Origin: an uncultured cyanobacterium
GTDB lineage: Bacteria > Cyanobacteriota > Cyanobacteriia > PCC-6307 > Cyanobiaceae
DNA length: 64,000 nt
Assembly (NCBI GenBank): GCA_903871775.1
Contig: CAIQIA010000001.1
Location: forward strand, 1-64,000
Reading direction: 5' to 3'
A program made the position numbers and the translations under genes. The notes beneath the pieces are model-generated. The model did not search any database. It saw only the letters and a list, made by a program, of their open reading frames with translations, and had not been told where the DNA came from. Position 1 is the first letter of the stretch, and every line of letters begins with the position of its first letter. Shown here in pieces: positions 1 through 64,000 of this stretch.

Positions 1-1
1 C

Positions 2-3000
2 GAAACCTTTGTGCTTACACTCAGTGATGGCAATGGCGGCACTGCAACCCGGGAGTTCAAGGTCATCATCCGTGGCACCAATGATGTCCCTGTACTCAGT
101 GGTGAATTAAGCGGTGATCGTTCACTTACGGAAGATCTCGATTTTGCGGCCTCAGGTACGCTAACGATCGTCGATCCTGATTCTGGTGAGTCTGCCTTCA
201 CTCCTGTATCCGCTATCGGCACCGCCTATGGCACTTATTCCCTCTCTTCTTCTGGAGAGTGGAGCTACTCGCTCTCGAATGATCTTCCTGCCATTCAGCA
301 GCTTGGCCAAGACTCCACAATCACGGATTCCTTCGTTGCCGTCTCGAGCGATGGATCAGCGAGCACGACAGTTACCCTTGTCATCACCGGTACCAATGAC
401 GCTCCCGTCATCTCCTTCTCCGACGGCAATGACGCAGGTGCCGTCACAGAAGACTCCTCCCTCTACGCCACTGGCACGCTGATCTCCAGCGACATCGACA
501 ACGGCGACACCGCAACGTGGTCCATCGACGGCAGCTCCTCTGGCTCCTACGGCTCCATCGCCGTTGATCCCTACGGCTCCTGGACATACACCCTCGACAA
601 CCGCAGCAACGGCATCTCCTCCATCGTCCAGGACCTCGCCGCCGGTGAATCCGTCTCTGATGTCTTCTCAGTTCGCGTCTCCGATTCCTCCGGCGCCTAC
701 GACATCCAGAGCGTCACCATCACCATCACCGGCACCAATGACGCTCCCGTCATCTCCTTCTCCGACGGCAATGACGCCGGTGCCGTCACAGAAGACTCCT
801 CCCTCTACGCCACTGGCACGCTGATCTCCAGCGACATCGACAACGGCGACACCGCCACGTGGTCCATCGACGGCAGCTCCTCTGGCTCCTACGGCTCCAT
901 CGCCGTTGATCCCTACGGCTCCTGGACCTACACCCTCGACAACGGCACGGACGGCACCTCCTCCATCGTCCAGAACCTCGCCGCCGGTGAATCTGTCTCT
1001 GATGTGTTCTCCGTTCGCGTCTCCGATTCCTCCGGCGCCTACGACACCCAGACCGTCACCATCACCATTACCGGTACCAATGACGCTCCGGTGGCCACCT
1101 TCAGCTCCGCACAAATAACAACGGAAGATGCGTCATCGATTACCGGCATTCTCACTGCAAACGATATTGATACTGGTGACGCCCTCATTTATGCGCTGGT
1201 GGGCGATCCAATTCCTGGCCTGACCATCACCCCCTCCACAGGCAGCTGGAGTTTTAATCCAAACGATACAGCCTATCAGAATCTGGCCCTTGGCGAAATC
1301 CTTGACATCAGCGTTAACTATTCCGTTACCGATAGCGAAGGTGCCAACGATACTGATTCCTTCCAAATCACAGTTACTGGCAGCAACGATCCGGTCGTCA
1401 TCAGCAGTGCCACGTCAACGTTATTTGTGAATGCAGATAGCCCGAACGGCACTGGTAGTATTCTCTTCACTGATCTTGATATATTTGATGGTCACAGTGC
1501 AACCGTCAGCTCCCTGCCATCACCTGAAGATGCCTATGGCGTCCTCACACTCCAGGCGCTTGCATCACCAACCCACTCGTTCGAAGGCTTTATCGGTAGT
1601 CCAGGTCAGTTGAACTGGACCTACCAGGTGGATCCAACCCGATTGGCCTCCCTGGCTTCTGGTACATCTCACACGGAGACTTATCTACTGTCCATCAGCG
1701 ATGGCAATGGCAGCACTGAGAGCCAAACCGTGACGGTCGTGATCCAAGGCAACAACAATGTCCCTGCCATTACAGCCGCCCAGTCTGTCTCCCAGTTCAC
1801 CTACAGCGATGCGGTACAGCCAGATGCCCTGATCTATACGCTGTCGGATCCTGATGGTCAATCACTCAACCCAACCTTCACGATTGAGCGCTTTGTGGAT
1901 GGAATATGGGAAAGCTCGCCCATCGGTGCATTTGAAAGCCTTGACGAAGACACATTCATCTTTAACGGTCCAGGCCTTGCTGGTTTGAATGACAATCTCA
2001 CCTTCAGCCGCTCAACGACAACCCAGGGTGACCATTGGACACTTGCAGGACATGCTTACCTCCCAGTCGGCCATTACCGGTTCCTTGCCACCGTCTCCGA
2101 CGGCACCCAAACCACCACAGCCTCTCCGGTCGTCTTCACCGTTGCCCCCGAGTCGCTGAATCTGAATTGGGCCGCCGCGCCTCTCCTGCGCACCGAGGCT
2201 GCCGCTATTTCCGCAGCAGCCACGGGTAACGTTCCCATCAATTTGCTACTTTCTGAAAATGACAGCACCGCCGGGGGTCTTAACACGGCCTCAACGGCAG
2301 TTCCAGGTGATCTAAAAGTTCAAGTGATTGATCAAATTAGTGGCCAGCTACTGGCCTCCAGTGCTGAAGAGCGTCCCGATGGTGTGGCACTGCTCAGCTT
2401 CGAAACGATCACAGCTCCAACCTCATCCACCGGTGCCGTGATTGGTGCTACAGCATCCATCAGCCAAACCCTTGCCCCAAGTGTGCAGGCCCGTCACTAC
2501 GCATTGCGCACAATCGTCAGCGGTCAGTACTACAACCTCACCGGTGCAACTGAGAACACCATGGTCACCCTAAGCCGACCTGATGGAGTACTTGCTGCTG
2601 TCACAGACAATCTGTCCTCCAATGGTGGCTACGGCATCAGTGGTGTGGCTGTTGATATCCGTAGTGCATCAGGCGATCTTGCAAATCGGCTCTTCAGTGC
2701 CGAATTTACGGGCACCCTGCCGTCAATCAGCAGTGGTAGTGATCCACTCACTGGAAACTTCCTGCTGCGCTCAACAACAATCAATGGCTTCACCCGAACT
2801 ACAACATCAAGCTCGGCAAATGTCTCTGTCAGCGGTCAAGCCAGCCTGTTCCGTATAGATCGCAGCGTTGATCCCCTCACTGGTTTATATAACGATGCAG
2901 CTTTAACTTCAGCAGTGGCCACTGGCATCAGCTTCACTGCCCGCATGCGGGACTTTGATCTCAGCACTCCAGAGCTTCCCTCTGGTATCTATGACGAAAC

Positions 3001-3190
3001 ATACGAATCACGAAATGCGTTTGGTACAAATGGAAGCAGCATTGATCTTGTTTCGCTAGTGGCGTACAAACCATCCACAACATCCATTCTGTTTAGCACA
3101 GATGGAGATGATCCGATCAAGTTCAGCAGCACTAGTCCCCTATATCCCTATAATCCCCTCTCTGCTTACCAACCAAACGTTCTGATGTGA
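2..3190 (+). CDS. VCBS-repeat surface/secreted protein, 5' truncated
   Basis: The reading frame is open from the left edge, so the true start lies outside; about 1,062 residues are visible. It is built of VCBS-type units that each end in a GTNDxPV signature. Unit boundaries (the TND codons) fall at about 77, 392, 734 and 1076, with degenerate versions GSNDP near 1380 and GNNNVP near 1750. Units 392-733 and 734-1075 are nearly identical. From about 1,800 onward the protein is non-repetitive, Ser/Thr-rich, and has no visible GGxGxD RTX nonapeptides and no LPXTG motif. Family knowledge: VCBS proteins are large extracellular adhesins or S-layer-like proteins, often exported by type I secretion. 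No ABC or HlyD transporter gene is in the window. Base composition is less GC-rich than the genes after 7.7 kb. Confidence 0.85.
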   Translation, partial: ETFVLTLSDGNGGTATREFKVIIRGTNDVPVLSGELSGDRSLTEDLDFAASGTLTIVDPDSGESAFTPVSAIGTAYGTYSLSSSGEWSYSLSNDLPAIQQLGQDSTITDSFVAVSSDGSASTTVTLVITGTNDAPVISFSDGNDAGAVTEDSSLYATGTLISSDIDNGDTATWSIDGSSSGSYGSIAVDPYGSWTYTLDNRSNGISSIVQDLAAGESVSDVFSVRVSDSSGAYDIQSVTITITGTNDAPVISFSDGNDAGAVTEDSSLYATGTLISSDIDNGDTATWSIDGSSSGSYGSIAVDPYGSWTYTLDNGTDGTSSIVQNLAAGESVSDVFSVRVSDSSGAYDTQTVTITITGTNDAPVATFSSAQITTEDASSITGILTANDIDTGDALIYALVGDPIPGLTITPSTGSWSFNPNDTAYQNLALGEILDISVNYSVTDSEGANDTDSFQITVTGSNDPVVISSATSTLFVNADSPNGTGSILFTDLDIFDGHSATVSSLPSPEDAYGVLTLQALASPTHSFEGFIGSPGQLNWTYQVDPTRLASLASGTSHTETYLLSISDGNGSTESQTVTVVIQGNNNVPAITAAQSVSQFTYSDAVQPDALIYTLSDPDGQSLNPTFTIERFVDGIWESSPIGAFESLDEDTFIFNGPGLAGLNDNLTFSRSTTTQGDHWTLAGHAYLPVGHYRFLATVSDGTQTTTASPVVFTVAPESLNLNWAAAPLLRTEAAAISAAATGNVPINLLLSENDSTAGGLNTASTAVPGDLKVQVIDQISGQLLASSAEERPDGVALLSFETITAPTSSTGAVIGATASISQTLAPSVQARHYALRTIVSGQYYNLTGATENTMVTLSRPDGVLAAVTDNLSSNGGYGISGVAVDIRSASGDLANRLFSAEFTGTLPSISSGSDPLTGNFLLRSTTINGFTRTTTSSSANVSVSGQASLFRIDRSVDPLTGLYNDAALTSAVATGISFTARMRDFDLSTPELPSGIYDETYESRNAFGTNGSSIDLVSLVAYKPSTTSILFSTDGDDPIKFSSTSPLYPYNPLSAYQPNVLM
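392..1075 (+). repeat. 342-bp tandem duplication inside the VCBS gene
   Basis: Two consecutive 342-bp (114-codon) copies occupy 392-733 and 734-1075. They differ at only about 7 amino acids, clustered around the stretch NRSNGISSIVQD in copy one versus NGTDGTSSIVQN in copy two, plus a few synonymous changes such as gca/gcc. The neighbouring VCBS units (77-391 and 1076 onward) are much more diverged. This points to a recent duplication or gene conversion. Confidence 0.9.
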
Positions 3191-3205
3191 GCACAATCAG
3201 GAATC

Positions 3206-3231
3206 GGCCGATCGAATTCAGTCGATCGGCC
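3206..3231. terminator. Perfect 10-bp hairpin between convergent genes
   Basis: Arm GGCCGATCGA (3206-3215), a 6-nt loop, and perfect complement TCGATCGGCC (3222-3231). It lies 15 bp after the VCBS stop codon and includes the end of the convergent glycosyltransferase gene, whose stop codon (3218-3220) sits in the loop. No T-run follows on either strand, so it may be a bidirectional RNA-stabilising or factor-dependent terminator rather than a classical intrinsic one. Confidence 0.5.
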
Positions 3232-5026
3232 CCCTAGTCATGGCCTCAAAGTCATGGACATTGCTCCACTCTTTTGATTGATAAAAAATAGGCCTCCTAA
3301 GTGCATAAACAGAATAGTCCTTCTGATAAAAAGCAAGAGCAACATCCCAGGGCAGGTTGCATTCCAAGCATTGTTCTGCACAATGAATGGCATGTTCTTT
3401 GTAGCTCTTAGACAAATAGAGAACGGCATGGCTTGAAAACATGCGACTCACTCTGCACAAGCTGGCACTAAACGGTTGCAGAATTGGCTTGCCATAGCGT
3501 GAAATACCAACCCATACTGCATCAGCATCAATAGGCAGTTCGATCTCAAGAAGTGCGTCATTCTCAATTTCAATATCGTCCTCAAGGATCAACAGCGGCT
3601 GGTCATCAGAATTTGCCAACAGTGCCTGTCGATGAGCCAATGCGACACCAGCCGCATGCAGACGTTCCTTCGCCACATCCCCAGAAGCACTGACCCGCAC
3701 TCCTGGTGCCCAACTGGCATGCAAGAAAGATCGGCCAAGCAACAGACTTTTCATTCGTGCAGAAGAGTCAGAATGTTCCTCCTGGCTGATCCACACCGTC
3801 TTGACAGATCTAAGATCAATTTTGACGAGCTTTTTTGGCAGACCATCACCAGACAGATAAGGATAACTCTTGATCCAACCATCCAACCAGAGTGACTGAT
3901 TGCCTTGTTGAACCGCATATTCATTCATGCCAACATGCCAGGAACCGGCAGGGGATGCCGTCGGCCATTCCTGTGAACCATGACAACGAAAGCAACGATC
4001 ATGAACCAGTGCGAAGTGTCTGATGGACCCCCACAGGACATCACGCAAGAACCATTGATCAACGTTGGCTGTTTCTTTTGCTTTTGGGTTGTACGTATCC
4101 AGCAACTGAGCCAGATCAGGCAACACTGAGCCGACACCACCCCACATACCAGCCAAGATGGGGTCTGTATGGGTCCACCAATCACGCATGACGTGAAACC
4201 AGCGATCTGATTCCAGCCACTGCTGAACAGCTGCAGCCTCACGCTGACTCACTACCGAATCACAATCACGCACAAGAAAACGGCCTACTTCTGGGTCATT
4301 GGCAACCAAGAAGCGCCAGCAAAGCTTTTTACGCAGACTCTGATTGGCCGGCATCAGCTGGACATCACATCCAAGGCTGTCAAGAACAGACCGAAAATCT
4401 TGGGGCACAGTCTCGTCCACGTAGAAGCGTGCATGCCAACCTGGGTAAAGCACAGGAATCAAGAGGGCATTGCGCAGGGAACCTCTCAGATAACGGGGGT
4501 GATTTCCCCACAGTGAAAAAGAAACGACGTTATTCAGCGCAGCTCCGCTCCGACGCCGTTGTTCCAAGAGCTGATGGGGACTCTGCTGCGGGGGCCGCCA
4601 GTCAGGCAAGGGCTGAGCTTGTTGAGTCTTCAGCTCCAGTGAGCGCTCCCCAGCGCGTCTGGCCTCTTCGAAGCGCTGCTCCGTCTCCAGACATGCCGTC
4701 AACCCATCCCAGGCATTGCAGGAGAAGGGAGCCTGCTGCACCACCTGTTCAAAGAATGGGAAAGCCTCCTTGGATTTTCCTTGCCGCTTCAGAACAACAG
4801 CAAGATTTTCAAGAACCTCGATGTCGTCAGGATGGATCGCAAGCAGGATTCGCAGGTAGCGTTCAGCCTGCGACAAGTCATCCAAAAGGAACAAGTAGTA
4901 AACGTATTGCAAACCCAAGCCCTTGGGCACATCTGGCTGAGTGTTGTTAATTCTCACAAGCAGCTGTGATATGGCCTCTAGGCGGTTTCCCCTCTCCCAT
5001 ATCTGATGTATATCAGTCTGGAACAT
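3218..5026 (-). CDS. TPR-containing glycosyltransferase (GT25-like C-terminus)
   Basis: About 602 residues from the ATG at 5026; an in-frame GTG at 5038 would add four. Residues about 30-130 look like TPR helices (for example LSQAERYLRILLAIHPDD and GKSKEAFPFFEQVVQQAP). A middle region contains FLVRDCDSVVS, a DxD-like nucleotide-sugar motif, inside a segment resembling a family-2-like or glycan-processing transferase. The C-terminal third resembles LPS glycosyltransferase family 25: HRQALL, then PLLILEDDIEIEND with the LEDD motif. Family knowledge: GT25 enzymes transfer sugars in LPS or glycoprotein assembly. It is convergent with the VCBS gene. It may decorate a surface polymer or that protein (inference); acceptor and donor are unknown. 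Confidence 0.7.
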   Translation of the reverse strand: MFQTDIHQIWERGNRLEAISQLLVRINNTQPDVPKGLGLQYVYYLFLLDDLSQAERYLRILLAIHPDDIEVLENLAVVLKRQGKSKEAFPFFEQVVQQAPFSCNAWDGLTACLETEQRFEEARRAGERSLELKTQQAQPLPDWRPPQQSPHQLLEQRRRSGAALNNVVSFSLWGNHPRYLRGSLRNALLIPVLYPGWHARFYVDETVPQDFRSVLDSLGCDVQLMPANQSLRKKLCWRFLVANDPEVGRFLVRDCDSVVSQREAAAVQQWLESDRWFHVMRDWWTHTDPILAGMWGGVGSVLPDLAQLLDTYNPKAKETANVDQWFLRDVLWGSIRHFALVHDRCFRCHGSQEWPTASPAGSWHVGMNEYAVQQGNQSLWLDGWIKSYPYLSGDGLPKKLVKIDLRSVKTVWISQEEHSDSSARMKSLLLGRSFLHASWAPGVRVSASGDVAKERLHAAGVALAHRQALLANSDDQPLLILEDDIEIENDALLEIELPIDADAVWVGISRYGKPILQPFSASLCRVSRMFSSHAVLYLSKSYKEHAIHCAEQCLECNLPWDVALAFYQKDYSVYALRRPIFYQSKEWSNVHDFEAMTRGPID

Positions 5027-5079
5027 GTTGGGGTTCACTTCAATGGCCGACAGCTATCTGCTCAGTTTAGCCTAATCTG

Positions 5080-5808
5080 TTAGATCACCACATCTGTCAG
5101 TGGCTTGTCCTGCTCAATTGCCCTTGATATACGCATGAGCATGCTCATGTCGTGAAAGACAAAATGTCCAGCGGCACCATGCTCTACAACAGAAAGTCCC
5201 GTAGTGTGCTGCTCAGCCCAGCTTATTAAAGAGCGGCGATGGCTTTCGCTAATAAACGTACCACAGTCATTCAGTCCTGCTGCATTCTGATGACGACCCA
5301 AAAGACCGACAACGACATCAACCATGAGACGGGAATCGGCTGCGATTGAAAACAATCTCGATCCGTAGTGAATTGTGCCATCAAAATTTGCGAAACTATC
5401 ACTAAGAAGCCTTTGCCCCACGGAATCCTGCTGCAGGGCAATCTTGGCTTCCTGCTGCGACTGTGTGTCACCACAAGGCCAAAGCGGAGGATCACCTAGG
5501 AATAGTCGGCCTCGTAACCCCAAAAGATGAGCTAGCTCTATTGCAACGAGTGCACCGAGAGAATGTCCAATGATCACCCAACGATGGGCGTCATGGGAAT
5601 GCATTACCCTGTCACTAAGTTCTCTCGCAATTGCAGCAGGATCCATTCGTAGCATCAAACCTTGTCGATCACGGCATTGGCCATGACCAATCAGGTCAGG
5701 AACTAGCCAAGAAATGTCTCCAGGCAAATATGATAGAAGCGGAATCATTGAAGCCCGCGATAGCAGAGCACCATGAAGCAATATTCCTTGGGTAATAAGC
5801 GAAGTCAC
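5080..5808 (-). CDS. Alpha/beta-hydrolase fold protein
   Basis: 242 residues from a GTG start at 5808. The N-terminus ILLHGALLSRASMIPLL has the oxyanion-hole HG motif. VIIGHSLGALVAIELA is the nucleophile elbow, with the serine in GHSLG. A late AAGHFVFHD supplies the likely catalytic histidine. There is no signal peptide, so it is probably a cytosolic esterase, thioesterase or lipase-type hydrolase; the substrate cannot be told from sequence. It sits 41 bp downstream of the coiled-coil gene's direction of reading, in the same minus-strand series as the glycosyltransferase, and shares the lower GC content of this block. Confidence 0.75.
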   Translation of the reverse strand: MTSLITQGILLHGALLSRASMIPLLSYLPGDISWLVPDLIGHGQCRDRQGLMLRMDPAAIARELSDRVMHSHDAHRWVIIGHSLGALVAIELAHLLGLRGRLFLGDPPLWPCGDTQSQQEAKIALQQDSVGQRLLSDSFANFDGTIHYGSRLFSIAADSRLMVDVVVGLLGRHQNAAGLNDCGTFISESHRRSLISWAEQHTTGLSVVEHGAAGHFVFHDMSMLMRISRAIEQDKPLTDVVI

Positions 5809-5846
5809 GGCGGCTCAAGGCAATGCTCAACCTCATATCACTCAGA

Positions 5847-6371
5847 TTAATTACGGGGAGACTCAATGGCATTTGGATTTGCCAAAGGAGGACCACTCTG
5901 ACGAAATGCCAGCATAGAAATGACCACGCCACCCAAAAGTATGACCAATCCAGCCAATAACATCTGGGATATCGAAAGACTTATTTCTTGTACAGAAGAT
6001 GATTGGTGAGGCGAAGGATCTTGTGGAATCTGCACAGGAGCAACTTGTACTGCCGTCGATTTAAGTTTACGTCCTAAGGATTCAATCTCACGGTCTCGAT
6101 CCATTATTGATGATTTTAGTTGCGCAAGCTCGTAATCCCGATCCCGCAACTCTTGCTTCTGCCTTTCAGACTCTTGCGTAGCCTCAGCAAGCTGCCGCTC
6201 CATGGTGCGGAGCAAAGCCTCCAACTGCTGATGTTCGTCCATGATCTTTCTGAGAGTCTGATCCACATCTGATAGCTCCTTATCCGCCAGTTGAGCTTGA
6301 CTTTCGAGTTCTTGACGCAAGTTCAGAATGGACTGCTCGAGGATCTCGATGCGGGCTTGTGAAGATTCCAT
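5847..6371 (-). CDS. Coiled-coil protein with C-terminal membrane anchor
   Basis: 174 residues. Residues about 5-105 are charged heptad-like sequence (EQSILNLRQELESQ, QQLEALLRTMERQLAEATQ, MDRDREIESLGRKL), predicting a long coiled coil. A Pro/Ser/Gln linker follows, then one hydrophobic span (about 136-158, MLLAGLVILLGGVVISMLAF) and a short polar tail. This is a tail-anchored membrane protein with no recognised family. It lies between the hydrolase and the parvulin-like gene on the same strand. A structural or tethering role in a surface or secretion complex is a guess from context. Confidence 0.65.
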   Translation of the reverse strand: MESSQARIEILEQSILNLRQELESQAQLADKELSDVDQTLRKIMDEHQQLEALLRTMERQLAEATQESERQKQELRDRDYELAQLKSSIMDRDREIESLGRKLKSTAVQVAPVQIPQDPSPHQSSSVQEISLSISQMLLAGLVILLGGVVISMLAFRQSGPPLANPNAIESPRN

Positions 6372-6427
6372 AAAGGGGTCTGTGAAGTGAGAAGGTGACT
6401 ACGGTTGTGATGGTAGCGAAGGATCTC

Positions 6428-7483
6428 TTATTGGCTCAATGAGCCAAATCGCCACGCATGGGGAGGACATTGACCAGTGAGAACAGCCTCAATGTCTTCA
6501 TCCAACATGGTATCCAACAAGAGCGCTCGCAGTTGATCATCCAAGACTGCGTCAATCCGAGACTCAAGCTTAAGAACAACATACCAATGATCAACCTCGA
6601 CGGGTCCGTGCAGTTGGCCTGTATCCATTGTAGAAAGCGTGGCTCGAATGGCGGGATGGATCTTTTCCATCGAGACTGGCCCGACAAGACCGTGACTCAG
6701 CCTCTCTTCTCCCTCAGAGTGCAGCCTGGCCAATGTTGAAAAATCTGATTCGTCTTCCTTCAGTTGAAGGTGAAGCTCCTGAGCCAAAACAAGATCCGTC
6801 ACCCTTATCATCCGATAGAGAACTTTATCAAGAAGACCTTTCCTGTCTTGAAAAATTTTTTCTACCAACGGACCGTAATTGATCTGTGACCATCGCTGCA
6901 CGCAGAGCTCTGCCCATAGGTTTTCCAATTCAGGCCTCAGTGCAGCAGGTAGTGAAGCCACCGTCTCAGCATCCAATCGCTTCGGTGGGGGGCCAGGCAG
7001 GCCATTCCAGAGTTCTGGAATTAAGCGCTCATGTTCGCTTTCGTTCGCTGTAATCTCAGCGACGATCCTCAGCAACAAACGTTCTCTTACAACAAGCTTC
7101 ATGGTTGAGAAACGCCCCATAAGATCAGACACATTATTCTGGGACTCTGGATCTTTAACAGACCAAGCAATCCAGCGAATAAGTTCTGCTTCTTGTCTTC
7201 GCATTGTATTAGCGTCCTGCAAAACAGTGGGAGCAAGAGGCTCCGGCGGAGGAAGGACATCCATAGATCGCTTGGCCAAGCCTGTCACGTCGCGTCGCGT
7301 TTGGGCTTGCCAACCAGAAAATTGCAGCAATCGTTCTGATATTTTGTCGCGTGTTGAACCAATCCGAAGGGATGTTTCCCCGACTTCTCGACGCAGGTCA
7401 GCTAAATCCTGCGCCACAGAACGAAGGCGGTTGTTCTCCCTCTCCGCGGCTCTCCAATCGACAGGTGGAATGGCCGAGTCCAT
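6428..7483 (-). CDS. Parvulin-like (PpiC/rotamase-type) protein
   Basis: 351 residues from the ATG at 7483 (a TTG lies just upstream in frame). The N-terminus (about 1-70) is coiled-coil-like. The C-terminal part reads DFSTLARLHSEGEERLSHGLVGPV, then a segment ending QLHGPVEVDHWYVVLKLESR. This matches the layout of parvulin peptidyl-prolyl isomerases (FxxLAxxxS...GxGWxxxxxL...G.v.gPv....gyhvikle). No signal peptide is visible, unlike typical PpiC/SurA. Family knowledge: cyanobacterial type I secretion loci of large repeat proteins can carry such a gene; here only the VCBS protein is nearby. An isomerase or export-chaperone role for it is an inference. Confidence 0.6.
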   Translation of the reverse strand: MDSAIPPVDWRAAERENNRLRSVAQDLADLRREVGETSLRIGSTRDKISERLLQFSGWQAQTRRDVTGLAKRSMDVLPPPEPLAPTVLQDANTMRRQEAELIRWIAWSVKDPESQNNVSDLMGRFSTMKLVVRERLLLRIVAEITANESEHERLIPELWNGLPGPPPKRLDAETVASLPAALRPELENLWAELCVQRWSQINYGPLVEKIFQDRKGLLDKVLYRMIRVTDLVLAQELHLQLKEDESDFSTLARLHSEGEERLSHGLVGPVSMEKIHPAIRATLSTMDTGQLHGPVEVDHWYVVLKLESRIDAVLDDQLRALLLDTMLDEDIEAVLTGQCPPHAWRFGSLSQ

Positions 7484-7633
7484 CAATAGTTTGCATGGTT
7501 ATCCTATTCTGCCAAATAACTCCAAGCTGTCATCCCTTTTAGACCATATCAGTCAAAGTCATCTGTCGAGAGGTGTGTCGCGCGAGAAACCAGCCCATCT
7601 TTCTGCTGTTCTGCCTTGTTTGACACAAGCCAA

Positions 7634-7651
7634 CCGCCCCCAAAGGGGTGG
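7634..7651 (-). terminator. GC-rich hairpin downstream of the helicase gene
   Basis: CCGCCCC (7634-7640), loop CAAA, GGGGTGG (7645-7651): a 7-bp stem with one G-T pair, just beyond the helicase stop codon at 7675. No clear T-run follows on the minus strand, so termination activity is uncertain. Nothing else is evident in the 7,484-7,674 gap, which is also where the base composition changes. Confidence 0.3.
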
Positions 7652-7674
7652 CAACACTCTTCACTTCTACCCCG

Positions 7675-10410
7675 TCAGGATCGCTGTGTAGCGGGGTTGA
7701 GGCCTTCGGGTTCGGCGCCCACGATCTCTTCCTTGACCGGGAAGCGGTTGATGGCCTGCAGGGCACGGCGGGCCTTGCCCCGCAGTTCTTCGCTGACGGC
7801 GGGGCAGTAGGGCAGTTGCGCCAGCAGGTCGACCGTGCGCCGCAGCAACCGCACCACATCGCCTTCATCAAGGGAGGTGGCGGCGATCAGATCGGTCCAG
7901 CTGGTGCCATCGGCCCAGGCCTTCACCAGGCCCATCAGGTCGGGTTCCCACCACACCGGCACCACCACGTCGTGGCGTTCCTGCAGCCGCAGCAGTTCGC
8001 GGCGCAGGCCCCGCAGATCGTGCAGGGCCTCCTCAGCCGCCGGCGGTGGCGGGTAGGCGGTCCAGAGGTCAGGACGGCTCACCTCGGTCGAGACCGCCTC
8101 GAGCACCGCCGCCAGGTCGCCGGGGCTGAGCTCATCGCAGTGGCCGCTCATCAGCACCAGGCCCAGCCAGAGTTCGTTGTCGCCCCTCAGGGCCGCCAGC
8201 GTGCGGCCGATCTCGGTGGGGTCGAGGTCGTCGAGGCAGCCGAAATGGCGCAGGATCTCGATCAGGCTCAGAAACGTCTGCCAGTGGCGGTTGGCCCGGT
8301 GGTGCAGCAGCCGCTGGCGTTCGGCGATCTCTTCCTCCAGCTCCTCCATCCGCCGCCGCTGCTTCTTGAGCTGGCGTCGGTCGCCCCAGCGATGGGCGGG
8401 ATCGGCCTCCAGTTCGGTTTCCAGCGCCTGCACCAGCTGCGCCTGCTGCTGCACCTCGCCCGACAGGTCGTACTGGGGGGTGTGCATGTCATGGCGACGG
8501 GCCAGGGAGCCCACGGCCATGGCCAGGCCGGCGCTGTGCTGGTCGCCGTGGCGGTGTTCACCGGCATGGCTCAGGTCCGGCACGTCGAACCCACGCACCT
8601 GCAGGCAGCTCAGTTCGGCATGGAGGCTCACCACAGAACGGCAGGGCAGCAGCACCCAGAGGTTCTCGTCGGTGAGGCAGAGCAGCAGCGGAAACTGCCC
8701 GGGGCCGTCGATCTTGTCAACGATCACGGCGGGGCAGACGCGCCCCCGCAGGGCCGGTGCCTTGAGGCTCACCAGGGTGCCGGGGCTGGCGAACTGCAGC
8801 GCCAGGGTGAGCTCATGGGCCAGGGTCTCCTCGGCCTGCTGCTGCAGGATGCGCAGCAGGCGCCGCTCCTCCCGCAGGCGACCGCGCAGCTTTTCGTAGG
8901 CCTCGAAGGCCTCCCAGGGGACATCGGTGGCGGTCTCGCCCAGCAGATCGAGCTGCTGGCGCAGTTCGGCGATGCGGGCCTGGTCATCGGCCAGATCGAG
9001 GGTGGCCAGGTAACGGCCGAAGCTGCGTTCGACCAGTTCACGGGCCTTGGCCAGGTCGTAGCGCTGCAGCAGGTTGAGCACCATGCCGTAGCTGGGGGTG
9101 AACTGGCTGACGAGGGGATCGGCCGGGGCCAGGGCCAGCTGACCGGCTTCGCGGACCCCTTCGAAACGGCTCTGCACCGTGACGACATACCCCTGGATGT
9201 CGAGCCCGCGGCGGCCGGCCCGACCGGCCATCTGCAGGAATTCGCTGGCCATCAGCGCCCGGTGGCCGCTTTCGGTGCGCTTGGACAGGGCCGAGATGAC
9301 GGTGGTGCGCGCCGGCATGTTGATGCCGGCCGCCAGGGTCTCGGTGGCGAACACCACCTTGATCAGTCCCTGCTGGAACAGCTCTTCGATCAGCTCCTTC
9401 CAGGCCGGCAGCACACCGGCGTGGTGGGCGGCGACGCCGCGCAGCAGCGGCTCCAGATGTCCGTCACGCACCGCCTCGGGGCTGGCCGCCACGAAGGCAT
9501 CGACCCGCTCCCGCAGCCGCGCCTGCTCGGCAGGCGTCACCAGGGAGGCACTGCCGAGGTCGCGCACCCCCTTGTCGCAGCCGCGGCGGCTGAAGATGAA
9601 ATAGATGGCCGGCAGCATGTCGCGCTCGGCCAGCTGGTTGACGACGAAGCCCATGGGCGGCGCCTCGGGCTGCGGCGGCCGGGGGCTGCGGTCGCCCTTG
9701 CGGCGGGTTGATTTGGGGGGCCGCCAGACCTTGGCATTGGGGTGCAGGCCCGTGCCGGCCTCATTGAGCAGCGGATGCAGCCCCTTGGCGCTGCAGAAGC
9801 TGAAGGCCAGCGGCACCGGCCGGTGGTCGCTCAGCACCAGCCGGGTGGGGCCGTGCACCTGCTCGATCCAGTCGGTGAGCTGCCCGGCATTGGCGACCGT
9901 GGCCGAGAGGGCCACCAGCTGGATCATCGACGGGCAGTGGATGATCGACTCCTCCCAGACGGTGCCGCGCTGGGAGTCGTTCATGTAGTGGCATTCGTCG
10001 AGCACCACGGTCTCGACGTCGGCGAGGGGATCGTCGTCGGGATGATCGATCTTGGCGTAGAGCATGTTGCGGAAGATCTCGGTCGTCATCACGACGACCG
10101 CCGCTTCGCGGTTGGCGGTGATGTCGCCCGTCATCAGCCCGACCCGCTCACTGCCGAACTGCTCGCGGAAATCGCGCAGCTTCTGGTTCGACAGGGCCTT
10201 GAGGGGGGTGGTGTAGAACACCCGCCGGCCATGGGCCAGGGCGCGGTGGATGGCGTATTCGCCCACCAGGGTCTTGCCCGATCCGGTGGGGGCACTCACC
10301 ACGACCGAATGCCCCTGGTCAAGGGCATCGATGGCCTCGAGCTGAAAGCCGTCGAGGCTGAAGGGAAACAGCGCCGCCAGATCGGGCCGGCTGCTGGCGG
10401 CGAGGGTCAT
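7675..10410 (-). CDS. Ski2/Mtr4-type DExH-box RNA helicase
   Basis: 911 residues. Helicase motifs in order: APTGSGKT (motif I, residues 40-47), TTPLKALSNQKL (Ia), LDECHYMND (motif II DECH, 138-141), SATVAN (III), FATETLAAGINMPA (V) and QMAGRAGRRG (VI). A long alpha-helical DSHCT-like C-terminal region follows, including a basic coiled segment (QLKKQRRRMEELEEEIAERQ). Superfamily 2 Ski2-like enzymes unwind structured RNA during processing or decay; cyanobacterial members are related to the chloroplast ISE2-type helicase. The start is divergent from bioF with only 11 bp between start codons, so the two promoters must overlap the genes or each other. From here rightward the DNA is strongly GC-rich. 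Confidence 0.92.
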   Translation of the reverse strand: MTLAASSRPDLAALFPFSLDGFQLEAIDALDQGHSVVVSAPTGSGKTLVGEYAIHRALAHGRRVFYTTPLKALSNQKLRDFREQFGSERVGLMTGDITANREAAVVVMTTEIFRNMLYAKIDHPDDDPLADVETVVLDECHYMNDSQRGTVWEESIIHCPSMIQLVALSATVANAGQLTDWIEQVHGPTRLVLSDHRPVPLAFSFCSAKGLHPLLNEAGTGLHPNAKVWRPPKSTRRKGDRSPRPPQPEAPPMGFVVNQLAERDMLPAIYFIFSRRGCDKGVRDLGSASLVTPAEQARLRERVDAFVAASPEAVRDGHLEPLLRGVAAHHAGVLPAWKELIEELFQQGLIKVVFATETLAAGINMPARTTVISALSKRTESGHRALMASEFLQMAGRAGRRGLDIQGYVVTVQSRFEGVREAGQLALAPADPLVSQFTPSYGMVLNLLQRYDLAKARELVERSFGRYLATLDLADDQARIAELRQQLDLLGETATDVPWEAFEAYEKLRGRLREERRLLRILQQQAEETLAHELTLALQFASPGTLVSLKAPALRGRVCPAVIVDKIDGPGQFPLLLCLTDENLWVLLPCRSVVSLHAELSCLQVRGFDVPDLSHAGEHRHGDQHSAGLAMAVGSLARRHDMHTPQYDLSGEVQQQAQLVQALETELEADPAHRWGDRRQLKKQRRRMEELEEEIAERQRLLHHRANRHWQTFLSLIEILRHFGCLDDLDPTEIGRTLAALRGDNELWLGLVLMSGHCDELSPGDLAAVLEAVSTEVSRPDLWTAYPPPPAAEEALHDLRGLRRELLRLQERHDVVVPVWWEPDLMGLVKAWADGTSWTDLIAATSLDEGDVVRLLRRTVDLLAQLPYCPAVSEELRGKARRALQAINRFPVKEEIVGAEPEGLNPATQRS

Positions 10411-10421
10411 GGCGTCATCCT

Positions 10422-11669
10422 ATGGGCCGCTGGGGCTGCACGATGGGATCCGCCCTCCACCCGCGCTGTCCTGTGGACGGATCCCCCCCCACCGGCGACT
10501 GGCGCGGCTGGCTGCAGGAGGCCCTCGCCGCCGTGCCGCCCGAGCGGCGGCGCCGGCTGCGTCCCCTCGCCCCGGCGGGCACCGCCCAGCTGACCGCGGC
10601 CGACGGACCGCCGCTGCTCGACCTGGCCAGCAACGACTACCTGGGCCTCAGCCGTCATCCCAGCGTGCTGGCCGCCGCCTCCGCCGAACTGGCCGCCAGC
10701 GGCCTCGGCGCCGGCGCCTCCCGGCTGGTGAGCGGCAGCCGGCCCGTGCATCAGCAGCTTGAGCAGGCCCTCGCCGCCTGGCTGGGTCGCGAGACGGTGC
10801 TGCTGTTTCCCAGTGGCTTCCAGGCCAACCTGGCGGCCGTCGGCGCCCTGGCCGACCGCCACAGCCTCGTGCTGGCGGACCGGCTGATCCACCATTCGCT
10901 GCTGGTGGGGGTGCGGGCCAGCGGCGCCCGGCTGCAGCGATTCCGCCACAACGATCCCCACGACCTGGCCAGGCGCCTGGCCGCCGCCCGGGCCATCCGC
11001 CCCGGCCAGCGGTTGCTGGTGCTGTGCGAAAGCCTCTACAGCATGGAAGGCACCACGGCGCCGGTGGCGGCCCTGGCGGCGCTGTGCCAGCAGCACGGGG
11101 CCGCCCTGCTGGTCGACGAGGCCCATGCCCTGGGGCTGCTGGGCCCCGACGGTCGCGGCCTCGCCCATGGGCACCCCGAGGTGGCCCTGGTGAGCGGCAC
11201 CTTCGGCAAGGCCTTCGGCAGTGGCGGGGCCTTCCTGGCCGCCGATGGGCTGCTGGGGGACTGGATCCTGCAGGCGAGCGGCGCCTTTCGCTACACCACA
11301 GCCCTGGCGCCCCCCCTGGCCGCCGGGGCCCTGGCGGCCCTGGCCCTGCTCGACGGGCCCGACGCGGCCGAGTGGCGGCGGCAGCTGCTGGCCCGCGCCC
11401 TGCGCTGGCGTGGGGCACTGGTGGCCGATGGCTGGCCGCGGCCACCGGGCGAAGGGCCGATCCTGCCGTTGCTGCTGGGGGACGACGGCCGCGCCCTGGC
11501 CCTGCAGCAGCAGCTGGAGCGCGCGGGTCTGCTCACGGTGGCGATCCGTCCGCCGACGGTTCCCGCCGGCAGCTCCCGGCTGCGGCTGGTGCTGCGCCAC
11601 GACCTGCCCACCGGCACCCTGCCGCACCTGAGGGCCGCCCTGGGCGGTGACAGCCCGAGGTCGGTTTAG
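10422..11669 (+). CDS. bioF: 8-amino-7-oxononanoate synthase
   Basis: 415 residues from the ATG at 10422; a second ATG at 10443 is an equally possible start. PLP-dependent alpha-oxoamine synthase that condenses pimeloyl-ACP (or pimeloyl-CoA) with L-alanine in biotin synthesis. Visible landmarks are LASNDYLGLSRHP near the N-terminus, GAGASRLVSGSRPVH, VDEAHALGLLGPDGRG (PLP-ring aspartate and histidine region) and SGTFGKAFGSGG, with the Schiff-base lysine in FGKAF. First gene of the bioF-bioK-bioC-bioD series, followed after 32 bp by the hydrolase. Confidence 0.95.
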   Translation: MGRWGCTMGSALHPRCPVDGSPPTGDWRGWLQEALAAVPPERRRRLRPLAPAGTAQLTAADGPPLLDLASNDYLGLSRHPSVLAAASAELAASGLGAGASRLVSGSRPVHQQLEQALAAWLGRETVLLFPSGFQANLAAVGALADRHSLVLADRLIHHSLLVGVRASGARLQRFRHNDPHDLARRLAAARAIRPGQRLLVLCESLYSMEGTTAPVAALAALCQQHGAALLVDEAHALGLLGPDGRGLAHGHPEVALVSGTFGKAFGSGGAFLAADGLLGDWILQASGAFRYTTALAPPLAAGALAALALLDGPDAAEWRRQLLARALRWRGALVADGWPRPPGEGPILPLLLGDDGRALALQQQLERAGLLTVAIRPPTVPAGSSRLRLVLRHDLPTGTLPHLRAALGGDSPRSV

Positions 11670-11701
11670 ATGGTGGTGGCGTCGCTGCAGAGACCGTCCG
11701 C

Positions 11702-12409
11702 TTGGCCGAGACCGGCACCTGGCAACTGCTGGCCGCCCACGGCTGGGGCAGCGACCACCGTTGCTGGGATGGTTTCGCGCCGGCCTGCGCCGAGCGGCGC
11801 TGGGACCTGGGGCGGTTCGACCGCGGCTACGGACGGTTCCCGGCCGCCAGCCCCGGCTGGGATGGCCCGGGCCGCCGGGCCCTCGTCGTCAATTCCCTGG
11901 GTCTCCACCTCGTGCCGGCCGCGGTGCTGGCCGGGGCCGATGCCGTGGTGCTGCTGGCCAGCTTCGCCCGTTTCGTGCCGCCGGGGGACGCCGGCCGCCC
12001 CCTGCGCCAGGCCCTGCAGGCGATGGACGCGCGCCTGGCGGCCGGGGATGTGGGGGGCCTGTTCCACGAGTTCCGTCAGCGGGTGGCCGCCCCCCAGCCG
12101 GTGGAGCACCTGCCCACCGGCGTCGAAGACGGGCCGGTGCCGGCTGGGGGTGTCGATCGCCTGCGGCGCGATCTGGCTCTGCTGGACCGCTGCGACAGCC
12201 TGCCCGAGGGCTTTCCGACGGCGGCGCCGGTGCTGCTCGTGGAAGGGGCCGACGACGCCATCGTGCATCCCGCCAGCCGCGACGATCTGCGCCAGCGCCT
12301 GCCGCAGGCCCGGGTGATGAGCCTGGCGGGGGTCGGCCATGGGCTGCTGCTGCCGGGACTGAGCGACCGGGTGCTGGGCTGGCTCGACGGCCTGGAGGCG
12401 ACGCCATGA
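11702..12409 (+). CDS. bioK: BioH-substitute esterase of the biotin operon (BioK/BioG type)
   Basis: 235 residues from a TTG start (no in-frame ATG or GTG exists between the bioF stop and this codon). Small alpha/beta hydrolase: LLAAHGWGSDHRCWDG at the N-terminus, VVNSLGLHLV as the nucleophile elbow, VEGADDAIVHP with the acid, and GVGHGLLLPG with the histidine. Family knowledge: in cyanobacteria a BioH-replacing esterase, named BioK, cleaves pimeloyl-ACP methyl ester. Its place between bioF and bioC, with a 4-bp ATGA overlap with bioC, supports that role. The elbow is VNSLG, so the first Gly of GxSxG is replaced. The BioK name rests mainly on context. Confidence 0.75.
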   Translation: MAETGTWQLLAAHGWGSDHRCWDGFAPACAERRWDLGRFDRGYGRFPAASPGWDGPGRRALVVNSLGLHLVPAAVLAGADAVVLLASFARFVPPGDAGRPLRQALQAMDARLAAGDVGGLFHEFRQRVAAPQPVEHLPTGVEDGPVPAGGVDRLRRDLALLDRCDSLPEGFPTAAPVLLVEGADDAIVHPASRDDLRQRLPQARVMSLAGVGHGLLLPGLSDRVLGWLDGLEATP

Positions 12410-13164
12410 CCGGCAGCAGCCTCGACCGCCGCACGGCCTTCGGCCAGGCCGCCGCCTGCTATGCGGCCAGGGCCCGGCTGCAGCAGGCGCTGGCCTGGCG
12501 GCTGGCCCACCACTGCCGCAGCCTGCCCCTGCCCCCGGGCCCGGTGCTCGACCTCGGCGCCGGACCGGGCACCCTGGCGGGGGCCCTGCGTCGCCAGCGC
12601 CCCGACCTCGATCCGTGGCTGGTGGACGACTGCGCCCCGCTGCTGCAGCTGGCCGCGGCGCCGGCGGAGCGGCAGGTGCTGTGGGACCTGGACCAGGGTC
12701 TGCCCCCCCAGGCGCAGGGGGCGGCCCTGCTGATGAGCAGCTTCGCCTTGCACTGGCTGGCCGATCCCGTCGCCCAGCTGCAGCACTGGCTGGCCCATCT
12801 GGCCCCCGGCGGCTGGCTGGCGGTGGCGGTGCCGGTGGCGGGCAGCTTCGACGGCTGGCGCCAGGCGGCCCGCCGGGCGGGGGTGGCCTGCACCGCCCTG
12901 GCCCTGCCGGACGGCGATGCCCTGCGGATGGCCATCGAAGCCACGGTGCGGCCCAGCCTCGACCGCAGGCTGCGCTTCACCGTCGGCTATCCGAACCCGC
13001 TGGCCTTTCTGCGCGAGCTGCGGCAGCTGGGGGTGCAGGGCCAGGCCTCCGGACGCCTCAGGGCCGGATCGATGCGACGGCTGCTGCGCCACTGGCCCAA
13101 CGACGACCGCGGGCGGACGCTGCTGACCTGGGAACTGCGCCTGCTGCTGGCGTGCCGGCCATGA
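12406..13164 (+). CDS. bioC: Malonyl-ACP O-methyltransferase
   Basis: 252 residues. SAM-dependent methyltransferase with motif I VLDLGAGPGTLAGAL near residue 47, and a later SSFALHWLADPVAQLQ segment typical of BioC. It methylates the free carboxyl of malonyl-ACP so that fatty-acid synthesis can build the pimelate chain; the neighbouring esterase then removes the methyl group. It begins inside the stop of the hydrolase gene (ATGA) and its own stop overlaps the bioD start by the same device, implying translational coupling. Confidence 0.9.
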   Translation: MTGSSLDRRTAFGQAAACYAARARLQQALAWRLAHHCRSLPLPPGPVLDLGAGPGTLAGALRRQRPDLDPWLVDDCAPLLQLAAAPAERQVLWDLDQGLPPQAQGAALLMSSFALHWLADPVAQLQHWLAHLAPGGWLAVAVPVAGSFDGWRQAARRAGVACTALALPDGDALRMAIEATVRPSLDRRLRFTVGYPNPLAFLRELRQLGVQGQASGRLRAGSMRRLLRHWPNDDRGRTLLTWELRLLLACRP

Positions 13165-13820
13165 GCGCAGCGACGGGCTGGCCGGAACAACTGGTGGTCG
13201 CCGGCACCGACACCGACGTCGGCAAGACCGTCGTGAGTGCCCTGCTGGTGCGGGGCCTCAACGCCACCTACTGGAAACCGGTGCAGTGCGGTGACCTGAT
13301 GGTGGGGGGCGACAGCGGCCGGGTGGCGTCGCTGGTGGGGCTGACCGCCGCCCAGGCCAGGGGGCGGATCCTGCCGGAGGCGTACCGGCTGGCGGCACCG
13401 GCCTCCCCCAACCAGGCCGCCGCCGCCGAGGGCCTGGTGGTGCAGGAGAGCAGGCTGGCGCTGCCCGCCGTGGGGGGCCCGCTGATCGTCGAATGCGCCG
13501 GCGGGCTGCTCGTGCCCCTGCGCGACGACCTGCTGCAGATCACGATGATCGGCCGCTGGCAGCTGCCCGTGGTGCTGGTGGCCCGCAGCGGCCTCGGCAC
13601 GCTCAACCACACGCTGCTGTCGCTCGAGGCCCTCGAACGCCGGGGCATTCCGGTGCTGGGCCTCGTGCTCAACGGCGAACCCCATGGCGCCAACCGCAGC
13701 AGCCTCGAGGCCATCGGCCGGGTGCCGGTGCTGCTCGAACTGCCGCCCCTGGCCGACCCGGGTCCCGCCGCCTTCGATGCGGTCTGGCCCCGGGTCAGAG
13801 CCCCGGGCTGCTCTGCATGA
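13161..13820 (+). CDS. bioD: Dethiobiotin synthetase
   Basis: 219 residues. P-loop GTDTDVGKTVV (about 15-25) and TYWKPVQCG are the diagnostic ATP/DAPA-site motifs. VECAGGLLVPLRDD carries the second conserved segment. It forms the ureido ring of dethiobiotin from diaminopelargonate, CO2 and ATP. Its start overlaps bioC by 4 bp, and its last 26 bp overlap the convergent SDR gene. The transaminase bioA, whose product it uses, is not next but about 20 kb away at 33,937. Confidence 0.93.
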   Translation: MSAATGWPEQLVVAGTDTDVGKTVVSALLVRGLNATYWKPVQCGDLMVGGDSGRVASLVGLTAAQARGRILPEAYRLAAPASPNQAAAAEGLVVQESRLALPAVGGPLIVECAGGLLVPLRDDLLQITMIGRWQLPVVLVARSGLGTLNHTLLSLEALERRGIPVLGLVLNGEPHGANRSSLEAIGRVPVLLELPPLADPGPAAFDAVWPRVRAPGCSA

Positions 13821-14613
13821 TGCCGCCATCGGCGAAGATGCTCGTCGCGGTGATGTAGCTGGCGGCATCGCTGGCCAGAAAGCCCACCACCTTGGCGATT
13901 TCGTCCGGCTGGGCCATGCGGCCCATCGGGATGGCGGCATTGAGCTTCGCCAGCAGCGAAGGATCGTTCATCGTCGAGTCGTTGATCGGCGTTGCCACGG
14001 CGCCCGGTCCGACATTGACGATCGACACCCCCTGGCCGGCCAGCTCGACGCCGGCGGTGCGGGTCAGCATTCGCACCCCACCCTTGGCGACGCAGTAGGG
14101 GGTGTTGTTGGGCATCGGCCAGTCTTCATGAACCGACGAGATGTTGATGATGCGCCCGCCGCCGCCCTGGGCGATCATCTGGCGTGCCGCGTACTGGGTG
14201 GCGAAGAACACACCGCGCAGATTCACGTTCAGCACCTTGTCGAAGTCCTCGGGGGTGGTGTCGAGGATCGAGGTGCGGGTCTCGATGCCGGCGTTGTTCA
14301 CCATCACATCGAGGCGGCCGTAGCGGTTCACCGCCTCCTGGATCAGCCGCTGCAGATCGTCGAGCTTCGCCACATCGGCCTGCACGCCGCAGCAGGTGCC
14401 GCCCAGCTGACCGATCTCCTGCTCGATCGCCTCGGTGGCCTCGGGATGGGAGCGATAGTCGATCACCACCCGGGCGCCGAGGCGGGCGACGGTTTCGACG
14501 ATGGCCTTGCCGATGCCACTGTTGCCGCCGGTGACGATGATCACCTTGCCCTGGAGCAGGGTCGACATCAGCTCCTGGGCGTAGGGGTTGCTGCTGGCGC
14601 TGGAGACGGTCAT
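13795..14613 (-). CDS. Short-chain dehydrogenase, glucose 1-dehydrogenase-like
   Basis: 272 residues. Classical SDR: cofactor-binding TGGNSGIGKAIVE, VMVNNAGIETRT, IINISSVHEDWP carrying the catalytic Ser, and PYCVAKGG giving the YxxxK pair. The D-Y-R-S after the second strand (VVIDYRS) suggests a mixed NAD(P) preference. It resembles glucose/ribitol 1-dehydrogenases. Neighbours across a 122-bp divergent gap are a cupin and an SMP-30 lactonase, which fits aldose oxidation to a lactone. Substrate specificity is inferred from similarity and context only. Confidence 0.8.
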   Translation of the reverse strand: MTVSSASSNPYAQELMSTLLQGKVIIVTGGNSGIGKAIVETVARLGARVVIDYRSHPEATEAIEQEIGQLGGTCCGVQADVAKLDDLQRLIQEAVNRYGRLDVMVNNAGIETRTSILDTTPEDFDKVLNVNLRGVFFATQYAARQMIAQGGGGRIINISSVHEDWPMPNNTPYCVAKGGVRMLTRTAGVELAGQGVSIVNVGPGAVATPINDSTMNDPSLLAKLNAAIPMGRMAQPDEIAKVVGFLASDAASYITATSIFADGGIMQSSPGL

Positions 14614-14735
14614 GGCCGTGGGGAGGGGTCCTCTTCAGTGATGGCAATCCGCAGCGCCGATGTCCACAGGAACGGCGGTGGTCCAGCCCCGAGCAGCTGT
14701 CTAGCCTGAGTCCAAGGCGCGATCCGATCCGGTCC

Positions 14736-15182
14736 ATGGCACCCGACCCAGGCCCCTCCGTCTCCTACTGGCATGTATGGACCGACGCCGACGGCATCAG
14801 CCGTCAGAGCCGGGGCCAGGTCGACGGCTTCCACCTCAACGCCATCAGCGCCGGGGCCAGCGCCCAGTGGATCGGCCCGCGTCAGCAGGGCCCCATGACT
14901 GTGCTGTTCACGGTGCTGCCGCCAGGCTGGCAGGGGGACTGGCACGAGAACCCCGCCCCCCAGTGGATCGTGCCGCTGAGCGGCGCCTGGGGTGTCGAAA
15001 CCATGGACGGGCAGCGGGTCGAGATGGGCGTCGGCGAGGTGTCGTTCGGAGCCGACCAGGACACCCGCGAACGCGACGGTCGCCGGGGCCACCGCTCCTG
15101 GACCGTCGGCGACCAGCCGGCGGTGCTGCTGCTGGTGCAGTTCGGCGCCGACGTGCCCCTGCCGACCCCACCCGCGGCATGA
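14736..15182 (+). CDS. Small cupin-domain protein
   Basis: 148 residues. The central part, WQGDWHENPAPQWIVPLSGAWGVETMDG, followed by a G-rich turn (VEMGVGEVSFGAD), has the double-stranded beta-helix look of a single-domain cupin. Candidate metal ligands are the His and Glu of WHENP. A sugar-isomerase-like or sensor role is possible; no specific function can be assigned. It overlaps the start of the SMP-30 gene by ATGA, so the two are probably co-translated. Confidence 0.6.
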   Translation: MAPDPGPSVSYWHVWTDADGISRQSRGQVDGFHLNAISAGASAQWIGPRQQGPMTVLFTVLPPGWQGDWHENPAPQWIVPLSGAWGVETMDGQRVEMGVGEVSFGADQDTRERDGRRGHRSWTVGDQPAVLLLVQFGADVPLPTPPAA

Positions 15183-16108
15183 CGATCGCCATGGGAGACC
15201 CTGGCGCCGGCCTCGAACGGCTCGACCCCCGCTTCGATGGCCTGGTGCTGTTCAACGCCGGGCTGGAACGGCTCGCCGATGGCTTCCGCTGGCTCGAAGG
15301 GCCGGTCTGGTTCGGCGACCACCAGTGCCTGCTGTTCAACGACATCCCCAGCAACCGCACGTTGCGCTGGAGCGAACGGCACGGCGTCACCCCCTTTCTC
15401 GACCCCAGCGGCTTCGCCAACGGCCAGACCCGCGACCGCCAGGGTCGGCTGATCCAGTGCCAGCACCAGAGCCGCAGCCTCAGCCGCCGCGAACACGACG
15501 GCCGCACCACGGTGCTGGCGAGCGACGCCCGCGGCCATCGCCTCAACGCCCCCAACGACGTGGTGGTGAAGCGCGACGGCTCGATCTGGTTCAGCGATCC
15601 CCTCTACGGGCTGCTGAATGACTACGAAGGCGGTCGCCAGCAATCCGAACAGCCACCGGCCCTGTACCGCCTCGAGCCTGACGGCGGCACCCCCGAGGCT
15701 GTGGCCACGGATTTCGACGGCCCCAACGGCCTGGCCTTCTCCCCCGATGAGCAATGGCTCTACGTGGCAGAGTCCGGGGCACCTGGGGTCGCCGCACCCC
15801 GCCAGCACATCCGCCGCTTCAGGGTGAACGATGATGGTCGTGGCCTCAGCGGCGGTGACATCTTCCACACGATCCACCCCGGCTGGGCCGATGGCTTCCG
15901 TGTCGACGAGCACGGCAACCTCTGGTGCGGTGCCGCCGATGGCGTGCACGTGATCGGTCCTGACGGGGTGCTGCTCGGCAAGGTGCTGGTGCCCCAGCGG
16001 GTCAGCAACCTCTGCTTCGGCGACCGCCACCACAGCCGCCTGTTCCTGTGCGCGGCGACGACCCTCTACGCGCTGTTCACCAACACCCGTGGTGCCGCCG
16101 GCCCTTGA
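15179..16108 (+). CDS. SMP-30/gluconolactonase family protein
   Basis: 309 residues. Six-bladed beta-propeller of the SMP-30/regucalcin/gluconolactonase family. LEGPVWFGD near residue 38 contributes the metal-binding Glu. LNAPNDVVVKRDGSIWFSDP and DFDGPNGLAFSPDEQWLYVAES carry the conserved Asn and Asp ligand positions. These enzymes hydrolyse sugar lactones such as glucono-1,5-lactone. No signal peptide is evident. It follows the cupin with a 4-bp overlap and is divergent from the SDR dehydrogenase, consistent with an aldose-lactone-aldonate step. Confidence 0.85.
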   Translation: MTIAMGDPGAGLERLDPRFDGLVLFNAGLERLADGFRWLEGPVWFGDHQCLLFNDIPSNRTLRWSERHGVTPFLDPSGFANGQTRDRQGRLIQCQHQSRSLSRREHDGRTTVLASDARGHRLNAPNDVVVKRDGSIWFSDPLYGLLNDYEGGRQQSEQPPALYRLEPDGGTPEAVATDFDGPNGLAFSPDEQWLYVAESGAPGVAAPRQHIRRFRVNDDGRGLSGGDIFHTIHPGWADGFRVDEHGNLWCGAADGVHVIGPDGVLLGKVLVPQRVSNLCFGDRHHSRLFLCAATTLYALFTNTRGAAGP

Positions 16109-16178
16109 CCCTGGCCCCACCCCCCGTCCTGCACCTCCCCCTAACCCTCCCCTACCCCTCCCCCTGCCCTGCCACGCC

Positions 16179-16436
16179 ATGGCCAACCCTGAGCTCGAGA
16201 CCTTCCTGCAGCAGGCCAAGGGGGACCCCGCCCTGCTGCAGCAACTGAACGCCTGCGCCGATCTGAATGCCATCGCCGATCTGGGCAGCCGGCACGGCCA
16301 CCGCTTCAGCGGCGTCGATCTGGTCAGGCACCAGGCCGAGGCGACGTTGCGGCTCAGCGAAAGCGATCTCGAGGCGGCCGCCGCCGGCGTCGCCCTGGAG
16401 GGGCACCTCTGGCTGATGAAGATCGTGTGGGGCTGA
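16179..16436 (+). CDS. Nif11-like leader peptide family protein
   Basis: 85 residues. The N-terminal half (LETFLQQAKGDPALLQQLNACADLNA, shown in part) and a region around GSRHGHRFSG match the Nif11/nitrogenase-derived leader fold. LSESDLEAAAAG corresponds to the ELxxVxGG/GA leader end of Nif11-type RiPP precursors. What follows is only about 15 residues without Cys (VALEGHLWLMKIVWG), so a lanthipeptide core is absent. No LanM or other RiPP-modifying gene is in the window. It may be a free-standing Nif11 protein. A pyrimidine-rich tract with no visible ribosome-binding site precedes the ATG. Confidence 0.75.
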   Translation: MANPELETFLQQAKGDPALLQQLNACADLNAIADLGSRHGHRFSGVDLVRHQAEATLRLSESDLEAAAAGVALEGHLWLMKIVWG

Positions 16437-16440
16437 GACC

Positions 16441-17853
16441 ATGCGGCCCACCTTCGCCATGGACCTGAACGATGCCGAGCGTCTGCTCGAGGCGGCCCTC
16501 GCCGAAGCCCGGCGCGACGGCTCCCGGGTGGCCGCTGCGGTGGTGGATGCCGGGGGCCGGCTGATCGCCTTCCGTCGGCTCGATGGCGCCAGCGCCGCCG
16601 CCGCCGAGGTGGCCATCGCCAAGGCCCGCATGGCAGCCCTCAGCGGCACGGACACCGCCGGGTTGGAGGCAGCCATCAATGGCGAACGGCCGGCCCTGCT
16701 GCAGCTGGCGCCGGCCCTCGGCCAGCCGGCGGCGGCCATGGGGGGCGGCCTGGCCCTGCGCTGGGATGGCGAGCTGCTGGGGGGCCTGGGGGTGTCCGGG
16801 ATGACGCCCCAGCGCGATGGCGCCATCGCCGCGGCCGGCGCCGCCGCCCTGCCCCCCTGGCCCCACCTGGAGGCGGTGACGTTCAGCTGCGCCGACGCCG
16901 AGGCGATGGCCGCCTTCTTCTGCAGCCGGCTGGGCTGCCGCCGGCTCGATGCGATCGACCCCGGCCCGGGCTATGCCAGCCTGATCGGCCTGCCGGGGGC
17001 CCGGCTGAAGCTGGTGCGGCTGGCCCTCGGCGGCGAGCGCCTGGAGCTGCTGGAGGTGCAGGATGCGGGCCCCGGCGGGCGGGCCGGCCGCCCCTTTCCC
17101 GCCGACAGCCGCAGCAACGACCTCTGGTTCCAGCACATCTGCATCGTGGTGCGGGACCTGGAGCAGGCCAGTGCACCCCTACGGCAGGCCATCGCCGCCG
17201 GCCGCCTGGAGGCCATCTCTTCGGGCCTCCAGCGGCTGCCCGACTGGAACAGCGCCGCCGCCGGCATCAGGGCCTTCAAGCTGCACAGCCCTGAAGGCCA
17301 TTGCCTTGAGCTGCTCGAGTTCCCGGCCGACAAGGGCGACGCGCGCTGGCACAGCCCGGATGACACCAGCTCAAATCCGGCCGGCCTTGTGCTCGGCATC
17401 GACCACAGCGCCATCGGCATCGGCGACACCGAGCGCAGCTGCCGCTTCTACAACGACCTGCTGGGGCTGCACCTGGGCGGTGATGGCATCAACGAAGGGC
17501 CCGAGCAGGACGGCCTCGATGGACTGACCGACACCCGGGTGCGCATCACCGGCCACCGCTGCCCCAGTGGCGCCGGCATCGAATGCCTCGACTACCGCCA
17601 CCCCAGCGGCGGCCGGCCGATGCCCACCGACCTTGCTCCCCAGGATCGGGCCCATGGCCAGCTGCGGCTGCTGGTGGGCCGCGACCCGGCCCGGCTCGAG
17701 GCGATCGCCGCTGGGCTGGAGGACCACGGCGGCCGGCTGATCAGCCCTGGGGTGGTGACGCTCCCTGATCCAGAAGCCCGCGCGCTGGGCTTTCAGGCCG
17801 GCCTGCAGGTGCGCGACCCCGACGGCCATCGCCTGCAGCTGGTGGTGCACTGA
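16441..17853 (+). CDS. GlcG/HbpS-like domain fused to two VOC (glyoxalase) domains
   Basis: 470 residues; a second ATG at 16459 is also possible. Residues about 7-130 are a GlcG/HbpS (DUF336) domain: VAAAVVDAGGRLIAFRRLDGA and, later, GELLGGLGVSG. Residues about 140-290 form a vicinal oxygen chelate domain with HLEAVTF, LELLEV, FQHICIVV and CLELLEFP giving the H/E/H/E metal-ligand pattern. Residues about 315-470 are a second VOC domain (GIDHSAIGIGDTERS to QVRDPDGHRLQLVVH). It starts 4 bp after the Nif11 stop. GlcG-type domains bind haem or occur with glycolate/diol operons, and VOC domains isomerise or cleave small substrates. The substrate is unknown and the fusion is unusual. Confidence 0.8.
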   Translation: MRPTFAMDLNDAERLLEAALAEARRDGSRVAAAVVDAGGRLIAFRRLDGASAAAAEVAIAKARMAALSGTDTAGLEAAINGERPALLQLAPALGQPAAAMGGGLALRWDGELLGGLGVSGMTPQRDGAIAAAGAAALPPWPHLEAVTFSCADAEAMAAFFCSRLGCRRLDAIDPGPGYASLIGLPGARLKLVRLALGGERLELLEVQDAGPGGRAGRPFPADSRSNDLWFQHICIVVRDLEQASAPLRQAIAAGRLEAISSGLQRLPDWNSAAAGIRAFKLHSPEGHCLELLEFPADKGDARWHSPDDTSSNPAGLVLGIDHSAIGIGDTERSCRFYNDLLGLHLGGDGINEGPEQDGLDGLTDTRVRITGHRCPSGAGIECLDYRHPSGGRPMPTDLAPQDRAHGQLRLLVGRDPARLEAIAAGLEDHGGRLISPGVVTLPDPEARALGFQAGLQVRDPDGHRLQLVVH

Positions 17854-17857
17854 AGCG

Positions 17858-19189
17858 TCAGGCCCGGCGAACGATCAACACAGCTCCGATCCCGATCAAT
17901 GCGGCAAAGCTGATCAGCAGGCCGTTCTGCTGGCCAATCACACCCCAGAGGTAGCCGCAGGCCACCGCCAGCACCGCCATCAGGGAGCAGGCCCCGGTCA
18001 GCACCCTTCGCCAGGCGCTGCAGCCAGCCAGCGGCTTTCTCACGCATGACAATCCCGCCAGTCCGTACACCAGCAGGAAACTGAGCACGGTGACTCCTCC
18101 GAACAGGTTGTAGAGCGTCTCTGGAGGCAGACCCCGCTGCACCAGCACGGCACCGAAGCCGATGATCGGCAGACCCAGGCCAGCCATGGCTGCTGCCGGG
18201 GTCTGAAACCGGGGGTGAACGGCAGCCAGGCGGCGTGGCAGCACCCCCTGCCTGGCCAGACCCAGACCCAACCGGCCGAAGGCCGTGAGGCTGCCCAGGC
18301 TGCTGCCGAACAGGCAGAGGAACGTACCGAACTGGATCCAGCGGCCGGAACCGGTCTGCCCAAGCTGGTCGGCCAGCAGGCTGATCGGATCAAGGGCCGT
18401 GCGCTGCGCTGCCGGCAGCCAGGCCAGCCCTTCGCTGAGCACCACCGCCCAGAACAGAAACAGCCCACCGGCCACCAGCACAGCCGTCCGCAGGGCCCGG
18501 GGCACGGCCTGCTCCGGCCGCAGCGCCTCCTGACCAAGGTTGGCGGCGCTCTCGAATCCCATGAAGCTGAGCACGGCCACCATCAGGCCGGCGCGCACCT
18601 GGGAACCCCCATCCCCGCTGGGGTCGATCGCATGCAGATCGGCCGGCGCCCCTCCCTGCCTCAGCACCACCAGGCAGAGCCCGAGCACGATCAGCACCGA
18701 GACGGTCTCGGTGAGCAGCATGGTGGTGGTCGAAAGACGCACGTCGCGGCGGGCCAGCGCCAGGCTGGCCAGGGCAGCGACCAGAAAGGTGGCCAGGGGC
18801 AGCGGCGGCAGGCCCAGGGGCGCCAGCAGGATGGTGAGATAGGAGCCGAGGAAGGCCATGCAGGCCAGGGCCGCAGCGCCGTAACCCAGCAGCATGGCCC
18901 AACTGGCGAGACCGCCCACACCCTGGCCCAGGCCCGCCTCCACATAACCGGCGATGCCAGTGGGCCGAGCCGGCTCATGGCGGAAGAGGACCAGCGTCTC
19001 GCTCACCAGCAGAATCACCGCCAGGGCAATGGCATAGGCGAGCCAGGTGGCTCTCCCCGCAGCCTGATGCACATCGGGGATGTTGAGGACGGCCGTGAGG
19101 GTGAGCCCAACCGTGGCCAGGGACTGGCCGAGGATCGCCACCGGGCCGAGACAACGGGGCAGCCCGGGAGAGGAGGTCCCTGCCGTCAT
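17858..19189 (-). CDS. APC-family amino acid permease
   Basis: 443 residues, about 12 hydrophobic spans. The N-terminus shows GQSLATVGLTLTAVLNIP and RPTGIAGYVEAGLG. A central SFMGFESAANLGQEA is the conserved APC transmembrane-6 motif (FxGFE), and a late SLTAFGRLGLGLARQGVLPRRLAAVHP resembles the loop-8 signature. It probably imports or exchanges an amino acid or amine across the inner membrane. Its start overlaps the debranching-enzyme stop by ATGA, suggesting co-transcription. Convergent with the GlcG-VOC gene. Confidence 0.85.
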   Translation of the reverse strand: MTAGTSSPGLPRCLGPVAILGQSLATVGLTLTAVLNIPDVHQAAGRATWLAYAIALAVILLVSETLVLFRHEPARPTGIAGYVEAGLGQGVGGLASWAMLLGYGAAALACMAFLGSYLTILLAPLGLPPLPLATFLVAALASLALARRDVRLSTTTMLLTETVSVLIVLGLCLVVLRQGGAPADLHAIDPSGDGGSQVRAGLMVAVLSFMGFESAANLGQEALRPEQAVPRALRTAVLVAGGLFLFWAVVLSEGLAWLPAAQRTALDPISLLADQLGQTGSGRWIQFGTFLCLFGSSLGSLTAFGRLGLGLARQGVLPRRLAAVHPRFQTPAAAMAGLGLPIIGFGAVLVQRGLPPETLYNLFGGVTVLSFLLVYGLAGLSCVRKPLAGCSAWRRVLTGACSLMAVLAVACGYLWGVIGQQNGLLISFAALIGIGAVLIVRRA

Positions 19190-21333
19190 GGCGTGACTCC
19201 CGCTGCAGCCCGCACCAGCAGCACCACCACCGAACGGGGCTGCGCACCGTAAGCGGGCTCGGCCAGGGGAGGCGCCGCCGCCCAGTCGACGATGTCATCA
19301 GGGCTCGGCAGGGCGGTATCGATCCAGCGGTGCCAACGACCATCCGCCAGGCCGGTGGGCGGCAGGGCGAACCGGAGGGGCTGCCACCAGGCATTCACCA
19401 GCAGGTGGAGCCGAAAACAATGGTCCGCGCTGGTGTACGAGAGCGCCAGCGAATGGGAATCGGGGCCCCAGTCGGGTTTGAACGGTTCCACCCCGTGCCA
19501 TTCGATGGCGCACCGTCGCAGCAGCTCCGTCAGCGACAGCTGGGAGTGATCCAGCACCACATCGCGGCGCTGGCGATAGGCGATCAGTTCGCGGGTGAAA
19601 CGCAGCAGATCGGCCCGGCGTTCCACCAGGCTCCAGTCGAACCAGCTGATCGGATTGTCCTGGCAGTAGGCATTGTTGTTGCCTCGCTGGCTGCGGCCCA
19701 CCTCGTCACCCATCGCCAGCATCGGCGTGCCGGCCGACAACAGAAGCAGGCACAGGGCGTTGCGCATCTGGCGCGCTCGGAGGGACAGCACCTGGGGATC
19801 GTCGCTGGGGCCCTCGACGCCACAGTTCCAGCTGGCGTTGTCATCGGAGCCGTCTCGGTTGGCTTCGCCGTTGGCCTCGTTGTGCTTGCCGTTGTAACTC
19901 ACCCAGTCGGCCAGGGTGAAGCCGTCGTGGCAGGTGATGAAGTTGACGCTCAGCTCCGCTTCGCGGCCGCGCTGACCGTACACATCGGGGCTGCCGATCA
20001 GCCGCTGGGCCGCCGCCCAGGCAAAACCCCGATCCCCCTTGAGGAAATGGCGCAGATCGTCGCGAAAGCGGCCGTTCCATTCCTGCCAGCGCTCACCGAC
20101 GAAGCTCCCCACCTCGTAGAGGCCGGCCGCATCCCAGGCTTCGGCAATCAGCTTCGTGCCCGCCAGCACCGGATCACTGTCGAGATCCAGGAGAATCGGC
20201 GGCCTCGGCTCGGGATTGCCCTCTTCATCGCGGGAGAGCACCGCCGCCAGATCAAACCGGAAACCATCCACATGCATGTGCTGCACCCAGTGGCGCAGGC
20301 TGTGGCGGATCAGGCGACGCACCACGGGGTTGTTGGCATTGAGTGTGTTCCCACAGCCAGTGACATCGATGTCGCACAGGCCGCCCTCGCCGTCATCTCT
20401 CAGCAGGTAGTAATCGTGGGGTGCCAGTCCGCGGTACGAGAGGGTGGGCCCCGCCGCCGGGCCCGCCATCGCCCCCTCGGCGGTGTGGTTGAACACCACA
20501 TCGAGGATCACCTCGATCCCCGCCCTGTGCAGGGCCTTCACCAGATCGCGGAACTCGTCGAGCACAGCCAGGGGGTGGTGCCCCCCGCCGTAGCCCGGAT
20601 GGGGCGCCAGCACGCTCAACGGCTGATAGCCCCAGTGGTTGGTCAGCCCGGCGGGTGCCGTCTGAGGATCGAAGGCGAACACCGGAAGCAGCTCGACCGC
20701 CGTGATGCCCAGCCGCTGCAGGTAGGGAATGGTGTCAATCAGACCGGCGTAGGTGCCCGCCCGTGGCGCAGCCACCGGGGCGCTCGCATCAGCCGTGAAG
20801 CCCCGCACATGCAGCTCGTAGATCACCGTCTCGCGGGCAGGCCGGCGCAGGGGGCGATCCCCTTCCCAGTCGTAGCGGCTGAGGTCGGCCACCACACTCT
20901 TCATCGCCCCGGCCCAGCCGTCATCGCCGTTCAGACGCTGACCCCGCTGGCGGCAGTAGCCGTCTGGCACGGCCACGGCCAGGCCGTAGGGATCGAGCAG
21001 CAGACAATCAGGATCGGCAGGCAATCGGTAGCCATAGAGCTGACCGGGCTCCACCCCCGTCAGCAGGCCATGGCGATAGGAGCCGCTGCAGTGGGCCTCG
21101 CCGTCAAAGGCCACCACCACCGAGGGGCACGGAGCATCGACCGCCTCGAACAGACACAGCTCAACCCGGTCGCCATGGGGAGCGTGGATGCTGAAGTTGA
21201 CACCCGGGTTGCTCACACCGTGCTGACGGGACGCACCGAGCGGGGCACTGCAACCGGCGCTCAGGCCCAGAGAAGACGCGCCCACAGCCAGCCACCCCAT
21301 CGCGCACCTGCCCATGGTGGCCAGAGCGCTCAC
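19186..21333 (-). CDS. glgX: Glycogen debranching enzyme, GlgX/isoamylase type (GH13)
   Basis: 715 residues from a GTG at 21333; an ATG at 21315 is also in frame. N-terminal CBM48-like part (GVNFSIHAPHGDRVELCLFE) precedes the GH13 barrel: DVVFNHTAEG (region I), DGFRFDLAAVL (nucleophile Asp), LIAEAWDAAG (acid/base Glu) and FITCHDGFTLADWV (third Asp region). It hydrolyses alpha-1,6 branches of glycogen or limit dextrins. About 30 extra N-terminal residues (MGWLAVGASSLGLSAGCSAP) precede the normal PLGA start and look weakly lipoprotein-like; a later true start is possible. Neighbour of the APC permease and, divergently, of DoxX. Confidence 0.9.
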   Translation of the reverse strand: MSALATMGRCAMGWLAVGASSLGLSAGCSAPLGASRQHGVSNPGVNFSIHAPHGDRVELCLFEAVDAPCPSVVVAFDGEAHCSGSYRHGLLTGVEPGQLYGYRLPADPDCLLLDPYGLAVAVPDGYCRQRGQRLNGDDGWAGAMKSVVADLSRYDWEGDRPLRRPARETVIYELHVRGFTADASAPVAAPRAGTYAGLIDTIPYLQRLGITAVELLPVFAFDPQTAPAGLTNHWGYQPLSVLAPHPGYGGGHHPLAVLDEFRDLVKALHRAGIEVILDVVFNHTAEGAMAGPAAGPTLSYRGLAPHDYYLLRDDGEGGLCDIDVTGCGNTLNANNPVVRRLIRHSLRHWVQHMHVDGFRFDLAAVLSRDEEGNPEPRPPILLDLDSDPVLAGTKLIAEAWDAAGLYEVGSFVGERWQEWNGRFRDDLRHFLKGDRGFAWAAAQRLIGSPDVYGQRGREAELSVNFITCHDGFTLADWVSYNGKHNEANGEANRDGSDDNASWNCGVEGPSDDPQVLSLRARQMRNALCLLLLSAGTPMLAMGDEVGRSQRGNNNAYCQDNPISWFDWSLVERRADLLRFTRELIAYRQRRDVVLDHSQLSLTELLRRCAIEWHGVEPFKPDWGPDSHSLALSYTSADHCFRLHLLVNAWWQPLRFALPPTGLADGRWHRWIDTALPSPDDIVDWAAAPPLAEPAYGAQPRSVVVLLVRAAAGVTP

Positions 21334-21370
21334 CCCTGACTACGGTTCAGGAGCACATTCGGCTGGGCCG

Positions 21371-21877
21371 ATGGACATCACCGTGATCGAGCTGCTGGTA
21401 CCAGCAGCGCCCTCAACGGCAGCCCAGACGGCACTGCTGGTGCTGCGGTTGTTCATGGGCGTGTGTTTCATCCGCCACGGCTGGCCGAAGCTGCGCAACC
21501 TCAGCACCTGGGCCCAGGCCCTGAAGACACCGAAGTGGCTCTGCTTCCTCTCGGCCGCCTCCATGTTCGGGGGCGGCATCGCCCTTCTGCCTGGCCTCCT
21601 CACCCCGCTCGCAGCACTGGCGATCCTGGTCTCCATGGGCTACGCGATGGTGCTGGAGATCCGCCTGGGCTTTCCCTTCATCGCCCCCGACCCGTATCAG
21701 ATTCCGGAGGGTGATTACGCAGGGCCGATGGGGGTGGGAGATCCACCCAGTTGGGAAAAAGCCGCCATGTATGTGGTGATGTGCCTGGTGCTGATCGGCT
21801 GCGGTGGCGGCCTTTTTTCCCTCGACAATCTGCTGATCGCTGACCTGCTCAGAGTGGCCGAGTCAGACCTCGGTTGA
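21371..21877 (+). CDS. DoxX-family membrane protein
   Basis: 168 residues from the ATG at 21371; longer upstream frames would run into the divergent GlgX start. Four hydrophobic helices with the family feature LRLFMGVCFIRHGWPKLRN and an AALAILVSMGYAMVLEIRLGFPF segment. DoxX proteins are small integral-membrane proteins associated with quinone or thiosulfate redox reactions and with oxidative-stress complexes. It lies beside a quinol-oxidase-like array, which fits a membrane redox role (inference). Its 3' end overlaps the convergent Nif11 gene by 15 bp. Confidence 0.75.
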   Translation: MDITVIELLVPAAPSTAAQTALLVLRLFMGVCFIRHGWPKLRNLSTWAQALKTPKWLCFLSAASMFGGGIALLPGLLTPLAALAILVSMGYAMVLEIRLGFPFIAPDPYQIPEGDYAGPMGVGDPPSWEKAAMYVVMCLVLIGCGGGLFSLDNLLIADLLRVAESDLG

Positions 21878-22126
21878 TGCAGCCTCAGCCCCAAACGCGT
21901 GGATCAGGGCGTCACCCCAGCTGTTGATGCCCTCCAGGATACTGTCAGGGGCAGCATGAATCGCCCGGGCATGCTCACGCAGCAGCGCGGGCTTGTCGAT
22001 TTGATGCCCGTGACTGGCGGCGAGAGTCACGATGTCATCAACACCGGCAGCAGCGTGAACCTGGCTGCGAACGGTATGGTCTGACAGAACAATGGAGCGG
22101 AAGGCCTGAAGGGATGCGGCAGACAT
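21863..22126 (-). CDS. Nif11-like peptide, second copy
   Basis: 87 residues. LQAFRSIVLSDHTVRSQVHAA followed by DDIVTLAASHGHQIDKPALL is the Nif11 pattern (two helices, then a xxxGxxx turn). The C-terminus (INSWGDALIHAFGAEAASTEV) lacks a GG cleavage site and Cys. Last gene of the minus-strand array that begins with the DUF2231 proteins, 68 bp after the GMC1 stop. It shares little beyond the fold with the copy at 16,179. Function unknown: possible precursor or small regulator. Confidence 0.7.
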   Translation of the reverse strand: MSAASLQAFRSIVLSDHTVRSQVHAAAGVDDIVTLAASHGHQIDKPALLREHARAIHAAPDSILEGINSWGDALIHAFGAEAASTEV

Positions 22127-22154
22127 GAAGCAGAGCTTGCCTGGTTACGCCCCC

Positions 22155-22184
22155 GTTCTAGCCAGGAACAGGGGCCTGGCCCAA
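22155..22184 (-). promoter_or_regulatory. Possible promoter with overlapping hairpin ahead of the Nif11 gene
   Basis: On the minus strand TTGGGC (22179-22184), an 18-bp spacer and TAGAAC (22155-22160) resemble a weak sigma-70 promoter 29 bp above the Nif11 ATG. The spacer contains an inverted repeat GCCAGG (22161-22166) and CCTGGC (22175-22180). The repeat might be an operator or the end of the GMC1 transcript. Confidence 0.3.
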
Positions 22185-22194
22185 CGGAGACGCG

Positions 22195-23757
22195 TCAACC
22201 CGATGCCAGACGTTCACGCATGTGGTCGCCCACCCGCAGGGCATTGGCAATGGCCGTGAGGGAAGGGTTCACAGCACCGATGCTGGGGAAGAAACTGGTG
22301 TCAACGACATAGAGGTTGTCAAGGTCGTGGGCCTTGCACATCGGATCAAGAACAGATGTGGAAGGGTCGTCGCCAAAACGACAGGTGCCGGCCTGGTGGG
22401 CCACGGCCGCCAGACCCATGGGAGAGCCGAAGTAGACCTGCCGTTCAGCCAGATGTTGCTGCAGATAAAGACGATCCAGCAGACCCTCCAGGCGTGAGCG
22501 CAGCTCCCTGGAGGCAGCGACATTCGTGGGCGTGTAATGCAGCGTGATCTGCCCTTCGGGCGTGACGGTGACGCGGTTCTCGGCAAGGGGCAGGTCTTCG
22601 GTCTGCAACCAGAAGTCCAGGGCATGGTCGGCAATGCGGTCCATGCTCCAGCCAGGGGCCAGGGCCGTGAGCAGGGGCTTGTAACCCTTCATCATCGCCC
22701 CATTGGTCTTGCCGGTCATCTGAATCTGGCCCATCGGGAAGGGGAAAGCCTCATCGCCGAAGTACCAGTCATTGATGGCCAGGGTCTTCTGAAACACCGT
22801 GGCGTTGGGCTCATGGGCGAGGGCCACAAGGGCCTGGCACTGGTGGTACATGTAATTGCGGCCCACCTGATCCGAACTGTTGGCCAGCCCTCGGGGATGG
22901 TGGTCGTTGGCCGACATCAGCAACAGCCTGGCGGAATTAGCGGCTCCACAACTGACCACCACCAGATCACCGCTGAAGCGCAGCTCTTCGCCATCGCGCT
23001 GCACAACAACACGGCTGACGGCACGGCCCGAGGCATCGGTCTCCAGGCGGCGAACCTCGGCGCGGGTGAGCAGGGTGAGGGAGGAATCAGGCTGGCTGAG
23101 GGCGGGCCTGATTCCCATCACCTCGGCATCACCCTTGGCATGCACCAGACAGGGATACCCGTCGCAGCGATTGCACTTGAGACAGGCGCTGAACGCAGGA
23201 TCCGACTCCGTGAGATTCACCCCCGTGGGTGCATGGAACGGACGCAGGCCTGCCGCCCTGAGGTCATCGGCCAGCCGCTGGATGCGCGGCTCATGGGCGA
23301 TGGGCGGGTGGGGGAACGGTGAACTGCGGAACGGCTCAATCGGGTCCTCACCGGCCAGACCATGGACGTGGTACCAGCTTTCGGCGCGGGCGTAGTAGGG
23401 CTCCAGATCCGCGTAGCGGATGGGCCAGGCCGGCGAGATGCCATCGACGTGGGCAACAGCCTCAAAATCACGCTCGCGCAGCCGGAAGTGGGCCGCTCCA
23501 TACATTTTTGTGGCGCCACCGACGACGTAATGGCTACCGGGCTGGAACGGCCGGCCCTGGCCGTCAAACCAGACATCGGCGGAGACATAGCGCTCTCGCT
23601 GGAAGACTTCGACCGGATCCCAGTTCTGCGGTTCGCGGGGCAGCCAGTCGCCGCGCTCCAGCACAAGCACCTTGACACCTGACTCCACCAGGGAGCGGGC
23701 CAGGGTGCCACCACCGGCACCACTGCCAATGATCACGACCTGATAGTGATTGTCCAT
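22195..23757 (-). CDS. GMC-family flavoprotein dehydrogenase with Cys cluster (GMC1)
   Basis: 520 residues. FAD Rossmann motif IIGSGAGGGTLARSL at the N-terminus and LVLERGDWLP. C-terminal catalytic pair intact: His454 in AHQAGTCRFG and Asn497 in AVNPSLT. A cluster CLKCNRCDGYPC (Cys192, 195, 198, 203) is inserted in the substrate domain and could bind an Fe-S centre or Zn. No signal peptide, so probably cytoplasmic or peripheral on the membrane. GMC enzymes oxidise alcohols or sugars using FAD, passing electrons to O2, quinone or cytochrome. It is 13 bp from the GH63-like gene and downstream of an oxidase array, which suggests a sugar or polyol dehydrogenase. Substrate unknown. Confidence 0.85.
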   Translation of the reverse strand: MDNHYQVVIIGSGAGGGTLARSLVESGVKVLVLERGDWLPREPQNWDPVEVFQRERYVSADVWFDGQGRPFQPGSHYVVGGATKMYGAAHFRLRERDFEAVAHVDGISPAWPIRYADLEPYYARAESWYHVHGLAGEDPIEPFRSSPFPHPPIAHEPRIQRLADDLRAAGLRPFHAPTGVNLTESDPAFSACLKCNRCDGYPCLVHAKGDAEVMGIRPALSQPDSSLTLLTRAEVRRLETDASGRAVSRVVVQRDGEELRFSGDLVVVSCGAANSARLLLMSANDHHPRGLANSSDQVGRNYMYHQCQALVALAHEPNATVFQKTLAINDWYFGDEAFPFPMGQIQMTGKTNGAMMKGYKPLLTALAPGWSMDRIADHALDFWLQTEDLPLAENRVTVTPEGQITLHYTPTNVAASRELRSRLEGLLDRLYLQQHLAERQVYFGSPMGLAAVAHQAGTCRFGDDPSTSVLDPMCKAHDLDNLYVVDTSFFPSIGAVNPSLTAIANALRVGDHMRERLASG

Positions 23758-23770
23758 GACAGCGATGTCC

Positions 23771-26476
23771 TCAGGGGGTGGGATAGCGGTTGAGCTGCGT
23801 GATCATCTTCAGGACCATGGCGGTCCAGCCAGTCTGATGACTGGCGCCGACTCCGGCACCATCATTGCCATTGAAGTACTCGTTGAACAGCAGCAGATCC
23901 CGCCAATGCGGGTCTTGCTGAAACAGATCCACGGCGCCCAGACAAGGGCGGCGGCCGCTGTCATCACGGCGGAACAGCGAGACGAGACGAGCCTCCAGCT
24001 CCAGGGAGGCCTCCCAGAGATTGAGCCAGCGCCCGGATCCCGTCGGCACCTCGACCTTGAGGGTATCCCCGTAGTAGTGGCCGAATTTCTGCAAAGCTTC
24101 AATCAGCAGGTAATTGATCGGCATCCACACCGGTCCACGCCAGTTCGAATTGCCCCCGAACATCGCCACCGGACTGTCGGCAGGGGTGTAGGCGAGGGTC
24201 TGGGAGTCTGCCCCCTCGGTGAAGGTGTAAGGCTGGTCTTCGTAGACGCGCGAAAGCGAGCGGATGCCGTAGGGAGAGAGAAACTCCCGTTCGTCGAAAA
24301 GGTAGCGACAGATGCGCTCAAGACGGTCACGGGGCACCAGAGACAGAAGCAATCGATCATCGTTCCAGAGACCGATGTTTCCGGCCATCCAGGTCGGCGA
24401 GATGCGCTCCCGGAAGTACCAGGCCATGGTCTTGCGAACATCGAGCGATGGCAGTCGCATCACCGTTTCGACATCAAAGCTGGCGACCGCCAGCAAAGGG
24501 ATCAGCCCAGAGACAGAACGGGTTCGCAGATAGTCCCAGCTGCCATCTGGGCGCTTGATGACATCATAATAAAAGCCGTCCTGCTCATCCCAGTTCAGGA
24601 AGTTCCGCTGAGTGGTCACCACGGTGTTAAGGGTAACGGCCAGCTGCACAAAATCAAAGATAAAGCGCTCGCAGAGATCGGCGTACTCGGCCTCCTGAAC
24701 GCTGAGCTCCACCGCAATCTGCAGCAGATTGAGGCTCAGCATGGCCATCCAGGCCGTGCCATCGCATTGTTCGATGACACTGCCATCGGCCAGGGGGAAG
24801 CGGCGATCAAAGACGGCAATGTTGTCGAGGCCCAGGAAGCCACCTTCAAAGACATTGTCACCGGAGCGGTCGTTGCGGTTGGCCCACCAGCCGTATTCAA
24901 GGATCAGCTTGCGCAGGGCAGCGCGCAGAAATGTGAAGTCGCCGTACTGGCTGGAACGCCTCTCGATCTGGAAGATCCGCAAAGCAGCCCAGGCACCGAG
25001 GGGGGGGTTGGGATCCGAGAGAGCCCATTCATAGGCCGGCGTCTGGGCATTGGGCGCCGTGAATCGCGGGGAGCGCAGCAGCATGCACTGCTCCTTGGCC
25101 ATGGCGGGATCCACCTCGGCGAACGCCACCGCGTGGAACATCAGATCCCACTGGCAGAAGTAGGGATACTCCCAGCTGTCTGGCATGGCGATGACATGGT
25201 CGGCATAGAGACGCTTCCAGTAGGCGTTCTGGGTCTGCCAACGTTCAGCCGGTGGGGGGGGATGGCCCGGATCACCGCTCAACCAGCGAATCACGCTCCA
25301 GTGGTAATGCTTCTTGCACCAGAGCAGACCACTGGCCGCCGATCGGAAGATATGGGCGTCGTGCTCAGGCAACCCCTGGCCGATCAGCCCGAAGTACTGC
25401 AGCGCTTCCTCTTCCCGCGCCGCCAGACCGGCTTCGAAGCTGTCATCGAAGGGATCCTCGGGAAGGTGGGGGGCCAGGCGCAGATCCACCACCCACTCCT
25501 CACCGGCCGCCAGGGTCCGCTGCAGCCAGAGGGCGGTGCGGGTGCCCTCGCCGGCCGGATTGACCGCGGCCTCATCACCATCGATCAACAGGCGGTGAAA
25601 CGCATCCCTCTGCCAGGCGATGGCGTTGGCGATGCCATAGAGGCGTTCCGTGTTGGTTTCGTTCTCGGTGAACAGCCAGCGGCCCTGCTCACGGCACACC
25701 AGCCGGTAGCTCTCCAGGGCGGGCAGGGCCTCGCAGACCACCCCTGAGCCCTGCTGTCGGATCAACCGACGGGCCAGATCAGGATCGTGGTATCCCCAGG
25801 CCCAGGTGTTGCGCAGCCAGAGGCTGGGGAGAAGATGCAGCAGCGCAGGCTCAGGGCCACGGTTCACGACCCGGATCCTGATCAGCAGATCGTTCCAGTC
25901 GGCTTTGGCGTACTCGACGACAACGTCGAAATAGCGATGCTGATCGAAGATGCCGGTGTCGACGAGTTCGTATTCGGGGTCGTGGCGGGTCCGGTGGGCG
26001 TTCTGCTCCAGCAGCTCGTCATAGGGGAAACACCCCTGCGGGTATTTGTACAACCCCCGCATGAAGCTGTGGGTGGGGGTGTTGAGCAGATGGAAGAAGT
26101 AATCCTTGACGTCCTCGCCATGGTTCCCCTCGCCATTGCCGAGGCCGAAGGGTCGCTCCTTCAGGATCGGATCCACCCCGTTCCAGAGGGTCAGACCGAA
26201 GCAGAGGCGGCCCTGGTTGTCGCAGATGCCCAGCAGACCGTCCTCGCCCCAGCGGTAGGCCCGGGAGCGGGCATGGTCATGGGGGAAGGACGTCCAGGCA
26301 TCGCCATCGGCGGAGTAGTCCTCCCGGACGGTGCCCCACTGGCGGTCGGAGAGATAACTGCCCCACAGATGCCAGGGCACTCCGCCACGGTCACGCTCGG
26401 CGATGCGGCCGTGTTCGCTGCTGGGATGTTCCGTCGACAGGGAATGATCCGCTCGGGATGGGTCGGCTGGGGTCAC
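23771..26476 (-). CDS. GH63-like (mannosylglycerate hydrolase-type) glycosidase
   Basis: 901 residues from a GTG start that overlaps the upstream GMC2 stop (GTGA). Conserved blocks of the MGH1/GH63 group include HDHARSRAYRWGEDGLLG, SWEYPYFCQWDLMFHAVAF, NVFEGGFLGLDNIAVFD, the barrel segment SNWRGPVWMPINYLLIEAL, and a late LLLFNEYFNGNDGAGVGASHQTGW (shown in part). The all-alpha (alpha/alpha)6 barrel fits an inverting glucosidase or mannosylglycerate/glucosylglycerate hydrolase. No signal peptide is seen. Relatives act on compatible solutes or oligosaccharides. Encoded between two GMC flavoproteins, it may release the sugar they oxidise. Confidence 0.8.
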   Translation of the reverse strand: MTPADPSRADHSLSTEHPSSEHGRIAERDRGGVPWHLWGSYLSDRQWGTVREDYSADGDAWTSFPHDHARSRAYRWGEDGLLGICDNQGRLCFGLTLWNGVDPILKERPFGLGNGEGNHGEDVKDYFFHLLNTPTHSFMRGLYKYPQGCFPYDELLEQNAHRTRHDPEYELVDTGIFDQHRYFDVVVEYAKADWNDLLIRIRVVNRGPEPALLHLLPSLWLRNTWAWGYHDPDLARRLIRQQGSGVVCEALPALESYRLVCREQGRWLFTENETNTERLYGIANAIAWQRDAFHRLLIDGDEAAVNPAGEGTRTALWLQRTLAAGEEWVVDLRLAPHLPEDPFDDSFEAGLAAREEEALQYFGLIGQGLPEHDAHIFRSAASGLLWCKKHYHWSVIRWLSGDPGHPPPPAERWQTQNAYWKRLYADHVIAMPDSWEYPYFCQWDLMFHAVAFAEVDPAMAKEQCMLLRSPRFTAPNAQTPAYEWALSDPNPPLGAWAALRIFQIERRSSQYGDFTFLRAALRKLILEYGWWANRNDRSGDNVFEGGFLGLDNIAVFDRRFPLADGSVIEQCDGTAWMAMLSLNLLQIAVELSVQEAEYADLCERFIFDFVQLAVTLNTVVTTQRNFLNWDEQDGFYYDVIKRPDGSWDYLRTRSVSGLIPLLAVASFDVETVMRLPSLDVRKTMAWYFRERISPTWMAGNIGLWNDDRLLLSLVPRDRLERICRYLFDEREFLSPYGIRSLSRVYEDQPYTFTEGADSQTLAYTPADSPVAMFGGNSNWRGPVWMPINYLLIEALQKFGHYYGDTLKVEVPTGSGRWLNLWEASLELEARLVSLFRRDDSGRRPCLGAVDLFQQDPHWRDLLLFNEYFNGNDGAGVGASHQTGWTAMVLKMITQLNRYPTP

Positions 26477-27993
26477 AGAGCGCCCCCCGCGAGATGGTCG
26501 GCCAGGCGCAGGGCCAGGGCGATGACGGTCAGCCCCGGTCCCACCGCCGGGCAGCTCGGGAAGACACTGGCGTCAGCCACGTAGAGGTTCTCGAGTTCAT
26601 GGCAACGACCATCGCGATCGACCACCGAGGCAGTGGGATCATCGCCCATCCGGCAGGTGCCGCAGGAATAACCCATCACCTGCAGCGGCACCTCACTGCG
26701 GGGATGCACCGGTGCGGCCTGCAGCACCTGCACCTGCGGATCGGCCTCCACCGCCTTGAGGGTGTCGAGCCAGCGGTAGACGAGGCGGTCGTGGGCCTCG
26801 CGGTTGTTCGCCAGGTAGTTGACGTGCAGGCGGTCGCCGTTGAGCCAGACCTTGTTGTGGCGATCAGGGGCGACGGGGCTGCTGGCCCACCAGGCCAGGG
26901 ACCGGGACGCCAGCTGGTCGAGACCGAAGCCCGGCAGCAGCCGTGTCACGAGGGACAGCACCGGCGGCGACTCGGCGAACAGGGGATCCTGCAGCACCCC
27001 ACCGGCTGAGCGCACCTGACCAAGGGGATAACTGACGTTGCGGTCGCCCCAGTAGTAGTCATTGACCGCCCAGCTGCGTCCATAGCGGCCCGAGTTGGCG
27101 ACCGACGTGAGCTGAAGGATCGACGTCAGCTGCGGACGCATCAGATGGCGGCCCACCAGATCGGAGCCGTTGCCCAGGCCACGGGGATGGCGATCGCTGA
27201 CGGAACGGAGCAGCAGGGCCGCCGTGTTCACGGCACCGGCCGCCAGCACCACCCGGTCGGCACGGAAGAGCCAGTCCTGCCCCCGGACGCTGGCCTGGAC
27301 CGCGCTCACCCTCGTGCCGGCGGGGTTCACGTGCAGCTGCGTGACGACGGCTTCGGTCTGCAGCGTCAGCTGGGGATCGGCGACGGCGGCGGTGACACCG
27401 AAGACCTCCGCATCGCCACTGGGATCTTCGACCTGGTCAGACCAGCTGATCGGCAGCCGGTAGGGATGGCAGCCGGCCCGTTCGAGGGCCTCGGCGATGG
27501 GGGTCAGAAAAGGCTCGACCGGCAGGGGGGCATGGGCATAGGCTCCGCCCCGGGGGGGCTCGGTGGGGTCGGCCCCGGCGGCACCATGCACCCGATAGAG
27601 ATGTTCGGCGGTGTCGTACCAGGGCGCCAGCTCGTCGTAGGCCAGGGGCCAGGCGGGGGCGGTGCCCTCCTGCAGCGGATGCTCCTGCAGATCCCCTTCC
27701 CGCAGGCGCTCCAGCACCCCGCCCCAGATCTTGGTGTTGCCCCCGAGGGCATAGATGGTCTGCGGCGGAAAGGGATCGCCGTCAGGTCCCATCCAGCTCT
27801 CCCGCGCCGGGTGGTAGCGGTCCTTGCGGAACAGGTCGACGTCGGCCACGTTCTGGTCAGCCAGGGGCAGCTGGCCACCGCGCTCAAGCAGCAGCACCCG
27901 GCGCCCCCGGCCGGCAAGACGTCCGGCCAGGGTGCCCCCGGCGGCACCGCTGCCGATGATGATGACGTCGTAATGGGTGTCGTCGATGATCAT
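26473..27993 (-). CDS. GMC-family flavoprotein with altered catalytic pair (GMC2)
   Basis: 506 residues. FAD motif IIGSGAAGGTLAGRL and LLLERGGQLP are intact, and it is a clear paralogue of GMC1. It lacks the inserted Cys cluster: the region reads SWSDQVEDPSGDAEVF. The catalytic His of the HxxGTxRxG block is Tyr442 (GYSCGTCRMG), and the Asn of VNPxLT is Gly485 (AVGPGLT). It probably binds FAD but may not perform standard alcohol oxidation. It could be a structural or electron-transfer partner of GMC1. It follows ctaE after 55 bp and overlaps the glycosidase start by 4 bp. Confidence 0.85.
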   Translation of the reverse strand: MIIDDTHYDVIIIGSGAAGGTLAGRLAGRGRRVLLLERGGQLPLADQNVADVDLFRKDRYHPARESWMGPDGDPFPPQTIYALGGNTKIWGGVLERLREGDLQEHPLQEGTAPAWPLAYDELAPWYDTAEHLYRVHGAAGADPTEPPRGGAYAHAPLPVEPFLTPIAEALERAGCHPYRLPISWSDQVEDPSGDAEVFGVTAAVADPQLTLQTEAVVTQLHVNPAGTRVSAVQASVRGQDWLFRADRVVLAAGAVNTAALLLRSVSDRHPRGLGNGSDLVGRHLMRPQLTSILQLTSVANSGRYGRSWAVNDYYWGDRNVSYPLGQVRSAGGVLQDPLFAESPPVLSLVTRLLPGFGLDQLASRSLAWWASSPVAPDRHNKVWLNGDRLHVNYLANNREAHDRLVYRWLDTLKAVEADPQVQVLQAAPVHPRSEVPLQVMGYSCGTCRMGDDPTASVVDRDGRCHELENLYVADASVFPSCPAVGPGLTVIALALRLADHLAGGAL

Positions 27994-28048
27994 GGCGCCG
28001 GTCGGATTGGTTCCTGGAGAGACGGGGTGGTGAACAACAGAGAACTGG

Positions 28049-28648
28049 TCAGTGACGCTGCCAGACGTAGATCAGCAGGAAAAGGATGATCCAGATGACA
28101 TCAACGAAGTGCCAGAAGAGCGAAACTGAGGCGACACCGGCTTCACCACCGTTGTAGTTGCCCGGCCGGAACGAACGCAACAACATCAGGCCCATCAACA
28201 GGATTCCTGTGATTACATGCAGGCCGTGGAAGCCGGTGAGCAGGTAGAAGGTCGATCCGAACACTCCACTGCCGAGGCCGAAGGCCAGCTCTGACCATTC
28301 CACATACTGGCCATAAACGAAGTAAGCGCCCATCACCATGGTGAGCAACCACCAGCCCCTGAATGCCCAGAGGGCACGCCGGTGCAGGGCTTTTTCGGCA
28401 AGAACAGCCACGAAGCTGCTGCTGACGAGAATGATGGTGTTGATCAAGGGCATCCGCACCTCAAGCCCCTCGACACCCTCGGGCAGCCAGATCGGCGAGC
28501 TGAGCTTGAGGACGGTGAAGCCGGCAAAGAACGCCAGGAAGATGATGCTTTCTGAACAGAGAAAGATGATGAACCCCGTCAGGTTGTAGCCGCCATGCGG
28601 ATGCTCGGCGTTGGCGGGTGAGGGGGCAGCGGGCTGGGCGGTGGTCAT
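28049..28648 (-). CDS. ctaE: Haem-copper oxidase subunit III
   Basis: 199 residues from the ATG at 28648, 4 bp after the ctaD stop. Five or so helices: GFIIFLCSESIIFLAFFAG, TIILVSSSFVAVLAEKAL, GAYFVYGQYVEWSEL, STFYLLTGFHGLHVITGILL, SLFWHFVDVIWIILFLLIY. The E of FLCSES and the GFHGLHV and WHFVD motifs are family hallmarks of cytochrome oxidase subunit III. Last oxidase gene in the ctaC-ctaD-ctaE series. An upstream in-frame start would overlap ctaD and is rejected. Confidence 0.93.
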   Translation of the reverse strand: MTTAQPAAPSPANAEHPHGGYNLTGFIIFLCSESIIFLAFFAGFTVLKLSSPIWLPEGVEGLEVRMPLINTIILVSSSFVAVLAEKALHRRALWAFRGWWLLTMVMGAYFVYGQYVEWSELAFGLGSGVFGSTFYLLTGFHGLHVITGILLMGLMLLRSFRPGNYNGGEAGVASVSLFWHFVDVIWIILFLLIYVWQRH

Positions 28649-28652
28649 GGGA

Positions 28653-30344
28653 TCAGACCTCTTCGGAACGGGCAATGAAACGGTCCTGGTCAGCCACCAG
28701 GGGTTTGCCGAGCCCATAGCCGTAGGGAGCGGCGATCACCGTGGGCACATCGTGCTCAAAATTCTCGGCCGGGGGTGGTGACGGCAGCAACCACTCCAGA
28801 CCGATGGCATTCCAGGGGTTCGCCGGCGCCCGCGGCCCCCGCGCCCAGGAGCTGACCATGTTCAGCAGAAACGGGATGATGGCCACACCGAGCAGGAAGG
28901 CCCCCAGGCTGGCCAGCACATTTGACAGGGCGAACTCAGGGTCGTAAGAGGCGACCCGGCGGGGCATGCCCATCAAACCAGCCCAGTGCATCGGCAGAAA
29001 ATTGAGGGCACTGCCGATGAACGTGAGCCAGAAGTGCAGCTGCCCAAGGGGCTCATAGAACATGCGACCCGTGAACTTGGGGAACCAGTGGTAGATGGCG
29101 GCGAACACACCAAAGGTGATCGTGCAGAAAATCACGTAGTGAAAATGCCCGACCACAAAGTAGGTGTTGCCCACATGGATGTCGATCGGGACCGTTGCCA
29201 GCATGACCCCGGTGATGCCCGCAAAGATGAAATTGACGATGCCCCCCAGGCAGAACATCATCGGCGTCGTCAGGCGCAGCTTGCCCCGCCAAAGAGTCCC
29301 CAGCCAGGCGAACACCTTGATGCCGGTGGGCACGGCGATCAGCATCGTCGTGACCATGAAGAGATTGCGCATCCACTGGGGGGTGCCGCTGTAGAACATG
29401 TGGTGCACCCACACGATCAACCCCAGGAAGGTGATTCCGAATGATGCCAGCGCCACAACCTTGTAACCGAACAAGGGCTTGCGCGCATACACAGGCAGCA
29501 GCTCTGAGAAGATCCCGAAGACCGGCAGAACCATCACATAAACCGCCGGGTGGGAGTAGAACCAGAAAAAGTGCTGATACAACATCGGATCGCCGCCACC
29601 CTCGGGCTTGAAGAAGCTCGTGCCGAAGCTGAGATCAAACAGCAGCATGATCGCGCCGCCCGTCAACGAAGGCAGACCGATCAGCTGAATGGTCTGGGCT
29701 GCAGCCGCCGTCCAGCAGAAGATCGGCATGCGGAAAAAGGTCATCCCAGGCGCCCTCATCCGCAGAATCGTGGTGGTGAAATTGATCGCACCCATGATTG
29801 AAGACACTCCGGAAATGGCAACTGCCAGAATCCAGAGAAACTGCCCATTGATCAGATGGCCGAGGGGGTTCTGGGTGCTGACGGGTGGATAGGCCCACCA
29901 CCCAGACGAGGAGGGCCCACCGGGCACAATGAAGCTCGCCATGAGCAGAACGCCAAAGACCGGCACCAGCCAGAAAGCGGCCGCATTCAGACGCGGGAAG
30001 GCCATGTCTGGCGCACCGATCATCGGCGGGATCAACAGGTTGTTGAAGCCATTCAGGATGGGAAACAGGAACAGGAACAGCATCACTGTTCCATGCATCG
30101 TGTACAACCCGTTGTAGACCGTGGGATCAACGAGGTCAGATGGCGGCGTGATCAGCTCACCCCGCATGATCATCGCCAGCAGTCCACCCACCAGCAAAAA
30201 GAATAGAGATACCACCATGTACTGAATGCCGATTACCTTGGCATCCGTGTTGAAGCCGAAGAACCGCTTCCAGTTGTCAGGGGCACCGGGAACAGGGTGC
30301 GGCGCCCGCAGCACCCTGGGATCAAAAGGGAGGGAACCGGTCAT
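28653..30344 (-). CDS. ctaD: Haem-copper oxidase subunit I (YSHPAVY type)
   Basis: 563 residues from the ATG at 30344, 4 bp after the ctaC stop. Haem ligands are visible in YTMHGTVMLFL and VGHFHYVIF. CuB ligands are in YSHPAVY and WVHHMFYSG, and the K-channel lysine is in TGIKVFAW. Loop GAPDMAFPRLNA is conserved. Instead of the D-channel glutamate motif HPEVY, the sequence has YSHPAVY, the pattern of A2-type oxidases. It reduces O2 to water and pumps protons. With a CuA-less subunit II it is best read as the cyanobacterial alternative respiratory terminal oxidase (ARTO, ctaDII); that naming is inference. Confidence 0.93.
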   Translation of the reverse strand: MTGSLPFDPRVLRAPHPVPGAPDNWKRFFGFNTDAKVIGIQYMVVSLFFLLVGGLLAMIMRGELITPPSDLVDPTVYNGLYTMHGTVMLFLFLFPILNGFNNLLIPPMIGAPDMAFPRLNAAAFWLVPVFGVLLMASFIVPGGPSSSGWWAYPPVSTQNPLGHLINGQFLWILAVAISGVSSIMGAINFTTTILRMRAPGMTFFRMPIFCWTAAAAQTIQLIGLPSLTGGAIMLLFDLSFGTSFFKPEGGGDPMLYQHFFWFYSHPAVYVMVLPVFGIFSELLPVYARKPLFGYKVVALASFGITFLGLIVWVHHMFYSGTPQWMRNLFMVTTMLIAVPTGIKVFAWLGTLWRGKLRLTTPMMFCLGGIVNFIFAGITGVMLATVPIDIHVGNTYFVVGHFHYVIFCTITFGVFAAIYHWFPKFTGRMFYEPLGQLHFWLTFIGSALNFLPMHWAGLMGMPRRVASYDPEFALSNVLASLGAFLLGVAIIPFLLNMVSSWARGPRAPANPWNAIGLEWLLPSPPPAENFEHDVPTVIAAPYGYGLGKPLVADQDRFIARSEEV

Positions 30345-30348
30345 TTTC

Positions 30349-31293
30349 TCAGGCCTCGTGGGGAGCATCAACGGCAGTGGTGACATTCACCCGGGGGGGT
30401 GGCGCAGGCGGCACCGTCGCCCAGCCGTGGTCACCCTCGGCCAGCCGACGCCGATGCAGATCCATAGCCAGGTTCGGCGCCTCGACCAGGGGCTGGCGCG
30501 CCGCAGCCGCCAGCCAGGCATCAAAGTCGTCGGGATCCTGCACAACCACATCGGTCTGGTTGGTGGCGAAGTAGCCACCGCTGAACATGGCGTCCCGCAG
30601 GCGGTAACGGCCATCACGGGTGGGGGTGAGGGCGTAGCGGATGACGCTGCCTGGCACGATGTCCTGCTTGAGACGGAAGGCAGGCACGTAGAAACTGTGC
30701 AGCACATCCATTGAGGTCAGGCGCAGGTCGGCACGACGCTCAAGCGGGAGATGCAGTTCGGTGCTGCGCACACCATTCGGATACACAAACTCCCACGACC
30801 ACTGACGGGCGATCACCTCAATCGGACCAAAGGTGGTGCCAGCAGCCCGGTCGCTGCTGGTCAGGGCCGGCGCAGCACCGTTCTCGGCCACACGCTCCTT
30901 GCCCCCGAGGGTGGCCAGGGTGTGATTCACCCTGATCGTGTGGGCCGCAATCAGCATCACCAGCACAAATGGCAACACCGTCCAGGTGATCTCCAGTCGG
31001 GTGTTGCCCTCGATCGGATCACCGTCAACCAGGTCGTAGCGGGGGGCACGATTGAACAGCAGCGTCCAGATGACGACGCTGAGACAGCCCAGGAAAATGA
31101 AGGTGCCGATGCCTGTCTCCAGGGCGAAAAGACCATCGACGTGGGGGGCCGCCGAGGAGGCCTGCACCGGCAGCCAGCCATGGGAGGCCCGGGCCATGGC
31201 CAGGCTGATCAGCAGATTCAGCGCCAGGCCGGCGGTGATCAGCAGCAGGCCGGTCGCAGACGGCCGCGACGGGCGTGGGAGCGTCGGAGTCAT
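30349..31293 (-). CDS. ctaC: Haem-copper oxidase subunit II without the CuA site
   Basis: 314 residues with two N-terminal transmembrane helices (about 15-37 and 60-80) plus EITWTVLPFVLVMLIAAHTI, then a periplasmic cupredoxin domain. ARQWSWEFVYPNG and MDVLHSFYVPAFRLKQDIVPG match subunit II. The usual CxExCGxxHxxM CuA loop is missing: the equivalent stretch is YRLRDAMFSGGYFATNQTDVVV, with no Cys. It therefore probably cannot accept electrons from cytochrome c or plastocyanin, as in quinol oxidases and cyanobacterial ARTO (ctaCII). Lies 8 bp downstream of a DUF2231 gene. Confidence 0.92.
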   Translation of the reverse strand: MTPTLPRPSRPSATGLLLITAGLALNLLISLAMARASHGWLPVQASSAAPHVDGLFALETGIGTFIFLGCLSVVIWTLLFNRAPRYDLVDGDPIEGNTRLEITWTVLPFVLVMLIAAHTIRVNHTLATLGGKERVAENGAAPALTSSDRAAGTTFGPIEVIARQWSWEFVYPNGVRSTELHLPLERRADLRLTSMDVLHSFYVPAFRLKQDIVPGSVIRYALTPTRDGRYRLRDAMFSGGYFATNQTDVVVQDPDDFDAWLAAAARQPLVEAPNLAMDLHRRRLAEGDHGWATVPPAPPPRVNVTTAVDAPHEA

Positions 31294-31301
31294 GGGTCGT
31301 C

Positions 31302-31916
31302 TCAGGGCAGCGCAGTGCGGGGATCGACGCCGGCAGCGAGCATCTGGTCAGCGGTGATGTGGACCCCGAACTCCGCCGCCAGTTCGGCGCCCAGGGTGCC
31401 GTGGAGACCAAGCACCAACAGAAGGGCCACCCCCAGGGCCAGGTAGGCCCAGGTCACCTGCCGGCCATAGTCACGGCGCCAGGCAAAGCGCTGGAAGCCG
31501 CGCCAGACGGTCATGGCGACGATGATCAGCAGCAGCAGCACGCCGCCGACGCCGTGCCAGAGCATGGTCGTGGTGGCACCCAGGCCGAGGGTGCTGCGCA
31601 TCCCGGGGATCGGGTCGGCCAGGAGCATCTCGAAGAAGCCCGCCCCCACGGTGAAGAACGTGACGACGGCGCAGGCCAGCAGGTTGTACCAGCCCACGTC
31701 GTGAAACCCCCGGCGCGTCACCGGCAGGGCCAGCCAGCGGAACACCCGCTTCTCGGCGGGATACAGAGCGCCGGCCACATCAAAGGCGATGGCGATGGCG
31801 AACAGCCCGATCGTGAAATGCACCAGGTTGGGGTGCACCGGCAGGGCGTACGGAAGATCGTTGGGCCCGAGGGAGGAGGCGATCTCGAGAGCGGGCGCCG
31901 GAGCGGACGGCGTCAT
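31302..31916 (-). CDS. DUF2231 multi-span membrane protein (second of pair)
   Basis: 204 residues, four or five hydrophobic spans. LPVHPNLVHFTIGLFAIAIAFDVAGAL carries the family motif HPxxVHFxIxxxxxxxxFDxxG (first 20 residues quoted or fewer in each segment). GVGGVLLLLIIVAMTVW and AYLALGVALLLVLGLHGTLGAEL form later helices. Two or more conserved His in the membrane might bind haem. It overlaps the preceding DUF2231 gene by ATGA and is 8 bp from ctaC, so it is very likely an accessory of the oxidase. Confidence 0.8.
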   Translation of the reverse strand: MTPSAPAPALEIASSLGPNDLPYALPVHPNLVHFTIGLFAIAIAFDVAGALYPAEKRVFRWLALPVTRRGFHDVGWYNLLACAVVTFFTVGAGFFEMLLADPIPGMRSTLGLGATTTMLWHGVGGVLLLLIIVAMTVWRGFQRFAWRRDYGRQVTWAYLALGVALLLVLGLHGTLGAELAAEFGVHITADQMLAAGVDPRTALP

Positions 31917-32416
31917 GAGAGCACCCCGGCCCGCATCGCCTCGACGACCTTGACCGTGTGCAGGCCATAGATCCAGATCAGCTTGTTGCCCAGGGTCACC
32001 TGGGTGACCACCAGCAGGGCCAGCACGCCATCCAGGGCCAGCACCCCGCGGGGCAGGCTGAGGGGATCCCCCTGCCGCACCACGTAACGCCAGCCGGTGA
32101 GCAGCCCCAGCACCCCGGCCAGGCTCCAGCCGATGGTGCTGTGCAGGTTGAGGATGTCGCGGGAGGCCCCGTAGGGGGCGGCCAGTCCGGCCTCGACCTG
32201 CCCGAAGATGATGGCCACGAAGATGGCCACGGTGGCCACGATCAGATTCCAGAAACTGACTTCAAACAGGTTGGGCTTCCGCATCAGCACCCCCACCAGA
32301 TCGAACACGACGCTGATCAGCGCCATGGCGATCACGAAATGAACGACGATCGGGTGGATCGTGTCCATCCAGGGCAGGTTGTGGTCGTTGAGCGGGGGGA
32401 GCAGGTGGTCCAGCAT
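31913..32416 (-). CDS. DUF2231 multi-span membrane protein (first of pair)
   Basis: 167 residues, four hydrophobic spans. MDTIHPIVVHFVIAMALI contains the HPxxVHF motif, followed by FDLVGVL as in the partner gene. A later STIGWSLAGVLGLLTGWRYV is the third helix. First gene of the array, with a good ribosome-binding site (GGGAG five bases before the ATG). Its distal His residues (HP, VHF, NLHS, GLH) make a haem-binding or quinone-site role possible. No direct function is known for the family. Confidence 0.8.
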   Translation of the reverse strand: MLDHLLPPLNDHNLPWMDTIHPIVVHFVIAMALISVVFDLVGVLMRKPNLFEVSFWNLIVATVAIFVAIIFGQVEAGLAAPYGASRDILNLHSTIGWSLAGVLGLLTGWRYVVRQGDPLSLPRGVLALDGVLALLVVTQVTLGNKLIWIYGLHTVKVVEAMRAGVLS

Positions 32417-32493
32417 CTCCCTGGGTGGCGACGCGAAGGGTCACCTCTTTGCTACTGAGGCGATCACGGCTCCCGGCGACCAGCCAGGATTGC

Positions 32494-32506
32494 TTCCGAA
32501 CCGGAA
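32494..32506. promoter_or_regulatory. Small palindrome between the oxidase array and fumC
   Basis: TTCCG (32494-32498), AAC, CGGAA (32502-32506): a perfect 5-bp inverted repeat in the 103-bp divergent region. It might be an operator for either side. No convincing -35/-10 pair was recognised here. Confidence 0.2.
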
Positions 32507-32519
32507 AACATTCGTTCCC

Positions 32520-33932
<1,413 letters not shown>

Positions 33933-33936
33933 ACCG

Positions 33937-35220
33937 ATGGCAGACAGCGGCTGGCACCCCCACCTCTGGCATCCCCTGCGCCGCACCGGCGAGGGCCTGC
34001 CCCCCCTGCCCGTGCGCCGCGGCCGCGGGGTCTGGCTGGAGCTCGAGGACGGCCGCCAGCTGATCGATGCCATCAGCAGCTGGTGGGTGACGCTCCATGG
34101 CCATGGCGAACCCACCATCGCCGCCGCCATCGCCGCCCAGGCCCGCGATCTGGAGCAGGTGATCTTCGCCGACTTCCGCCACGGCCCCGCAGCCCGGCTG
34201 GCCGAACGGCTCTGCGGTCACTGGCCGGGCCTGTCGCGGGTGTTCTTCTCGGATGACGGCTCCACCGCCGTGGAGGTGGCCCTGAAGCTCGCCTGGCAGC
34301 ACCAGCAACGGCGGGACCCGCAGCGGCGGCAGCTGATCGCCTTTGAGGGCGCCTACCACGGGGACACGGTCGGCGCCATGGCCGTGGGCAGCCGCGGGCT
34401 GTTCAATGCCCCGTTCGAGCCGCTCCTCTTCCCGGTCGCCCGGGCCCCCTGGCCCGCCACCTGGTGGGATGACGATGGCGTCGACGCCCGCGAGGCGGCG
34501 GCCCTGCAGTCCCTGGAGGCCCTGCTGCAGACACCGACCGTGGCCGTGATCCTCGAGCCCCTCGTGCAGGGGGCCAGCGGCATGGCGATGGTGCGGCCGT
34601 CGTTCCTGCAGGGCGTCGCCGAACGCACCCGTGCGGCCGGGGCCCTGCTGATCGCCGACGAGGTGCTCACCGGCTTCGGCCGCACCGGGGACCTCTTCGC
34701 CTGCCGGCGCGCCGGCCTGACCCCCGACCTGGTGGCCCTCTCCAAGGGGCTCACGGGGGGGTTTTTGCCGATGAGCGTGACCCTGGCTGGCGAGACCCTG
34801 CATCAGAGCTTCTGCGGTGCCGATCCGACGGCCATGTTCTTCCATGGCCACAGCTTCACCGCCAACCCCCTCGGCTGTGCGGCGGCCCTGGCCAGCCTTG
34901 ACCTGCTGGAGGCCGATCCCGGCCGCCCCCAGCGGCTGGAGCAGCTGCACCGGCCCCGGCTGCAGATCCTGGCCCGCCATCCGCTGGTGCAGCGTCCGCG
35001 GCTGTTAGGGACCATCGCCGCCTTCGACCTGCGGGGGCCGTCGGGCTACCTGCAACCGGCCGGCCGTGAACTGCAGCGGCTCTGCCTGGCCCAGGGGGTC
35101 TACCTGCGTCCCCTCGGCTCGGTGGTGTACCTGATGCCACCGCTGGTGATCAGCGCGGCCGAACTGGATCGCTGCTATGCGGCGCTGCAGCAGGGCCTCG
35201 CCCAGCTGACACCGGCCTAG
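33937..35220 (+). CDS. bioA: Adenosylmethionine-8-amino-7-oxononanoate transaminase
   Basis: 427 residues. Class III aminotransferase: LIDAISSWWVTLHGHGEP (substrate site), SDDGSTAVEVALKLA, AFEGAYHGDTVGAMAVG, LIADEVLTGFGRTG, and VALSKGLTGGFLP with the PLP lysine in SKGLT. It converts KAPA to DAPA using S-adenosylmethionine as amino donor, the step before BioD. The rest of the pathway (bioF-K-C-D) lies at 10.4-13.8 kb. Its stop overlaps the convergent DUF3143 stop by 3 bp. Confidence 0.95.
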   Translation: MADSGWHPHLWHPLRRTGEGLPPLPVRRGRGVWLELEDGRQLIDAISSWWVTLHGHGEPTIAAAIAAQARDLEQVIFADFRHGPAARLAERLCGHWPGLSRVFFSDDGSTAVEVALKLAWQHQQRRDPQRRQLIAFEGAYHGDTVGAMAVGSRGLFNAPFEPLLFPVARAPWPATWWDDDGVDAREAAALQSLEALLQTPTVAVILEPLVQGASGMAMVRPSFLQGVAERTRAAGALLIADEVLTGFGRTGDLFACRRAGLTPDLVALSKGLTGGFLPMSVTLAGETLHQSFCGADPTAMFFHGHSFTANPLGCAAALASLDLLEADPGRPQRLEQLHRPRLQILARHPLVQRPRLLGTIAAFDLRGPSGYLQPAGRELQRLCLAQGVYLRPLGSVVYLMPPLVISAAELDRCYAALQQGLAQLTPA

Positions 35221-35477
35221 GGACCGGCCTGCAGGGCCGCCTCCAGATCGGCGCGGCTGAGGCCGTAGGAGAACTGGCGGGTCGTGGTGCCCGCGGTGGT
35301 CGTCCAGTGCACCACCAGACCATCACTGAGCAGCTCGAGGCGGGCGGTCCAGGGATCCCGTCGCAACTCCCAGCAGGAGGGATCCTCGGGGTGACGCTCA
35401 AAACCGCTGGACCCCAGCCAGTCCTCCAGGGCGGGCAGGGAATGGTGGTACAGCGGCGTCTCAGGGGAGGGGAGCAT
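35217..35477 (-). CDS. DUF3143 family protein
   Basis: 86 residues from the ATG at 35477. TPLYHHSLPALEDWLGSSGF, DPSCWELRRDPWTARLELLSDGL (shown in part) and FSYGLSRADLEAALQAGP match the small DUF3143 proteins conserved in cyanobacteria. Its start overlaps the end of the J-domain gene by 17 bp, so the two are translated from one mRNA. No function is known. Confidence 0.75.
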   Translation of the reverse strand: MLPSPETPLYHHSLPALEDWLGSSGFERHPEDPSCWELRRDPWTARLELLSDGLVVHWTTTAGTTTRQFSYGLSRADLEAALQAGP

Positions 35478-35862
35478 CGTGCAGCAGCGCCATGCCCCGC
35501 CACCATGCCAGGCCGACCCCCAGCACCAGGGAAAAGCCGAGGGCACCGCCGAGCAGCACCAGGGCGAACCACTCGCCGCCGGACAGGGGACGACGCGAAG
35601 CCGTCTCCGGCGCCAGAACCAGCGGTGGCGCCGCGGCGAGGGAAAGCTGATGGTCGTAGACCCGACGACGGTCGGGGTCGCTGAGGATGGCATAGGCCTC
35701 CTGCAGGTCCGTGAAGGCCAGGGTGGCCTCGGCGGCGGGCAGCACCGCCGTATCGGGGTGGAGCTGCTTGCTGCGCCGCCGGAAGGCCTGACGGATCTCC
35801 TCCGGGGTGGCCTGGGGATGCACACCCAGCCGCTGGTAGTGGGTGGTCCCGGGGGCAGACAC
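35461..35862 (-). CDS. J-domain (DnaJ-like) membrane protein
   Basis: 133 residues from a GTG start. An N-terminal J domain (HYQRLGVHPQATPEEIRQAFRR, then KQLHPDTAV with the diagnostic HPD tripeptide) is followed by one hydrophobic segment (about 96-118, GEWFALVLLGGALGFSLVLG). It has no zinc-finger or substrate-binding domains, so it should recruit a DnaK to the membrane rather than act as a general Hsp40. Divergent from rsmG with a 72-bp gap. Confidence 0.85.
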   Translation of the reverse strand: MSAPGTTHYQRLGVHPQATPEEIRQAFRRRSKQLHPDTAVLPAAEATLAFTDLQEAYAILSDPDRRRVYDHQLSLAAAPPLVLAPETASRRPLSGGEWFALVLLGGALGFSLVLGVGLAWWRGMALLHDAPLP

Positions 35863-35934
35863 GACCGCTGACTGTCGGCTGCAATCCTAAGAAGATTCCT
35901 CCGGCCCGGCGCCCCGCCTCCTCTGACAGCCTCC

Positions 35935-36660
35935 ATGCCCTGGTCCACGCTCGGCTGGTCCCCATCGGAGGAGCAGCTGACCCAGCTGCAGCGCCTGCAG
36001 GAGGAGCTGCGGCTCTGGAACGGCCGGCTGAACCTCACCCGTCTGGTGGAGGGAGAGGACTACTGGATCGGGCAGGTGTTTGACAGCCTCTGGCCCGTGG
36101 TCCCGTGGCTGCAGGCGCCTGCCGCCGCCACGGCGCCCCTCAGCGTGATCGATGTGGGCACCGGCGGCGGCTTCCCCGGCCTGGCCATCGCCATCGCCCT
36201 GCCCGGGGCCCGGCTGACCCTGGTGGATTCGGTGGGACGCAAGCTGGAGGCCGTGCGGGCGATGGCCACCACCCTGGGCCTGGCGGATCGGGTGGACCTG
36301 CGCTGTGAGCGGGCCGAGAAGACCGGCCGGGCCCGGGGCTGCCGCGGTCGGTTCCAGCTGGCGGTGGCCAGGGCGGTGGCCGCGGCGCCGGTGGTGGCGG
36401 AATACCTGGTGCCGTTGCTGGCCCCCGACGGAACGGCGCTGCTCTATCGGGGTCAGTGGACGATCGCCGATGGCGACGCGCTGCAGCGGGCGGCGGCGAC
36501 GCTGCAGGTGCGGGTGGAGCCCCCCCGGGCGCTGGACCTGCCGGGGGGTCGGGGCCGCCGCCACGTCATCGCCCTCAACCCCCTGGGCCCCTGCCCGGCC
36601 GCCTACCCGCGGCCGGTCGGAGTGCCCGCCAAGCATCCCCTGGGGGACAACCCCACTTAG
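35935..36660 (+). CDS. rsmG: 16S rRNA (guanine-527-N7)-methyltransferase
   Basis: 241 residues. RsmG/GidB layout: [11 protein letters not shown] near the N-terminus, a SAM site [17 protein letters not shown], then [15 protein letters not shown] and a late [13 protein letters not shown]. It methylates G527 of 16S rRNA. Its last bases overlap the convergent aldo/keto reductase by 4 bp. Confidence 0.93.
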
Positions 36661-37874
36661 GCACTGCCGAGGCGCCCCACCGACGGGCCGGCCAGGCGAT
36701 GGTGCAGGTCGCGCAGGATGGCGGGGATCTGCTCCCGCCAGGGACTGGCGGCCAGCACCCGGCGCAGGTCATCGGCGCTCACCGGCTCGAGGCCGCCGGC
36801 CCCGGGATCCACGAAGGCGGCGGCGTTCTGCCCCGGGAACCAGTGCCCCCCCTGGCCAAGCAGGCCGTAGCGGGCCCGGCAGAAGCCCTGCAGGTCCCAG
36901 CCCTCCAGAAGCGTGTGCAGCCACAGCAGCACGGGCAGGTTGATCTCGCCGGGGGTCTGGGGCCAGTCGGGCAGCCCTTCGGACCAGCTGGACAACCAGG
37001 CCGCACCGTGGCGGTCGAGCAGGGCGGCCTGCAGGCGAGCATCCACCGGCGGCACCAGGGCGGCCGCCTGGTCCAGCAGCGCGACGGCCTCCAGATGCAG
37101 ATCCAGGTCGGCGGGGCGGGCGGCGCCGACGCTGATGGTGTGCACCTCAGGGGTGGCCAGGCAGAAGAGATCGTTGAAAACGATCGGATGCAGGGGGGCA
37201 CAGAGCTCCAGCAGACGCGGCGATGGGCTGTGCAGATGCCCGCCCTTGTCGGTGGGGCTGATCAGGAACACCCCCATGTCGTGCCGCCGGGCCGCCTGCA
37301 GGGCCGGGGTGTTGTCGCGGCGGATGTAGTACCAGTGCAGGTTGATGTAGTCGAAGGCGTCGCTGGCGATGGCCTCGAGGATCAGCGGCAGGGGCGCGTG
37401 GGTCGAGAAGCCCACATGGCCGATGCGCCCCTGCCGCTGCCAGCGGTCCAGCACCTCCCGGCAGCCCCCCGGTCGCAGGGTCTGGTGGAGATGGTCGGGC
37501 CGGTTGATGCCATGGACGGCGACCAGATCAACGCGCTCCACCTGCAGCCGCTCGAAGCTCAGGCTCAGCTCAGCCTCGAACCGGGCCGGGTCGACGTCGG
37601 GGGGCACCTTGGTCTGCAGCAGGCGGCGGGGGTCAGGACACCGGGCCATGGCCAGACCCAGCTGCCGTTCGGAGGTGCCGTAGTGACGGGCGGTCTCGAC
37701 ATGGTGGAGACCGGCATCACGGGCCGCCCGCAGCACCGCCTCGACCTGCGCCTGGGAGGCATCGAGCAGCTCCGCCGGCGGCAGATCGCTCCAGCTCTGC
37801 TGGAACCGCATCCCCCCCAGGGACAGCAGCGGCATCGGCAGCCCTGTGCGACCGAAGCGGCGGGTCGGGATCAT
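36657..37874 (-). CDS. Aldo/keto reductase, distal gene of the Ycf35-ferredoxin cluster
   Basis: 405 residues. TIM-barrel AKR motifs: [37 protein letters not shown] with the Tyr, LLQTKVPPD with the Lys, [10 protein letters not shown] with the His, and [12 protein letters not shown]. The Asp normally four to five residues before the Tyr is Glu here (VETARHYG). The C-terminal part is helical without an Fe-S motif; the ferredoxin partner is instead encoded by the overlapping upstream gene (ATGA). The fused-ferredoxin relatives suggest electron transfer between the two (inference). Confidence 0.85.
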
Positions 37875-38251
37875 CGCCGGGGCAGCAGTCGCCGGGGTCG
37901 GCTGGGGCTGGGCAGGCCGAGGGGGAGCAGGTCCTGGTCCTCCAACCGGCGGCGCAGGTCGGGAAGCTGCTCGGGCTCGACCCAGTGAATGCAGTCCACC
38001 GGACAGGTCTCGATCGCCTCCTGGATCCGCTCCTGGCTGTCGCCGTCCTGGCGGATCACCCGCGAGCGCCCCAGGCCGGGCTCGACGACGAAGGTGTTGC
38101 AGGCCACATGGGCGCAGTAGCGGCAGCCGATGCAGACAGCCTCGTCAACCCAGACGGCCCGTTCCCGCAGCTCTCCCCCCAGCAGGGGTTCTCGCCCGCT
38201 GCGCTGCCGCTCCGGGTCGGGGTCAACGTCGAAGAGCAGACCGGGATCCAT
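37871..38251 (-). CDS. [4Fe-4S] ferredoxin-like protein
   Basis: 126 residues. CIGCRYCAHVACNTFVVE (C-x2-C-x2-C-x4-C) followed by ETCPVDCIHWVEP, which supplies a remote CPxxC. This gives one four-cysteine cluster, possibly with a second partial one. An acidic N-terminus and a basic, Pro/Arg-rich tail ([12 protein letters not shown]) flank it. It overlaps the aldo/keto reductase start by 4 bp and is 20 bp downstream of ycf35. Probable electron donor to the reductase or to another cluster-linked enzyme. Confidence 0.85.
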   Translation of the reverse strand: MDPGLLFDVDPDPERQRSGREPLLGGELRERAVWVDEAVCIGCRYCAHVACNTFVVEPGLGRSRVIRQDGDSQERIQEAIETCPVDCIHWVEPEQLPDLRRRLEDQDLLPLGLPSPSRPRRLLPRR

Positions 38252-38271
38252 GGCCGCCGCCCCAGCGGGGC

Positions 38272-38664
38272 TCAGTCCTGCCAGCGGGTGACGACCAGCT
38301 CGATGCTGCCGTCCTGGCTGGTGCGCTGCTCGGACACCTGGAAGCCCTCGCTGGCGGAACCGGCGAGGATCGCCTGCAGGGCATAGCGCTGGTGCAGCTG
38401 GGACAGGAACCGTTCGATCGGCGCCGGACGGTTCCAGAGGTCCAGGTCGGTCACCAGGTCAAAGTGGCCGGCCTGGGCATTCCAGCGGAAGCCGATGTCA
38501 CTGGCGCCGTCTTGCAGGCAGACCACATCGGCGGCTTCTTGCTGACCCCGGTAGCCCCTGACCGCAGCCTGGCCTTCCTTGGGGTCAAGACCAAGATCCC
38601 GCAGGGCCGCCAGCAGGGACTCCCGGTCGCGGAGCTCAGTGCGGACCGTGCTGAAGTGCGACAT
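38272..38664 (-). CDS. ycf35: Ycf35 (DUF1257) protein
   Basis: 130 residues beginning MSHFSTVRTELRDRESLLAAL, the invariant start of the Ycf35 family conserved in cyanobacteria and red/green plastids. A later YALQAILAGSASEGF and a final VVTRW fit the family. Function is not known; conservation with photosynthetic lineages suggests a role in pigment or Fe-S metabolism. Its start lies inside the 3' end of the DUF2997 gene (29-bp overlap). Confidence 0.88.
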   Translation of the reverse strand: MSHFSTVRTELRDRESLLAALRDLGLDPKEGQAAVRGYRGQQEAADVVCLQDGASDIGFRWNAQAGHFDLVTDLDLWNRPAPIERFLSQLHQRYALQAILAGSASEGFQVSEQRTSQDGSIELVVTRWQD

Positions 38665-38878
38665 GGTGAACGTTGGCGGAGGACGAGACGGTGTCGGTCA
38701 GGACGGTGGTGGCCGAGGAGGCGTAGTGGTCAGTGGTGGGCACTGAACTCACGACGGGGCCCAGACGCGCCTCGATGGCCGCCGTGAGCGCCGTGCAGGC
38801 GGGGCCCGCCATTCCTTCGACAAGCTCTTCGACCCGCCCATCCGGCCGGATGCGGTAGCGGAGAACCTGCTCGGGCAC
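38636..38878 (-). CDS. DUF2997 family protein
   Basis: 80 residues from a GTG at 38878. The opening LRYRIRPDGRVEELVEGMAGPAC matches the small DUF2997 proteins that pair with Ycf35 in cyanobacteria (C-x-x-L region ACTALTAAIE). It is 52 bp below the HEAT-repeat gene and overlaps ycf35 by 29 bp. Function unknown. Confidence 0.7.
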   Translation of the reverse strand: MPEQVLRYRIRPDGRVEELVEGMAGPACTALTAAIEARLGPVVSSVPTTDHYASSATTVLTDTVSSSANVHHVALQHGPH

Positions 38879-38930
38879 CGTGGCGGATCGGGTGCTGATT
38901 ATGGTAACGACATCGGCGGGAAATCGGCGT

Positions 38931-39749
38931 TCAGCCCCAGGCAAGCAACCCTTCGTCGCCGAGGGTCTGCAGCCTCCCCAGAATCTCGGGATCCTCCAGT
39001 TGTTCGAGGGCGTTGCGGGCGTCGTCGCGCACCCCCGGATCGGGATCCTGGAGCAGGGCCTCGAGCAGCGCCTCCGCCACCAGGCCGGCCTGGGCAGGGG
39101 GCAACAGCGGGTGCAGGCGGCCAAGGCCCCAGGCACAGTTGCTGCGCACCAGGGGCTCGCCGTCGATGCGCAGGCTCTGGATCAGGGGCATCACCGCCTC
39201 GGGCCGCTGCGCCTCCAGGCCCAGACAGGCATCGGCCAGGGACGTGGCCGCCATCAGCCGCACGGCGGCGATGTCGCCGGCCAGGGAGCGCACCAGGGCC
39301 GGCACCACCTCGGGACGGCCGAAATTGGCGGCGGTCCAGGCCAGGGCCTTGCGGACGAAACCATTGGGATCAGCCTCCAGCCGCTGCAGCACGGTGACAA
39401 CGGCACGGTCGTCGGGGGTGCGCCCCAGGGCGTAAGCCGCGCTCATGCGCAGGATCGGGCACGGGTCAGCGAGCACCTGCAACAGGGCTGGCACCGCCCT
39501 GGGCTCCCGCTGCTCGCAGAACAGCCGCAGGGCCTGCAGGCGGGTGTCGTGGTCCCCCTGCAGCAGCTGTTGCAGGGCGGCGTCCCGATCCAGGGACGGA
39601 GGCGAGAGGCCCGGAGCGGCGGCGGCCTGCTGATCCAGGTCTGCCACCAGCAGGTCCAGGGGATCGGGGGCTTCCTCGGCCTGCAGCTCCCCGGCGAGCA
39701 GCGAGGGATCGAGGGGCAGCCGCTGGGGGTGATCGGGCGACTGGCTCAT
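38931..39749 (-). CDS. HEAT-repeat (PBS-lyase-type) protein
   Basis: 272 residues from the ATG at 39749. After an acidic N-terminus, residues about 65-265 are HEAT units: DTRLQALRLFCEQREPRAVP, CPILRMSAAYALGRTPDDRA, NGFVRKALAWTAANFGRPEV, AAVRLMAATSLADACL, PLVRSNCAWGLGRL and PGVRDDARNALEQLEDPEI. Resembles phycobilin-lyase-like or scaffold HEAT proteins of cyanobacteria. No catalytic residues can be assigned. Its ATG overlaps the stop of the 41-aa membrane peptide upstream. Confidence 0.8.
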   Translation of the reverse strand: MSQSPDHPQRLPLDPSLLAGELQAEEAPDPLDLLVADLDQQAAAAPGLSPPSLDRDAALQQLLQGDHDTRLQALRLFCEQREPRAVPALLQVLADPCPILRMSAAYALGRTPDDRAVVTVLQRLEADPNGFVRKALAWTAANFGRPEVVPALVRSLAGDIAAVRLMAATSLADACLGLEAQRPEAVMPLIQSLRIDGEPLVRSNCAWGLGRLHPLLPPAQAGLVAEALLEALLQDPDPGVRDDARNALEQLEDPEILGRLQTLGDEGLLAWG

Positions 39750-39871
39750 GAGAGGGGGGCCGGTGCCGCCATGTCGCCGGGCAGCCAGATCCTGGCGCTC
39801 ACCGCCAGCAGGGCGAGGGAGAAGAGCAGCACGATCAGCGCCGGCAGCACGCGGGAGCGGAAGAAGGACAT
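39746..39871 (-). CDS. 41-aa single-span membrane protein
   Basis: A 41-residue frame from the ATG at 39871. It starts MSFFRSRVLPALIVLLFSLA, has one hydrophobic helix (about residues 8-26), and a short polar tail rich in Pro/Ala. Its stop overlaps the HEAT-gene start codon by ATGA, which argues that it is translated. The positive N-terminus predicts an inward-facing start. Resembles the size of small photosystem or assembly subunits, but no family was recognised. Confidence 0.55.
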   Translation of the reverse strand: MSFFRSRVLPALIVLLFSLALLAVSARIWLPGDMAAPAPLS

Positions 39872-39933
39872 CGGGCGGGGGCGGCAGCCGCAGGGCAGAT
39901 GGCTCCATTGTCGATGACCTGGATGCCCCTAGG

Positions 39934-41229
39934 GTGCGGCCCATCCGTCGCTGGGTCGCCTTGTCCGTTCGTGCTGACCGCTGGCATCGCCTGCTGACCG
40001 TCGGCGCCGAAGGCGTGGCCAGCGGCGTTCCCCTGATGGTGGGCAGCAAGCTGCTGCAGGGATGGCTCACCGCGAGCCAGGTGCCGCTCACGCTGATCGG
40101 CCTGCTGAGCGTCGCCGAACTGCCCTACACGCTCAAGCTGTTCTGGGCGCCGTTGCTGGACCGCTGGCCGCTGCCCTGGCCGGACCGCCGGCGCGGCTGG
40201 ATGCTGGTGCTGCAGATCACCCTGGCCATCGTGATCGCGGCGATGGCGTTGCTGCAGCCGAGCACGAACCCTGCAAGCCTGACGGCCATCGGCGTGGCGG
40301 CGCTGCTGCTGGCGACCTGCAGCGCCACCCAGGACATCGTGATCGACGCCTACCGCACCGATCTGTTGCCCGACGCCGAACGGGGTCCGGGCGCGGCGGC
40401 AGCCACCCTCGGCTACCGGGCCGCGATGCTGGCGGTGGGGGCCGGTGGCTTTCTGCTGGCGGGCCGCTACGGCTGGCCGACGGCCTTCCTGAGCGCGGCG
40501 GCGCTCGTGGCCGCCGTGATCCCCTTCACCATCACGGCACCGACCCTGCGACCGGTGCAGCATGCAGTCACCAGCCTGCGCCAGGCGGTGCTCGGACCGG
40601 CCCGCGAATTTCTGCACAGGGCAGGCCCGAACCGGAGCTGGCAGCTGCTGCTGCTGGTGCTGCTCTACCGCTGGCCCGATGGTCTGCTCAGCGCCATGGC
40701 GATTCCCTTCCTGAAGTTGGAGGGCTTCAGCGACGCCCAGATCGGCCTGGTGCAGGGGGGCTGGGCCATCGCCGCCACGATGGTGGGCACCGTGCTCGGC
40801 GGCGCCCTGTTCGCCTGGCTGGGCATGAACCGCTCCCTCTGGCTGTTCGCCGCCGTGGGGGCCGTCGGCAACCTCAGCTACTGGGCGCTGGCACGCTTCG
40901 GCGGTGGCTTCGCCGGGCTGGTGACGGCCGTGAGCCTCGAGAACATCAGTGGCGGCATGGTCGGTGCGGTGTTCGTTGCCCTGCTGATGAGCCTCTGCAA
41001 CCCGCGCTTCTCCGCGACCCAGTACGCGCTGCTCTCAGGCGTGTACGCCCTCAGCCGGTCGCTCCTCTCGGCACCGGCCGGCGTCGTGGCCGAGCGGCTG
41101 GGCTGGCCGGGCTTTTTCCTGTTCACCGTGGCAACGGCCGTGCCGGGCTTCCTGCTCCTGGGGCGCATCGCTCCCTGGGGCGAGCAGGAAGCCCGGGGTG
41201 CCTTCGACCCCGAGCGCGATCCCACCTGA
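39934..41229 (+). CDS. AmpG-like MFS transporter
   Basis: 431 residues from a GTG at 39934; earlier frames run into the divergent small-membrane gene. Twelve-helix MFS with the AmpG-type signatures ELPYTLKLFWAPLLDRW and ATQDIVIDAYRTDLLPDAERG, and a later YRWPDGLLSAMAIPFL. Family knowledge: AmpG imports anhydro-muropeptides for cell-wall recycling, and relatives carry acetyl-CoA. Substrate here is unproven. Convergent with rlmN (22-bp gap). Confidence 0.85.
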   Translation: MRPIRRWVALSVRADRWHRLLTVGAEGVASGVPLMVGSKLLQGWLTASQVPLTLIGLLSVAELPYTLKLFWAPLLDRWPLPWPDRRRGWMLVLQITLAIVIAAMALLQPSTNPASLTAIGVAALLLATCSATQDIVIDAYRTDLLPDAERGPGAAAATLGYRAAMLAVGAGGFLLAGRYGWPTAFLSAAALVAAVIPFTITAPTLRPVQHAVTSLRQAVLGPAREFLHRAGPNRSWQLLLLVLLYRWPDGLLSAMAIPFLKLEGFSDAQIGLVQGGWAIAATMVGTVLGGALFAWLGMNRSLWLFAAVGAVGNLSYWALARFGGGFAGLVTAVSLENISGGMVGAVFVALLMSLCNPRFSATQYALLSGVYALSRSLLSAPAGVVAERLGWPGFFLFTVATAVPGFLLLGRIAPWGEQEARGAFDPERDPT

Positions 41230-41251
41230 AGCCGACCACCACCGGGAGACG

Positions 41252-46646
<5,395 letters not shown>

Positions 46647-46678
46647 TCAGGCAAGACAGCAGATGAACCCGATGCAGC

Positions 46679-48583
46679 TCAACGGGCTGCGACGGCATCG
46701 ATGATGGTGCGATTCATCAGCACACGACCGGTGGTGGTGAGCAGGAACCGACTGATGAGGGCACCGTCTTCGTCAAAGCGGTCACGGCGGAACTTCCATT
46801 GCTCAATGCGGGTACCATCACTGAGAACTTCTGAGGAAAGCGGCTCGCGGGAGTCATCCTCGTCATCAACCTCGCCGTTGAAACGAACCCAGACCCAGTC
46901 GTGCAGGCCGAGGAACTTCTCCTCGTAGGCATTGCAGACATCAGACATGCTGGCAAAGGTGAACTTGCGGTCACCAAACTTGGGATGGGCTTTTTCCTGA
47001 CGGGTCGCCGTGAGGTAATAGGCTCCCAACACCATGTCCTGGGAGGGCGTAATGATGGGCTCACCGGTGGCTGGTGACAGGATGTTGTTGCTGGCCAGCA
47101 TCAACATCCGAGCTTCTGTCTGAGATTCAAGGGCCAAAGGCACATGGACGGCCATCTGATCTCCGTCAAAGTCAGCGTTAAAGGCTGGACAGACAAGCGG
47201 ATGGAGCTGGATTGCCCTGCCATCCACGAGCTTGGGCTCAAACGCCTGAATACCCAGTCGGTGCAGAGTCGGTGCACGATTCAGGAGAATCGGATGACCA
47301 TCAATCACCTCCTGAAGCACCTGCATGACTTCATCATCACCTCTCTGAATGAGTTTCTTGGCGGCCTTGATGTTGTTAACGATGTTCTGGCGAATCAGAC
47401 GATGGATCACAAAGGGCTGGAACAGCTCGATGGCCATCTCCTTGGGGAGGCCGCATTGATGCATTTTCAGCTTTGGACCGACCACGATGACGGAACGGCC
47501 CGAGTAGTCAACACGCTTACCAAGAAGGTTTTGGCGGAAACGCCCTTGTTTGCCCTCAATGATGTCACTGAGAGACTTGAGGGGTCTGTTGTTGGCCCCA
47601 ACAACCGTCCGCCCTCGGCGTCCATTATCAATCAGCGCATCAACGGCCTCCTGCAGCATCCGCTTTTCGTTGCGGATGATAATCTCAGGAGCAAGAATTT
47701 CCTGCAACCGCGCCAAACGGTTGTTGCGGTTAATCACCCTGCGGTAGAGGTCATTCAGATCACTGGTGGCAAAGCGACCGCCATCAAGCTGAACCATGGG
47801 CCGCAGGTCTGGCGGAATCACCGGGATGGCATCCAACACCATCCACTCGGGCCGAGCACTGGTGGCAATGAAGTTGTCGATGACCCTGAGCCGCTTGATC
47901 AACTTAGCTCGTTTCTGACCCTTGCTGCCGTTGATCTCTTCCCTCAGTTCTTCAGCGATCTGCTGGAGATCAAGATCCTCGAGGAGCCGCTTGAGGGCTT
48001 CGGCCCCAATACCGACTTCAGGCTCGTTTTCAATCTCCGAGTCTTCCGCAAAGATTTCATCCTCAATCTCAAGCCATTCATCCTCCGTCAGGAGCTGCTT
48101 GTACTTCAGGGTCTTGTGATCACCGGCATCAAGAACAACATAGCAGTTGAAATAAACAATCTGCTCAACGTCTCTGAGCGGCATATCCAGGAGGATAGCC
48201 ACATAGCTGGGAATGCCCTTGAGATACCAGACATGGGACACAGGGGCTGCGAGCTTGATGAAGCCCATCCGATGCCGGCGCACCCGACTCTCTGTGACCT
48301 CAACGCCACAGCGTTCGCAGACAATGCCCCGGTGACGGACCCGTTTGTATTTCCCGCAGTGGCATTCCCAGTCTTTTGAGGGACCAAAGATCTTCTCGCA
48401 GAAAAGACCGTCCATCTCCGGCTTGAGCGTCCGGTAATTGATGGTTTCTGGCTTGGTGACCTCACCGACGACCTGGCCGTTCGGAAGTGTTCGCTGTCCC
48501 CACTGCATGATTCGGTCTGGGGATGCGAGCGTGATCTTGACGTAGTCGAAGTGGCTTTCCGTACGGAGGTTGCTGTTGGTCAT
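46679..48583 (-). CDS. rpoC1: RNA polymerase gamma subunit (beta' N-terminal part)
   Basis: 634 residues. Zinc-ribbon cysteines in [23 protein letters not shown] (partly quoted), [15 protein letters not shown], and the catalytic aspartate loop [15 protein letters not shown] coordinating Mg2+. Separate rpoC1/rpoC2 genes are the cyanobacterial arrangement. It lies 65 bp ahead of rpoC2 and 59 bp behind rpoB, all on the minus strand. Confidence 0.97.
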
Positions 48584-48642
48584 GACCTGTGTTCGGACGA
48601 TGGAGAAAGATCAGCGGAACAAGACTGGAATCAACCGAGGAA

Positions 48643-51600
48643 TCAATCCTCGTCGTAATCAGCAACGCCGAGCGACTCGTATGTTGGACGGCTGGGCGTG
48701 CTGCGTCGAGGGTTGACATCCTGCATCAGGTCCACCTCGGCCCCTTCGTCGGTGTACACAGCGATGTCCAGGCCAAGGGACTGAAGCTCACGCATGAGCA
48801 CCTTGAACGATTCAGGCGTTCCAGGACGAGGGATTGGCTTGCCCTTGACGATGGCATTCAATGCCTCATTGCGCCCCTGCATATCGTCGGATTTGACCGT
48901 CAGCAACTCCTGCAACGTGTAGGCAGCGCCATAGGCCTCAAGGGCCCAGACCTCCATTTCTCCGAGACGCTGACCACCCTGCTGAGCCTTGCCGCCAAGA
49001 GGTTGCTGGGTCACCAAGGAGTAGGGACCGGTGGACCGGGCATGAATCTTGTCATCAACGAGGTGAACAAGCTTCAGAATGTAAGCGCGACCAACAGTCA
49101 CAGGTTGATCAAAAGGTTCGCCCGAGCGCCCGTCAATGAGCTGGATCTTGCCAGGGTTGGCAGGGTCATAAACCCAATCTTTTCCTGGCAACGACCGGGC
49201 TTCTTCCAGATAGCGCTGAACGGTCTCCTTGGACTTCTCTGCTCCATGCATTTCGTCGAAGGGGACGATTTTGAAGCGTGCACTGAGATTGTCCGCAGCC
49301 CACCCCATCAGGCACTCAAAGACCTGGCCCACATTCATGCGGCTGGGCACACCGAGAGGATTCAGGACGATGTCAACCGGTGTGCCATCGGGAAGGTAAG
49401 GCATATCCTCCAGCGGCAGGATCCGGCTGATGATGCCCTTGTTGCCGTGGCGGCCGGCCATTTTGTCGCCGACCTGGATCTTGCGCCGTTGTGCGACGTA
49501 GACGCGCACCACCATGTTGGCGCCGGGGGGAAGCTCATCGCCCTGCTCACGGGTGTAGATGCGAACATCAACCACCCGTCCACGCTCTGTGTTGGGGACT
49601 CTCAAGGAGTTGTCTCTGACGTCTCTGGCCTTTTCGCCGAAGATGGCGCGCAGAAGCTTCTCTTCGGGAGGCTGGTCAGACTCACCCTTGGGTGTGACCT
49701 TGCCAACCAGGATGTCTCCCGATTCAACGAAGGCACCAATTCGGATGATTCCCATCTCATCAAGGTTTCCAAGGCTTTCCTCGGCAACGTTGGGAATCTC
49801 ACGGGTGATCTCTTCAGGTCCCAGCTTTGTCTGCCTGGCTTCAATCTCGTATTTCTCGATGTGCACCGAGGTGTAAAGATCATCGCGGACAAGTCGCTCG
49901 CTGACAAGAATTGCATCTTCATAATTGTATCCCTCCCACGGCATATATGCGACCAGCACGTTCTGACCAAGGGCGATCTCACCACCTTCGCAAGCCGAAC
50001 CGTTGGCCAGAACCTGCCCCGCGATGACTTGGTCACCCAGTTTCACAATCGGGCGTTGATTGAGGCAGGTGTCCTGGTTGGAGCGCTGATACTTTTGGAG
50101 CAAATGGTAGTGATCCTGCCCATCCTCGTCACGAATGATGATCTGGGTGGCGTCAACGAACACCACCTCACCGTTGACCCGGGTGATGGGGACCATGCCG
50201 GAGTCTCTGGCGACCTGCGGCTCCAGACCTGTACCAACCAGCGGCCGCTCGGGGCGCAGCAGGGGAACCGCCTGACGCTGCATGTTCGAACCCATGAGGG
50301 CTCGGTTGGCATCATCGTGTTCCAGAAAGGGGATCAGCGATGTAGCAACGGAGATAACCTGAACGGGAGACAGTTGCACATAATCAACCTGCGCAGGAGG
50401 GACGGTTTCAAAGTCCTGCCTGTAGCGCACTGGAATCATGTCCGAGGTGATGCGACCATCCGAATCGGTGGCCACGTCGCCGGGAGCGACCCGGCACTCA
50501 TCCTCAAGGTCGGCTGACAGATAAATAGGATCACCAGACTTAAGCACGTGGCCGTTTTCCACGCGCCAGAACGGGGTCTCGATGAACCCGTACTCATTCA
50601 CCCGTGCGTGGGTGGCCAGGGAGCCAATCAGTCCTGCGTTTGGGCCCTCAGGGGTTTCGATCGGGCAGATCCGTCCGTAGTGAGAGGGATGGATGTCACG
50701 AACCGCGAAACCTGCCCGTTCACGGGTCAGGCCACCGGGGCCGAGGGCGCTGATGCGTCGCTTGTGCGTGAGCTCAGCCAGGGGATTGGTCTGGTCCATG
50801 AACTGGCTGAGCTGGCTGGAGCCGAAAAACTCCTTGATAGCCGCCACCAGGGGTTTTGGATTGACCAACTGGGCCGGCGTCAGCGAATCAGTTTCACCGA
50901 CGGTCATCCGTTCCTTGATGATGCGTTCCAGACGGTTGAGGCCAACACGCACCTGGTTCTGCAGCAACTCTCCAACCGAGCGGACGCGACGGTTGCCCAG
51001 ATGATCGATGTCATCCAGAGTGGCACCGCCGACATCAAGCTCAAGATTGATCAGGTAATCAATGGTGCTGAGCACATCCTCGGCAGTGAGTGTTCTGACT
51101 GAATCAGGAATGGTCAGTCGGAGCTTCTTGTTGATCTTGTAACGGCCGACCCGACCAAGGTCGTATCGCTTGGGATCAAAGAATCGGCTGTGCAGGAGCT
51201 GCTGACCACCGCTGACAGACGGGGGTTCACCCGGGCGCAGTTTCTTGTACAGCTCAAGCAGAGCCTGGTCTTCTGAACTGATGCCCTCCTCATTGGCGGC
51301 TTCAATCGACTTTTTGTAGTACTCGGGGTGACGCAGTTTGTCGAGCACATCATTGTCAGACAAACCGATCGCCCGCATCATGACGTGAGCGTTGATCTTG
51401 CGGGTCTTGTCAACCCGGACGTGCAGCAGATCGTTTTTGTCTGTCTCGAACTTCAGCCAGGCGCCACGGTTGGGGATCAGGCTGGCATTGAAGGTCTTGC
51501 GTCCATTCTTGTCCTGTTCATCTTTGAAATAAACACCCGGACTGCGGACAATCTGATTGACGATGACGCGTTCAGCACCATTGATGATGAACGTCCCCCG

Positions 51601-51933
51601 TTCGGTCATCAGGGGAAGCTCACCGATGAAGACCTCCTGCTCCTTGATCTCGCCGGTCTCCTTGTTGACGAGCCTGCAGACGACGTACATCTGCGAAGCG
51701 AAAGTGGCATCGCGACGTTTCGCCTCTTCGACGTCGTGACGGGGTCGCTTGAGTCGGTACTCGCTGCCGATGAAGTGGAGCTCGAGTTTGCCGGTGTAAT
51801 CGGTGATCGGCGAAAAGCTCTCCAGCTCCTCGATCAATCCTTTTTCCAGAAACCACTTGAAGCTGCCCCGCTGCACCTCCACCAGATCGGGGAGATAGGT
51901 GGCGGTCTTGGCGACCTGGATCGCGCTGCTCAT
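48643..51933 (-). CDS. rpoB: RNA polymerase beta subunit
   Basis: 1,096 residues from the ATG at 51933 ([20 protein letters not shown]), the family-typical start. An ATG 78 bp upstream would add 26 residues of untypical sequence and is rejected. Signatures: [24 protein letters not shown] (partly quoted; rifampicin region), [36 protein letters not shown] (catalytic-centre lysines) and a C-terminal [20 protein letters not shown]. The leader (51,934-52,185) contains a hairpin. Confidence 0.97.
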
Positions 51934-52011
51934 GCGGAGACCTGAAGGGGTTGGTGGACGGCGGACCGTGATGGCGAAGCTGCCCGAGGCAGAGATCGCA
52001 GACCACGACAT

Positions 52012-52044
52012 AGACCGCTCCCCGCATGGGACGAGGAGCGGTCT
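52012..52044 (-). promoter_or_regulatory. Leader hairpin upstream of rpoB
   Basis: Perfect 10-bp inverted repeat AGACCGCTCC (52012-52021) / GGAGCGGTCT (52035-52044), with a 13-nt loop that itself contains CCC-GCAT-GGG. It lies 79 bp above the rpoB ATG in the 252-bp tatD-rpoB gap. No T-run follows on the minus strand, so it is more likely an RNA-processing or attenuation element than a simple terminator. Nothing else was recognised in this gap. Confidence 0.5.
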
Positions 52045-52185
52045 GGGGTTCTCAGGAAATCAGCCCCGTGGCAGTGGGCCTGCCGGAACGGCCAGAGAAC
52101 GGATCATGGGCGACGACGCTTCCCGCTGCATCGAGGGGACATCACCAGGCCAATAGCCGACCATAACCACTCAGCGCGAGACCTG

Positions 52186-52995
52186 TCAAGGTTCTTGATC
52201 CTGAAGCTTCAGCCTGAAGAGGGAGACGGCATTGGCGGTGCTGGCGTGGCCCACGGCCTCAAGCGACTCTTGCCGCAGCTCAGCCACCCGTTCCGCCACC
52301 AGCCGCACCAGGGAAGGTTCGTTGCGTTTGCCCCGCCGTGGCACTGGCGCCAGGAAGGGGCAATCGGTCTCGATCAGATAACGGTCTCCCGGCACGAGAC
52401 GGGCGCAGGCGTGGGTGTCGCGGGCCGATGGGTACGTCACGTTGCCGCTGAAGCTGATGAACAGCCCCAGCTCCAGAAAGCCGTCCATCTCCTCAGGCGT
52501 GCCGCTCCAGCAATGCATGACACCCCTGAGCCTGCGCCCCTCACTGCGCCGGCACCGGAGCAGCTCCAGCATCGGAGCCGCCGCATCGCGGCAATGGATG
52601 ATCACCGGTCGATCGACCTCCTCGGCCAGGTCGAGCTGCGGCACCAGAAGGGAAAGCTGCTCCTCAAGGTTGTCGGCACGGTAGAGGTCGAGACCGAGTT
52701 CGCCGATGGCGACAACCCGCTCATCGGCCAGGACCGCCTCCCGCAGCACGGCCGGCGTGTCGGACTGCCAGTGCCCCGTATCGAGGGGGTGGACGCCCAC
52801 CGAATACCGGAGTTCGGGGTAGCGGTCGGCGAGGGCGCGGATGGCAGGGATCTCTCCGGGCTCAACGCAGGCATGCAGCAACAGACGCACTCCTGCGTCC
52901 CGCCAACGGGAGGCGACCACCTCGAGATCATCCTCGAACTGACGGAAGACCAGATGACAGTGGCTGTCGATCAAAGAGGGTGCCTGGAGAGCCAT
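52186..52995 (-). CDS. tatD: TatD-family metal-dependent hydrolase
   Basis: 269 residues from the ATG at 52995. IDSHCHLVFRQF supplies the first metal-binding HxH, VGVHPLDTGHW the second site, AIGELGLDLYRA the Glu, VIIHCRDAAAPM the His, MHCWSGTPEEM, and LIETDCPFLAPVP the final Asp. TatD proteins are DNases or hydrolases of uncertain main role. Between rpsT and rpoB on the same strand, the standard cyanobacterial order. Confidence 0.9.
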   Translation of the reverse strand: MALQAPSLIDSHCHLVFRQFEDDLEVVASRWRDAGVRLLLHACVEPGEIPAIRALADRYPELRYSVGVHPLDTGHWQSDTPAVLREAVLADERVVAIGELGLDLYRADNLEEQLSLLVPQLDLAEEVDRPVIIHCRDAAAPMLELLRCRRSEGRRLRGVMHCWSGTPEEMDGFLELGLFISFSGNVTYPSARDTHACARLVPGDRYLIETDCPFLAPVPRRGKRNEPSLVRLVAERVAELRQESLEAVGHASTANAVSLFRLKLQDQEP

Positions 52996-53045
52996 CGCAA
53001 CAGGACCGCAGTCACCTGGCATGGAAACCGAACCAGTCTGACGGG

Positions 53046-53360
<315 letters not shown>

Positions 53361-53391
53361 TCAGAACTCGATGCCGAGGGGGCAAACGATG

Positions 53392-53397
53392 ATCCTA
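53392..53397 (-). promoter_or_regulatory. Possible -10 element for rpsT
   Basis: On the minus strand TAGGAT (53392-53397) lies 34 bp above the rpsT start codon, matching the TANNNT -10 of cyanobacterial sigma-70-type promoters. No clear -35 is seen at 17-18 bp. Confidence 0.3.
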
Positions 53398-53453
53398 GCG
53401 CAGGCCATCCCCAGCCCCCTGGCGATAGCGTCTCTCCAGTGGAGACCCCAGGG

Positions 53454-54758
53454 ATGCTGCTGAAGGTGCTCGGCGACTCGCCGCAGGCGGAGGAGCGCCT
53501 GGACGCGATCGCCGCCCGCACGGAAGGCGATGGGCAGGCCGACGCGGCCCGTCAGGTGGAGACGATCATTGCGGAGGTGCGCAGGGACGGCGATGGGGCC
53601 CTGCGACGGCTGACTGAACGCTTCGATGGCGTGCACCTGGATGATCTGCGGGTGAGCGCTGAAGCCATCGACCAGGCCTGGCGCGCCACGCCGGCACCGC
53701 TGCAGGCCGCCCTGCAGCTGGCCCATGAACGGATCACCGCCTTCCATCGCCTGCAGATCCCCCAGGATCTGACCATGGAAGGAGCCTTCGGCGAACGCCT
53801 CGGCCGCCGCTGGCGTCCGGTGGAGCGGGCCGGGCTCTATGTGCCCGGCGGGCGGGCGGCCTACCCGAGCACCGTGCTGATGAATGCGGTGCCGGCGACG
53901 GTCGCAGGGGTGGAGCGCCTGGTGATGACGACGCCGCCTGGGCCCACGGGGGAGGTGAATCCGACGGTGCTGGCCGCAGCCCGGGTGGCCGGAGTCCAGG
54001 AGATCTACCGGGTCGGGGGGGCCCAGGCCATCGCCGCCCTGGCCTGGGGAACGGCCTCGATCCCCAGGGTCGATGTGATCACAGGACCGGGAAACCTCTA
54101 CGTCACCCTGGCCAAGAAGTCTGTCTATGGCAGGGTCGGCATCGATTCCCTGGCCGGGCCCAGTGAGGTGCTGGTGATCGCCGACGATGGCGCCGACGCC
54201 GATCTGATCGCCGCGGACCTGCTGGCCCAGGCCGAGCACGATCCCCTCGCTGCGGCCATTCTCGTCACCACCAGCGCCAGGCTGGCCGAGGCGGTGCCGG
54301 CCGCGGTGGAGCGGCAGCTGGCCGACCACCCGCGCCGCGCCCTCACCGAGACCTCCCTGCGGGACTGGGGCCTTGTGGTGCTGTGCGACAGCCTTGAGCG
54401 GGCCGCCACCCTGTCGGATCGGTTCGCCCCGGAACACCTTGAGCTGCAGGTTCGGGACCCCGAGGCTCTGGCCGGACGCATCCGCCAGGCCGGAGCGATC
54501 TTTCTTGGGGCCCACAGTCCCGAGGCCGCCGGCGACTACCTGGCGGGCCCCAACCACACCCTGCCCACCGGCGGCACCGCCCGCTTCAGCGGTGCCCTGA
54601 GCGTCGAGACCTTTCTGCACCACACAAGTGTGATCGCCTTCACCCGCTCGGCCCTCGAGGCCACAGGCCCCTCGATCGTGACTCTTGCCAGCAGCGAGGG
54701 GCTGCACAGCCATGCGGAGTCGGTGCGGCTGCGCCTGGCCGGCGCCGACGGCGGCTGA
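53454..54758 (+). CDS. hisD: Histidinol dehydrogenase
   Basis: 434 residues from the ATG at 53454; a GTG at 53439 in frame would add five. Landmarks: PGGRAAYPSTVLMNAVPA, YRVGGAQAIAALAWG, IDSLAGPSEVLVIADD, QAEHDPLAAAILVTT, and NHTLPTGGTARFSG followed by VETFLHHTSV, which carry Zn and catalytic residues. Oxidises L-histidinol to histidine in two NAD-dependent steps. Convergent with rpiA, 2 bp apart. Confidence 0.95.
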   Translation: MLLKVLGDSPQAEERLDAIAARTEGDGQADAARQVETIIAEVRRDGDGALRRLTERFDGVHLDDLRVSAEAIDQAWRATPAPLQAALQLAHERITAFHRLQIPQDLTMEGAFGERLGRRWRPVERAGLYVPGGRAAYPSTVLMNAVPATVAGVERLVMTTPPGPTGEVNPTVLAAARVAGVQEIYRVGGAQAIAALAWGTASIPRVDVITGPGNLYVTLAKKSVYGRVGIDSLAGPSEVLVIADDGADADLIAADLLAQAEHDPLAAAILVTTSARLAEAVPAAVERQLADHPRRALTETSLRDWGLVVLCDSLERAATLSDRFAPEHLELQVRDPEALAGRIRQAGAIFLGAHSPEAAGDYLAGPNHTLPTGGTARFSGALSVETFLHHTSVIAFTRSALEATGPSIVTLASSEGLHSHAESVRLRLAGADGG

Positions 54759-54760
54759 GG

Positions 54761-55474
54761 TCAGGCCCGGGGCAGGTCCCGCACCCGGGGTTCGCCATCG
54801 ACGATCTCCCCCACCAGCACCTGATCGGCAAGATCGACGAAGAGGCCGTTCTCGAGCACACCAGGGATGTTGTTGATGCGCGCCTCGAGATCCCTCGGGT
54901 CGGCGATGCCCCCCTCGAACCGGACGTCAAGCACGAGGTTGCCCTGGTCCGTCACCACCGGACCGGCCTTGCGGACGGCCATGCGCAGCTCGGCGGCACC
55001 GCCGAGGGCAGCCAGCTGACCGCTGACCTGGCGCCAGGCTCCCGGGAGCACCTCGACCGGCAGCAGAAAGCCCAGGTTGAGGCGGGAGACGAGCTTGGTC
55101 GCATCGACCACGATCACAAACCGTTCGGCGCGGCAGGCCACCAGCTTCTCCTGCACATGACAGGCTCCGCCCCCCTTGATCAGCTGGAAGGCGGGATCCA
55201 CCTCGTCGGCACCATCGATCGCCAGGTCGATGCGGTCCACGGCATTGAGGGCCAGCAGGGGAATGCCCAATTCAGCCGCCAGCACCTCCCCCTGGAAGGA
55301 GGTGGTCACGCCGGTGATGTTCCGGAGACGACCGTCGTCCAGGCGGGCACCCAGCTCGCGGATCATCAGCGCCGCAGTCGAGCCCGAGCCGAGGCCCAGG
55401 ACCATGCCGTCGTTGATCTGGTCAACGGCGGCGAGGGCGACAGCCTGCTTCATCCGGTCCTGCAGCTCGGCCAT
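54761..55474 (-). CDS. rpiA: Ribose-5-phosphate isomerase A
   Basis: 237 residues from the ATG at 55474. [16 protein letters not shown] (phosphate-binding), [20 protein letters not shown] with catalytic acids, and [19 protein letters not shown]. Interconverts ribose-5-phosphate and ribulose-5-phosphate in the Calvin and pentose-phosphate cycles. Lies 48 bp downstream of the HtrA protease gene on the same strand. Confidence 0.95.
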
Positions 55475-55522
55475 CGAAAAGGGGAATTCTGGGCGGGAAC
55501 CTAGCAATCCCCAGGGCCCCCC

Positions 55523-56674
<1,152 letters not shown>

Positions 56675-56679
56675 TCACG

Positions 56680-57417
56680 TTAGACAGCGGCCTGGGGTGG
56701 CGAAGACCAGCGCAGCAGCTGCTCCTGCCAGCGGTGGGCCGGTCCGAGCTGGAGCAGGCGGCCGCCGGGGTCATCGGGTCGCCCGAGGGGGCAGGGTTGC
56801 GTGGGGCTGAACTGGCGCGCCGTCGACGGACAGGCCAGGAGGGTCACAGGGCCCCGCTGCCGTTGTTCGTGCCGATGGACGTGGCCGTAACAGACCAGGC
56901 GCAGGTCGCCGGCCCCGGCCAGGCTGTCCAGAAGCCCCTCACCGTCCTCCTGGTCCTCCGGGGGATGGTGCATGGCCAGCAGCACGGGCCCCTGCACCTG
57001 CCGCAGGGCAGCACAGGCCCAGCGGCGCTGCCCCGGCGAGATCCGGCCGTCGATGCGGCCCGGACAGTGGCTGTCGAGCAGCAGCAGCCACCAGGCCCCG
57101 AAGGGAACCAGGGCGGGGGCGACGGTGGCGCGACGGCCCAGACAGGCCCTGAGGAACATCGGCCGGTCGTGGTTGCCGGGCAGCAGCGCCACCGGCAGAG
57201 GAAGGGTCTCCAGCAGATCCCGCAGCCGTGCGTACCCCTGCCACGACTCGTCCTGGACGAGGTCGCCGCTGAGCAGCAGCAGGGTCGGGGCAGGCGTCGT
57301 GGCAGCGCCCTGCCCCAGGGCCAGGGCCAGGGCGTCGCCGGGGCGGATGCCGCGGTAGAGGCCAGCGGGGTCAGCCAGCAGATGCGGGTCGCTGAGCTGC
57401 AGCAACGTCGACACCAT
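56680..57417 (-). CDS. Calcineurin-like metallophosphoesterase (CpdA-type)
   Basis: 245 residues. LLQLSDPHLLAD, LLLSGDLVQDES, LLPGNHDRPMFL, LLAMHHPPED and CYGHVHRHE are the five metal-ligand motifs of the calcineurin-like fold. The order matches cyclic-nucleotide phosphodiesterase CpdA, but the substrate is unproven. Starts 11 bp upstream of the HtrA gene on the same strand and is divergent from the small Cys protein (68 bp). Confidence 0.85.
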   Translation of the reverse strand: MVSTLLQLSDPHLLADPAGLYRGIRPGDALALALGQGAATTPAPTLLLLSGDLVQDESWQGYARLRDLLETLPLPVALLPGNHDRPMFLRACLGRRATVAPALVPFGAWWLLLLDSHCPGRIDGRISPGQRRWACAALRQVQGPVLLAMHHPPEDQEDGEGLLDSLAGAGDLRLVCYGHVHRHEQRQRGPVTLLACPSTARQFSPTQPCPLGRPDDPGGRLLQLGPAHRWQEQLLRWSSPPQAAV

Positions 57418-57485
57418 CGACCGGGGCGTGATCGCCCCCAGCCTGGCCTGACGGGTCTAGGTTGCCCAGCACATGAGGTGATCCG

Positions 57486-57734
57486 ATGGCCGAGGCCCCG
57501 CGGACATGCCCCCTCTGCCGGGTCACCATCGACCCGAGCATGGGCCCCCTGCAGGAGGTTCGCTTCAGCAATGGTCCAGGGGGAACCCGCATCAAGCTGT
57601 GGGCGCGGGTGTGCCAGTTCGTCCAGGATCGGGGGGGGTGCATCAATGCCGATGCGGCCCAGCGCCAGACGCCCAGCGCCACCGATTTCTATGGCGACGC
57701 CCCGGCCATCTCCTTCCCGCCGACCCAGGGTTGA
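57486..57734 (+). CDS. Small hypothetical protein with CxxC
   Basis: 82 residues, RBS AGGTGAT ahead of the ATG. RTCPLCRVTIDP is a single CxxC, with another Cys at VCQF and at GGCIN, which could form a zinc knuckle. The C-terminus ends FYGDAPAISFPPTQG. No family recognised. A TAGGTT (57458-57463) may be its -10. Confidence 0.6.
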   Translation: MAEAPRTCPLCRVTIDPSMGPLQEVRFSNGPGGTRIKLWARVCQFVQDRGGCINADAAQRQTPSATDFYGDAPAISFPPTQG

Positions 57735-57810
57735 GGGCCGTGGCCGTCCGCCGGGCTCCCTCCATGGGTCCGGCCATCCCATACGATGACCCCATGCCCG
57801 GCGGGCATCA

Positions 57811-57837
57811 ACGGGGAGGACTCACCCCCTCCGTTTT
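57811..57837 (+). terminator. Possible intrinsic terminator before rimP
   Basis: ACGGGG (57811-57816), 12-nt loop, CTCCGT (57829-57834, one G-T pair), then TTT. A second 6-bp hairpin ATGCCC/GGGCAT sits just before it (57794-57808). Together they may end the small gene's transcript or attenuate the rimP operon. The remainder of 57,735-57,904 shows nothing clear. Confidence 0.35.
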
Positions 57838-57904
57838 CGACTGTGCCTTTCCTTCGGAGAGCGCGGCGACTCCTTGATCGGGCCGGGTTCACCCCCCCGA
57901 ACAC

Positions 57905-58369
57905 TTGAGTCACCCCCTCCTCCCCCCCATCGAGGCCCTGGCATCCGCCACGGCCGCCCCCCAGGGACTGGAGGTCGTCTCGGTCTGTCTGCACACGCAT
58001 CGGCAGCCCAATGCCCTGGTGATCGCCCTGCGGCACCGGGGCGGCGACGACGTGAATCTCGACGATTGCGCGGCCTTCAGCCAGGCCATGGGGGAAGCCC
58101 TCGAGCAGGGGGACCTGCTCCCTGGGGCCTACGTGCTCGAGATCACCAGCCCCGGGCTGGATGACAGCCTCGAGGATGACCGCGACTTCCGGAGCTTCCG
58201 GGGGTTTCCCGTGCGCGTGCGCTGCCGGGAGGGTGATCGCGAGACGGATCGAGAGGGATCCCTGCTCGGCCGCGACGACGGCAACGTCGAGATCAACCAG
58301 CGGGGAAAGATCGTGCGCATCCCCCGCCCCACCGTGATCGAGGTCCGCCTCATCACCCCGGAAGGCTGA
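57905..58369 (+). CDS. rimP: Ribosome maturation factor RimP
   Basis: 154 residues from a TTG start. The order LEVVSVCLHTH, DVNLDDCAAFSQAMGEAL, YVLEITSPGLDDSLEDDRDFRSF (partly quoted) is typical of RimP, which assists 30S assembly. The fixed order rimP-nusA-ylxR-infB follows. Start choice is tentative because of the TTG. Confidence 0.9.
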   Translation: MSHPLLPPIEALASATAAPQGLEVVSVCLHTHRQPNALVIALRHRGGDDVNLDDCAAFSQAMGEALEQGDLLPGAYVLEITSPGLDDSLEDDRDFRSFRGFPVRVRCREGDRETDREGSLLGRDDGNVEINQRGKIVRIPRPTVIEVRLITPEG

Positions 58370-58412
58370 CCCACCAGCCCCGATTCCTGTTCCCTTACCG
58401 GATGACACGCCC

Positions 58413-59837
58413 ATGGCACTCGTGATGCTCCCGGGTCTTGCGACCCTGATCGAGGACATCAGCGAGGAGAAGAAACTCCCCGCCAGCGTTGTTGAGGCAG
58501 CCCTGAGAGAAGCCCTGCTCAAGGGCTACGAGCGCTACCGGCGCACCCTCTATCTGGGCTATGGCCAGGATCCGTTCGACGAGGAGTATTTCAGCAACTT
58601 TGATGTCGCCCTTGACCTCGATGAAGAGGGATTCCGGGTGCTGGCGAGCAAGATCATCGTTGAAGAAGTCGAGAGCGAAGATCACCAGATCTCGCTTGCC
58701 GAAGTGGAACAGGTCACCGACGACGCTCAGCTGGGTGACACGGTTGTGCTGGATGTGACGCCAGAGAAGGATGACTTCGGTCGCATGGCCGCTGCCCAGA
58801 CCAAACAGGTGCTGGCCCAGAAACTGCGGGACCAGCAGCGGCGGATGATTCAGGAGGAGTTCGCCGATCTTGAGGATCCGGTGCTCACGGCGCGGGTGAT
58901 CCGCTTCGAGCGTCAGTCGGTGATCATGGCGGTGAGCTCTGGGCTGGGGCGCCCCGAAGTGGAGGCTGAGCTGCCCCGGCGCGATCAGCTGCCGAACGAC
59001 AACTACCGCGCCAATGCCACCTTCAAGGTGTTCCTGAAGGAGGTGTCCGAGATTGCCCGTCGGGGCCCGCAGCTGTTCGTGAGCCGTGCCAATGCCGGCC
59101 TCGTGGTGTACCTGTTCGAGAATGAGGTTCCGGAGATTCAGGAGGGGTCCGTGCGGATCGTGGCGGTGGCCCGGGAGGCCAACCCCCCCTCCCGCGCGGT
59201 GGGGCCTCGAACAAAGGTGGCCGTGGACAGCGTCGAACGGGAAGTGGACCCCGTCGGTGCCTGCATCGGCGCCCGGGGCTCCCGGATTCAGCAGGTGGTG
59301 AATGAGCTGCGTGGCGAGAAGATCGACGTGATCCGCTGGTCACCGGACCCCGGCCAGTACATCGCCAACTCCCTCAGTCCGGCGCGGGTCGAGCTCGTGC
59401 GGCTTGTGGATCCTGAGGGCCACCACGCCCACGTGCTGGTGCCACCGGACCAGCTGAGCCTGGCCATCGGCCGGGAAGGCCAGAACGTGCGCCTGGCGGC
59501 CCGGCTCACCGGCTGGAAGATCGACATCAAGAACGCCAGCGAGTACGACCAGGTCAGCGAGGACGAGAAGGTCGCCGAGCTGATCGGCCTGCGGCAGGAG
59601 GAGGAACGGCTGCAGGCCGAGGCCGAGGCACGCCTGGCGGCGGAGCAGGCGGCCCGGGCCGAGGAGGACGCCCGGCTGCGGGAGCTGTACCCCCTTGAGG
59701 AGGACGCCCTTGAAGAGGAGGGTCTTCAGGACGACGGTCTTCAGGAGGAGACTCTTGACGAAGCAGGACCTGGTGAGGACACCCCGCCGGTTGCTGAGGC
59801 GCAGCCCGAGACCGTCGAAGCGGATGCGGTCGACTGA
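58413..59837 (+). CDS. nusA: Transcription termination/antitermination factor NusA
   Basis: 474 residues. N-terminal RNAP-binding domain (LIEDISEEKKLPASVVEAAL), S1 region (about 140-210), KH domains with GACIGARGSRIQQVVNEL and LAIGREGQNVRLAARLTGW, and an acidic Glu-rich tail from about 385 on. Binds RNA polymerase and nascent RNA to control pausing and termination. Its last 14 bp overlap the YlxR gene. Confidence 0.96.
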   Translation: MALVMLPGLATLIEDISEEKKLPASVVEAALREALLKGYERYRRTLYLGYGQDPFDEEYFSNFDVALDLDEEGFRVLASKIIVEEVESEDHQISLAEVEQVTDDAQLGDTVVLDVTPEKDDFGRMAAAQTKQVLAQKLRDQQRRMIQEEFADLEDPVLTARVIRFERQSVIMAVSSGLGRPEVEAELPRRDQLPNDNYRANATFKVFLKEVSEIARRGPQLFVSRANAGLVVYLFENEVPEIQEGSVRIVAVAREANPPSRAVGPRTKVAVDSVEREVDPVGACIGARGSRIQQVVNELRGEKIDVIRWSPDPGQYIANSLSPARVELVRLVDPEGHHAHVLVPPDQLSLAIGREGQNVRLAARLTGWKIDIKNASEYDQVSEDEKVAELIGLRQEEERLQAEAEARLAAEQAARAEEDARLRELYPLEEDALEEEGLQDDGLQEETLDEAGPGEDTPPVAEAQPETVEADAVD

Positions 59838-60207
59838 GCCACGACCGGTGCTGCGGCGCTGCGTCTCCTGCCGGGAGCTGCACGATCGGCGGCATCTGTG
59901 GCGGTTGATCCGCCAGGCGGGTGACGGCAGTGTCACACTGGATTCAGGCATGGGTCGATCGGCCTATGTCTGTCGTCGATCGGCCTGCCTGGATGAGGCA
60001 CGGCGGCGTCGCCGGTTGCAACGGGCCCTCCGGGTTCCTGTCCCCGACGCCATCCTGGATCTCCTGGTCGAACGGCTGTCGCTGGAGGGGGACCCACCTC
60101 TCAGGCAAGATGAATACCGTCCCGTCCAGATGACGGGAACGGTGGCACCCCGTGCCCCGTCCATTGGAGACCTGCATGACGAGCGGCGGCAAAGTCCGGA
60201 TCTATGA
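59824..60207 (+). CDS. ylxR: YlxR/DUF448 RNA-binding protein
   Basis: 127 residues from the ATG at 59824. [18 protein letters not shown] and [22 protein letters not shown] match DUF448. The C-terminus extends past the usual 90 residues and overlaps infB by 32 bp, so the tail may be partly untypical. Such proteins bind RNA or regulate at the translational operon. Confidence 0.85.
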
Positions 60208-63200
60208 ACTGTCCCGGGACCTCGGTCTCGACAACCGCGATGTGCTGGAGGCGGCGGAGAAGCTGTCGATCGCGGTTCGCAGCCACAGCAGTTCGATCAG
60301 CGATGACGAAGCCAACCGCATCCGGGCCGAGCTGAAGACCCGGAAAGGGCCGTCCAGCCCGGCGCGACCGGCGGAGGCCTCCCCGGCCGGCCAGATCCTG
60401 ACGGTCAGGAAGGCCGCCCAGGCTCCGGCCACACCTGTTCCTCCCGCCCCGGCGGCAGCAGCACCAGCACCAGCCCCCTCCAGCCCACCCCCCCGGCCCG
60501 CGGCCCCGCGCCCGGCCCAGGCCGCGGCAGCGCCTGCCCCCTCCCGACCGACCCCGCCGCCGGCCCGGCCGGTGACTCCGGCAAGGCCGGCAACGCCGGT
60601 GCAACCCGCCGCCGCCCCGAGCAAGCCGGCGACCCGGCCGCCGGCACGGCCAGCAGCCCCCGCCGTTCCGGTGCGACCGGCAGCGGGTGCGCCGCAACCG
60701 AGAACCCCAGGCACCCCTCCAGCGCCGGCACGACCCACGATCGTGGGTCGCCCCGCGGCCATCCAGCCACCGGCCCGGCCAGCGGCCCCCAGCCGGCCCG
60801 CCAGCCCGCCCCCCGGCCGGACGGCACCCCCCGCGCCCCAGCCGTCCCCCCAGCGGCCGGCCCAGCCAGTCCGGCCGGCGGCGGCTGCCGGGCGTCCCCA
60901 GCAGCCCAACCGCCCCGCGGTGCCGATGCGCCCCGCGGTGCCCCAGCGCCCCGGAGCCCCCCAGCGCCCAGCCGTGCCCCAGCGGGGTCCTGGAGCGCCG
61001 CGGCAGGGGCAGGCCCCCGTGCGACGGGGCGACGGTGAGGGCCGCCCCCCGAGTCCGAGTGTCGAGCTAGTCGGCAAACCGATCCGCCGCGACACCTCCA
61101 CGCCACCGACCCGTCCGGGACAGCCCGTGCGACCGGGCGCTCCAGGCGGCATGCGCAAGCCCGTGGCCCCTGGGGAGCTGATGCAGCTGCAGAAGCCCGG
61201 GGCCCGCGGTCCGGTGCCGCCGGAGGGACCCCGTCGCCCGCCGGCCCGCCCCGGGGTCGAGCCCCCGCGCCGCCCCAACGAACCCGCCAAGCCCGAAGGG
61301 GCAGCCGCCACGGCACCGCGCCGTCCCGGCCACCGTCCGCCGCTGGGGGCAGGCCCGACACGGGCCCGTCGTCCCGACTGGGACGACACCGCCCGCCTCG
61401 ACGCCCTGCGCAGCAAGTCGCCGCAGCGGCAGCGCCAGAAGGTTCACATCATCGGCGAGAACGACGACTCGCTGACCGCCGAGACCGGCGGCTTCGCCGG
61501 CGAACAGGAAGCGATCGTGCTGCAGGCCAGCCTGGCCCGGCCGAGCAAGCCCAAGCCCGCGGCGGGATCGCCTCGGCCCCTCGCCCAGCGCCGTCGCCGC
61601 AAGGAAACCACCCGTCAGCGCCAGCGCCGCCGGGCCATGGAACTGCGGGCAGCCCGGGACGCCAAACAGGTCAGGCCCGAGATGCTGGTGATCCCCGAGG
61701 GCAACCTGACGGTTCAGGAGCTCGCCGACATGCTTGGCGTCGAAAGCTCGGAGATCATCAAGTCGCTCTTCTTCAAGGGCATCATCGCCACGGTCACCCA
61801 GACCCTCGACCTGCCGACCATCGAGACCGTCTCCGATGAGTTCGGCGTGCCGGTGCTTCAGGACGACGTCGAGGAGGCGGCCAAGAAGACCGTCGAGATG
61901 ATCGAGGCCAGCGACCTCGAGCATCTGATCCGGCGTCCACCGGTGGTGACGGTGATGGGCCACGTCGACCACGGCAAGACCAGCCTTCTTGACGCCATCC
62001 GCAAGACCCGTGTGGCAGCGGGCGAGGCGGGGGGCATCACCCAGCACATCGGTGCCTACCAGGTGGACGTGCCCCACGCCGGCGAAACCCGCAAGGTCAC
62101 CTTCCTCGACACCCCCGGCCACGAAGCGTTCACCGCCATGCGGGCCCGGGGCACAAAGGTCACCGACGTGGCCGTGCTCGTGGTCGCGGCCGATGACGGC
62201 GTGCGCCCCCAGACCCTGGAAGCGATCAGCCATGCCCGGGCGGCCGAGGTGCCGATCGTGGTCGCCATCAACAAGGTCGACAAGGAAGGCGCCCAGATCG
62301 ATCGGGTCAAGCAGGAGCTGTCCGACCAGAACCTGCTGCCCGAGGAATGGGGGGGCAGCACCGTGATGGTGCCGGTGAGCGCCCTGCGGGGCACCGGTCT
62401 CGACACCCTGCTGGACATGATCCTGCTGGTCACCGAGGTCGAAGACCTGCAGGCCAACCCTGACCGCATGGCCAGGGGCACCGTCATCGAGGCCCATCTC
62501 GACAAGGCGAAGGGGCCTGTGGCCACGCTGCTGGTTCAGAACGGAACCCTCCGTCCTGGCGACGTGGTGGCGGCCGGCCCGGTGCTGGGCAAGGTCAAGG
62601 CGATGGTGGATGACACGGGCCGGCGGGTGAAGGAGGCGCCCCCCTCATCGGCGGTGGAGGTGCTCGGCTTCAGCGAAGTGCCGGCGGCCGGTGACGAGTT
62701 CGAAGTCTTCAGCGACGAGAAATCAGCCCGGGCCGTGGTGGGCGATCGGGTCACCGAGGCCCGGGCCAGCCGCCTGGCCCAGCAGATGGCCTCTCGCCGC
62801 GTCTCCCTGACATCCATGTCGGGCCAGGCCAGCGAAGGGGAACTCAAGGAGCTCAACCTGATCCTGAAGGCCGATGTTCAGGGCAGCGTCGAAGCCATCC
62901 TCGGTACCCTCGAGCAACTGCCCCAGGGCGAGGTGCAGGTCCGGGTGCTGCTGGCAGCCCCGGGCGAAATCACCGAAACCGACGTCGACCTGGCGGCAGC
63001 CTCCGGCGCGGTGATCGTGGGCTTCAACACCTCCCTCGCCTCCGGTGCCCGCCGGGCCGCCGAGGCCGCCGGGGTGGATGTGCGCGACTACGACGTCATC
63101 TACAAGCTGCTGGAGGACATCCAGCTGGCCATGGAAGGTCTGCTGGAACCCGAACTGGTGGAGCAGCCCCTTGGAGAGGCCGAGATCCGCGCTGTGTTCA

Positions 63201-63460
63201 GCATCGGCAAAGGTGCCGTGGCCGGCTGTTATGTGACCAGCGGCTCGCTGCAGCGGAATGCGAAGTTCCGCCTGCATCGGGGCAAACAGGTGGTTTACAC
63301 GGGCGATCTCGATTCGCTGAAACGGATGAAGAACGACGTCAAGGAGGTGAACACCGGGTTCGAATGCGGTGTGGGTTGTGATCGATTCACCGATTGGCGG
63401 GACGGTGACCGCATCGAGGCCTATCGCATGGTCACCCAGCGGCGCACCCTCACCCTCTGA
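60176..63460 (+). CDS. infB: Translation initiation factor IF-2
   Basis: 1,094 residues. IF2_N domain ([20 protein letters not shown]), then a very long Pro/Ala/Arg-rich, low-complexity region (about 65-385), a second IF2_N-like segment ([20 protein letters not shown]), and the GTPase with [31 protein letters not shown] and [11 protein letters not shown]. Domains II-IV and the fMet-tRNA-binding end follow ([20 protein letters not shown]). Delivers initiator tRNA to the 30S subunit. Overlaps ylxR. Confidence 0.96.
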
Positions 63461-63463
63461 GGC

Positions 63464-64000
63464 ATGCCTGTGGCCCCCTGGCGGCTGCTGGTTGCGGCGC
63501 TGCTGCCCCTTGAACTGCTTCTGCTGCAGCTGATCCTGGCCGGCGCCGACCCTGGGCCCGCTCCGCGGCTGGAGGTGCTGCTGCTCTGGGCCCTGGCCGT
63601 GGCCACCCCCCTGAGCATCCTGCTGCGGGGTTCCGGCGCCATCGGGGTGACCCTGGGTGGTCTGGCCGCTCTGGTGCAGGCTCCGCTGCTGCTCTGGCTG
63701 GATGGACGGGCCGGCCAGGTGGCCACGGCCACCCCCTGGCACGACAGCAGCCGGCTGGCTGTGCTGCTGCAGGCAGGTGTGGTGCTGTCGTTGCTGCAGC
63801 TGCAGATCGCGCGGACACTGCCGTCAGCTGCGTCCCTCGTCGTCGAGGGAGCGGTTGCGGTCCCACCAGATCAGACCGCCGCAGACCAGCAGGGCGAGCA
63901 CCTGAATGCCGAGGTCCTGGCCGGCGACGGTGTCACCGGCACTGAGCCTGAGCAGCATGGTCGCGAGGCCGATTGCGGCCGAAGCGGTGAGGGCGAACCA
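63464..64000 (+). CDS. Predicted membrane protein, 3' end beyond window
   Basis: A frame opening 3 bp after the infB stop with ATG at 63464 and still open at 64000. Residues about 6-26 (LLVAALLPLELLLLQLILAG), 38-52 and 58-80 are hydrophobic, then a weak helix near 105. Beyond position 63,830 it reads as an antisense of the convergent gene. The real extent is unresolved. No family recognised. Confidence 0.45.
   Translation, partial: MPVAPWRLLVAALLPLELLLLQLILAGADPGPAPRLEVLLLWALAVATPLSILLRGSGAIGVTLGGLAALVQAPLLLWLDGRAGQVATATPWHDSSRLAVLLQAGVVLSLLQLQIARTLPSAASLVVEGAVAVPPDQTAADQQGEHLNAEVLAGDGVTGTEPEQHGREADCGRSGEGEP
63824..64000 (-). CDS. Predicted membrane protein, 5' end beyond window
   Basis: Minus-strand frame ending at a TGA at 63824-63826 and open to the right edge. 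Its visible 58 residues include ASAAIGLATMLLRLS and LGIQVLALLVCGGLIWWDRN, two likely transmembrane spans, and a charged C-terminus RSLDDEGRS. It overlaps the infB-linked frame on the other strand by more than 170 bp. Family unknown. Confidence 0.5.
   Translation of the reverse strand, partial: WFALTASAAIGLATMLLRLSAGDTVAGQDLGIQVLALLVCGGLIWWDRNRSLDDEGRS

Follow-up and report, generated by a model that had tools for sequence, protein, structure and literature searches.

A GlcG domain joined to a four-module glyoxalase-fold protein in Cyanobiaceae, encoded within a predicted sugar-oxidation gene cluster

Introduction

Why should a GlcG/HbpS-like domain (DUF336, PF03928), which is usually a stand-alone protein, be found in one reading frame with glyoxalase-fold (VOC) domains? 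The question is raised by a gene on the forward strand of a 64,000-nucleotide stretch of DNA, referred to here as the window, from the genome of an uncultured member of the Cyanobiaceae (G000). A sequence-only reading of the window had recognized the joined frame and had remarked that GlcG proteins normally stand alone, which we judged to be right. We put the probability at about 0.5 that the product is a genuine fusion of two partners from the same gene cluster that carries out a carbonyl-handling step in glucan or glucose oxidation, a step for which we infer both substrate and reaction. The component domains are already known; it is the architecture and the cluster setting for which we saw no match among the open-access papers listed in our searches.

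Results

Architecture of the fused protein. A single open frame runs from the ATG at position 16441 to the TGA at 17853 (+) and encodes 470 amino acids. As had been read from the frame, it holds GlcG and two VOC domains: in Pfam searches, the HbpS-like family PF03928 covered residues 8 to 134 (95.8 bits; cut-off, 25) and Glyoxalase PF00903 matched in two stretches (44.9 bits; cut-off, 20.6), while PF13669 (24.1 bits; cut-off, 27) and PF18029 (23.0 bits; cut-off, 23.6) matched the first VOC domain, at residues 146 to 249, below threshold. A sequence search of the PDB matched residues 5 to 138 to EfgA, the PduO C-domain, NahX, and HbpS. The AlphaFold2 model, for which the input was a 75-row alignment built from the window and the fetched loci, had a pLDDT of 92.7 and a pTM of 0.84 and contained four VOC beta-alpha-beta-beta-beta modules. 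The architecture is an HbpS/GlcG domain (residues 1 to 138; positions 16441 to 16854) joined to four VOC modules (residues 139 to 470), which were delimited from the model and an alignment of relatives: M1 (residues 139 to 208; 16855 to 17064), M2 (229 to 294; 17125 to 17322), M3 (317 to 387; 17389 to 17601), and M4 (404 to 470; 17650 to 17850).

Neighboring genes. Upstream of the fused gene, Pfam searches identified an SDR (13795 to 14613, -), a cupin-like protein (14736 to 15182, +; Cupin_2, 24.2 bits, below the cut-off of 27.2), and a 309-residue SMP-30/gluconolactonase-like protein, SGL (15179 to 16108, +), the start of which overlaps the end of the cupin-like gene in an ATGA. The SDR resembles glucose 1-dehydrogenase, with scores of 251.5 bits against one glucose 1-dehydrogenase model (below its cut-off of 420) and 228.7 bits against another model (above its cut-off of 215). 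A gene for an 85-residue Nif11 protein (16179 to 16436, +; Pfam) ends 4 bp before the fused frame, as had been reported from the sequence; the suggestion that it might be relevant is supported by its position next to GlcG in all 14 Cyanobiaceae-type loci that have GlcG and in four additional loci (L124, L125, L126, and L128). A second Nif11-like frame (21863 to 22126, -) exceeds the Pfam cut-off (25.7 versus 23.8 bits) and lies below that of TIGR03798 (28.4 versus 32.3 bits); relatives of it occur near L047, L048, and L053.

Immediately downstream, an amino-acid permease gene (17858 to 19189, -) separates the fused gene from glgX; it is absent from this place in the fused loci L047, L053, and L125, and its presence beside the fused gene is possibly due to a recent insertion. 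Further along are a DoxX family gene (21314 to 21877, +), which locus comparison showed to be kept near the VOC gene in Cyanobiaceae; a GMC oxidoreductase (GMC1; 22195 to 23757, -; Pfam); a 901-residue GH63/MGH1-like glycoside hydrolase (23771 to 26476, -), assigned by sequence match; and a second GMC oxidoreductase (GMC2; 26473 to 27993, -; Pfam). The closest solved relatives of GMC1 are an FAD glucose dehydrogenase (6a2u; 5.9e-37) and fructose dehydrogenase (about 1e-30), and those of GMC2 are of the same kinds. Genes for cytochrome c oxidase subunits III and I (28049 to 30386, -) adjoin GMC2, in an order that is repeated in L052 and L054 to L057; because this order is conserved, sugar oxidation may feed the adjoining oxidase.

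A cluster that crosses phyla. A contig scan yielded 77 loci, of which 17 were classed as Cyanobiaceae type by record title and identity and 60 fell outside that type. Since the loci stop at contig ends, all neighbor counts are lower bounds. Relatives of the window genes were present in at least 64 (GMC), 47 (GH63), 46 (SDR), 27 (SGL), and 21 (GlcG) of the 77 loci, with GMC and GH63 together in at least 45; in those 60 loci that fell outside this type, the corresponding minima were 53, 35, 30, 12, and 7, with GMC and GH63 together in at least 34. SGL was present in every one of the 21 loci that have GlcG. Judged by record title, the taxa represented are, among others, Bacteroidetes, Acidobacteria, Nitrospira, Verrucomicrobia, Planctomycetota, Chloroflexi, and Chlamydiae.

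The significance of these neighborhoods was judged against a rough control rather than a formal null, namely, the small number of GMC and GH63 copies per genome and the near absence of the window's permease, which recurs in 1 of the 77 loci. The window genome has two strong GMC matches and one weak match; in eight genomes that were scanned, GH63 matches numbered between one and four and GMC matches between two and six, some of them weak, and several of these matches were only a few kilobases apart or that close to the VOC gene. Taken together, these counts indicate that the fused gene belongs to a gene cluster of the carbohydrate or sugar oxidation type that crosses phyla. In Mariniphaga (L093), genes for a GDE (glycogen debranching), a MIP channel, and a GH15 are additional neighbors. 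In Flavobacterium (L075), GlcG directly follows the VOC gene; the same cluster contains a subtilase joined to a glycogen-binding domain of the CBM48/AMPK1 type (12692 to 14350, +).

Inspection by eye found a signal-peptide-like N terminus in most VOC-VOC proteins and operon GlcG proteins outside the Cyanobiaceae (L006 to L011 and L061 to L123) and in neither the VOC-VOC nor the GlcG proteins of Cyanobiaceae. No obvious start of this kind was seen on GMC, SDR, or GH63 in the few loci read outside the Cyanobiaceae; therefore, a shared compartment is not established there.

One predicted metal site in the VOC modules. It had been proposed that the first VOC domain carries an H/E/H/E metal set. 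In the window protein, residue 145, the first ligand position of that domain, is alanine, and at least 94 of the 97 relatives have no histidine there either, so the proposal was rejected. The conserved set instead spans the two VOC domains: H232 (17134 to 17136) and E290 (17308 to 17310) in M2, together with H322 (17404 to 17406) and E381 (17581 to 17583) in M3, occupy strands 1 and 4 of their modules, and each is identical in all 97 distinct VOC-VOC sequences (109 alignment rows before duplicates were dropped). The outer positions vary. Position 145 is S in 46 of the 97, A in 20, and G in 12, and its eight commonest residues (S, A, G, T, E, P, R, and K) account for at least 94; position 202, the second of M1 (E202 in the window protein), is E in 73; and in M4, positions 407 and 466, both Q in the window protein, are Q in 57 and H in 21 and Q in 42 and L in 27, respectively.

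How the modules pair can be approached from the chains that align to them. A profile of 36 sequences matched single-domain ChaP in swapped order (profile positions 163 to 191 to ChaP 7 to 35, and 85 to 149 to ChaP 63 to 129). In a VIA table computed on Foldseek matches, 3gm5, a putative single-domain epimerase, aligned to model residues 220 to 386; several other single-domain VOC chains aligned only to the ends of the model (139..470, about 125 residues aligned); E. coli glyoxalase I (1f9z), which is a domain-swapped dimer, aligned to residues 318 to 470; and maize glyoxalase I aligned to all four modules (Z, 23.9; 261 residues; rmsd, 2.9; 16% identity). Based on the residue invariance, the swapped ChaP order, and the distribution of these alignments, we take the pairs to be M2/M3 and M1/M4, giving a single intact metal site and a degenerate outer pair.

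Which enzyme this site represents has to be weighed against known VOC proteins. The nearest four-module fold is that of maize glyoxalase I, and it is conceivable, if unlikely, that the fused protein works as a glutathione-dependent glyoxalase I in the detoxification of dicarbonyls derived from sugars (glucosone or methylglyoxal, for example), with the GlcG domain capturing or sensing the aldehyde. Monomeric glyoxalase I of the Ni type (maize GLXI and Arabidopsis GLXI;2) shares with the window protein four modules in a single chain, with one complete and one degenerate site, and the 5d7z and 6bnx structures match the model with Z scores of 23.7 to 23.9. According to passages of one report, such enzymes have one active and one cryptic site, a pattern that the window protein matches, and the plant Ni-type monomeric GLXI;2 turns glucosone (2-keto-D-glucose) into D-gluconic acid in the glutathione-dependent glyoxalase system (PMC12490080); part of a review likewise describes functional and cryptic sites in maize glyoxalase I (PMC5412262). 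However, the identity over the structural alignment is 16%, the NCBIfam glyoxalase I model (TIGR00068) gave 14.9 bits, so far from its cut-off of 120 that assignment to this family was rejected, and the window protein differs in its N-terminal GlcG domain and its sugar-oxidation neighbors. Furthermore, the VOC protein appears to be exported outside the Cyanobiaceae, and glutathione is scarce outside the cytoplasm, where exported proteins act.

A second candidate is an O2-dependent ring- or C-C-cleaving dioxygenase of the ChaP or extradiol type. The top profile matches were indeed ChaP-type chains (1.2e-7), and dichlorohydroquinone dioxygenase (4huz) matched with a Z score of 22.4; rows for HPPD and extradiol dioxygenases in the VIA/Foldseek comparison aligned to parts of the model, at high rmsd or with low coverage, and no function was assigned from them. 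The iron site of extradiol dioxygenases consists of two histidines and one carboxylate, whereas the four H/E/H/E ligands are invariant in the relatives of the window protein, and the cluster context is one of sugars rather than aromatics. We regard a dioxygenase as quite improbable.

Two other VOC families were compared. Human GLOD4 (3zi1) and similar four-module VOC proteins share the fold (Z, 21.1), but the identity is 16% and GLOD4 lacks a GlcG domain. Methylmalonyl-CoA epimerase shares the VOC fold, and M2 and M3 match the putative epimerase 3gm5; however, no CoA-related neighbor was seen at the window gene. The TIGR03081 score was 20.6 bits against a cut-off of 114.95, and this assignment was rejected on account of that score.

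The GlcG pocket and the question of heme. The GlcG domain superimposes on HbpS (3fpw; Z, 21.5; 128 residues aligned) and on EfgA (6bws; Z, 21.1; 126 residues; 35% identity). K57, D121, R42, and S114 of EfgA, a proposed formaldehyde pocket according to passages of PMC8153426, correspond to K61, D126, R46, and S119 of the window domain, and among 35 GlcG domains these residues were kept in 35, 35, 34, and 33 cases, respectively. A supplement legend of the same paper describes the pocket as largely kept across DUF336 homologs (PMC8153426); with conservation this broad, the residues do not prove carbonyl binding.

The domain had also been described as heme binding. Its HbpS-like character stands, but the heme part of the description is not supported: the window domain has no histidine, as is also the case for 8 of the 35 domains, and the alignment places Glu13 at the position of PduOC His18, which passages of PMC4923194 identify as the heme ligand of the PduO C-domain. 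We accordingly rejected PduO-like, His-mediated heme binding. The same source, again in part, mentions weak heme binding by HbpS without a PduO-type histidine (PMC4923194), so that other modes of heme binding are conceivable. A role for this domain as a redox sensor or an electron carrier, using heme or another tetrapyrrole to control the VOC enzyme or the cluster, is suggested by the Pfam name of the family (heme-degrading HbpS-like) and by reports that HbpS and the PduO C-domain bind heme (passages of PMC8153426 and PMC4923194); given the missing histidine and the glutamate at the ligand column, we consider it very doubtful. In comparison with EfgA, HbpS, the PduO C-domain, and GlcG, the window domain shares the fold (Z, about 19 to 21), the Pfam family score, and the R/K/S/D pocket of EfgA, but it differs in being fused to VOC modules, in lacking a heme-ligand histidine, and in its genomic setting of a Nif11 gene and a sugar-oxidation cluster.

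The fusion among relatives. A family genome search found matches in 94 of 400 Cyanobiaceae genomes. The fused frame is open in the window genome, in G202, G162, G225, and G109, and also in G280; G162 is a single-contig genome. In G243 (L023/L049), the GlcG half is frameshifted and the VOC half is intact, and in five genomes (G273, G231, G199, G156, and G087) the two parts share a frame with a stop codon between them. A further 35 genomes have a strong, distinct GlcG-type match (E up to 5.1e-25), a count that omits GlcG matches with an E value above 1e-13 (G067, G103, G370, G284, and G386 and second matches in G085, G180, and G243). In 22 of these 35 split-gene genomes, a same-strand GlcG gene precedes the VOC gene, either overlapping it or ending no more than 200 bases before it; in 9 it lies 201 to 2,000 bases upstream (in one of these, G268, an SDR gene on the opposite strand fills the gap); in 3 it is otherwise placed, and in 1 it is on another contig. 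Some of the GlcG and VOC gene pairs are joined by an ATGA overlap, as in L034, and several Cyanobiaceae have the VOC gene with no adjoining GlcG.

In a VOC tree of 38 rows, five fused rows and the frameshifted row form a single group (100/100), while the G280 fusion falls in a separate group (99/97), surrounded by split relatives. With the frameshifted row labeled apart, the fused label takes three changes on this tree, two of them forced by starred branches. At the G280 junction, the stop-bearing linker is gone and the VOC start codon is retained. Ratios of dN/dS against four sister genes were 0.21 to 0.34 for the GlcG half and 0.27 to 0.37 for the VOC half, which indicates that both halves are under purifying selection. 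From the open frames in other genomes, the tree placement, the G280 junction, and the dN/dS values, we conclude that the fusion is real and conserved; most simply, it arose twice in the Cyanobiaceae.

The sequence-only reading had named two weaknesses, a frameshift or assembly error at the joint and confinement of the fusion to one genome, and neither was found: the frame is intact in four other genomes of the same group and separately in G280, and an assembly origin was ruled out by its recurrence in independent genomes, one of them in a single contig. An artefactual origin, or a neutral read-through with no functional meaning, might be suggested by the frameshifted GlcG part of G243 and by the ease of stop loss between adjoining split genes. 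Either is highly unlikely, given that the frame is intact in five members of a single clade and in one further lineage, that both halves are under purifying selection, and that the linker is short. The wider contig scan was seeded by short peptide patterns and may miss fused relatives elsewhere.

Discussion

Having weighed these alternatives, we favor a carbonyl-handling role for the fused protein in glucan or glucose oxidation. The GlcG and VOC parts probably cooperate on a reactive sugar product, since they are joined as one protein and their genes lie within a sugar-oxidation cluster common to distant bacteria. It can be envisaged that the GH63-type hydrolase cleaves alpha-glucans or glucosides to release glucose or glucosides, that the GMC and SDR enzymes oxidize the released sugar, that SGL opens lactones, and that the GlcG-VOC protein handles the carbonyl product, whether a keto-sugar, an osone, or a lactone. 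A cyanobacterial GMC pyranose oxidase that acts on glucose is described in part of PMC11650716. The VOC part would be a metal-dependent isomerase, epimerase, or lyase acting on the sugar carbonyl, with M2 and M3 closing round one divalent metal and stabilizing an enediolate. The GlcG domain may bind the reactive carbonyl, as EfgA does formaldehyde, and may also scaffold the enzyme, as suggested by the tetramers or octamers that GlcG-domain relatives form. Fusion would then make permanent an association that in other genomes depends on the two genes overlapping or being neighbors. Several observations count against this reading: GlcG is scarce outside the Cyanobiaceae type (7 of 60 loci, a lower bound), which implies that it is not essential to VOC function; some Cyanobiaceae have the VOC gene with no GlcG next to it; and, outside the family, the signal-peptide-like start of the VOC protein has no obvious counterpart on GMC, SDR, or GH63.

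A broader proposal can be put forward tentatively, as somewhat less probable than not. The cluster of GMC, four-module VOC, SDR, and GH63 genes, with SGL and GlcG, might constitute a pathway, not described before, by which alpha-glucans or glucosides are oxidized in lineages as far apart as Bacteroidota, Acidobacteriota, and cyanobacteria. The central step would be a new glyoxalase-fold reaction on the oxidized sugar. DUF336 would serve as a dedicated carbonyl carrier or scaffold, fused to the enzyme on at least two occasions in the Cyanobiaceae, where the site of action would also have shifted from cell envelope to cytoplasm. Among the open-access literature matches listed, as judged by title and the start of the abstract, we found no description of the GlcG-VOC fusion or of the GMC/VOC/SDR/GH63 cluster.

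The natural fusion of GlcG to a predicted metalloenzyme, the side-by-side position of the two genes in many genomes, and the linkage to SGL give the widespread DUF336/GlcG proteins a concrete candidate partner and substrate class. They also draw attention to a carbohydrate-oxidation cluster, found across phyla, in which a VOC enzyme takes part. A different joining of this domain occurs in a Saprospiraceae locus (L106; 6561 to 7430, +), where an HbpS-like domain is linked to a YHS-like region that scored 26.1 bits, below the cut-off of 30.3.
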